This document shows positions 1-38,020 of a stretch of 38,020 bases of DNA, one piece after another. The position numbers and the translations under genes were made by a program. The notes beneath the pieces were generated by a model. It had not been told where the DNA came from, searched no databases, and saw nothing but the letters and a program-made list of their open reading frames with translations. This DNA is from Planctomycetota bacterium (GTDB lineage Bacteria > Planctomycetota > Brocadiia > Brocadiales > Brocadiaceae). Numbering within the stretch: the first letter of the stretch is position 1; every line of letters starts with the position of its first letter. The DNA lies in contig JAHFOY010000009.1 in the NCBI GenBank assembly GCA_023261485.1, forward strand, positions 1 to 38,020, written 5' to 3'.

Positions 1-30
1 AATTTTAGAAGATAAATTATGGAGGTAATG

Positions 31-789
31 ATGTTGAAAAGTTTACGATGCTTGGCAATTGCTGGCGGTTTGGCGCTCAGCGTTATGAGTGGTGTGGTGT
101 GTGTAAATAATCTCGCCGTGGCGCAGGAAAAAGGCGCTGCCTACAAAGAGATCGATGTGGCAGATGGAGGAACGATAGCAGGGACTGTAAAATATGATGG
201 TGATGTTCCCGTTCCAAAAATATTAAAGGTAGACAAGGATGAGCAGACCTGCGGTCATGAAAATAAGGCGTCAGAAGAGTTGGTGGTTAATGGAGAATCC
301 AAAGGTGTCAGAAATGTCGTGGTCTCTCTGGTTGACATTGCGGCGGGCAAGAAAGCTGAAGCGGTAACCGTTTCGTTGGATCAGAAAGAATGCCTGTTTA
401 GTCCCCACGTCCTTGCGATTCCGGTTGGGTCCAGTGTGGATTTGCTTAATAGCGATAATGTAATGCATAATCTTCACTCATGGTCTATCAAGAACCCTGC
501 TTTCAATGAAGGGGTGTCGGGCGGCGGGAAAATGACAAAGAAATTTGATCTTGCGGAGATAGTAAAGATTACCTGTGATGTGCATAAATGGATGAGTTCT
601 TTTATCGTGGTGAAGGCAAATCCGTATTTCGCAGTCACAAATGAGAATGGTCAGTTTAAGATTGAAAATGTACCTGCCGGAAAATATAAGATCGAGGCTT
701 GGCAAGAGAAGCTTGGGAAAAAGACCGGCGATGTAACCGTAAAGTCAAAAGAAGAGGTTGTGGTAGATTTTGTTTATGCGAAGAAATAA
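31..789 (+). CDS. Periplasmic cupredoxin with C-terminal carboxypeptidase-regulatory-like domain
   Basis: Predicted secreted blue-copper-type electron carrier of 252 residues. I chose the ATG at 31 because a GGAGG lies at 21-25; ATGs at 19 and 28 are too close to it or overlap it. A signal peptide covers about residues 1-32 and ends near AVAQ. The likely type-1 copper ligands are His146 (in MHNLH), then Cys182, His185 and Met188 in CDVHKWM. The last 50 residues form an Ig-like CarboxypepD_reg module (ENVPAGKYKIEAW). It is paralogous to the protein at 18049-18777, and the two bracket the NXR cluster. Inference: it shuttles electrons for nitrite oxidation. Copper binding is inferred from the motif only. 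Confidence 0.8.
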   Translation: MLKSLRCLAIAGGLALSVMSGVVCVNNLAVAQEKGAAYKEIDVADGGTIAGTVKYDGDVPVPKILKVDKDEQTCGHENKASEELVVNGESKGVRNVVVSLVDIAAGKKAEAVTVSLDQKECLFSPHVLAIPVGSSVDLLNSDNVMHNLHSWSIKNPAFNEGVSGGGKMTKKFDLAEIVKITCDVHKWMSSFIVVKANPYFAVTNENGQFKIENVPAGKYKIEAWQEKLGKKTGDVTVKSKEEVVVDFVYAKK

Positions 790-846
790 TTGTGTTCGTA
801 ACTTTATGGAATGTGTAACCTACTTGTTTAAAAAGGCGCACCGCTA

Positions 847-3000
847 ATGAATAATTTGAAGATATTGTTGCATCTCCCAAAGAGAAGTGGATATATTTTT
901 GTCGTATTGTTTTTCCTTTCCTTTTTTTCATTCCTTTCATTTTCGCAGGAAGTTTTTGCAGCCGATGCGCCAGTGGAAGCGGCAAAAGAAGCAGCGTCGC
1001 CAGGTATAGAATTACCCCAGTTTGAGGCTGGCCAGCCGCCTGCAACGGCAACACAAACTGCAGAAGGACAACCTGCGGCAGAGGCTGGAACGGCAACGGC
1101 GGCAGTGGAGGAAGAAGAGGTTGGCCCTGTCCAGTATCGGGCGTTTTTTGGGATAGATTCCCGTGTTATAGTCTGGATTGTATCGGAATTGCATCTCATG
1201 TTCGCCGCCTTTGTGCTGGGTGTTCCCATATTTGCTGTAATTGTTGAGATTGTAGGATTTAAGGGCGGGGATATTAAATATGATAAGATGGCTAAGGAAT
1301 TTACCAAGTTGTTGTCCGCCGCATTTGCTACGACAGCATCGCTGGGCGGATTGCTTGGATTCTGTCTGTACGGTTTGTATCCTGAATTCATGGGCCATAT
1401 GACGAATGTGTTTGCACCGACCATGTACGTTTATGCATTGATGTTCTTTGGCGAGGCATTCACTTTATACGGCTATTACTATTCGTGGGAAATTCTTAAG
1501 GGTACTGCCTTTAAGAAATGGTTCCACATTATGTTAGGTGTTATGCTGAATCTGTTCGGAACAGGGCTTATGTTCATCACCAATTCCTGGGCAACCTACA
1601 TGATGAGTCCTGCGGGTGTTGTTCCTGCAACAGGGAAGCTGCTTAGTTTGTCTCATGCCATATATAATCCGCTCTGGATGCCGGTAAATATCCATCGGTT
1701 GATTGCAAATGTGTGCTTTGGCGGTTTTGTGGTGGGCGCATATGCCGCGGTAAAATTTTTAGGTTCGAAATCGGAAGAGGAGAAGGCTCACTACGACTGG
1801 ATGGGTTATGTCGGAAACTTTATAGGAGTCGGAGCGCTGATCCCGTTGCCATTTGCCGGATATTGGCTTGGACGGGAAGTTTATAGTACCAGCCCTGTGA
1901 TGGGTAATATTATGATGGGTGGAGCATTCTCCTGGACGTTTATCATCCAGGCCATACTGATTGGTATGCTATTTATCGGTGTAAATTATTATCTGTGGCT
2001 TGGAATGGGTAGGATTAGAGGGTCAGAGCGATACACGAAATTTTTCAAATACCTCATTTTTGTAATCTTTATGTGTTTTGCAGTCTGGCTGACACCGCAT
2101 AATCTGCCGCTGAGCGGAGAAGAGCGGGCGATGATTGGTGAACAATATCACCCTTTCTCTAAATATTTTGGGGTTATGGCGGCGAAAAATGCCGTAGTCA
2201 ACTTGATAATTCTCGCTACATTCTTTTCCTTCTTGATTTATCGACGAAGCAATAAAGGAGAGATGGTGCCATTTTCCGAACAGGGGAAGGCCGGTAAGAT
2301 CGGTATATTTTCTGCCGTGATCTTCTGTTTGCTGATGTTGGTTTCGTATGCGATTTCGCTTAATTTTGTGGAATTAGAGGCGAACGTCAAGGTTTTTGTG
2401 AAACCGATTATTTGTGCGCTTTATATCCAGTCATTTGCGATATGTTTAGCTGCCTTCCTGACATTTAAGAATAAAGGAAAGTTGGGGCAGGCATTGCTGT
2501 TCGCAGTTACTGCGTGTATTGCAGTGCTTTATTTCTGGTATTACGGTTTCCAGGTTATGCAAAAGGCAAATCTGGTATTGAGATATTTGTCTGTGACGCA
2601 GGTCTCAATCGTGATGAGTTGCCTGATTATGAATGCCATTATAGATATTTTCATGTTCCGTAAGGCAAAGCTTGTGGGCGGCATCGAGTGGGGTAAAATG
2701 CCTGTGCGGTCTCAGTATGCGTTGCTTTTGTTGTGCGTGGTTATTGTAATTCTGATGGGATTAATGGGCTTCATACGCTCCGGTTTGAGGATGGATTGGC
2801 ATATTTATGGCATTTTGCAAGATACTTCACAAGGGGCGTACACGCCGTCCCTGGCATATATGGGCCGGATAGTAGGCTTGATTGTGGCGCTTTTCCTGGG
2901 GCTGGTGGCCTTTGTGTTTTGGCTGGCCGGTCTCGGCGACAAAAAAGAAAAGGCAAAAGAGCATGAATATGGTGAAGTTACTTCAAGCTATGAGGACTAG
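847..3000 (+). CDS. Cytochrome bd oxidase subunit I (CydA)-like multi-heme membrane protein
   Basis: Large integral membrane protein (717 residues; CydA is usually about 450-530). An N-terminal signal or anchor covers about residues 15-38, and an Ala/Pro/Glu-rich linker covers 40-95. The CydA-like core follows: His116 in SELHLMF matches the high-spin heme ligand, His283 in NIHRLIAN matches the second heme histidine, and Glu203 in FFGEAF matches E. coli Glu107. The partner Glu99 position is Val195. I see no GRGRQPW quinol-loop signature. About five extra C-terminal membrane segments extend the fold. No cydB lies nearby. CydA-like proteins also occur with NXR in Nitrospira, so a role moving electrons between nitrite oxidation and quinone or a terminal acceptor is plausible, but the reaction is not established here. 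Confidence 0.75.
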   Translation: MNNLKILLHLPKRSGYIFVVLFFLSFFSFLSFSQEVFAADAPVEAAKEAASPGIELPQFEAGQPPATATQTAEGQPAAEAGTATAAVEEEEVGPVQYRAFFGIDSRVIVWIVSELHLMFAAFVLGVPIFAVIVEIVGFKGGDIKYDKMAKEFTKLLSAAFATTASLGGLLGFCLYGLYPEFMGHMTNVFAPTMYVYALMFFGEAFTLYGYYYSWEILKGTAFKKWFHIMLGVMLNLFGTGLMFITNSWATYMMSPAGVVPATGKLLSLSHAIYNPLWMPVNIHRLIANVCFGGFVVGAYAAVKFLGSKSEEEKAHYDWMGYVGNFIGVGALIPLPFAGYWLGREVYSTSPVMGNIMMGGAFSWTFIIQAILIGMLFIGVNYYLWLGMGRIRGSERYTKFFKYLIFVIFMCFAVWLTPHNLPLSGEERAMIGEQYHPFSKYFGVMAAKNAVVNLIILATFFSFLIYRRSNKGEMVPFSEQGKAGKIGIFSAVIFCLLMLVSYAISLNFVELEANVKVFVKPIICALYIQSFAICLAAFLTFKNKGKLGQALLFAVTACIAVLYFWYYGFQVMQKANLVLRYLSVTQVSIVMSCLIMNAIIDIFMFRKAKLVGGIEWGKMPVRSQYALLLLCVVIVILMGLMGFIRSGLRMDWHIYGILQDTSQGAYTPSLAYMGRIVGLIVALFLGLVAFVFWLAGLGDKKEKAKEHEYGEVTSSYED

Positions 3001-3116
3001 CTGTTGAATAAGGCCATGGCGTGAATTAAAAGCGGCCAAATTGCAGAGATGTGAATTAGGAAGATAGTTTAATAGGGTTAAATCTCAAGATAGTGAAATG
3101 AAGGCATAGAAAACTT

Positions 3117-4067
3117 ATGAATAAAAGCATGCTAAAAATTACGGCATTCGGAGTCGCAGTTATAGGATTCTATATCTATATCACAATGTATGTGGCCGGG
3201 CTTTCTGGTACGGGTGGAGGCGAGTCGGCTGGAGGGGTAAGTCCAGAGGCTGGTGAAAAGATATTTTGGGGTGACGGACAGTGCAGTACATGTCACAAGA
3301 TAGGTACGAGTGGTAGCGCTACGAGAGGTCCTGATCAGGATGGTTTGTCGGGTAGGGCAGAAGAACGGGCGAAAGAGTTAGGTATGCCTTCGGGTTTGGA
3401 TTATCTGGTAGAATCTATTGTAGAGCCTGAGAAATATATCGTTAAAGGGTATGATAAAATTATGCCTAAGGTGTTTGATCCCCCTATTATGTTGTCACGC
3501 GAAAAAATACTGGCAGTTTTGGCGTATTTACAAACGCTGGGCGGGGAGCCTGACATTGGTGCTATTATGAAGTATAAAGATAAAATACCTGAGGCGTCAA
3601 AGAAAAAGGTAAAACCGTGGGTGGCCCCTATGGTTGTTGATGCAAAAGAAGGTGAAAAGGTATTTTTTGATGAAACACGTCCTGTTACCTGCGGAAAATG
3701 TCACGTTGTGAATGGCAAAGGGAAGAAAGTAGGGCCAGAGCTTACTGGGATTGGTGCGATTCAGACTCCTGAATATTTTCTGGAATCTATCCTGAAGCCA
3801 AGCGCGAAGATCGTAAAAGGGTACGAAACGATGTATGTGATAACGACAGATGGAATACCTTACAATGGATTGATTAAGAGCGAGACTGAAGAAGAGATTG
3901 TTTTGTTAAAAGAAGAAAGCGGCGAGATCGAAGAGGTGACTATTGCTAAAAGCGAGATTCAGGAAATGAAAAAGCAGGATGTCTCTATTATGCCTGGGAA
4001 CATCGCTGAGATGTTAAGTGTAAGGGATTTTTACGGGATTGTATCCTTTTTACAAAGCTTGAAATAG
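3117..4067 (+). CDS. Membrane-anchored diheme c-type cytochrome
   Basis: 316 residues. An uncleaved N-terminal anchor (about 8-28) is followed by two cytochrome c domains with CSTCH at 56-60 and CGKCH at 192-196. The second half (180-316) matches the Planctomycete/Verrucomicrobia heme-binding family TIGR02603 in its layout: heme site, GPELTGIG, the stretch LESILKPSAKIVKGYE, a small beta domain (VITTDGIPYNGLI), then MPGNIAEML. The candidate axial Met is in KIMPKVF for heme 1 and SIMPGN for heme 2. It lies about 50 bases before the next cytochrome, in the same operon. Role inferred: periplasmic or anammoxosome-lumen electron transfer in the NXR pathway. Confidence 0.85.
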   Translation: MNKSMLKITAFGVAVIGFYIYITMYVAGLSGTGGGESAGGVSPEAGEKIFWGDGQCSTCHKIGTSGSATRGPDQDGLSGRAEERAKELGMPSGLDYLVESIVEPEKYIVKGYDKIMPKVFDPPIMLSREKILAVLAYLQTLGGEPDIGAIMKYKDKIPEASKKKVKPWVAPMVVDAKEGEKVFFDETRPVTCGKCHVVNGKGKKVGPELTGIGAIQTPEYFLESILKPSAKIVKGYETMYVITTDGIPYNGLIKSETEEEIVLLKEESGEIEEVTIAKSEIQEMKKQDVSIMPGNIAEMLSVRDFYGIVSFLQSLK

Positions 4068-4118
4068 TTCAAAGACGATGTTGTATTTGCAAAGGAATCA
4101 ATAGTTAGGAGTGTCTTA

Positions 4119-4889
4119 ATGGCTAAAAAACGCAGTAAATTTTTAATGATTTGGGTGATCACTGCAGTTGTCTGCTTGTTTTTGTTCCTTAAATATGCTT
4201 CCCCGAAAATTTTTCAGGTGTTGATGGCGAAAGACCATACGATGCCTACGCCAAGTACCCTGATGATGTGGTATATGATTATGGGAGTTTTGGCAGGTTT
4301 GGTGTATGCGACAACCAGCAACCAGAAATTTGCTGATTTTCTGGGTTTTTTATTACCCGGTGGTGGGCCAATAATTAAAATATTACTACAAAAGATGTTA
4401 TTTGTAGGTTTTCCTGTATTAGTCGGATGGTTTGTGTATTCATGGTCTATTCCAGGCGCTGCGTCGCCTGTGGAGTTAAGGATTCAGCATCCAACCCTTC
4501 CTCAAGAGTTTGAAAAACGGGAGAATCCTTTCCGTCAAACTGACGCAGAAACACAACGGAAATGCATAGAAGAAGGGAAGATTCTTTTTCAAACATACTG
4601 TCGTCCCTGTCATGGTTCAAAAGCAGACGGTAACGGGCCATTTGCAAATTCGTTCCGTCTGAGACCGATTAATTTCCAGGATCCTGGGACGATTGCAACG
4701 GTGGTAGATAACTACCTCTTTTGGCGTATTAAAGAAGGCGGACCAGGCCTTCCTTCGGAATCGACCCCATGGGATTCTGCTATGCCGTCGTGGAAAGATG
4801 ATCTGAAGGATGATGAAATCTGGAAGATTATTATGGGTGAATACGACACTGCGGGTGTTATGCCTCGGCAAAGGGAAAAGCTTGAATGA
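4119..4889 (+). CDS. Membrane-bound monoheme cytochrome c
   Basis: 256 residues with three predicted membrane helices (about 9-27, 48-66 and 87-108) and a C-terminal class I cytochrome c domain. Heme attachment is at CRPCH 161-165, and the probable axial Met is Met222 in AMPSWKDDL. The middle segment (about 48-85, GFLLPGGG) resembles no catalytic domain I know. The gene sits between two other cytochromes in the same direction, so it is probably a membrane tether that collects electrons from soluble NXR partners. That role is inference. Confidence 0.82.
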   Translation: MAKKRSKFLMIWVITAVVCLFLFLKYASPKIFQVLMAKDHTMPTPSTLMMWYMIMGVLAGLVYATTSNQKFADFLGFLLPGGGPIIKILLQKMLFVGFPVLVGWFVYSWSIPGAASPVELRIQHPTLPQEFEKRENPFRQTDAETQRKCIEEGKILFQTYCRPCHGSKADGNGPFANSFRLRPINFQDPGTIATVVDNYLFWRIKEGGPGLPSESTPWDSAMPSWKDDLKDDEIWKIIMGEYDTAGVMPRQREKLE

Positions 4890-4981
4890 CATTGTCCTTG
4901 TGTAAATGGGAGGCTTAGTTCTTAACTGTTAAAGGTGATAAATTTATCAACAGCAAACGGATAGAAGAGCAAGTAAATAAT

Positions 4982-6559
4982 ATGATAAAAGCGTTTAAAA
5001 GAGTTTTGGTTGGTTTAGGACTGGTCGTAGTAACGACAAGTGTCTTTGTGGTGCGTTCGGAAGTGCCTGCTCATGCATCTCACTTGTTTAGAACTTACAA
5101 ACATGAGGTACCTCAAAAGTTATCTGAAACACCTGAAGCCGTTGCTGAAGGAAAAAAGGTTTACGAAAAAAGGTGTTGGTATTGTCATGGAATCGAAGGC
5201 GGTGGTGATGGTCCTGCATCGAAAACGATGTTTCCGAAACCCAGGAACTTTACGAGAAATGAGTATAAAGTTCGTTCCACAACATTTGGTTCTGTTCCTA
5301 CCGACGAAGATCTGTTTAGAATTATTACCAGCGGTATTGAAGGAACGGCTATGCCTTTCTGGAGTACGATTACTGAAACAGAACGCTGGCAGGTAATATA
5401 CTACGTGAAGACCTTTAATGAACAGTTTAAGAAAGATACTGCCCCAAAGGTTGTGTCCGTAGGGTCGGTCGCCTCGACTCCGGACAGTATAAAAAGAGGG
5501 CAAGAGCTATTTAAAGAGACGAAGTGTTATGAATGTCATGGTGAGGATGGCAGGGGAAACGGCCCGTTAACGGTAGCTTTGCAAACTGAATGGAATATGC
5601 CTTACAGGGCCAGGGATCTATCCAAGGCGTGGAATTTTAAAGGAGGTAATGCGATAGAAGATATTTATCGTACAATTTCTACCGGATTTAATGAGACGCC
5701 TATGGGGTCTTATTTAGAAAAACTTTCTGATGAAGACCGCTGGCATGTAGCTCATTTTGTAAAGAGTTTGTCGAAAGATATGGCATCTGACGTAGTTGTA
5801 AAGGTGAAGTTGCTTGAAGGCGATCAATTACCCTCGGAACCATTGGATGAGAACTGGGGGAAAGCCACACCGGTAGAGCTTCCATTAGGCGGGCAGATCC
5901 TTACAAGTCCCAGACATTGGGCGCCTGCAATTGATGCTGTTATGGTCAGGGCTGTGTACAACAAGGATGAAATTGCCTTTTTGGTTGAGTGGGATGATTC
6001 AACTAACAAACAAGAGGAGGTTTTCCGTGATGCCATGTCACTTCAATTTCCAACTAAAATTCCGGAATCGTTAAAGAAACCATATTTTGCAATGGGAGAT
6101 TCCAGCGGAGCAGTAAATCTGTGGAGTTGGAAGGCGCACTGGGGTGAAGGATTTGGCTCGGCTGCCGAAGCGCCCGAAACGGTGGTCGAGTTGAATGCGA
6201 AAGGATTTAAAAGCGTTGTACCGCAGCCACCTGAAAGCCAGAATGTGAGTGGGAAAGGGATTTACCAAAATGGAAGGTGGAAGGTAGTTATGAAGAGGCC
6301 TTTGAAGACTGAAGATGCAAAGGGAGATATTCAATTTGAAATTGGAAAGCTCATTCCTATTGCTTTTGCAGTCTGGGATGGTTCAAATAGCGATGTTGCC
6401 GGGCAAAAATCCGTGTCGTCGTGGTATTACATATCACTTGAAAAACCGGTACCTAAAACGGTTTTCGTCTATGTATTGATAGCAATTGTTATGGGTGCAA
6501 GTATAGAGATGTGGTTTGTTGCAAGATTACGCAGGTTTCCACCAAAATTAGAAGAATGA
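4982..6559 (+). CDS. Diheme cytochrome c fused to NxrC-like heme b domain, C-terminally anchored
   Basis: 525 residues in three parts. A signal sequence covers 1-32. Two cytochrome c domains follow, with CWYCH 65-69 (axial Met124 in TAMPFW) and CYECH 182-186 (axial Met241 in TPMGSY). Residues 270-485 resemble the gamma subunit of the type II DMSO-reductase family (ethylbenzene dehydrogenase gamma/NxrC). In that family heme b is held by Met and Lys; the matching residues here are Met371 in FAMGD and Lys476 in VAGQKSV, equivalent to Met156 and Lys307 of NxrC at 10441-11415. One membrane helix (491-512) anchors the C-terminus. The protein therefore looks like a three-heme wire (two c, one b) beside NXR. 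Heme b binding is inferred by alignment by eye. Confidence 0.85.
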   Translation: MIKAFKRVLVGLGLVVVTTSVFVVRSEVPAHASHLFRTYKHEVPQKLSETPEAVAEGKKVYEKRCWYCHGIEGGGDGPASKTMFPKPRNFTRNEYKVRSTTFGSVPTDEDLFRIITSGIEGTAMPFWSTITETERWQVIYYVKTFNEQFKKDTAPKVVSVGSVASTPDSIKRGQELFKETKCYECHGEDGRGNGPLTVALQTEWNMPYRARDLSKAWNFKGGNAIEDIYRTISTGFNETPMGSYLEKLSDEDRWHVAHFVKSLSKDMASDVVVKVKLLEGDQLPSEPLDENWGKATPVELPLGGQILTSPRHWAPAIDAVMVRAVYNKDEIAFLVEWDDSTNKQEEVFRDAMSLQFPTKIPESLKKPYFAMGDSSGAVNLWSWKAHWGEGFGSAAEAPETVVELNAKGFKSVVPQPPESQNVSGKGIYQNGRWKVVMKRPLKTEDAKGDIQFEIGKLIPIAFAVWDGSNSDVAGQKSVSSWYYISLEKPVPKTVFVYVLIAIVMGASIEMWFVARLRRFPPKLEE

Positions 6560-6594
6560 CAGTAAAAGAACAACATCTTGTTAAGGAGTTTTTA

Positions 6595-8088
6595 ATGAGG
6601 TTAAGGTCATTGGTTAGTTTGCAAAAAGTTTGGTTTTTCATAGTTCTGGCAGTTCTACCATGGGCAATTTTTACGAATGTTTCCTTTGGACAGGAAAGAA
6701 AAATTGATTCCATGTTTTTAGATTTAGATAAAAAATATAGGATGCCGGGAGAATGGACCATGCTTCCGTTTGAGCTGGAAGATCCTTATAAAAGGGTTAA
6801 AAATGGTCCGCCGTTGGCGAACATTATAAATAAGGCTAATGTGGAGTGGATTTCCAGATGGATTGCCAATCCCAAAAAAGTTGTTCCGAATGCCAAGATG
6901 CCAAATCTAGGTCTGGATTTTGAAGAGATTAAGGCGGTTATAGTTTTTTTGAGCAGCCTTAAGGAAAAGGAATTGCCACAAATTACCTGGGATGCCTTTT
7001 TGCTGAAAAAAGAAGACGAACTTTCTGATGATGAATATGACAAGATGGAAAAGGTATTTAACAACGGGAAAGGTGTCTGGGGGCGCGCTCGATGCACAAT
7101 CTGCCATCCGATAAAAGGCGCTGGTGGAAACGTAGGCGTTGGCCCGGATCTTGGTGAAATTACCACAAAGATTAACAGGAATTGGTTGTACGACTGGCTT
7201 GGTAATACAAAGAGCCATTTTCCAGATACAATGATGGCGCAATTCCGTTTCAATGATACCGATTTGAGAGGTATTGTTGAATTCGTTATGCGTGACACTC
7301 AGTTTGTGCCGGAAGAAAAAGAAGAGGAAGCGGGTGAGGTTAAAGAAGCAAAACCTGCTGAACCAGTAGTTCAAATTTTAACAGAAAAAGAATTTAGCAG
7401 CATAAGAAAAGATATCGCTCTTATTGAAAAAGGTAAGGATATTGTCGAGAGGGCGAGGTGTTTTGTCTGTCATGATATAAAAGGTATCTCAGAGCTTATG
7501 CCTGTGGTAGAGAAGAAGCGTGATGGGCTGGCAGGGTTTGAGAAGATTTTGTACGAAATACGTTGCTTGAGTTGTCATAGGATACAAAATAAGGGCGGTA
7601 CCTATGCGCCGAATTTAACAATTGCCGGAACTAAGATTCATATGAATTGGGAGAAGGGGTTTTTGATGTCACCCGATATTATCCGCCCGCTCAGCCAGCA
7701 AATGCCAAAGTTCAATCTGACAGAAGATGATGCAAAAGCTGCTATTGAATATATAGAAAAGAACCTTCATACCAAAGAGACCCTCACAAATCCTTTTGAG
7801 GGCGGGGCGCCTTCTGCGGCGGTTGTTGCAGCCGGAGAGAAGCTTTTTTACGAAAAGGGTTGTAATACCTGCCATGCAGAAGGAACTAAGGGTGGTGGTG
7901 TTGTTGGTCCTAACCTTCAAACGGTAGGAGATCGACTACAGCCCGCGTACATTCTCTATCATTTAAAAAATCCACAACAGGCAAACCCTCAAGCTGTAGA
8001 ACCGACCTTTGGCCTTTCTGACGAGGAGTTAAAGTCGCTGGTGGGTTTCCTGGCAGACCATGTGCAGAAGAAAGAGGGAAAAGAATAA
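6595..8088 (+). CDS. Tetraheme c-type cytochrome with a heme-less N-terminal cytochrome-like domain
   Basis: 497 residues. I start at the ATG at 6595 because AAGGAG lies at 6583-6588 and a signal peptide (about 10-33, ending VSFGQE) follows at once; the frame is open further upstream but overlaps the previous gene. Four heme sites are visible: CTICH 167-171, CFVCH 289-293, CLSCH 324-328 and CNTCH 423-427. Residues about 65-125 have the outline of a cytochrome c domain (GPPLANI, WISRWIANPK, AKMPNLGL, FLSSLKEK) but no CXXCH. A Glu-rich linker lies at 238-255. The stop codon overlaps the start of the next gene (TAATG), implying translational coupling. Confidence 0.88.
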   Translation: MRLRSLVSLQKVWFFIVLAVLPWAIFTNVSFGQERKIDSMFLDLDKKYRMPGEWTMLPFELEDPYKRVKNGPPLANIINKANVEWISRWIANPKKVVPNAKMPNLGLDFEEIKAVIVFLSSLKEKELPQITWDAFLLKKEDELSDDEYDKMEKVFNNGKGVWGRARCTICHPIKGAGGNVGVGPDLGEITTKINRNWLYDWLGNTKSHFPDTMMAQFRFNDTDLRGIVEFVMRDTQFVPEEKEEEAGEVKEAKPAEPVVQILTEKEFSSIRKDIALIEKGKDIVERARCFVCHDIKGISELMPVVEKKRDGLAGFEKILYEIRCLSCHRIQNKGGTYAPNLTIAGTKIHMNWEKGFLMSPDIIRPLSQQMPKFNLTEDDAKAAIEYIEKNLHTKETLTNPFEGGAPSAAVVAAGEKLFYEKGCNTCHAEGTKGGGVVGPNLQTVGDRLQPAYILYHLKNPQQANPQAVEPTFGLSDEELKSLVGFLADHVQKKEGKE

Positions 8089-8660
8089 TGGGTTATTTTT
8101 CGACAGGTAAAAAAATTATAATTATAGGCTCATTTGTTTTATTAGGAGTCTTAGGTAGTATTGCTGCCGCAGAAGACCTTAGTTTTTCACCGCGCAACCA
8201 AGTATTTTTATTATCTCCCAAAAAGACTTTTGAGTATTATTGCTCTCCATGTCACGGGCAAAAGGGCAAAGGAGACGGAACGTTCTTTACGATAGATTTG
8301 AAGCCAAAGCCCAGAAATTTTCTTGATGTTGAATATATGAAGAAAAGGACTGACGACCAGTTGATAAAGTCCGTTACAGATGGATCTAAGTCAGTTGATA
8401 AATCTAATCTTTGTCCTCCATGGGGAAAAACACTTACAGAAAAAAGGATCAAAGAACTAGTTGCTTATATTCGCAGTCTTTCTATACGGGAAGCTGAAAA
8501 GACTGTGGTTGCCGCTAAAGAATCAGTTGTTGAAGTAAAAAAGCCCAGCGTACTTAAATCATCAGCACGTTGGTTATTTCTTATTGTAATTACCCTTGCT
8601 TTGGCAATTGGCGCTATTGGTGAGTGGAAAAAACTCAAAAAAGAGTCCTTGCCGCGGTAG
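8088..8660 (+). CDS. Monoheme cytochrome c with C-terminal membrane anchor
   Basis: 190 residues. The start overlaps the preceding stop by one base. A signal peptide covers about 8-28, one cytochrome c domain has CSPCH at 52-56, and a membrane helix covers about 160-178, followed by a basic tail. The usual axial-methionine motif MPxWG reads CPPWG here (Cys109), so either Cys or another residue must be the sixth ligand. It is the last cytochrome of the upstream block and precedes the universal stress protein by 25 bases. Confidence 0.83.
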   Translation: MGYFSTGKKIIIIGSFVLLGVLGSIAAAEDLSFSPRNQVFLLSPKKTFEYYCSPCHGQKGKGDGTFFTIDLKPKPRNFLDVEYMKKRTDDQLIKSVTDGSKSVDKSNLCPPWGKTLTEKRIKELVAYIRSLSIREAEKTVVAAKESVVEVKKPSVLKSSARWLFLIVITLALAIGAIGEWKKLKKESLPR

Positions 8661-8685
8661 AGAGCAACCAACACAAAATATCTTT

Positions 8686-10023
8686 ATGTACAAAAAGATA
8701 CTCATTGCAATTGACAATTCACGCCATTCTAATCACTGCATTGATTTAGGAATCGAACTCTCAAAAAAATTTAATTCCCACTTGGTGGGATGTCATGTCT
8801 ATGACGCATCGCTGCATCAAAGGCGGTTTCGTGACATGGAAAAAGGTTTGCCGCCTCAATACCAGGACGAAACCGAACTACAAAAGCAGCGAGACCTGCA
8901 TACTACCTTAATTAATCAGGGACTCAGATTAATTTCCGAGTCATATCTGGATGTATTTGATAAAAAGGGTAATGAAGCTGCCGTTCCGCATAAAGGTCTT
9001 CTGCTGGAAGGGAAGAATTATTACGAAATCATTAAGGAACTACAGAGAAATCATTACGACCTGTTGATTGTCGGGGCACAAGGGCTGGCTGCCGTGAATG
9101 ATAGCACTCTGGGAAGCGTTTGTGAACGGGTTGTCAGGCGGATTAAAACGGATGTCCTTGTAGTAAAAAATGGCAGTTTTGAGGGGAAAGCCGTTGTTGC
9201 AGTTGATGGAAGCGCACAGTCTGTCGCCGGTGTGAAGTCTGCTCTGTCGTTTGCCAAGTTGTTCGATCTGGAACTTGATTCTGTTTCTGTATTCGACCCG
9301 CATTATCATCGAGTTGCATTTGAGAGTATTGCAAAGGTGCTTTCGAAGGAGGCAGGGCAAATTTTCAGGTTTAAGGAACAGGAAAACCTCCACGAGGAGA
9401 TTATCGATAAGGGGCTGGCAAAAATATATCAGGGTCACTTGGATCAGGCTAATCTCATGGCAAAAGATGCTGGCGTGGAGATTAATTCTGTCTTAATGGA
9501 TGGTAAGCCTTATGATCAAATACTCAGGTTTGTTTCCAGAGAACAACCGTCCTTATTGATTGTGGGACGTACGGGAGTTCATAACACAAACGGGCTGGAT
9601 ATTGGCAGTACGACGGAAAATCTGCTGAGGTTATCACCGTGCAATGTATTGCTAACCGGGGGGAATATAGATGCTGAGCTTGGAACGACTACCGCTGGTT
9701 CGGAATTTCAAAGATCGTCATTAAGTAAAAAAGATACTGCATTTAACAGTCGCGGTCATTTGCATGATGAAAATGGAATCGAAGGGTTTATTGAGAGCGT
9801 TCATTCGGTTCACGAAAAACCTACCATAAAAGTACATAATCCTGTAGTCTGGACGCAAGAAGCCCAAATACAAACAGAACGCATTCCTTCATTCATTAGA
9901 AGCATGATTAGGATAAAAATAGAGAAGTATGCCCAAGAAAACGGTTATAATGAGATAACGACCAAGATTGTTGATGAAGCAAAAAGCAAGCTCATGAACG
10001 ATACCTCCTTCCACAAAATTTGA
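8686..10023 (+). CDS. Tandem universal stress protein with C-terminal PCP_red-like domain
   Basis: 445 residues, start at the ATG at 8686 (first residues MYKKILIA, a typical UspA opening). Two UspA folds are present, about 1-162 and 167-326. Each has the nucleotide-binding pattern G-x2-G-x9-G-S/T: GAQG...TLGS (130-144) and GRTG...IGST (294-309). Residues 387-436 (WTQEAQIQTERIPSFIR, then KYAQENG and EITTKIVDEAK) match the PCP_red family (small C-terminal module of protochlorophyllide reductase B-like subunits, also found in redox proteins). Placement between cytochromes and nxrC suggests a regulatory or accessory role in NXR expression or assembly. No function can be assigned from sequence. 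Confidence 0.85.
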   Translation: MYKKILIAIDNSRHSNHCIDLGIELSKKFNSHLVGCHVYDASLHQRRFRDMEKGLPPQYQDETELQKQRDLHTTLINQGLRLISESYLDVFDKKGNEAAVPHKGLLLEGKNYYEIIKELQRNHYDLLIVGAQGLAAVNDSTLGSVCERVVRRIKTDVLVVKNGSFEGKAVVAVDGSAQSVAGVKSALSFAKLFDLELDSVSVFDPHYHRVAFESIAKVLSKEAGQIFRFKEQENLHEEIIDKGLAKIYQGHLDQANLMAKDAGVEINSVLMDGKPYDQILRFVSREQPSLLIVGRTGVHNTNGLDIGSTTENLLRLSPCNVLLTGGNIDAELGTTTAGSEFQRSSLSKKDTAFNSRGHLHDENGIEGFIESVHSVHEKPTIKVHNPVVWTQEAQIQTERIPSFIRSMIRIKIEKYAQENGYNEITTKIVDEAKSKLMNDTSFHKI

Positions 10024-10048
10024 CAAATCGATCTTTGCCTAATATAAT
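10020..10048 (+). promoter_or_regulatory. Sigma-70 promoter of the nxrCB-torD-nxrA unit
   Basis: TTGACA at 10020-10025, 17 bases, then TATAAT at 10043-10048: an exact consensus pair with ideal spacing. The -35 box contains the TGA stop of the upstream stress-protein gene. Predicted start of transcription is about 10055. A second site at 18969-18998 shares the same flanks (TTGACAAA and CTAATATAATT), which supports both. Confidence 0.75.
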
Positions 10049-10054
10049 TTTTAT

Positions 10055-10440
10055 TGTTAGGTTTGTTGTATTCTAACTGTGGCGTTGTGATTTGAATTCT
10101 TTTCCAATAAAATTTGGTGATGTTGGTTGCTACTGATGATATTTTTTAGATATCTCAATGGATTTGATGCTGTTTCCGAGTTGCACGGTGTATTTCAATA
10201 AAGAAATGTCGTATTGGATTCCACAATAAAGTTCAGTATCTCTTAATTTTCATAGTATAGTGAAAATAAAGAACTAAGGTATATGTTTTGTTTAGTAAAC
10301 GATATTTTGTAATGAGGAACGAAATTTGCCCCTTGTTGTATTATGTGAATTATTGTTGTTCAAAATTTGAGATAAATGATTCTTAAAAAATTTAATTGAC
10401 TTTATTAACAGGGCAGGAGTTTTTTAAAGGAGGGGAGTAT
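10055..10440 (+). promoter_or_regulatory. Long AT-rich leader upstream of nxrC, no gene
   Basis: The 417-base gap between the stress-protein gene and nxrC contains no credible coding frame. If the promoter at 10020 is used, nxrC has an untranslated leader of about 385 bases. Visible elements are an operator-like imperfect palindrome at 10247-10266 (TTTTCA, 8 bases, TGAAAA) and a short near-palindrome GTTTAGTAAAC around 10289-10299. A strong ribosome-binding site AAAGGAGGGG lies just before the ATG. I recognise no known riboswitch class. Confidence 0.5.
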
Positions 10441-11415
10441 ATGAATAAAGGGTTTTCGTTGTTTAAAGTATTTGGTTTGCCCCTGCTTGGGGCAGTTTTT
10501 CTTAGCGCAACGCTGTTTGCGGCTGAGGAAGCACCGCCGGGGGTCAAAGGTGCGGGTGAAGAAGAATTTATCCCTGCAAAAGAAGTATTGACTGTGAAGT
10601 ATGTCCAGGTGGAGAAACCTTACCACATGGATGTTGAATCGTTAAAGGGCGCTTTTAAAGATGCAAATCCTGTAAAAATTACGTTACAAAAGCAGGACAA
10701 GGCATTTCCTAATGGCGGGGGATCTGTGGCCGGTGCAGAAGTAAAGGCGATACATGATGGTGTTACGATTTATTTCCAGATTAGCTGGAGTGATCCGACG
10801 AGGAATGCAAGGTCAATTGCCGTTCAGGAATTCAGGGATGCTGTGGCTTTGATGTTTCCACTGGGTGCAGTAGAGATAACTCCTGCAGAACATTTTAGTC
10901 CAAGGATGGGGGATAGGGAAAAACCAACAAACCTGTGGCATTGGAAAGCAGATTGGGAGGCGGATTTGCTTGCTAAAGGCGAATTAGAAGATGTAGAGGT
11001 GCAATACCCTAATATGCACGATGATTTCAATTTCAATCCTTATAGTGCTTACTACCACAGAGAATTGATAACGAGTGTGGAAGTGTTGTCGGGAGGAAGG
11101 GCCGCCAATAACCTCCTTTCTCAGCCAGGGCGTGGCAGGACAGTTGAGGATTTGAATGCGGAAGGATTTGGCACGCTTACTACACAGGACCACCAGGATG
11201 TGAATGGATGCAGTCATTATGAGGATGGTGTGTGGACGGTAATTATGTATCGGTCGTTAATTACACAGGATCCGCACGATATACAGTTTGTTCCGGGCGG
11301 GAAAGCATTTTTCAATATGGCTGTGTGGAATGGTGGGGAGCAGGATAGGAATGGCCAAAAGAACATCTCTACTCAATGGCATCCTGCAGTGCTTGAAACG
11401 GTTGCCTGGCAATAG
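10441..11415 (+). CDS. nxrC: Nitrite oxidoreductase gamma subunit NxrC
   Basis: 324 residues. The ATG at 10441 is fixed by the ribosome-binding site just upstream and by a clear signal peptide (about 1-28, LSATLFAAEE). The protein belongs to the heme b-binding gamma-subunit family of type II DMSO-reductase enzymes (EbdC, DdhC, ClrC). Candidate heme b ligands are Met156 in RMGDREK and Lys307 in NGQKNIS. No CXXCH is present. In anammox NXR this subunit passes electrons from the FeS chain of NxrB to outside carriers. It heads the operon, 40 bases before nxrB. Related to the C-terminal half of the protein at 4982-6559. Confidence 0.93.
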   Translation: MNKGFSLFKVFGLPLLGAVFLSATLFAAEEAPPGVKGAGEEEFIPAKEVLTVKYVQVEKPYHMDVESLKGAFKDANPVKITLQKQDKAFPNGGGSVAGAEVKAIHDGVTIYFQISWSDPTRNARSIAVQEFRDAVALMFPLGAVEITPAEHFSPRMGDREKPTNLWHWKADWEADLLAKGELEDVEVQYPNMHDDFNFNPYSAYYHRELITSVEVLSGGRAANNLLSQPGRGRTVEDLNAEGFGTLTTQDHQDVNGCSHYEDGVWTVIMYRSLITQDPHDIQFVPGGKAFFNMAVWNGGEQDRNGQKNISTQWHPAVLETVAWQ

Positions 11416-11455
11416 TAGACTCTTTAAGGATAAAGGAATTTAGGAGGATAAAAAA

Positions 11456-12667
11456 ATGACATTAGTACATAACTGGCACTTAGGGAGACGCATGGAGTAT
11501 CCCTATTTTGAATCCAGGCCTAAGCGACAATTTGCGGCTGTATTTAATATCAACAGATGTATTGCCTGCCAGACTTGTACCATGGCTTGTAAGAGCGCAT
11601 GGACATATAATAAGGGACAGGAGTATATGTGGTGGAACAATGTGGAGACAAAACCCTATGGTGGGTTTCCGCAATCATGGGATGTTAAAACGTTAAAGTT
11701 GATTGATAATGGCGAGAATACCTGGTACACGGACGAAAAGGATGAAAAACTTTCCCCGTATGGAGTCTATGAGGGTGATACGATATTTGAGGCGGCTTCT
11801 AAGAAGAACCTTAATCAATGGGCAGTCGGTTATATACCAGAAGATAAGGAGTGGAGGTCTCCGAATTTTGGAGAAGATGTTGCAAAGAGTAATAAGCCGG
11901 ATGAACACTCATCACTGCCTGAGCACAGTCGGTGGTTCTTTTATATCCAGAGGCTTTGTAATCATTGCACCTATCCAGGTTGCCTGGCGGCCTGCCCGAG
12001 AAAAGCTATATACAAGAGAAAAGAAGATGGTATTGTTCTTATTGATCAAAAAAGGTGCAGAGGCTACAGAAAATGCGTGGAGCAATGCCCTTATAAAAAA
12101 CCTATGTTCAGGGGACTAACTAGGGTAAGCGAAAAATGTATTGCCTGTTATCCCAGGATTGAAGGGAAGGATCCTCTGACGAAAGGTCGTCCTATGGAAA
12201 CCAGATGTATGGCTGCCTGCGTAGGTCAAATTCGTTTACAGGGGTTCCTGGATGATAATCCGAAGAATCCGGTTACCTGGCTGATTAAGCATGACAAGCT
12301 GGCGTTGCCGCTTTATCCGCAGTTTGGGACAGAACCAAACATTTATTACATTCCTCCAAGATGGGCTCCAAGGTCTTATTTAAGGCAGATGTTCGGCCCG
12401 GGAGTTGACGAAGCAATTGAGAAATTTATGGTGCCTTCCCGTGAAAGACTGGCGGTTTTGTCGTTGTTCAGGATGGCGCAATCCATTATATTTGAATATA
12501 AGATAGAGGAAGGCCCGAAGGTTTTCGAGACGATGATTCACGGAAAGAAGTTTGAGATGTTTAATGATACCGTTATCGGATATGGCGAGGATGGACAGGA
12601 AATTTTGAGAACTACTATAGAAGAGCCTGTCCATATCAGAGATCCGAAGCATTACAATTCAATTTAG
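11456..12667 (+). CDS. nxrB: Nitrite oxidoreductase beta subunit NxrB (iron-sulfur)
   Basis: 403 residues, preceded by AGGAGG eight bases before the ATG. It is an NarH-like electron-transfer subunit without a signal peptide, so it is probably exported with NxrA by the Tat route. Cysteine groups: 35/38/41/45 (CIACQTCTMAC), 168/171/176/180 (CNHCTYPGCLAAC), 201/207/211 (CRGYRKCVEQC) and 228/231/251/255 (CIACY, then CMAAC). In the third group Tyr204 replaces a cysteine, as Trp does in NarH, so this group should hold [3Fe-4S]; the other three should hold [4Fe-4S]. It relays electrons from the FeS cluster of NxrA to the heme of NxrC. Confidence 0.95.
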   Translation: MTLVHNWHLGRRMEYPYFESRPKRQFAAVFNINRCIACQTCTMACKSAWTYNKGQEYMWWNNVETKPYGGFPQSWDVKTLKLIDNGENTWYTDEKDEKLSPYGVYEGDTIFEAASKKNLNQWAVGYIPEDKEWRSPNFGEDVAKSNKPDEHSSLPEHSRWFFYIQRLCNHCTYPGCLAACPRKAIYKRKEDGIVLIDQKRCRGYRKCVEQCPYKKPMFRGLTRVSEKCIACYPRIEGKDPLTKGRPMETRCMAACVGQIRLQGFLDDNPKNPVTWLIKHDKLALPLYPQFGTEPNIYYIPPRWAPRSYLRQMFGPGVDEAIEKFMVPSRERLAVLSLFRMAQSIIFEYKIEEGPKVFETMIHGKKFEMFNDTVIGYGEDGQEILRTTIEEPVHIRDPKHYNSI

Positions 12668-12681
12668 AATTGAGGTTTGTT

Positions 12682-13476
12682 ATGGGCGTTGAAAGTGCTG
12701 GTTTTTCAGATCAACAAGTTGCATCCACCGCAGCGAATCTGCTTACACGGAGCGTGATGTACCAAATTTTGTCCGCTTGCTTTCTTTATCCCGAAGAGAA
12801 AAACCTTTCGATACTGAAAAGCTCAGATTTTCAGGAACACACGAAGGATTTGATGTTGTGTTATGCGGATATTGATGATGGTGCAGCGGTGCAAAGCTGC
12901 TTGAATGAAGTACGGGAATTGTACGGAAATGCCAACCCGGAAGATTTGCAAAAGATATATTCGCGTATTGTAGGACACACCATGTCTAAAGAGTGTCCTT
13001 TGTATGAGACCCAATTTGGTGCAGCCCACGTGTATCAGCAAGTTCATGAGTTGGGGGATATTCAGGGTTTTTACAAGGCTTTTGGTCTGGATCTCTCTGA
13101 GATAGAAAAAGAACGCTGCGACCATATCAGCGTAGAGTTGGAATTTATGCACTTTTTGTTGTACAAGCAAGCATACGCCCTGGAAAACCACGGAGATGAA
13201 AAGGCGCAGATATGTTTGGAGGCGCAAAAGAAATTTTTGAAAGAGCATATAGGGAAATGGATGCCTCTTTTTGCGGTACTTTTTGGCAGGAAGGCAGGAG
13301 AAGGTTTTTATTGTGCATTATCTGCCCTGACAAAGGAGTTTTTAAGGCTGGAAATGAAGTTGCTGGATATTAAAACCGAGCTTTACAAGGAGTCTGATCT
13401 GAATCAGGAAGCGGTTGCAGGCGTCTCCGATGAATGTTTATCCTGCGCTTCTTCTGAAGATTTCAATGAGGAATAG
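12682..13476 (+). CDS. TorD/NarJ-type molybdoenzyme maturation chaperone
   Basis: 264 residues, all-helical and cytoplasmic. I prefer the ATG at 12682, which follows TTGAGG at 12670-12675; a TTG at 12670 is the alternative. The family signature is seen as MYQILSACFLYPEE near the N-terminus, then CPLYETQFG, DHISVELEFMHFL and FLKEHIGKWMPLF. Members bind the Tat signal of a molybdoenzyme and hold it until cofactor is inserted. Lying between nxrB and nxrA, its client is almost certainly NxrA. The last 20 residues contain a CLSC motif of unknown meaning. Confidence 0.88.
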   Translation: MGVESAGFSDQQVASTAANLLTRSVMYQILSACFLYPEEKNLSILKSSDFQEHTKDLMLCYADIDDGAAVQSCLNEVRELYGNANPEDLQKIYSRIVGHTMSKECPLYETQFGAAHVYQQVHELGDIQGFYKAFGLDLSEIEKERCDHISVELEFMHFLLYKQAYALENHGDEKAQICLEAQKKFLKEHIGKWMPLFAVLFGRKAGEGFYCALSALTKEFLRLEMKLLDIKTELYKESDLNQEAVAGVSDECLSCASSEDFNEE

Positions 13477-13478
13477 AT

Positions 13479-14432
13479 ATGAGACTCGAATTTGACCCAA
13501 GTTTGATTGAAGAAGTAATATTTGGAGAATTAAAGGCCAGGGAGGCCAAGGGGGATTTTGCTTTCACCCTGGAATATCATTCCTGCATTGATCCGGTTTA
13601 CGAAAATTTTCCGTTAGAGGAGAGACCTTCACAGTTTAAAAAAATAGAATGGGATTTTTTCAAAAAGCTGGAATTTCCAAAGGCAATAAAAGATATCTTT
13701 GATGAATTTCCTGAGTTTGAAGTAAAATCCGGCGGGGGGGTGATCGCAAGGGCGGTGAATCCTAACGACGAGGGTGCTTATCTAACAAAAGGGATGAACC
13801 AGGATGAAGGGAAAAAAAGGATTGTCGTTAAATTGCTTTCGGACCGCTTTCAGGATATTTCTTATCTGGGAAAGCTTGTCAGGCATGAACTAACCCATGC
13901 TTCTGACATGCTCAGCGAATTATACGGCTATCGTGACGAACGGCTCGGCGGTAATCCTATGGAGGAGTGTATTGTAAAAGAGCGCTATTGCACCTTCTGG
14001 GATATTTTTGTTGACAGCAGACTGATCAGGAATGGGAAAGAGACTATATCTGACAGGGAGGGAAGATACAGAGAGTTTGAAGCGCTTTATAGAAAATTTC
14101 CTGACGATGTAAAAAGTACCATTTTCGACACCCTATGGAAGGATGAAAGTCTTACTCATGATAGGATACTAAGTCTGGCAAGGGATGTAAACGAGGTAAT
14201 AAAGATTTCTGAAGGATTACCTGTTATGCATGCCGTCAAGAAAAAAAGGCCAATTTTGCCGGGTGTCCAGTGTCCTCTCTGTCAATTTCGTACTTATCGT
14301 TGGGCAGAAAATATTGAACAAGATGCTTACCTTGTGGGTGCAATTAAAAAGGATTTTCCCAACTGGGAACCGGAAGATGGCGTATGTGGGCAATGTACAG
14401 AGGCCTATAAGGTAAGAAGTACTGTTTGTTAA
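13479..14432 (+). CDS. HExxH metalloprotease-like protein with C-terminal zinc ribbon
   Basis: 317 residues, starting two bases after the chaperone stop. No signal peptide. A zinc-metallopeptidase motif HELTH lies at 136-140 (RHELTHASDM), and a possible third ligand is in the FWDIFVDSRL stretch at about 173-182. The C-terminus carries two CXXC pairs, CPLC 265-268 and CGQC 303-306, which suggest a structural zinc site. I do not recognise a named family. Its position between the chaperone and nxrA, in an operon otherwise devoted to NXR, suggests a part in NXR assembly, for example processing or quality control of a subunit. That is inference; the HExxH may also be purely structural. Confidence 0.75.
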   Translation: MRLEFDPSLIEEVIFGELKAREAKGDFAFTLEYHSCIDPVYENFPLEERPSQFKKIEWDFFKKLEFPKAIKDIFDEFPEFEVKSGGGVIARAVNPNDEGAYLTKGMNQDEGKKRIVVKLLSDRFQDISYLGKLVRHELTHASDMLSELYGYRDERLGGNPMEECIVKERYCTFWDIFVDSRLIRNGKETISDREGRYREFEALYRKFPDDVKSTIFDTLWKDESLTHDRILSLARDVNEVIKISEGLPVMHAVKKKRPILPGVQCPLCQFRTYRWAENIEQDAYLVGAIKKDFPNWEPEDGVCGQCTEAYKVRSTVC

Positions 14433-14490
14433 TATATAGAGATAAAGCTTTTTATATACATTGTTTTTAATTGAGAAAGGAGTAGGAAAT

Positions 14491-17400
14491 ATGAAACTTA
14501 CCAGGAGAACTTTCCTACAAATAGCAGGTGCGACAGGCGCTACATTTACCATTGCAAATAAGGCAATGGCATTTCGGTTACTGAAGCCTGCTGTGGAGGT
14601 AGGAAATCCGTTGGATGCTTATCCTGATCGTGCATGGGAAAGTGTATATCGTGACCAGTACAGGTATGACAGAACATTCACCTTTACTTGTTCACCGAAT
14701 GATACCCATGCCTGTAGGGTGAGGGCATTTGTAAGAAATGAAGTGGTTATGAGAGTCGAGCAGAATTATGACCACCAGAATTACTCAGACCTGTATGGGA
14801 ACAAGGCCACCAGGAACTGGAATCCCAGGATGTGCTTAAAAGGGTACACGTTCCACCGCAGGGTCTACGGTCCGTATAGATTGAGATATCCGCTTATTCG
14901 AAAAGGATGGAAACAGTGGGCGGATGACGGATTCCCGGAATTGACGCCGGCAAATAAATCCAAATACCTGTTTGATGCCAGAGGACAAGATGAATTATTA
15001 AAGGCATCTTGGGATGATGCGTGGACATACGCTGCAAAAGGGATTTTGCATATTACTAAGAAGTACAGCGGCGAAGAAGGCGCTAAAAAACTTATAGAAC
15101 AGGGATATCCAAAAGAGATGGTTGATCCCATGAAGGGGGCTGGCACGCGTACCTTCAAGGGTCGTGGTGGTATGGGTCTCTTGGGTGTCATCGGAAAATA
15201 TGGGATGTACAGGTTTAATAATATGCTCTCATTGGTTGACAGTCATAACAGGGGCGTAGGCGCTGATAAGGCACTCGGCGGAAGGAATTGGTCTAACTAC
15301 ACATGGCATGGCGATCAGGCGCCAGGACATTCTTTCTCTCATGGTTTGCAGGCCTCAGACGTTGATATGAATGATATTCGTTTCTCAAAGCTGGTAATCC
15401 AAACAGGGAAAAACCTTATCGAAAACAAGATGCCTGAGGCTCACTGGCTTACCCAGGTTATGGAGAGGGGCGGAAAGCTGGTTGTTATTACACCGGAATA
15501 CAGTCCGTCCGCACAAAAGGCTGATTATTGGATACCGATAAAGTGTAATACCGATACAGCGTTGTTTCTTGGTCTAACGAAGATATTGATGGATGAGAAG
15601 CTTTATGATGCAGATTATGTGAAAAAGTTTACCGATTTCCCATTGCTCGTCAGAACAGATACCCTGAAAAGACTGAGTCCGCTGGACATCATACCTGGCT
15701 ATAAATTGGAAGATATTTCACATGGCGCAAGTTATAAGATTCATGGTCTGCATGATGATCAGAGGGAGATAGTTGGGGATTTTGTGGTATGGGACGCAAA
15801 GACAAATGGTCCGAAACCAATCACGAGGGATGATGTTGGTGATAAACTGGTCGCCAAAGGGATTGACCCTGTACTCGATGGCAAATTTAAGGTTAAAACT
15901 GTTGATGGTAAAGAGATTGAGGTCATGCCACTCTTTGAGATGTATAAGATACACCTGAAAGATTATGACATAGACACCGTGGTAGAAATAACCAATTCTC
16001 CAAAAGAGTTAATTGAAAGGCTGGCGCACGATATTGCGACCATAAAACCAGTGGCGATTCACTATGGCGAAGGCATTAATCATTGGTTTCATGCTACATT
16101 AATGAACAGGTCAACTTACCTGCCATTGATGCTGACAGGGAATGTAGGCTATATGGGTTCCGGTTCACATACCTGGGCAGGCAATTACAAAGCAGGCAAT
16201 TTCCAGTCAGCAAAATGGTGTGGCCCTGGATTTTATGGATGGGTGGCAGAGGACGTATTTAATCCAAACCTTGATCCAAACGCACCCGCGATGGATTTGA
16301 AGGTGAAAGGTCGCGCTTACGATGAAGAAGTTGCATACTGGAACCACAACGACAGGCCGTTAATTGTGAATACGCCAAAGTATGGGCGTAAATGTTTTAC
16401 GGGCAAGACTCACATGCCGACTCCGACAAAGATCATGTGGTTTACCAATGTAAACCTCGTTAATAATGCAAAGCATGTGTATCAGATGCTGAAGAATGTG
16501 AACCCCAATATTGAGCAGATTATGTCTACTGATATTGAAATGACGGGTTCTATCGAGTATGCAGATTTTGCATTCCCTGCGAATAGCTGGATGGAGTTTG
16601 AGACCCACGAGATTACGAGTTCATGCTCGAACCCGTTCTTCCAGATTTGGAAGGGCGGCATAAGACCGGTGAATGACTCCAAGGATGATGTGATGGTTCT
16701 TGCTGGCATGGCGGCTAAACTGGGTGAATTACTCAGGGATATGAGATTCAGGGACTTCTGGAAATTTGCTTTGGAGGGAAGACCGGAAGTTTATATCCAG
16801 AGGTTATTAGATGGCAGTACGACTTCCAAGGGTTATACTTTTGATGATATTATAGCTGGTAAATATGGTGAACCAGGCGTGGCCTTGCTAAATTTCAGGA
16901 CGTATCCAAGGCAACCCTTCTGGGAACAAGTACATGAAAGTATTCCGTTCTATACTCCAACAGGGAGACTGCAGGCCTACAATGATGAACCAGAGGTCAT
17001 TGAGTATGGTGAGAATTTCATTGTTCACCGTGAAGGTCCTGAAGCAACAAAGTACTTGCCAAACGTAATTGTAAGCACTAATCCCTATATTCGTCCGGAT
17101 GATTATGGTGTGCCGGAAAATGCGGAACACTGGGACGAGAGAACGGTAAGGAATATCAAGAAATCATGGGAAGAGACAAAGAAAACAAAGAACTTCCTGT
17201 GGGAGAAAGGGTATCAGTTCTTTTGTGTGACGCCGAAATCAAGACACACGGTACATTCTCAGTGGGCTGTGACTGACTGGAACTTTATCTGGAATAACAA
17301 CTTTGGCGACCCGTACAGGATGGACAAGAGGATGCCCGGTGTTGGTGAGCATCAAATCAATATAAACCCGCAGGCAGCGAAAGACTTGGGTATTAATGAT

Positions 17401-17940
17401 GGCGATTATGTTTACGTTGATGCTAACCCAGCCGACAGACCATACGAGGGGTGGAAGCCAAGCGATCCTTTCTATAAAGTTTCAAGGCTTATGCTCAGGG
17501 CAAAATATAACTCATCCTATCCTTACGGCGTAACGATGATTAAGCATTCTTCATGGATAGCAACGGAAAGGTCGGTAAAGGCGCACGAGACAAGGCCGGA
17601 CGGCAGGGCATTGTCCGCTGGTACCGGCTATCAGTCCAGTTTCCGTTATGGTTCTCAGCAAAGCCTTACCAGAGACTGGTCGATGCCCATGCACCAGCTT
17701 GATAGTCTGTTCCATAAAGCCAAGATTGGTATGAAGTTTATTTTTGGCTTTGAGGCGGATAACCACGGTATCAATACGGTTCCCAAGGAGACATTAGTCA
17801 AGATTACTAAGGCGGAGGATGGCGGTATTGGTGGAAAAGGCGTGTGGGATCCGGTAAAGACAGGTTACACTACAGGTAACGAGAATGACTTCATGAAGAA
17901 GTACCTTAACGGTGAACTGATAAAAGTAGAAAAGGCATAA
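14491..17940 (+). CDS. nxrA: Nitrite oxidoreductase alpha subunit NxrA (molybdopterin catalytic subunit)
   Basis: 1149 residues, ATG at 14491 after AAAGGAG. A Tat signal is at the N-terminus (TRRTFLQIAG). It is a type II DMSO-reductase-family Mo-bis-MGD enzyme that oxidises nitrite to nitrate in anammox. FeS-cluster ligands appear as C67-x3-D71-x3-C75 and C115; the Asp replaces a Cys. Asp275 in WHGDQAPG aligns with the molybdenum-binding Asp of NarG. Later segments (VVITPEYSPSAQKADYW, GNVGYMGSG, FAFPANSW) are typical MGD-binding parts, and the C-terminal domain carries INPQAAKDLGINDGDYV. Length and operon order fit anammox NxrA. The tubule-associated nxrT is not in this window. Confidence 0.95.
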   Translation: MKLTRRTFLQIAGATGATFTIANKAMAFRLLKPAVEVGNPLDAYPDRAWESVYRDQYRYDRTFTFTCSPNDTHACRVRAFVRNEVVMRVEQNYDHQNYSDLYGNKATRNWNPRMCLKGYTFHRRVYGPYRLRYPLIRKGWKQWADDGFPELTPANKSKYLFDARGQDELLKASWDDAWTYAAKGILHITKKYSGEEGAKKLIEQGYPKEMVDPMKGAGTRTFKGRGGMGLLGVIGKYGMYRFNNMLSLVDSHNRGVGADKALGGRNWSNYTWHGDQAPGHSFSHGLQASDVDMNDIRFSKLVIQTGKNLIENKMPEAHWLTQVMERGGKLVVITPEYSPSAQKADYWIPIKCNTDTALFLGLTKILMDEKLYDADYVKKFTDFPLLVRTDTLKRLSPLDIIPGYKLEDISHGASYKIHGLHDDQREIVGDFVVWDAKTNGPKPITRDDVGDKLVAKGIDPVLDGKFKVKTVDGKEIEVMPLFEMYKIHLKDYDIDTVVEITNSPKELIERLAHDIATIKPVAIHYGEGINHWFHATLMNRSTYLPLMLTGNVGYMGSGSHTWAGNYKAGNFQSAKWCGPGFYGWVAEDVFNPNLDPNAPAMDLKVKGRAYDEEVAYWNHNDRPLIVNTPKYGRKCFTGKTHMPTPTKIMWFTNVNLVNNAKHVYQMLKNVNPNIEQIMSTDIEMTGSIEYADFAFPANSWMEFETHEITSSCSNPFFQIWKGGIRPVNDSKDDVMVLAGMAAKLGELLRDMRFRDFWKFALEGRPEVYIQRLLDGSTTSKGYTFDDIIAGKYGEPGVALLNFRTYPRQPFWEQVHESIPFYTPTGRLQAYNDEPEVIEYGENFIVHREGPEATKYLPNVIVSTNPYIRPDDYGVPENAEHWDERTVRNIKKSWEETKKTKNFLWEKGYQFFCVTPKSRHTVHSQWAVTDWNFIWNNNFGDPYRMDKRMPGVGEHQININPQAAKDLGINDGDYVYVDANPADRPYEGWKPSDPFYKVSRLMLRAKYNSSYPYGVTMIKHSSWIATERSVKAHETRPDGRALSAGTGYQSSFRYGSQQSLTRDWSMPMHQLDSLFHKAKIGMKFIFGFEADNHGINTVPKETLVKITKAEDGGIGGKGVWDPVKTGYTTGNENDFMKKYLNGELIKVEKA

Positions 17941-17960
17941 GTTAAATTATGTAAGGTTAA

Positions 17961-18004
17961 AAGCGAGCTAACAGATGGATTGTAAAACGTTTGTTAGCTC
18001 GTTT
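17961..18004 (+). terminator. Hairpin between nxrA and the distal cupredoxin gene
   Basis: A 13-base stem (arms 17961-17973 and 17992-18004, core GAGCTAACA/TGTTAGCTC, one G-T pair) with an 18-base loop. Only a broken T-run follows, so it may attenuate read-through or protect the nxrA 3' end rather than terminate fully. Confidence 0.6.
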
Positions 18005-18048
18005 AATTTTAGGATTTCTTAAATTTTGGAAGAAGGAGAAAAGAATTT

Positions 18049-18777
18049 ATGAAAAAATATTTGATTGCTGGGGTACTTGCAGCGACTTGTATAGCGTTTT
18101 CGTATAATTCATGTGTATGGGCTCAGACCGAAGAGAAGAAGGCGTTGACGCCTGAAGAGGCTGCCGAAGCAATGAAGAAACTGGAAGAGGCACAGCAAAA
18201 ACTGAAGAAGGTAGTTAGAAATCTGCCAAAGGTGGATAATGCAGGCTCCATTACTGGTGTTGTAACTTGCCAGAAAATGAGGAATAATGGAGATGCTATT
18301 GTATTTGTTGAAAAAGTAGGCGACAATAAGTTTGCTCCTCCTGCTGAGCATGCAGTTATTGACCAGCTCAATCTTACCTATGTGCCTCGCGTTGTAGCCA
18401 TGCAGAAAGGTACTACAGCGGACTTCCCTAATAGCGATGCAGTCCGCCACAATGTATTTTCTCCTCCTACCGCAGCCTTGCAATTTAACCTGGGGACGTA
18501 TCCGACGGGTGTTGTTAAAGAGGTGCTTTTTGATGTTGTAGGCGAGACACCTCTTCTTTGCAATGTTCATAATGAAATGGCTGGCTTTGCCGTTACATTC
18601 GAGAATCCTTATTTTGCAATGACGGAGAAAGACGGTAACTACACACTGGAAGGTGTTCCACCTGGGAAGTACGTAGTAAAGACGTGGCACGAAAAGCTTA
18701 AGGATGTATCACAAGAAGTTACTGTAGAAGCCGGAAAGGCCGCAACCGCTAATTTTGAATTAAAGAGAAGAAGATAG
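18049..18777 (+). CDS. Periplasmic cupredoxin with C-terminal carboxypeptidase-regulatory-like domain (second copy)
   Basis: 242 residues. AAGAAGGAG precedes the ATG. The signal peptide covers about 1-25 and ends WAQTEE. A short Ala/Glu/Lys-rich helix (32-58) follows, then the cupredoxin-like core. Likely copper ligands are His134 (VRHNVF), Cys171, His174 and Met177 (CNVHNEM). The C-terminal 50 residues (LEGVPPGKYVVKTWHEKL) form the same beta-sandwich seen in the protein at 31-789, which marks the two as paralogs. As the last gene before the strong terminator it is probably an electron acceptor or carrier for NXR. Metal content is inferred. Confidence 0.8.
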   Translation: MKKYLIAGVLAATCIAFSYNSCVWAQTEEKKALTPEEAAEAMKKLEEAQQKLKKVVRNLPKVDNAGSITGVVTCQKMRNNGDAIVFVEKVGDNKFAPPAEHAVIDQLNLTYVPRVVAMQKGTTADFPNSDAVRHNVFSPPTAALQFNLGTYPTGVVKEVLFDVVGETPLLCNVHNEMAGFAVTFENPYFAMTEKDGNYTLEGVPPGKYVVKTWHEKLKDVSQEVTVEAGKAATANFELKRRR

Positions 18778-18807
18778 TTTGTGGGTTAAGGTGTCGTGAT
18801 GCCTTAT

Positions 18808-18825
18808 GGGCATATTAATATGCCC
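18808..18825. repeat. Perfect 18-base palindrome upstream of terminator
   Basis: GGGCATAT-TA-ATATGCCC reads the same on both strands. It lies 10 bases before the terminator stem, and may be a first, weaker hairpin of a tandem terminator or a protein-binding site. Confidence 0.55.
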
Positions 18826-18834
18826 TTTATATAG

Positions 18835-18875
18835 AATTCCAGTGAGGCAAAAAAACCTCACTGGAATTTTTTTTT
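18835..18875 (+). terminator. Rho-independent terminator of the NXR cluster
   Basis: A perfect 13-base stem (18835-18847 with 18856-18868, core CCAGTGAGG/CCTCACTGG), an 8-base CAAAAAAA loop, and nine consecutive T at 18867-18875. The A-run on the other side makes it possibly active in both directions. Confidence 0.9.
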
Positions 18876-18968
18876 GCTTAAAATGGTTCTTCTGGGAAAT
18901 ATGATTGCAATCGTTACTGTTTTAAAAGCCGAATATTAAAATCTAAAAGGTGTTTGCCAAGTTTGCAT

Positions 18969-18998
18969 TTGACAAAGTCTGCAACATGCTAATATAAT
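18969..18998 (+). promoter_or_regulatory. Sigma-70 promoter of ispG-dxr-rseP
   Basis: TTGACA at 18969-18974, 18 bases, TATAAT at 18993-18998. It follows the NXR terminator and gives a predicted leader of about 70 bases before ispG. Confidence 0.75.
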
Positions 18999-19076
18999 TA
19001 ATACTTTGAAAATAGGAGCTTGGCGAGCCGTTGCTATACAATTTTCTGAATTAGATTGATAAACTTACCGGAAACG

Positions 19077-20135
19077 ATGATACAACGACGTAAAACACGG
19101 GTAGTTAAAGCAGGCGGGGTGTTGATTGGCGGAGATAACCCGATATCCGTGCAGACAATGACCAAGACCCACACCGAGGATATTGATGCTACAGTTCAGC
19201 AGATTAAAGAGCTGGAAGCGATTGGTTGTCATATTATCCGTGTGGCAGTTCCTACAATTGTTTCAGCCAAATGCCTTGGCGCTATTAAGAGGCAGATAAA
19301 AATCCCGCTGGTTGCCGATATACACTTTGGGCATCACCTTGCCTTGGAAGCCATTGCACAGGGCGTTGATAAAATCAGAATCAATCCGGGAAACATGAAG
19401 GACAGGAAAAAGCTGGAAGAGGTTGTAAATGCCGCAAAAGACAAAGGCATTCCTGTTCGTATCGGTGTGAATTCAGGTTCCGTGCGCGGTGAAGGTGATG
19501 AACATGAAAAACTAACCACTCTGATGGTAAAGACGGTCTTGCAGTATTGCGAGCATTTCGAATCGTTGGGATTTAAAGATATTGTACTTTCACTCAAGGC
19601 GTCCGATGTGCCTTCAACACTGGACGCTTATCGTTTAATCGCAACGCAGTGTGATTATCCATTGCATTTGGGAGTTACAGCAGCAGGGCCTCCGAGTCTG
19701 GCTACGATCAAGTCTGCTATTGGGATCGGGGGGCTGCTCTCCGAGGGCATAGGTGATACCCTGCGGGTTTCTTACACGGGTGCGTCTGAATTGGAGATCA
19801 AGGCAGGATATGATATCCTGGAGGCGTTGGGTTTTCACAAACGAGAGGGAGCGGAACTCATTTCATGTCCCACGTGCGGCCGGTGTGAAATTGATTTGGT
19901 AAATATTGTGGAACAGGTGAGACAGCGTTTGCCGGGTGATAAAAAAAATCTCCAGATTGCCATTATGGGGTGTGTGGTAAACGGCCCTGGTGAAGCCCGT
20001 GAGGTTGATATTGGTATTGCAGGTGGCAAGGGATTTGGGTTCCTTTTCAAGAAGGGTGAGAAAGTGCGAAAGATACCAGAAGACCGTATGGTGGATGAGC
20101 TTTTGGAAGAAATCGCCCAAATGTCGCCAAAATGA
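19077..20135 (+). CDS. ispG: 4-hydroxy-3-methylbut-2-enyl diphosphate synthase (IspG/GcpE)
   Basis: 352 residues from the ATG at 19077; an in-frame TTG at 19056 is possible but adds residues outside the family. The enzyme converts methylerythritol cyclodiphosphate to HMBPP in the MEP isoprenoid pathway, in the cytoplasm, using a [4Fe-4S] cluster. Visible: the IQRRKT start, TIM-barrel motifs VADIHF and RINPGN, and the cluster cysteines in CPTCGRCE and CVVNGPGE. Its stop overlaps the dxr start (ATGA). Confidence 0.96.
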   Translation: MIQRRKTRVVKAGGVLIGGDNPISVQTMTKTHTEDIDATVQQIKELEAIGCHIIRVAVPTIVSAKCLGAIKRQIKIPLVADIHFGHHLALEAIAQGVDKIRINPGNMKDRKKLEEVVNAAKDKGIPVRIGVNSGSVRGEGDEHEKLTTLMVKTVLQYCEHFESLGFKDIVLSLKASDVPSTLDAYRLIATQCDYPLHLGVTAAGPPSLATIKSAIGIGGLLSEGIGDTLRVSYTGASELEIKAGYDILEALGFHKREGAELISCPTCGRCEIDLVNIVEQVRQRLPGDKKNLQIAIMGCVVNGPGEAREVDIGIAGGKGFGFLFKKGEKVRKIPEDRMVDELLEEIAQMSPK

Positions 20136-21274
20136 AAAATATAGTTGTCCTTGGTTCTACAGGTTCTATCGGCAAAAACACCCTTGAGGTCGCCCGTAAT
20201 TTAAAAGATAAATTTCGGGTGATAGGTCTTTCTTCGAATTCGAGATGGGAATTACTATCAGAGCAGATTGAGGAGTTTAAGCCGCGCTACGTCGCCCTAA
20301 ATAATAGTCAATTAGCCGGGAAAATAAAAAGCAGTTTTCCCGATAATCAAGTGAAAATCCTGACCGGAAACAATTGTCTGGAAGAGATTGTTTTACACGA
20401 AGAGGTTGATGTCGTGGTGTCCGCCGTAGTTGGCGCTGTTGGATTGCCGGCGGCTATAGCGACAGTGCAGCAGGGGAAGACCCTTGCGCTGGCCAACAAG
20501 GAATCACTGGTTATGGCCGGGCATATCGTGATGTCGCTGGCAAAGAAAAATCAGATTTTGCCGGTGGACAGTGAACATAGCGCTATATTCCAGTCTCTTC
20601 AGTCGGGTAAGCGAAGTGAAATTAAGCGCGTAATTATTACGGCTTCAGGCGGCCCTTTTTATGACTTGCCAGCGGATAAGCTTCCCGATGTAAGCCCCGC
20701 GCAGGCCCTCAAGCATCCCACGTGGCAGATGGGACAAAAGATCACCATAGATTCTGCCACCCTGATGAATAAAGCGCTGGAGATTATTGAAGCGAGATGG
20801 CTGTTTGACCTGAATGTCGAACAAATAGACGTCGTGATACATCCTCAATCAATTATCCATTCAATGGTGGAGTTCTGCGACGGGTCAGTTATTGCTCAGA
20901 TGGGGATGCCGGACATGAAGGTGCCCATACAGTATGCCTTAACATATCCGGAAAGAATGTCTCTCAGTGTACAACCATTAAATTTATCAAGTATAGGAAG
21001 TCTCACATTTAAGAAACCGGATATGGAAAAATTTCCAGCTTTGAGGCTGGGTTATCAAGCTGCCAGAGAAGGCGGTACGATGGGGGCTACGCTTAATGCC
21101 GCCAATGAAGTTGCAGTGCAAGCCTTCCTGAATGGTCAGATTAAATTTACGGAGATTGCATCCTCCGTAGAAAAGGTAATAAACAATCATCATTATATTA
21201 AAAACCCTTGCCTGGAGGATATTTTATCGGCAGATGCCTGGGCAAGACAGGAGACTAAAAAATGCCTTATGTAA
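20132..21274 (+). CDS. dxr: 1-deoxy-D-xylulose 5-phosphate reductoisomerase
   Basis: 380 residues, the usual family length. It catalyses the NADPH-dependent conversion of DXP to MEP, the committed step of the MEP pathway. NADPH-binding GSTGSIGKNTL lies at residues 8-18. Substrate and metal motifs NKESLVMAG and PVDSEHSAIFQ are intact, as are the SATLMNKALEIIEA and HPQSIIHSMVE segments. It overlaps ispG by four bases and the downstream protease gene by 13 bases, so the three are translationally linked. Confidence 0.97.
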   Translation: MKNIVVLGSTGSIGKNTLEVARNLKDKFRVIGLSSNSRWELLSEQIEEFKPRYVALNNSQLAGKIKSSFPDNQVKILTGNNCLEEIVLHEEVDVVVSAVVGAVGLPAAIATVQQGKTLALANKESLVMAGHIVMSLAKKNQILPVDSEHSAIFQSLQSGKRSEIKRVIITASGGPFYDLPADKLPDVSPAQALKHPTWQMGQKITIDSATLMNKALEIIEARWLFDLNVEQIDVVIHPQSIIHSMVEFCDGSVIAQMGMPDMKVPIQYALTYPERMSLSVQPLNLSSIGSLTFKKPDMEKFPALRLGYQAAREGGTMGATLNAANEVAVQAFLNGQIKFTEIASSVEKVINNHHYIKNPCLEDILSADAWARQETKKCLM

Positions 21275-23073
21275 ACGTTTCGACTAATATCATACTGGTA
21301 ATCGTAGGTATAGGACTGCTTATCTTTATTCACGAACTGGGTCATTTCCTGGTAGCAAAAAAAATAGGAGTTAGAGTCCTGGCTTTTTCGCTGGGTTTTG
21401 GTCCCGCAATATTCAAAAAGAAGTGGGGAGAGACAGAGTACCGGCTTTCTATTGTGCCGCTCGGAGGCTACGTCAAACTGGCTGGTGAAGGCCCTGAAGA
21501 GGAAAAAACAGGTGCATCGTGGGAATTTTCCTCCAAGAGCGCCGGGCAGCGCGCCTCGGTTTTTGTGGCTGGTGTTGCATTAAATGCCGTTCTGGCATTT
21601 ATTGCATTTATTGTAGCCTTTCAGATTGGAGTGCCATTTATTACCCCGGAGGTAGGTCAGGTCATGCCTGGCTGGCCGGCATGGGAGGCTGGAATTCAAC
21701 GAGGCGATAAAATTGTCGAGATTGATGGAAGCAAAGACCTGGACTTCGAAGACCTCTTTACCATTGTTGCCCTCAGTAACCCTGCTGCAGGGGTGTCTCT
21801 CAAAGTCGAGAGGGACAATAAGACTTTTGACGTAACCGTTATGCCGAAGTACGATGAGGAACACGGTATCCAGCGTATCGGAATCATGCCGGCCACAAGT
21901 CTGGAAATTGACAAAATATTCGCCTTTGAAAGTAATGAAGCCCCGGCCAGGGATGCGGGTATACAGGTCAGGGATGTTGTGGTTGCAGTAAACGGTAAGC
22001 GGATTTCCACGGAGGACGAATTCCGTGAGGTGGAGGTCGTGAACCCTGGGAAAGAGATATCCCTTACCGTCTTGCGGGATAATAAAGAGGTTGAACTAAA
22101 GGTGACTCCTTCCAGAGTTACCCGACAGATGCTTGGTATCTCTTGTGCCACTGCCATTTTGGATGGTGTGAAAAACAACAGCATTGCAAGTGGCGCTGGT
22201 TTAATGAAAGGCGACGAGATTCTTGAAATTAATTCAATACCCGTGATGGGCTTTTCGGACATCAGAAAACTGGTTGCTGAAGCGAAAGATGAGACATCTA
22301 TTGTTACGGTTAAAAGAAATAATACGGTTAGTTTGATTGAAATTCCACTCAAGGATGAGAAGACGAGGGAAGAATTTCTGGGCGGCCTGACGCCTTTTTA
22401 TGGGTTAAAGGTTGATTCCCTTGTTGAAGGCTTTCCTGCTGAAAAAATTGGTTTAAAGCCGGGCGATAGGATTATCTCTCTCGACGAGAAGGAAATAAAA
22501 GAGTGGAATACCTTGCTGCAGATGGTAATCGCGGGACAAGGGAAACCCATGGTAATTGGGTGGATGCGGGGCAACGAGCGATTTGTGTCTACTATCGAGC
22601 CGCAGAAGGATGAAAAGAGCGCTGCTGGCCGTATCGGTGTAAAATTCAGGGAAAAGACAGAAGTCAAACAATATGGCTTGTTCGGTTCGTGCATCGTAGG
22701 TACGAAAAAGGCTATGATTAATGTCCAGAGACTTTATCTCACTTTAAAAGGCTTCTTTTCTCAAAGACTTTCGACAAAGAATGTCGGTGGTTTTATCCTT
22801 ATTGCCCAGGCATCGTATGAATCGGCAAAGGTGGGTTTTGGTAAGCTCGTATATTTCCTGGGCATCCTGAGTCTCCAGCTCGCACTCTTAAATATACTGC
22901 CCATCCCGGTGCTGGATGGCGGCCACTTGCTGTTTTTGGCAATCGAACGAATCAAGGGTTCTCCGGTGAGTCAGAGGACGCTCTCTATCGCCCAATATAT
23001 CGGCTTTGGCCTCATCATTACCCTGGTAATTTATGCCACACGCAACGACATTATGCGCTTGCTGACACTTTAA
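21262..23073 (+). CDS. rseP: RseP-type site-2 protease with four PDZ-like domains
   Basis: 603 residues against about 450 for typical RseP. This intramembrane zinc protease has HELGH at 24-28 in the first helix and the second active-site motif NILPIPVLDGGH at 544-555. Between them I count four PDZ-like segments, recognised by repeats of the form A-x2-AG-hydrophobic-x2-GD-x-I: AWEAGIQRGDKI, ARDAGIQVRDVV, ASGAGLMKGDEI and AEKIGLKPGDRI. Family members cut anti-sigma factors after a first cleavage, or remove signal-peptide remnants. The dxr-rseP neighbourhood is common in bacteria. The expansion of PDZ modules is the odd point. Confidence 0.93.
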   Translation: MPYVNVSTNIILVIVGIGLLIFIHELGHFLVAKKIGVRVLAFSLGFGPAIFKKKWGETEYRLSIVPLGGYVKLAGEGPEEEKTGASWEFSSKSAGQRASVFVAGVALNAVLAFIAFIVAFQIGVPFITPEVGQVMPGWPAWEAGIQRGDKIVEIDGSKDLDFEDLFTIVALSNPAAGVSLKVERDNKTFDVTVMPKYDEEHGIQRIGIMPATSLEIDKIFAFESNEAPARDAGIQVRDVVVAVNGKRISTEDEFREVEVVNPGKEISLTVLRDNKEVELKVTPSRVTRQMLGISCATAILDGVKNNSIASGAGLMKGDEILEINSIPVMGFSDIRKLVAEAKDETSIVTVKRNNTVSLIEIPLKDEKTREEFLGGLTPFYGLKVDSLVEGFPAEKIGLKPGDRIISLDEKEIKEWNTLLQMVIAGQGKPMVIGWMRGNERFVSTIEPQKDEKSAAGRIGVKFREKTEVKQYGLFGSCIVGTKKAMINVQRLYLTLKGFFSQRLSTKNVGGFILIAQASYESAKVGFGKLVYFLGILSLQLALLNILPIPVLDGGHLLFLAIERIKGSPVSQRTLSIAQYIGFGLIITLVIYATRNDIMRLLTL

Positions 23074-23145
23074 AAATCTTTGCTCGTAAAAATCCTCAAA
23101 GAGTCAGTCTTTTTTGTAATTGTACAACATTAAGTGAAATTTTAT

Positions 23146-23246
23146 AACCACCCCTCATCCCCTCCTTCGCAAGGAGGGGACAAAGGGGATGTAAGGAACC
23201 AAAACCCTTCCAATTTCTCCTTTGCAAGGATGGGATGAGGGTGAGG
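23146..23246. repeat. Composite palindromic intergenic repeat
   Basis: Two related hairpins in a row: CCCCTCCTT-CGC-AAGGAGGGG at 23159-23179, and a decayed CTCCTT-TGC-AAGGA at about 23217-23229. They are enclosed by an outer imperfect inverted repeat, ACCCCTCATCCC at about 23150-23161 and GGGATGAGGGTG at about 23232-23243. This looks like a REP or small MITE-type element. No gene is present in the 210-base gap. Confidence 0.7.
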
Positions 23247-23283
23247 TCTTCCAGTTTGCTATTGTGCAATTACCTTTGTTCGT

Positions 23284-25218
23284 ATGGCTGAACTAATCGA
23301 CATTACCATCCCCGGTCAGAAAAAAAGCTACCCCTTAAAGGATGTTACCATCATTGGCCGCGCATCCACTACTGATATCAAACTTGACGACCTCCTTGTT
23401 TCACGACACCACGCAAGGATCTGCAAATCGGCTGGTGGGTACCTGATTGAAGACCTGGGCAGTCAGAATGGGGTTTTTTTGGGTAGCGAACGGATCACTT
23501 CTCCCCGTCCATTGACCAGCGGCGAAAAAATTTGCATTGGGCCGTATACCCTGGCCTTTAAAGATGCCGAATCAGGGCAACCATCTCCGTCAGAATTTCC
23601 ATCCACCGAATATACTCAGATTATCATGGCTACAAAAGATCCGCTGCCAATCGAAACTATGGGTGAAACAACTGGCCGTAAAACTGCGGATAAAGGGGAA
23701 TTTGAGACATTCCAAAAGAGACTAAAAATCTTCCATGATATTACAAGGGTTATCGGTAATATATTTGATCTCGATGCATTATTGAAAGAGATTATTCAGA
23801 TTGTTTTTGCTGCGTTTCCCCATGCAGGACGATGTTTTGTGGCCTTACAAGACTCGGATGAAAGTCAATTAACCATCCGAACGATTCAAGCAAAAGACCA
23901 TGCATTGGCAGAGGAAGGGAATGTCATGAGCCAGACGCTAGCCCAGCGCGCTATCAAAGAACGAAAATCATTGCTCATCATGGATACACAAATGGATTCC
24001 AGGGTCAGTACGAGCATAAAAATAATTGGCGCCCGTTCGATCATGTGCGCTCCTCTTATAAGTCCCCAAAAAACTTTAGGCATATTACAGATCGAAAGCA
24101 AGAGCAGGAATTACGAATTTTCCAAAGCTGACCTCGATCTTTTTACCGGTATTGCATCTCAGGTGGCATTGTTAATTTACAGCGCAGAACTTTTTGACGA
24201 TCTCAAGAGGGCAAATGAACGTATCGCATCTGAAAATAAAAACCTCAAAAAACAGCAGAAGGTACAATCCTCGTTCAGTCATATTATTGGCACGAGCCCA
24301 AAGATAAAAGAAATATTGGAATTGGTGAAAAAGATTAGTAACGCCCCCTATAGCGTCCTTATTACAGGGAAAAGCGGTTCGGGAAAAGAATTAATTGCCA
24401 AGTCCATCCATTACAACAGTTCGAGGTCTGGCCAACCCTTTGTGGCTTTGAATTGTGCCGCTATTCCACGAGACCTCCTCGAAAGCGAACTGTTTGGATA
24501 TGAAAAAGGGGCATTTACAGGAGCAGCAGGAACTAAACAGGGACTCTTCGAAGTGGCAGATAAAGGGACTATTTTCCTTGACGAAATTGGAGATATGCAT
24601 CCTCATACACAGGCGAAACTCCTGCGTGTCTTGCAAGAGAAGGAACTGCAGCGGATAGGAGGAACAAAGGTAATCAAGATCGATGTGCGTGTCCTGGCAG
24701 CAACAAACAAGGATTTGAAGACTGCAATGAATAGTGGGGAATTTAGAGAAGATCTGTTTTACCGGTTGAATGTGGTACCCATCCATCTTCCGCCTTTGTG
24801 TGAACGCAGGGAAGACATTCCCCTGTTGATTGCGCATTTTCTGGAGTTAAGCTGCGCTGATGTCGGCAAGCGTGTAAAAGGATTTACCCCGGAGGCATTG
24901 ACATTGCTTCTGAATTACTCATGGCCTGGCAATGTGCGGGAATTAAGGAATGTCGTCGAAAGGATTGTCACCATTGCTCCGGATGATGTCATGTTTGGAG
25001 TGGAAATGTTACCGCAGGAGATAAGTAATAAGTCTACTGTGCAGTTGCAAAAATATAAATCTACAGGTACCCTTTATGAGGCGCAAAAGCAGTTAGAAAT
25101 CGAGATGATTATGGATGCACTGAAATCTGCTGATGGTAACAAGTCCAAGGCCGCAGAAATACTGGGAATTAGCCGGAAGGTACTCTATGAAAAAATAGAA
25201 GCCTATAAGATTTCGTAG
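23284..25218 (+). CDS. FHA-GAF sigma-54-dependent transcriptional activator
   Basis: 644 residues. Domains in order: an FHA phosphothreonine-binding domain at about 20-92 (IGRASTTDIKL, SRHHARI, GSQNGVFL); a linker; a GAF sensor at about 150-305; and a coiled stretch at 305-330. An AAA+ sigma-54 activation domain at about 335-560 has Walker A GKSGSGKE (362-369), GAFTGA (409-414) and Walker B TIFLDEIGD. A Fis-type helix-turn-helix is at the end (KAAEILGISRKVLYEKI). It should activate RpoN promoters in response to a phosphorylated partner or small ligand. No kinase adjoins it, so its targets are unknown. Stands alone between two repeat elements. Confidence 0.94.
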   Translation: MAELIDITIPGQKKSYPLKDVTIIGRASTTDIKLDDLLVSRHHARICKSAGGYLIEDLGSQNGVFLGSERITSPRPLTSGEKICIGPYTLAFKDAESGQPSPSEFPSTEYTQIIMATKDPLPIETMGETTGRKTADKGEFETFQKRLKIFHDITRVIGNIFDLDALLKEIIQIVFAAFPHAGRCFVALQDSDESQLTIRTIQAKDHALAEEGNVMSQTLAQRAIKERKSLLIMDTQMDSRVSTSIKIIGARSIMCAPLISPQKTLGILQIESKSRNYEFSKADLDLFTGIASQVALLIYSAELFDDLKRANERIASENKNLKKQQKVQSSFSHIIGTSPKIKEILELVKKISNAPYSVLITGKSGSGKELIAKSIHYNSSRSGQPFVALNCAAIPRDLLESELFGYEKGAFTGAAGTKQGLFEVADKGTIFLDEIGDMHPHTQAKLLRVLQEKELQRIGGTKVIKIDVRVLAATNKDLKTAMNSGEFREDLFYRLNVVPIHLPPLCERREDIPLLIAHFLELSCADVGKRVKGFTPEALTLLLNYSWPGNVRELRNVVERIVTIAPDDVMFGVEMLPQEISNKSTVQLQKYKSTGTLYEAQKQLEIEMIMDALKSADGNKSKAAEILGISRKVLYEKIEAYKIS

Positions 25219-25236
25219 TGTAGCGGAGCCGCAACC

Positions 25237-25261
25237 AAATCCCCATTTTTAAGGGGGATTT
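25237..25261. repeat. AAATCCCC...GGGGATTT hairpin at the island's left edge
   Basis: Arms 25237-25244 and 25254-25261. It may terminate the activator transcript. A related element (CCCC, T-run, AAGGGGGATTTGACAC) recurs at 30594-30630, and in both places it leads straight into a methyltransferase-tail remnant. Confidence 0.65.
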
Positions 25262-25366
25262 GACACCGACACGTCGGCCATAGAAAGACAGATCGACCAG
25301 ATGGTTTACAAACTCTACGGATTGACAGAAGATGAAATTAAAATTGTGGAAAATTCAAACAGTTAA
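25262..25366 (+). pseudogene. Remnant A: C-terminal tail of a restriction-type DNA methyltransferase
   Basis: 34 codons in frame to a TAA, reading ...IERQIDQMVYKLYGLTEDEI..., with a stop codon just upstream (25250-25252) and no start. The pattern IDxLVYxLYGLTEEE-I at a C-terminus is familiar from large type II/IIG and BREX-like DNA methyltransferases. The rest of the gene is absent. Three sister remnants lie at 28581, 29442 and 30626. Confidence 0.65.
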
Positions 25367-25377
25367 TTTAAAAATAT

Positions 25378-25404
25378 TATTATTAACCTTTTCAGTTAAT
25401 AATA
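25378..25404. promoter_or_regulatory. Inverted repeat, likely operator of the higBA module
   Basis: TATTATTAAC (25378-25387), 7 bases, GTTAATAATA (25395-25404): perfect 10-base arms. It abuts TTGACATATAAT (25405-25416), only a few bases before the toxin start. HigA-type antitoxins repress their own promoter at such sites. With TATAAT at 25411 the transcript would be nearly leaderless. Confidence 0.6.
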
Positions 25405-25423
25405 TTGACATATAATTCAGAAT

Positions 25424-25765
25424 ATGATTATATTATTCAAGACATCCAAACTTGAAAAATTGTGTAATGATGAAAAACTTATGATAAAAAGATATGGCCC
25501 ACTAAGGTGCAAATTGCTCAAGAGACGACTAAATGAACTTGGGGCCGCAAATGTATTAGAAGATATAAGAAAGCTTCCCCAGACTCGTTGCCATGAGCTA
25601 CTTCACAACCGTAAAGGGCAGCTTTCGGTGGATTTAGATCATCCCTATCGGCTTATTTTTGAACCTGCAAATAACCCAGTACCCAGGAAACCTGATGGTG
25701 AACTTGATTGGACAAAAGTAACCGAAATTACCATTATTGGCGTGGAGGATACCCATGATCAGTGA
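25424..25765 (+). CDS. higB: HigB-type toxin (RelE superfamily mRNA interferase)
   Basis: 113 residues with the compact beta-alpha RelE/ParE-type fold of plasmid-maintenance killer proteins. Typical stretches are KLEKLC near the start, CHELLHNRKGQLSVDLDHPYRLIFEP in the core, and WTKVTEITIIGVEDTH at the end. Such toxins cleave mRNA on the ribosome. No ribosome-binding site precedes the ATG. Its last 11 bases overlap the antitoxin gene, the toxin-first order usual for higBA. Confidence 0.85.
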   Translation: MIILFKTSKLEKLCNDEKLMIKRYGPLRCKLLKRRLNELGAANVLEDIRKLPQTRCHELLHNRKGQLSVDLDHPYRLIFEPANNPVPRKPDGELDWTKVTEITIIGVEDTHDQ

Positions 25766-26846
25766 CATGAAAAATCAGTTTTTACCCAAATATGTCGTAC
25801 CTCCTGGCGAAACGCTTTTGGAAACAATTGAAGCGATCGGCATGTCACAAGCAGAACTTGCTGAACGCACTGGCAGACCCAAAAAAACCATTAACGAGAT
25901 TATTAAAGGAAAGGCATCAATTACCCCAGATACAGCATTACAGCTAGAACGCGTTCTTGGTATACCCGCTAGTTTTTGGAATAATCTGGAACGGAACTAT
26001 CAAGAGACTCTGGCTCGACTCAGTGAGGAAGAACGCTTGCAAAAACAAACAAACTGGCTTGATGAATTACCACTCAATGCAATGATTAAGCTGAATTGGA
26101 TCAAATCTTACAAAAATAGGGTGCAACAACTTCAGGAAGTTTTGAATTTCTTTAGTGTTGCTTCGTTAGAAAGATGGAGAGAAAAATGGATTGGTTCCCA
26201 GGTTTCATTTCGTAAATCTCATGTCTTTCAGAGCCATCCTAGTGCATTAGCTTCGTGGTTGCGGAAAGGTGAGTTGGAAGCGCAAAAAATAGATTGTAAG
26301 CCTTTTAATGAAAACCAGTTTAGAAATGCCCTTAGCCAGATTCGTGACCTTACAACTCATCCACCAGAAACGTTTCAACCAGAAACCGTTCGTCTATGTG
26401 CTGAATCGGGCGTTGCCATTACTTTTATACCAGAACTTCCCCAAATAAGGGTAAAGGGCGCAACGTGGTGGTTAAACCCTCAAAAAGCAGTCATTCAACT
26501 GAGCCTTCGCTATAAAAGTGATGATCAATTGTGGTTCAGCTTCTTTCACGAAGCAGGGCATATCCTTTTGCATGGCAAAAAGGAAGTGTTTATTGAGGGA
26601 GACGATAAAAACTCCAAAGAAGATGAGGCTGACAAGTTTGCCTCTGATTTTCTGATTCCACCGAAACAGTACAGGGAGTTTATACAGTCCGGAAGATGTA
26701 GCCAGGCAGTTATACAGAAGTTTGCTACTGACATCGGTATAGCTCCGGGTATAGTTGTAGGCAGACTTCAGTATGAGCACAAAATTAATTATAGTTTTTG
26801 TAATGACCTTAAGAAACGGTTTGCATGGAGAAAAGCCGGTAAGTAA
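25755..26846 (+). CDS. higA: HigA-type antitoxin with XRE helix-turn-helix and ImmA/IrrE metallopeptidase domain
   Basis: 363 residues from the ATG at 25755, which follows a GGAGG about eight bases upstream; the frame is open slightly further up. The XRE helix-turn-helix (about 25-75, MSQAELAERTGRPKKTINEIIKG) binds DNA. Residues about 255-315 form an ImmA/IrrE zinc-peptidase domain with HEAGHILLHG and a downstream EDEADKFASDFLIP. Fused HTH-ImmA antitoxins neutralise the partner toxin and repress the operon; the protease part may relieve repression under stress. Overlap with the toxin gene supports a functional pair. Confidence 0.88.
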   Translation: MISDMKNQFLPKYVVPPGETLLETIEAIGMSQAELAERTGRPKKTINEIIKGKASITPDTALQLERVLGIPASFWNNLERNYQETLARLSEEERLQKQTNWLDELPLNAMIKLNWIKSYKNRVQQLQEVLNFFSVASLERWREKWIGSQVSFRKSHVFQSHPSALASWLRKGELEAQKIDCKPFNENQFRNALSQIRDLTTHPPETFQPETVRLCAESGVAITFIPELPQIRVKGATWWLNPQKAVIQLSLRYKSDDQLWFSFFHEAGHILLHGKKEVFIEGDDKNSKEDEADKFASDFLIPPKQYREFIQSGRCSQAVIQKFATDIGIAPGIVVGRLQYEHKINYSFCNDLKKRFAWRKAGK

Positions 26847-26865
26847 GGATAAAGCAAGAAAAGCT

Positions 26866-28512
26866 ATGCCGTCAAAAATAAAGATTGGAAGAAATAATGT
26901 CTGTACTTGCGGAAGTGGTAAAAAGTTCAAAAAATGCTGTGGCGGAATATCCGTTAAGCAGACGGAACCGGATATAATATATAGCGAAATAAAGAAGAAG
27001 TTTGAGGAAATGCAGGCTCTTCAGCGGCAGCGCGAACTGCAACAGGGACTTGGACGCCCTATAATATCTTTGTTGCATAAGGGATACCGGATTGTTGCTG
27101 TTGGAAAAAGGCTATATTGGTCCAAAGAATGGAAGACCTTTCATGATTTCCTGATGTATTACATCAAAGATGTACTAGGCAGCGGTTGGGGAAATGTTGA
27201 GATATCAAAGCCCTTTGATGACCGTCATCCGATTCTCCAGTGGTATCATAAAGTCTGCTTATATCAGCAGGGAACTATCGAGAAACCAGGGGAAATATAC
27301 AATGCACCCATGATTGGTGCAGTAGCTGCATATATGGGACTTGCATACAACCTCTATTTGCTCGCCCATAATATTAAGATTCAGGCGAGACTTATTGAGC
27401 GACTTAAAGATAAGGGACAGTTCATCGGTGCCTATTACGAAACCTATGTGGCGGCGGCGTGCATCAAGGCTGGGTTTGATCTCGAGTTCGAGAATGAGAA
27501 TGATGTATCCAGAACACACTGTGAGTTTACCGCGACCTGCAGAAAGACGGGGAACAAGTATTCTGTAGAAGCGAAGTCACGGCAAGCTGGTAAAGGACAC
27601 GCAATAATAAGGAATCAGCTTTATAATGCTCTAAAGAAAGAGGCTAACCACAAAAGAGTAGTCTTCATTGATGTTAATGTACCAGATGATGGGGACAAGG
27701 AAAAAAACATTAAATGGTTGAGGGAGTCGCTTAAAAGCCTCCGCCACAATGAGGGAATGTTGATGATTAAAGGTAATCCGGCTCCTGAAGCGTATGTTTT
27801 CGTAACCAATCATCCATGCCATTATAACCTTAACTCAACTCATTATGGCTGGGCTGTACTATCAGAGGGCTTCAAGATACCCGATTTCAAGGTGGATACA
27901 GAATACTCGAATATTCGAGATGCTTTACGTTCACGCGAAAGACACGCTGATATGGAGCAACTTATAAAATCCATGAAGGATCATTATGAAATACCCTCTA
28001 CATTTGACGGAGAGATACCGGAGTTTGCTTTTAATAAAAAAATATCAAGACTTAGGATCGGTCAGAGATATGTAATACCCTCGAAGGATGGAACGGAAGT
28101 GGTAGGGGAACTGACAACTGCCTGGATTTCAGAACCAGATAAAATGGTTTATGGTGCTTATAGGCTTATGGACGGCAGATCAATCATGGCTACCAGTCCT
28201 CTGACTGATGAAGAGTTCTCGGCGTACAAGAGGCACCCTGATACTTTCTTTGGCGTTTATATAAAGCAGGGTAAAGAAGCCAAGAGTCCTTTAGAATTGT
28301 TCGATTTCTTCCACGATGGTTATCGGCACACTCCAAAGGAACGACTCTTGGAATTAATGAAAGAGCATACAGATTATGAAAGTCTGAAAAAGGAGCAACA
28401 GAAAGAACTCGCAATAATATATTGTGAGAGGTTGGTTTATTCTGTGATGAGTGAGCAGAAGGGAGGGGGGGACAAAGAGGTCGAATCCTTTAAATTGACA
28501 AATTATATTTGA
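26866..28512 (+). CDS. SEC-C motif protein with possible PD-(D/E)XK nuclease core
   Basis: 548 residues from the ATG at 26866; the frame continues upstream but overlaps higA. An N-terminal SEC-C zinc motif is seen (CTCGSGKKFKKCC, residues 13-25). Residues about 188-275 look like a PD-(D/E)XK core: Glu192 in a helix (AYYETYVAAACI), Glu220 in the THCEFTA strand, Glu235-x-Lys237 in SVEAKSR, then KRVVFIDVNVP. The C-terminal half (from about 390) is unrecognised. The last ten residues are encoded inside a repeat (28481-28560) that recurs at 29304, so the natural end may have been replaced. Neighbours suggest defence or stress, not protein secretion. Function unknown. Confidence 0.75.
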   Translation: MPSKIKIGRNNVCTCGSGKKFKKCCGGISVKQTEPDIIYSEIKKKFEEMQALQRQRELQQGLGRPIISLLHKGYRIVAVGKRLYWSKEWKTFHDFLMYYIKDVLGSGWGNVEISKPFDDRHPILQWYHKVCLYQQGTIEKPGEIYNAPMIGAVAAYMGLAYNLYLLAHNIKIQARLIERLKDKGQFIGAYYETYVAAACIKAGFDLEFENENDVSRTHCEFTATCRKTGNKYSVEAKSRQAGKGHAIIRNQLYNALKKEANHKRVVFIDVNVPDDGDKEKNIKWLRESLKSLRHNEGMLMIKGNPAPEAYVFVTNHPCHYNLNSTHYGWAVLSEGFKIPDFKVDTEYSNIRDALRSRERHADMEQLIKSMKDHYEIPSTFDGEIPEFAFNKKISRLRIGQRYVIPSKDGTEVVGELTTAWISEPDKMVYGAYRLMDGRSIMATSPLTDEEFSAYKRHPDTFFGVYIKQGKEAKSPLELFDFFHDGYRHTPKERLLELMKEHTDYESLKKEQQKELAIIYCERLVYSVMSEQKGGGDKEVESFKLTNYI

Positions 28513-28560
28513 ATGGAAATGTTCAAAGATACATCTTTGCCATTACGAAAGACGCGGATT
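28481..28560. repeat. Direct repeat unit, copy 1 (intergenic mosaic)
   Basis: About 80 bases, beginning TCGAATCCTTTAAATTGAC, closely matched by 29304-29404. It encodes the last residues of the SEC-C protein (ESFKLTNYI, stop) and continues through GTTCAAAGATACATCTTT to ATTACGAAAGACGCGGATT. Compared with copy 2 it lacks about 20 bases. Confidence 0.8.
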
Positions 28561-28580
28561 CTTGAAAAACATTGATAATC

Positions 28581-28676
28581 AAGCCAAAGTCCATGATTTG
28601 GGAAAAGCACATTGACCAGCTTGTCTATAAATTCTATGGATTGACAGAGGATGAGATTGCGATTGTAGAGGGCTAA
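28581..28676 (+). pseudogene. Remnant B: methyltransferase C-terminal tail
   Basis: In-frame codons ending HIDQLVYKFYGLTEDEI and a TAA at 28674-28676, with no start and no upstream body. Homologous to remnants A, C and D. The antitoxin gene begins 30 bases later. Confidence 0.65.
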
Positions 28677-28706
28677 ATTGTAAGATTATAAAGGGAGGTT
28701 AAAGGT

Positions 28707-28934
28707 ATGAATAAAAGTATTGAAAGAATAATATCTGATCCGAAGATATGCAGTGGCAAACCGTGTATTAAGGGAACCAGAATCCCTGTGCATATTATAC
28801 TCGATCTTCTTGCTGCAGGAGAGAGTTTTGAAGGAATTAAAAAGGCGTATCCAAATATTACCGACGAAGACATCAGGGCATGTCTGCTATATGCCTCTAT
28901 TCTTGCCGATGAAGAAGCAGGGGTTATAGCGTGA
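28707..28934 (+). CDS. DUF433 antitoxin-like protein
   Basis: 75 residues. GGGAGGTTAAAGG precedes the ATG. The DUF433 signature is clear: ISDPKICSGKPCIKGTRIPVH, then LLAAGES and YPNITDEDIRACLLYA. These small winged-helix proteins are the DNA-binding antitoxins of PIN-like DUF5615 toxins. The stop overlaps the next start (GTGA), which ties the two together. Confidence 0.92.
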   Translation: MNKSIERIISDPKICSGKPCIKGTRIPVHIILDLLAAGESFEGIKKAYPNITDEDIRACLLYASILADEEAGVIA

Positions 28935-29299
28935 AGATTTTTGCCAATGAAAACCTCTTTGAGCCAATTATTGATTATTTAAGGGCTCTTGGGAATAATG
29001 TGCTGAGTATCAGGGACTGTGGTCTTTCCGGTATTTCTGATGATGAGGTATATGAGAAGGCGTGCAAGGAAAACATGGTCATTATTACCATGGATAAAGA
29101 TTTTGCGAGAATATTCAGATTTCCTCCAGAAAGATGCGGAGGAATTGTTGTCACTAAAATATATAAAAGACCTATTGATGAGACACTCACGATATTCAAA
29201 AAATATTATCAGTCTATCAAGGCGGAAGATATAAAAGGGAATCTGATTATTATTACCCCGGAAGGCATACGGATAAAAAGGTCATCAAAAAATATCTAA
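28931..29299 (+). CDS. DUF5615 PIN-like toxin
   Basis: 122 residues, GTG start overlapping the antitoxin stop by four bases. It has a PIN-like nuclease fold: acidic residues in FANENLFEPIIDYLR, SDDEVYEKA and ITMDKDFARI match the family's metal-binding pattern. The canonical first Asp (usually FLIDENL or similar) is Asn6 here (FANENL), leaving Glu7. Predicted RNase toxin of a type II module with the DUF433 protein. Confidence 0.9.
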   Translation: MKIFANENLFEPIIDYLRALGNNVLSIRDCGLSGISDDEVYEKACKENMVIITMDKDFARIFRFPPERCGGIVVTKIYKRPIDETLTIFKKYYQSIKAEDIKGNLIIITPEGIRIKRSSKNI

Positions 29300-29303
29300 G
29301 TGC

Positions 29304-29404
29304 TCGAATCTTTCAAATTGACAAATTATATTTAAAGGGAAAAGTTCAAAGATGCATCTTTTCCCCACTTCCGTGAGGACGGGGCCATTACGAAAGACGC
29401 GGAT
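29304..29404. repeat. Direct repeat unit, copy 2 (intergenic mosaic)
   Basis: Matches 28481-28560 over its length but holds an extra segment of about 20 bases (CCCCACTTCCGTGAGGACGG). It also encodes ESFKLTNYI and a stop, here as an orphan tail after the toxin gene. A further in-frame stretch, FPHFREDGAITKDADYLPR, continues to a stop just beyond. I do not recognise that fragment. Confidence 0.8.
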
Positions 29405-29441
29405 TACTTGCCCCGTTAGATATGCAAGTCCGTTATTTAAT

Positions 29442-29516
29442 GGGGTTGACCAGCTTGTCTATAAACCCTATGGATTGACAGAGGATGAGGTTGCGATAAT
29501 TGAAGGGAGGGAATGA
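29442..29516 (+). pseudogene. Remnant C: methyltransferase C-terminal tail
   Basis: In-frame codons reading DQLVYKPYGLTEDEVAI, then EGRE and a TGA at 29514-29516. The stop is one base before the ATG at 29518, and its last codons supply the GGGAGG ribosome-binding site of the next gene. Confidence 0.65.
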
Positions 29517-29517
29517 A

Positions 29518-30537
29518 ATGTCAGCCATAGTAACCGTCGAATATAAGACATTTTTTAAACAGATAACAGAACGCATATATAAAGCCCGGTATGACGCCCT
29601 TAAAGCTGTAAATAAGGAGCTTATAAATCTTTATTGGGACATAGGAAAATCAATAGTGGTAAAGCAGGAAAAGCTCGGCTGGGGCAAGGCCATTGTGGAA
29701 ACCCTGGCAAAAGACCTGCAAAAAGAGTTTCCGGGGATACAGGGATTTTCCAGCGCCAATCTCTGGAGAATGCGAAATTTCTATCTTGCCTATAACAAAA
29801 ACGAAAAACTCGCACCAATGGTGCGAGAAATTAGCTGGACGAAAAATATCATCATTCTGGAACAGTGCAAAGACGACATCAGGCGGGAGTTTTACCTTAG
29901 GACAACAAAGAAATTTGGCTGGACAAAAGATGTCCTGATAAACCAACTTGAAGCGGGTGCGTTCGAGCGCTATATGGCAAATCAGACCAACTTTGATAAA
30001 GCCGTGCCGGAGAAATACCGCCATCAGGCAAAGCTGGCGGTCAAGGATGAATACTCCTTCGATTTCCTGGAGCTTGGCGAAGAACATTCGGAAAAAGAAC
30101 TCGAACTGGCGCTTTTGGAAAATGTGAGGAAGTTCCTGATAGAGATGGGCGGCTACTTTACCTTTGTGGGCAATCAATACCGGCTGGAGATAGAAGGGCA
30201 GGAGTTTTTTATTGATTTGGTGTTGTATCACCGGCAACTACGGTGCCTTGTAGCAATAGAATTAAAGGTAGGCGCGTTCAAGCCTGAATATGCCGGCAAG
30301 ATGCAGTTTTATCTTTCCGTCCTTAATGACAAAACAAAACTTTCTGATGAGAACCCTTCAATCGGCATTATATTGTGCAAAGACAAAAACCGTACCATTG
30401 TCGAGTATGCATTGAAGGATACGAAAAAGCCGATAGGCGTATCTGCCTACAGGTTGACGGAGAAGTTGCCTCGTGAACTAAAAAAATATCTGCCATCTCC
30501 TGAAGAGATGATAGAAAGAATAAAGTATTTGGAATAA
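29518..30537 (+). CDS. YhcG-like DUF1016 nuclease-domain protein
   Basis: 339 residues from the ATG at 29518, behind GGGAGGG. The N-terminal DUF1016 helical domain (about 10-170) has NLYWDIGKSIV, GFSSANLWRMRNFY and SWTKNIIIL. The C-terminal PD-(D/E)XK domain (about 195-325) has Asp233 in FFIDLVLYHR and Glu248-x-Lys250 in VAIELKVG. Such proteins often sit in restriction-modification or defence loci and are predicted to cut DNA. The adjacent methyltransferase remnant fits that setting. Catalytic residues look intact. Confidence 0.92.
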   Translation: MSAIVTVEYKTFFKQITERIYKARYDALKAVNKELINLYWDIGKSIVVKQEKLGWGKAIVETLAKDLQKEFPGIQGFSSANLWRMRNFYLAYNKNEKLAPMVREISWTKNIIILEQCKDDIRREFYLRTTKKFGWTKDVLINQLEAGAFERYMANQTNFDKAVPEKYRHQAKLAVKDEYSFDFLELGEEHSEKELELALLENVRKFLIEMGGYFTFVGNQYRLEIEGQEFFIDLVLYHRQLRCLVAIELKVGAFKPEYAGKMQFYLSVLNDKTKLSDENPSIGIILCKDKNRTIVEYALKDTKKPIGVSAYRLTEKLPRELKKYLPSPEEMIERIKYLE

Positions 30538-30593
30538 CAATGACACAAGTAATCATCCTCGTCTACCAAATTCTCGGCGCAAAAGAGCAACAA

Positions 30594-30625
30594 CCCCCTT
30601 TATCCCCTTTTTTTAAGGGGGATTT
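30594..30625. repeat. CCCCCTT...AAGGGGG hairpin, right edge of island
   Basis: Arms at 30594-30600 and 30615-30621 around a T-rich loop. Related to the element at 25237-25261 by the shared run AAGGGGGATTTGACAC. May terminate the YhcG-like transcript. Confidence 0.6.
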
Positions 30626-30703
30626 GACACAGACAAGTTGGCGTTGGAAAGACAGATTGACCAGATGGTTTACAAACTCTACGACCTCACTCCTTGTCCA
30701 TAA
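30626..30703 (+). pseudogene. Remnant D: methyltransferase C-terminal tail, frameshifted or substituted end
   Basis: In-frame codons LERQIDQMVYKLY match remnant A almost exactly, then depart (DLTPCP) to a TAA at 30701-30703. No start or body. DNA identity with 25251-25320 is high, so A and D are the closer pair. Confidence 0.65.
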
Positions 30704-30727
30704 CGTTAAAAACTTCGTAAATCGCTT

Positions 30728-31891
30728 TTAGAATCTGTATAATTCCGTGCATCGGTAACACACGGGGTATAGCTTGTTTTTCTTGGTAACGCTCCTGAAT
30801 CTCAGGTATTTTTGATTATTCCAGATACTTTTAAAGGAATTCTCCTTGACATTTCCAGCCACGTAGTTGAGCGATTGACAAGGTCTCACCGACCCGTCGG
30901 GAAAGATGTATGCCACCATCCAGGGACTTATGCACCGATGTTTGTAACTGGAAGGTTTAAAATTAAAATCTGTGTAATATTGGCGGATTTCTGCTTCGGT
31001 CAGGTTTGGGTAAAAATGGATAAGAGTCCGACTGACTCTTTTTTTTACGTTGCTTATAATTTTGATTAATTGTTCGACGTTGATATTGGGTAGTGTTTCT
31101 CTAACAAACCCACGCCAGTCCAGACAGGTAGTGTTAAACAAGTGCGTAAACATTTCGTTATGGTGGGCGTATGTTTGCTGATTGAGGAATATCAGGTGGT
31201 GGAAGGTTGTAGAGCTTGCCAGAATGTCTTCTGCAACGTCCACGATCTTGTCCAGGTGCAGGTAGTTTGTCTCAAAGATGGTGCTGGAGATGTTAATGAG
31301 AGGGGCAAGACACCCCTTCTTTCCCTTCCATGTATTTATGGCCTTTAGCCCTTTGTAAGCCTTGTCAAAGATTCCAGCGGATCCCCGTATCTTATCGTGG
31401 ATTTCACGAGGGCCATCTAACGAGAATATAATTTCATTCACGCCCAGACTGACTATTTCTTCTGCATTTTTTTCCAGCAGCATGCCATTGGTAATAATAT
31501 TGCACCTGAGACCTGCCTCTTTAATATGACGAACTAATGCAGCCCATTCCTTGTAAAGGAGCGGTTCACCGCCAAAAAGGGTAATGTTGGGTCCATAAAA
31601 CTTTACCTCGTCAATGATGGACTTTAATTCATCTACGGTAAGTTCTGACTTCAGTGTCTCTAAGGGTAATTCTCGTGAAGAACCTGCAATTCCCCACTGT
31701 CCGCACATGGAACATTGTAGATTGCATCGGTACGTAAGGAACAATGAAATAGTTTCCGGATACGAACTGAACCCGTCCTTAAAGTGATAATTCAGGAATG
31801 ACCTTGCCCGCTGCCCGAATGCCTTCATGGCGTAACGGGGCTGGCCTATGGCCTTCTTAACGGCCCGGACAAGATTTCTTCTTGGTATCAT
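30728..31891 (-). CDS. Radical SAM protein with SPASM-like C-terminus
   Basis: 387 residues. The SAM [4Fe-4S] motif is C56-x3-C60-x2-C63 (TYRCNLQCSMCGQ), followed by the GGEPLLYKEW glycine-rich strand. The C-terminal region has CISPWMVAYIFPDGSVRPCQS and CYRC, a SPASM/Twitch-like second cluster site. Such enzymes modify peptides, sugars or lipid head groups by radical chemistry. It is the last gene of a minus-strand set with an aminotransferase, a methyltransferase and a GT4 enzyme, so a glycan or lipid substrate is more likely than a peptide. Substrate unknown. No clear ribosome-binding site. Confidence 0.88.
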   Translation of the reverse strand: MIPRRNLVRAVKKAIGQPRYAMKAFGQRARSFLNYHFKDGFSSYPETISLFLTYRCNLQCSMCGQWGIAGSSRELPLETLKSELTVDELKSIIDEVKFYGPNITLFGGEPLLYKEWAALVRHIKEAGLRCNIITNGMLLEKNAEEIVSLGVNEIIFSLDGPREIHDKIRGSAGIFDKAYKGLKAINTWKGKKGCLAPLINISSTIFETNYLHLDKIVDVAEDILASSTTFHHLIFLNQQTYAHHNEMFTHLFNTTCLDWRGFVRETLPNINVEQLIKIISNVKKRVSRTLIHFYPNLTEAEIRQYYTDFNFKPSSYKHRCISPWMVAYIFPDGSVRPCQSLNYVAGNVKENSFKSIWNNQKYLRFRSVTKKNKLYPVCYRCTELYRF

Positions 31892-31955
31892 ACTATAGTA
31901 AAAAATTCTTATTGATTTGATTTTTTGAAAAAAGCAATGCGTGAATGGTATTCAT

Positions 31956-31986
31956 TGTAGGGGCGGGTTTCAAACCTGCCCCTACA
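31956..31986. repeat. REP-like palindrome over the aminotransferase stop codon
   Basis: Arms GTAGGGGCGGGTTT (31957-31970) and AAACCTGCCCCTAC (31972-31985) with one base between and one G-T pair. The stop codon of the minus-strand gene ending at 31982 lies inside the right arm. Such GTAGGGGC palindromes are commonly dispersed between genes in bacterial genomes. Confidence 0.8.
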
Positions 31987-33172
31987 CAGCCAAACTCTCC
32001 TTTATAATGTTTACAACCCTCGACAATTTTTCAATATTCATCATTGGGTGTGTGGGGATCAGCAGCAACCGTCTTGAAAAATAAGTAGCATTGGGAAAAG
32101 GGTCGTTATTTAAGTCATACCCCAAATTATATACCCGATGAATCGGGTCAGGATACAGTTTTGTGCTCTCGATACCACTACCATTAATTTTTTCAAAACA
32201 AATTTCCTTAACGTTTTCATCGTCAAACATAATGGGAAATTGATTGAATACGGGGACTGTATGCGGAATCAGTTCTGGAAGCTTGATTCCTTTCAAGTGT
32301 GCCAGCATGTCAAATAAGAACATGCCGTGGTCGTACCGTTTGTTTAAAATCTTTGAGGCTTGTTCGAACAAGGCGCATCCAACACCTGCCTGAAACTTTG
32401 TATATGCGAAACTGTCGAAATCGGTATGCAATGTAGTATATTTCAATTTGGATATGAGGTCGTTGAATATTGTATAAAAGAGTGGACGCACAGCAAGGGC
32501 CAATGCTATTAATTTCGCTGCGATTTTTAATTTCGAAACGAATCCCAGTTTTGGCAATGAGGCACATTCTGTTTTGATTGCTGCTGCTATGTCTTCACTG
32601 TCTGTGACAATACATCCACCACTCAGGGTAGAAAGATTTTTCCCACGGTTAAAGCTGTAAAAGCCCGCCTCTCCAAAGGTGCCGGTTGGATGGTTCTGTA
32701 TAGTTGTGCCCAGTGAAGAAGCGGCATCCTCCACGACAAATAAAGAATGTTGTTGTGCTATCTTTGCCACGTCTTCCGTATTCATCGGCAGGCCAAACAT
32801 GTGTACCGGAACGATGCAAAGGGTATTTTTATTTATGCATCTCTCAATAGATTGTATGTCCATGTTGAAGGTTTTTAAAGAAATGTCACATAATATCGGC
32901 TTTAATCCGGTTTTCCTGATAGGCAGAATCAGGGAAGGGGCTGTATAAGCTGGGAGGATGACCTCTGTTTTCCTCGATATAGTTTTTAATGCCTTTAAGA
33001 TAACGTAAAATGCGGTAGTGCCGGAGTTGGTAAAATAGCAGTACTTTTTATTTGTATATGTCTTTATTACCGATTCAAAGGTTTTCGTGGATTGATTGAA
33101 AGAGGACGTGAGTCCTTGCGCTATGTCTGTAAATGAAACAGGTGTGCCTGCCGAGGGGATTAATAATTTCAT
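31982..33172 (-). CDS. DegT/DnrJ/EryC1/StrS-family aminotransferase
   Basis: 396 residues. PLP-dependent sugar aminotransferase family: ILPAYTAPS, VVEDAASSLGT (Asp149 binds the PLP nitrogen) and FYSFNRGKNLSTLSGG, where Lys178 is the probable Schiff-base lysine. These enzymes aminate keto-sugars for surface polysaccharides or antibiotics. The start overlaps the upstream methyltransferase stop by four bases (ATGA). The stop is in a palindromic repeat. Confidence 0.92.
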   Translation of the reverse strand: MKLLIPSAGTPVSFTDIAQGLTSSFNQSTKTFESVIKTYTNKKYCYFTNSGTTAFYVILKALKTISRKTEVILPAYTAPSLILPIRKTGLKPILCDISLKTFNMDIQSIERCINKNTLCIVPVHMFGLPMNTEDVAKIAQQHSLFVVEDAASSLGTTIQNHPTGTFGEAGFYSFNRGKNLSTLSGGCIVTDSEDIAAAIKTECASLPKLGFVSKLKIAAKLIALALAVRPLFYTIFNDLISKLKYTTLHTDFDSFAYTKFQAGVGCALFEQASKILNKRYDHGMFLFDMLAHLKGIKLPELIPHTVPVFNQFPIMFDDENVKEICFEKINGSGIESTKLYPDPIHRVYNLGYDLNNDPFPNATYFSRRLLLIPTHPMMNIEKLSRVVNIIKESLAV

Positions 33173-33804
33173 GACTGTTGTTTCCTTCCCGCTTCTATCA
33201 AAAATGCCTTTGCAATAAACTCAACGGGGCAACCGATAGGCAATATTTTTGTACAATGGAATTTGTGACGTTCAAAAATATCGGAAATATCCTCAATCCT
33301 GTAAGCCCTTACCGGGAAATTGTGTTTTCTTGAATACGCCCAATATTTTAAGCGGATATATGGATTGGATCGATTGCGTACTTCTACTAGAATCTTTCCG
33401 TTGGGTTTGCATATTCGCATGAGTTCCGCCAGGAGCGCTTCAATGATATCTAGAGATGCCATGTTTAGCAAAGTGTTAACGCAGATAACTCGATCAAAAG
33501 TTTCAGACTTAAAAGGCAGTTGAAAGGCATTTCCGTAAATGAGGGAGACCCCTTTGATGGAATTGTCCTGGAAAATCTTTTTTGCCTCTTGTAATAGTTC
33601 GGCAGATTTGTCAATACCCACCAGTTGTCTTTTTACGGAGGATTTCTCTTTGCTATGTAGGAAAAATAGGCCGTTTCCACAGCACACGTCGAGGATTGAT
33701 TCATAGTCTCCGCACAGTTTCCATGCCTTATTGCGCACCGCAGTTGTGATGTTGCCGAGAAACGCCTTCTTATGTGAAACGCCTGAAATATTCATAATAT
33801 ACAT
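33169..33804 (-). CDS. Class I SAM-dependent methyltransferase
   Basis: 211 residues. SAM-binding motif I is ILDVCCGNGLFF, followed by VGIDKSAELLQEA, IYGNAFQLPFKSETFDRVICVNTL and LMRICKPNGKILVEVRN, the standard methyltransferase-11 order. The start may be 33804 or, three codons later, 33795, where the ATG would overlap the stop of the upstream glycosyltransferase gene by four bases. Substrate is probably a small molecule or glycan intermediate of the same operon. Confidence 0.9.
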   Translation of the reverse strand: MYIMNISGVSHKKAFLGNITTAVRNKAWKLCGDYESILDVCCGNGLFFLHSKEKSSVKRQLVGIDKSAELLQEAKKIFQDNSIKGVSLIYGNAFQLPFKSETFDRVICVNTLLNMASLDIIEALLAELMRICKPNGKILVEVRNRSNPYIRLKYWAYSRKHNFPVRAYRIEDISDIFERHKFHCTKILPIGCPVEFIAKAFLIEAGRKQQS

Positions 33805-34967
33805 TCCATGGTTTTGGCGATGTGTTGCCAGTCGAATTCCTTCTCTGCCCTGTGTCTTCCAGCCATTCCAAGCCGGTTGGCAAAACTTTTATCTGCCAGG
33901 ATGCGCTCTATGGTATGGGCAATTTCATCTTCGCTCCTGGGATCAACAATGAGTCCTGTTATACCGTCAATCACGGCTTCGCTACTTCCGCCTGAATTGC
34001 CGGCAATTGCAGGTTTCCCGCACGCTCCGGCCTCAAGAAAAACCACGCCAAAGCCTTCGTAATCACCCTTTAGCTGGTCGTGTGATTCCGTTTCGCGGTT
34101 GGGTAGTACAAAGACATTGCAGAGATTATAATAATCCGGCAGCGATTCGTCCAATACGAATCCGGTAAAAATAACGTGGTCGTGAAGTCTTAGTTTATCG
34201 GCCAGATTTTTGAGCCGCTGTTCTTCGCGTCCTTTACCCACAATCATATATATCGTATCGGGAAATCGTTTTGTTACCTGCTTTATGGCCTGAATAACCA
34301 TGTCGTGTCCCTTGCGTTCGTCCAGCCGTCCAACCGTCATAACGACTTGTTTATTCTGCAGACCGTATTTTTCAACCAGACGCGGTGATTTTTCCTGCGG
34401 ATGAAAAAATGCACTATCAACACCCGGTACTATTGTGACCATCTTTTTCCGTGGAATGCCCCATCGCTCAAACTCACACATGGTAAATTCACTGTTCGGA
34501 ACAAGCTCCTCCGCTTCTTTGATGACCTTCTTCATTAACCACGTCATCAACTGTGAATTGCCAAAACGAACGGTTTCAGAACCGTAAACGTATACGCTGT
34601 ACTTTACTCCCAATAGCTTTTTACAGACAAGTCCGGCAGGTCCGGCTGAGAGTATCTGGCCGCAGTGCAATTTTCCGATATTATACTTTCTTGCGTAGCA
34701 GAGCGCATAAAAAATATTGAATATCATCTTCAAAATTTTTGCCCTGCCTGATTCGCCGATGGGAATTCTCTTGCGAATGATGCGGAATGGTTCTTTTCTG
34801 TCAAACTCATCGCATCCGGGCGCTTTTGGGGCTAAAATCATAATCCTTCCGGTTGGAAGGCGTTTCCAGATTTGATAGAAGACCGTGGATATTCCGCTCA
34901 CGATTGGCGGAAAGTCATTGGTAATCAGTAGGCTGATTTTTTTCGAATTTTGAGGTTTGTCGTTCAT
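33792..34967 (-). CDS. Family 4 glycosyltransferase
   Basis: 391 residues, GT-B fold. The N-terminal domain opens LLITNDFPPIVSGISTVF. The C-terminal domain holds VGRLDERKGHDMVIQAI, the GFVLDESLPDYYNLCNVFVLPN stretch and EGFGVVFLEAGACGKP, the E-x7-E donor-binding motif of GT4. It transfers a sugar from a nucleotide or lipid donor, in the cytoplasm. First gene of the minus-strand operon, overlapping the methyltransferase gene. Confidence 0.94.
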   Translation of the reverse strand: MNDKPQNSKKISLLITNDFPPIVSGISTVFYQIWKRLPTGRIMILAPKAPGCDEFDRKEPFRIIRKRIPIGESGRAKILKMIFNIFYALCYARKYNIGKLHCGQILSAGPAGLVCKKLLGVKYSVYVYGSETVRFGNSQLMTWLMKKVIKEAEELVPNSEFTMCEFERWGIPRKKMVTIVPGVDSAFFHPQEKSPRLVEKYGLQNKQVVMTVGRLDERKGHDMVIQAIKQVTKRFPDTIYMIVGKGREEQRLKNLADKLRLHDHVIFTGFVLDESLPDYYNLCNVFVLPNRETESHDQLKGDYEGFGVVFLEAGACGKPAIAGNSGGSSEAVIDGITGLIVDPRSEDEIAHTIERILADKSFANRLGMAGRHRAEKEFDWQHIAKTMECIL

Positions 34968-35240
34968 TCAGGATATTCCGGTTTCTAAATTCTGACTTCC
35001 TGACCGTTTCCAAAATTATAGCCGTATTTCTGAAAATAGACAATCCCTTTCTTGGTGTGAAAATAGAGAATTTTGTTGCCTTTTACTGCAAACTTTCTAC
35101 AATTGCCGCATCATACTGTAATAATGACAAAAGTATGAGTTTTCGTTCAGACACTAATTACTGGAGATGTTGCCGGTAAATGCAGGAAACACGGGAGAAC
35201 GGTTGGCGTGTTGAGGTACGCATGGAAATTGAGGCGAACC

Positions 35241-36014
35241 ATGCTTGAACAGGTTCTTTGCAGGCTAAAGACGGCGACACTCTGGCGTCTCTTTTGGTTT
35301 TCCGTGATTCTGTCGGAACTCCTCACCGCGATAATTGTTCTCCCAATGAGTGTTTTTTTCCAAGGAAGAATAGCCTCGGATTATTTGATTACGGGGAGTA
35401 TTACCGCCTTTTTCGTTTCTTTGATCGTTGTGGTCGTTCTTGTTTTATTAATAAAGGAATTGCGGAAAGATGAAAAGTTCCTGAGCGAGCAGAACCAGAG
35501 GATATTCGAACTGTCAATACGGGACTACCTCACAGAGGTTTTTAATTGCAGGTACTTTTATGAAAGGCTTGAAGAAGAGATAAAGAGGGCGGAACGATAT
35601 AAAAGCGCATTTTCTCTGATAATGCTGGATATAGACCATTTCAAGAAATATAATGATGCACACGGTCATCAGGCTGGCGATAGAGTCCTGAAAGATGTTG
35701 CATCGTTTTTGAAAAAGCATATCAGGGATCATGATTTGATTGCGCGGTACGGGGGCGAGGAGTTTTCGGTAATACTCCCTGAGACCGTTAGGGATGTGGC
35801 CATAAATCTTGCCGAAAGACTGCGGATTGCTGTGTCTGACCAGCCGTTTCCCTTTGTGGAGACGCAACCAGACAAGAGATTAACCGTTAGTATCGGGATT
35901 GCGACGTTTCCGGATGATGCAAAATCCATAGACGACCTTGTAAAAGTGGCAGATCGTGCTTTATATAGGGCAAAGGAAAACGGCAGGAACGGGGTAGAGA
36001 CGGCGGGGGGCTGA
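35241..36014 (+). CDS. Membrane-anchored diguanylate cyclase (GGDEF)
   Basis: 257 residues from the ATG at 35241 (TTGAGG about ten bases upstream); a GTG at 35208 is an alternative. Two membrane helices (about 18-37 and 50-71) precede a short coiled coil and a GGDEF domain. The active-site loop is GGEEF at 171-175, and the inhibitory-site motif RDHD (RxxD) lies five residues before it, so product feedback is expected. DIDHFKKYND and SIGIA are intact. Makes cyclic di-GMP at the membrane. No obvious sensor domain apart from the helices. Diverges from the glycosyltransferase operon across a 240-270 base gap in which I see no further gene. Confidence 0.94.
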   Translation: MLEQVLCRLKTATLWRLFWFSVILSELLTAIIVLPMSVFFQGRIASDYLITGSITAFFVSLIVVVVLVLLIKELRKDEKFLSEQNQRIFELSIRDYLTEVFNCRYFYERLEEEIKRAERYKSAFSLIMLDIDHFKKYNDAHGHQAGDRVLKDVASFLKKHIRDHDLIARYGGEEFSVILPETVRDVAINLAERLRIAVSDQPFPFVETQPDKRLTVSIGIATFPDDAKSIDDLVKVADRALYRAKENGRNGVETAGG

Positions 36015-36149
36015 ATGGGAATGTGATTGTTGGGGTTTGGGGGTATTTTTAGTAATTGCGGGAACGCCGGTAAAATGGTATAAATCACTCGGAAATCAGG
36101 AAAAAGCAAAGGGCGGTCGACTTTCATCTTGCATTCAACTACTAACGAC

Positions 36150-37037
36150 TTAATCCACCATGCCCGTAATTTGACCACTGGATTTGTAAGTCGTGAGTCC
36201 ATTCTTATACCCTCTTACTCCCCAGACCACGATCATGGGGTTGCACCTTTTGCAAGCGGAAAGTATTAGTTGTGTGAAACTTGATATGACAAATGCGGGA
36301 AACAGGTATCGGTTAAAATTTTTCAGGAAAAAAAGCATATTGTTGTGTCCATACCAGTAAAACCACTGTTTGTAGTTCTCAGCACGGCAGCCGCCTTTGG
36401 TGTCTTTTAAATGGATAAGTTCCGCCTTCGGGTCAAAAACGATTTTGTATCCGGCCTTGCGGATGCGCAAACAGAGGTCTGTTTCTTCCAGATGAGCGCT
36501 TCCGCCAAAACGTTCATCGAATCCCCCTGCTTTCACAACAGCTTCCTTCCTGAACGACATATTGCAGCCCTGTGCATGCTCAATGTCCTCTTTTGTAGTT
36601 GCGTCAAAGTTGTCAATAAGGTGCGCATCCCACCACCGAATCTTTCCCGTTTGATATTGAGCAACTGCGTTTTTCCTGTTCGGCAGAATGCGTCCTCCAA
36701 CACCGCCAACGTCTTTGTTCGTATAGTTCTGAAGATGATTTTCTATAAAATTATGGCCTGGAACGACATCGTCGTCGCAAAAGATAATAATTTCACCAAT
36801 TGCCCGCCTTAGTCCGAAATTCCTGGCGTGCGGCAGGCCCTTTACAAATATTTTGTAATAGTGTATCTGCGTGCTGCGGTTCTTGGTGATTTCCATGAGT
36901 TCGCTGCACACTTCGTTGCTCTGGTCTACTACAACAATTTCGACATCTGCAGATAGCTGCCCGATAAGGGTTGCAAGGGTGTTACAGAGCAGCTTCCCTC
37001 GGTTGTATGTGGGGATTATTACGGATGCCTTTATCAT
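36150..37037 (-). CDS. Family 2 glycosyltransferase
   Basis: 295 residues. GT-A fold with SVIIPTYNRGKLL at the N-terminus, FCDDDVVPG as the metal-binding DXD region, and GGSAHLEETDLCLRIRKAGY as the ED(L/C)xLR acceptor region. Residues 230-260 are hydrophobic and may touch the membrane. It follows the DUF218 gene by 45 bases on the same strand, so the pair probably acts in cell-envelope glycan synthesis. Confidence 0.92.
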   Translation of the reverse strand: MIKASVIIPTYNRGKLLCNTLATLIGQLSADVEIVVVDQSNEVCSELMEITKNRSTQIHYYKIFVKGLPHARNFGLRRAIGEIIIFCDDDVVPGHNFIENHLQNYTNKDVGGVGGRILPNRKNAVAQYQTGKIRWWDAHLIDNFDATTKEDIEHAQGCNMSFRKEAVVKAGGFDERFGGSAHLEETDLCLRIRKAGYKIVFDPKAELIHLKDTKGGCRAENYKQWFYWYGHNNMLFFLKNFNRYLFPAFVISSFTQLILSACKRCNPMIVVWGVRGYKNGLTTYKSSGQITGMVD

Positions 37038-37082
37038 AATGACAGGTTTAAGTGTTTCTCCAATATGATTTGAAAAGTCATG

Positions 37083-37703
37083 CTAATAGCGAATCATATA
37101 ATAAACAATTTTTACATATTCGGATAGGACATATCTGATTTTACCGGGCGACCAAAGGCTGCCCAAAGGGAATTCACTATCATCCGCGGCGCTAAAGGTT
37201 AAAGAGACGGAGGTGCCTTTAAAAACCTTCTTGAATATCATGGAGACTCGCCGCATGTGAAAGGGATCGCTTACAATGATGGCTGAATGGAGGCCCGTCT
37301 TTAGCAGGTACTCTTTTACGTATTTTGCGTCTTCATACGTATTCTGTGAGCGTTCTTCAAGAAAGAGGATGTCTTCTGGAATACCGTATAATTTTGCCAG
37401 CATGCCGGCAAACTTGGGTTCTGTCAGCTTAATATCCTTGAATCTTACCTTTATTCCGTCGAATTCCATCTCCTGCCCTGTAAGGATAATTATGGGTGCA
37501 ATGCCTTTTTCGTACAGTTTTACTGCGTGGATAACCCGTCTTACACCCAGACCTCCACCCAGTACCACTATCGCATCGCCTGATTTTTGAGAATCGGTTA
37601 CGATGAGAAATTTTGCAATCGGTTTATGAATAACAAGATATGTAGACACAATCAAAACTATTACAAGAAAAAGAGAGGGTTTTTTGGATAAGATTTTTTT
37701 CAT
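37083..37703 (-). CDS. DUF218 (SanA/ElyC/YdcF-like) membrane protein
   Basis: 206 residues from the ATG at 37703; a TTG at 37781 would add 26 residues of no known similarity. One N-terminal helix (about 9-27) anchors the protein. The DUF218 domain shows AIVVLGGGLGVRRV, KLYEKGIAPIIILTG, ERSQNTYEDAKYVKEYL and IIVSDPFHMRRV. Family members influence envelope integrity and lipid-carrier or peptidoglycan metabolism. Co-directional with the GT2 gene downstream. Confidence 0.88.
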   Translation of the reverse strand: MKKILSKKPSLFLVIVLIVSTYLVIHKPIAKFLIVTDSQKSGDAIVVLGGGLGVRRVIHAVKLYEKGIAPIIILTGQEMEFDGIKVRFKDIKLTEPKFAGMLAKLYGIPEDILFLEERSQNTYEDAKYVKEYLLKTGLHSAIIVSDPFHMRRVSMIFKKVFKGTSVSLTFSAADDSEFPLGSLWSPGKIRYVLSEYVKIVYYMIRY

Positions 37704-37807
37704 GAAAGTGCCATAATAAATGCGATTAATACGGTTATCAGCAGTAATGAACAGTTTATCAGAAACGCTTTCGCGCTGCAATTGACAAAAATATTGTGCA
37801 AGTTTTG

Positions 37808-37836
37808 TTGAAAAATTCTTTTTATTCGTGTATATA
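37808..37836 (+). promoter_or_regulatory. Possible sigma-70 promoter for the terminal plus-strand gene
   Basis: TTGAAA at 37808-37813, 17 bases, TATATA at 37831-37836, in a very AT-rich gap. It would give a leader of about 60 bases before the ATG at 37906. Confidence 0.45.
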
Positions 37837-37905
37837 TATAAGCGTTAACTTGCCCTGCCATCAAGTGACCATCTACTTTGAAATATTTTACCTGTTTACT
37901 TTCAT

Positions 37906-38020
37906 ATGGAACCCGTTAGGCAAAAAATAGACATCGAGAGAGAAATCATTTCCCATATTCAAATCTACCTGATGAACCTTCTGAATTCCCAGGATGTTAT
38001 ATACAATGTAGATGGCGAGG
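37906..38020 (+). CDS. Start of an unidentified gene, cut by the window end
   Basis: An open frame from an ATG at 37906 runs to the last base (38 codons). The first residues are MEPVRQKIDIEREI and a hydrophilic helix follows. No ribosome-binding site is visible, though a promoter-like pair lies upstream. Too short to identify. Confidence 0.4.
   Translation, partial: MEPVRQKIDIEREIISHIQIYLMNLLNSQDVIYNVDGE

Follow-up and report, generated by a model that had tools for sequence, protein, structure and literature searches.

The window, i.e. the whole stretch of 38,020 nucleotides analysed here, belongs to a Brocadiaceae assembly of 2.79 Mb that is 84% complete, from an order that carries hydrazine synthase (HZS). 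Its nxrA is 85-97% identical to the nxrA of other Brocadiaceae, and the same gene order was found in Brocadia, Jettenia, Kuenenia and Loosdrechtia records. The genes and regions considered below are the following:

19..789, + strand: secreted carboxypeptidase-regulatory/cupredoxin-like protein, directly upstream of the module in 37/49 cases
847..3000, + strand: bd-like (CydA-related) membrane protein, 717 aa, with a signal helix and about 15 membrane helices
847..1128, + strand: its signal/anchor helix (aa 12-38) and a linker rich in Ala, Glu and Pro (aa 39-94), predicted on the outer (lumen) side
1159..1899, + strand: its CydA-homologous core, aa 105-351, Pfam PF01654 (Cyt_bd_oxida_I), E 8.6e-21
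2008..2997, + strand: its C-terminal helical half, aa 388-717
3117..4067, + strand: partner 1, diheme cytochrome c with an N-terminal anchor and CXXCH motifs at aa 56 and 192
4119..4889, + strand: partner 2, monoheme cytochrome c anchored in the membrane, with CXXCH at aa 161
4982..6559, + strand: partner 3, NxrC-like ("alternative NxrC"), with two heme-c motifs, a heme-b EB_dh domain and a C-terminal membrane helix
6511..8088, + strand: tetraheme cytochrome c that follows the module in the Brocadiaceae cluster
10396-11415, + strand: nxrC, EB_dh domain (start of the NXR block, 10396..17940)
11456-12667, + strand: nxrB, NCBIfam type II DMSO reductase beta
12670-13476, + strand: TorD-like chaperone, NCBIfam type II DMSO reductase chaperone
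13479-14432, + strand: unknown gene in the NXR block
14461-17940, + strand: nxrA, NCBIfam type II DMSO reductase alpha

Note that the NXR cluster also contains, at 8596-10023, a gene whose product combines two universal-stress domains with a C-terminal PCP_red domain and which is conserved with the cluster in Brocadiaceae. Further along, positions 25424-29299 hold genes for a HigB-like toxin and an HTH/IrrE-type peptidase, in this order (an apparent toxin-antitoxin pair), with a DUF5615 protein after them; this is a defence/TA-like stretch of the ordinary kind.

The original prediction that the open reading frame at 847-3000 (+) encodes a CydA-like protein was confirmed by Pfam, PDB and Foldseek evidence. 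The 717-aa product scored 74 bits against Cyt_bd_oxida_I at aa 105-351 (cut-off 26), its PDB sequence matches were to bd-oxidase subunit I only, with Geobacillus and mycobacterial CydA as the best ones, and its AlphaFold2 model (60 homologs as input; pLDDT 79.9, pTM 0.81) returned only CydA chains in Foldseek at E<=1e-3. With this CydA-type core and the conserved equivalents of His19 and His186, the protein belongs to subunit I of the cytochrome bd superfamily (PF01654). The Ala/Pro/Glu-rich N-terminal linker noticed previously was also evident: aa 39-94 comprise 16 Ala, 10 Glu and 7 Pro among 56 residues and are predicted to be disordered (pLDDT<50), and the signal helix/linker region is hardly conserved (mean column conservation 0.22, versus 0.71 for aa 96-480). 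The several extra C-terminal helices are likewise present; this half belongs to no accepted Pfam family and resembles no PDB fold at E<=1e-3, its model when predicted alone being of modest quality (pLDDT 73). That it could represent a fused CydB was rejected, as no Pfam family scored above its cut-off and no PDB match was obtained at the same threshold.

The bd-like protein had been labelled an orphan, a label that has to be abandoned: three fixed partner genes follow it. The order bd-like, diheme c, monoheme c, NxrC-like, which is that of the NXR-associated bd-like module, was observed in 54 of the 59 homologs whose loci extend 5 kb or more downstream. Among the five exceptions, most retain the partners, whose gene models are then split or overlap; one of them (L057) is without the monoheme c, and in another (L097) the NxrC-like gene lies about 8 kb downstream. 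The heme motifs were also maintained, with two CXXCH in 95/95 diheme c homologs, one in 95/96 monoheme c homologs and two in 85/88 NxrC-like homologs. We consider it very likely that the four-gene module is a fixed unit. The block occurs in Brocadiaceae, Scalinduaceae, Anammoxibacteraceae, Nitrospinota, Nitrospirota, KSB1 and the Alpha-, Beta- and Gammaproteobacteria, and the bd-like protein was present in 52/62 genomes of the order. Note that four loci from Scalinduaceae and Anammoxibacteraceae (L117, L118, L122, L123) carry a longer bd-like paralog of 844-880 aa with an NxrC-like neighbour; a monoheme c accompanies it in 3/4 of them, with no recognised diheme c gene.

The absence of a visible cydB was also borne out, and on a wider scale: none was detected in the window, in its own assembly (84% complete) or in the 33 Brocadiaceae genomes (PF02322, 0/33), and none in the Scalinduaceae genomes searched. 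CydB was present in one Anammoxibacteraceae genome and in one genome of the anammox family f3. No second CydA-like gene was found in the own genome, at the completeness given above; it contains one PF01654 match only, as do the single-contig genomes G015, G029, G032 and G034. The complete genomes of the Brocadia/Jettenia group (G015, G017, G029, G034) gave weak COX1 matches only. A heme-copper oxidase in the own genome was considered and rejected, one COX1 match being an NnrS/DUF1858-type membrane protein flanked by two DUF1858 domains (L194:1071-2846) and the second a short ORF of 129 aa. Other anammox genomes show weak COX1 matches of similar length to L194, which might be misread as a terminal oxidase. 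Among the complete Brocadia-group genomes checked, no respiratory-type oxygen-reductase candidate other than the bd-like protein was found.

Individual residues were compared on an alignment that combined 118 homologs and E. coli CydA, and the positions of interest are listed here:

1192..1194, + strand: His116, equivalent to E. coli His19 (heme d ligand), 117/118 homologs
1432..1434, + strand: Tyr196, at the position of E. coli Glu99 / Geobacillus Glu101, 118/118 homologs
1453..1455, + strand: Glu203, equivalent to E. coli Glu107, 117/118 homologs
1693..1695, + strand: His283, equivalent to E. coli His186 (heme b558 ligand), 118/118 homologs
1789..1791, + strand: His315, family-specific, start of predicted helix 6, 116/118 homologs
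2098..2100, + strand: His418, family-specific, predicted lumen-side loop, 118/118 homologs
2149..2151, + strand: His435, family-specific, predicted lumen-side loop, 118/118 homologs
2800..2802, + strand: His652, family-specific, predicted lumen-side end of helix 14, 118/118 homologs

In E. coli CydA, heme b558 is held by His186 and Met393, heme b595 by Glu445 and heme d by His19, with Glu99 nearby (PMC6853902, PMC8585947; the role of His19 in PMC8585947). The two heme-ligand histidines that the original prediction regarded as kept are His116 and His283, and its proton-path glutamate, Glu203, is indeed the counterpart of Glu107. Arg648 corresponds to Arg448. The pairing of Glu99 with Val195 was incorrect: Geobacillus Glu101 pairs with Tyr196 in a gapless alignment, and the misassignment arose because counting back from Glu107 skipped Leu101, a one-residue insertion in helix 3 of E. 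coli CydA that is missing in Geobacillus (PMC6853902). The 118-homolog alignment revealed no counterparts of Met393, Trp441 and Glu445 in the bd-like protein, nor of the Q-loop residues Lys252 and Glu257, in agreement with the quinol-loop signature having been reported as missing, and the protein is likely to have no CydA-type quinone site. Conversely, His315, His418, His435 and His652 have no equivalents in E. coli CydA. Strictly invariant polar residues across several phyla are Tyr196, Glu203, Arg284, Gln368, Lys447, Arg644, Arg648 and Asp659, and a wider alignment including relatives from Nitrospinota-class genomes kept the residue pattern except in a few rows. Two short divergent bd-like proteins of 505-514 aa (L161:820-2337 and L162:820-2364) retain Tyr196 and have lost histidines 315, 418 and 435. 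In canonical CydA the N-terminus lies outside. Assuming this topology together with the signal helix, the predicted helices would place His418, His435, His652, His283 and His116 on the lumen side.

These comparisons decide against a canonical cytochrome bd quinol oxidase whose CydB is encoded elsewhere. The CydA fold is what such an enzyme would have; however, CydB was found in 0/33 Brocadiaceae, and the Q-loop residues, Glu99 and the ligands Met393 and Glu445 of a quinol oxidase (qOR) all lack equivalents. Incomplete assemblies apart, the sequence refutes this reading, and we attach practically no weight to it.

The relationship between the module and NXR differs among lineages. In Brocadiaceae the module lies 13-17 kb from nxrA in 20/20 genomes with both on one contig, an adjacency specific to this family. 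In Anammoxibacteraceae and Scalinduaceae, NxrA and the module were on different contigs in 13/13 genomes with both, the assemblies being fragmented. There, a split cytochrome b and an octaheme c directly precede the module (L061, L062, L114, L126; the octaheme c alone in L053), in what resembles a complex-III-then-sink arrangement. Family f3, which we infer to be Candidatus Bathyanammoxibiaceae (PMC9723696) from traits including HZS and NXR, encodes NxrA in 7/9 genomes (55-59% identical) and hydrazine synthase in 6/9, and the bd-like protein in 0/9, even by a sensitive profile at E<=10. In its NXR cluster, a membrane-type diheme/heme-b NxrC-like gene stands directly before nxrA-nxrB-torD, and a split cytochrome b and an octaheme c follow the NXR genes where the contig is long enough. 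The f3 NXR loci without the bd-like protein are L173-L180, from genomes G005, G006, G007, G008, G010 and G011. Outside anammox, NxrA was absent from 20/22 module-bearing genomes, and a strong COX1 match was present in 20/22. Since 20 of these 22 genomes have no NxrA and the nine f3 genomes have no module, module and NXR are separable; with co-occurrence failing in both directions, an obligatory role of the module in NXR was rejected. Note that these differences in distribution reflect few evolutionary events, and no significance is claimed for them.

A different partner was found in Proteobacteria. At 25 proteobacterial loci an IdrAB-like P1-P2-B-A operon stands ahead of the module; it encodes a pair of MauG-like diheme peroxidases, a Rieske subunit and a molybdenum subunit above the arsenite-oxidase cut-offs, the same set as the gene content described for iodate-reductase clusters (PMC8692401). 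In these loci (L083:937-22019 and 24 more; examples are L067, L069-L072, L075-L079, L084-L093, L096 and L100-L105) the operon also includes a HEAT-repeat-like protein and is followed by the module, usually two in tandem. Two blocks near each other, holding two bd-like genes, were seen in 28/79 loci; in the proteobacterial ones the copies fall in two different clades, the window protein belonging to the first-copy clade. In the literature searched, bd-like proteins were nowhere connected with idr-type clusters.

Taking these results together, we tentatively favour, at somewhat less than an even chance, the reading that the module is a cytochrome-c-facing electron outlet to O2, possibly NO, rather than a quinone reductase. 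The bd-like protein would form the membrane part of a conserved cytochrome module of four proteins, from the quinol-site-less ("OR-N") bd branch. The four proteins would form one complex, whose c- and b-type hemes, together with the lumen-side histidines, would pass electrons to and from the pool of soluble cytochrome c used by NXR and, in other bacteria, by other periplasmic molybdoenzymes. Electrons would arrive at a high-spin heme site near His116/Tyr196/Glu203, which most likely would reduce O2, possibly NO, so that the module would act as a cytochrome-c-driven electron outlet and oxidant scavenger. We prefer this outlet because of the OR-N features, the conserved His116 and Glu203, and the lack of any other respiratory-type candidate in the complete Brocadia-group genomes. 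The fixed gene order, the shared residue pattern, the CydA fold, the missing Q-loop and CydB, the complex-III-then-sink arrangement, the separability from NXR and the treatment of OR-N proteins in the literature are also in its favour. The data favour a cytochrome-c-facing module able to work together with NXR or other molybdoenzymes, or placed behind a cytochrome b complex.

Several observations count against an O2 outlet. The literature consulted reports neither a purified member nor O2 reduction by one; CydAA', the proposed OR-N enzyme, needs two different CydA-like subunits and Brocadiaceae have one; and a protein that has lost the counterparts of Glu99 and Glu445 might no longer support O2 chemistry. 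As a rule, canonical bd oxidases tolerate azide rather well. In Scalindua, nitrite-dependent and chlorate-sensitive O2 consumption has been described, azide lowering the uptake from about 10 to 0.49 nmol/min/mg, and this uptake was credited to cbb3 (PMC13253579). That sensitivity argues against the module as the main oxidase there. The original view that O2 reduction is an unlikely main task in an anaerobe is nevertheless not safe, since Scalindua does consume O2. In addition, an iodate reductase as the proteobacterial partner would consume electrons, and a quinol:cytochrome c role fits equally.

The main competitor, rather unlikely in our judgement, is reverse electron transport, in which electrons from nitrite, delivered via NXR, would be pushed uphill into the quinone pool by membrane energy, with the module as an unusual complex III. 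This was proposed in 2013 (PMC3578206) and repeated by Mundinger et al. 2019 (PMC6606698), the latter also describing the equivalent Nitrospira cluster as highly transcribed. The strict proximity to nxrA in Brocadiaceae and the NxrC-like partner in the module are in its favour, and a quinol:cytochrome c role would suit both kinds of partner, the described idr clusters being without a dedicated quinone oxidoreductase (PMC8692401) and the module following the IdrAB-like operon. A new quinone site in the extra helices is possible. However, the CydA quinol-site residues are missing; f3 has HZS and NXR without the module, its NXR having a cytochrome b/octaheme complex as neighbour; the module of Scalinduaceae and Anammoxibacteraceae comes together with a complex of this kind, so that a second quinone enzyme would be redundant; NXR adjacency is confined to Brocadiaceae, most other module-bearing genomes lacking NxrA; and Nitrospira models give the step to complex III (PMC12324825). 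The data thus argue against the module as the sole nitrite-to-quinone route. For the cytochrome c-to-quinone connection proposed originally, the module partners support the link to c-type cytochromes, and reverse electron flow, a legitimate idea, is weakened by the lost quinol site, f3 and the NxrA-less genomes. Less probable still is a non-catalytic heme wire or membrane dock, which would anchor NXR-like periplasmic molybdoenzymes and relay electrons among cytochromes. The C-terminal membrane helix of the NxrC-like subunit and the occurrence of one module type beside two unrelated molybdoenzymes would suit it, but strict invariance of polar residues over several phyla exceeds the needs of an anchor, and outside Brocadiaceae NXR is mostly unlinked to the module. 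Finally, we regard as very improbable a plug-in redox enzyme of the membrane whose catalysis would be of a new type, distinct from both quinone and oxygen reductases, with Tyr196 in place of the glutamate ligand; coupled to NXR or to IdrAB/AioAB-like enzymes, it could in Brocadiaceae carry out a nitrogen-oxide reaction, e.g. forming or removing NO with NXR electrons.

The role of this highly conserved protein in anammox bacteria and nitrite oxidisers has been debated since 2010-2013. The comparison makes it testable, by defining a four-protein module, Tyr196 with its accompanying histidines, and an anammox family without the module; the Proteobacteria, in which two copies in tandem lie next to an iodate-reductase-like enzyme, could prove more tractable. 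If the module were an O2/NO outlet, models of oxygen tolerance and electron flow would change for major producers of Earth's N2 and nitrate.

Compared with known systems, the window protein shares with canonical CydA (E. coli; Geobacillus 5doq) the fold and the His19, His186, Glu107 and Arg448 equivalents; it differs in having Tyr for Glu99, in the lost Met393, Glu445, Trp441 and Q-loop equivalents, in the extra C-terminal helices and histidines, and in the absence of CydB. CydAA', with two paralogous CydA subunits, is resembled by the proteobacterial relatives with two paralogs in tandem modules, whereas Brocadiaceae have a single paralog. Murali, Gennis and Hemp reportedly defined in 2021 an OR-N family of the cytochrome bd superfamily, with subgroups N1-N5. 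Like the window protein, this family has a CydA core without the quinol site, and these features would place the bd-like protein in the OR-N branch; its residue pattern is common to relatives from Nitrospinota-class genomes, a group reported with OR-N1/OR-N2. OR-N proteins of Nitrospira and Nitrospinota have been treated as cytochrome-c-linked O2 reductases (PMC10839748, PMC12342949, PMC12324825). The closest system is the "bd-like oxidase" of NXR clusters, described by Lücker et al. 2013 (PMC3578206) in Kuenenia, Nitrospina and Nitrospira with the Q-loop missing. As judged from the available text of the accounts (Lücker 2010/2013, Mundinger 2019; bd-like_3 with alt_NxrC_2), the window protein is of the same type, with no difference found, and has in common with it about 14 helices, N-terminal heme ligands, the lack of a Q-loop, and a neighbourhood of two c-type cytochromes plus an alternative NxrC. 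Thus the protein type was already described, and what our comparison adds to the available text of those accounts is the fixed partner block and its wider distribution, Tyr196 with the extra histidines, the lost quinol-site, Met393 and Glu445 positions, the absence from f3, the NxrA-less genomes and the pairing with an iodate-reductase-like enzyme.
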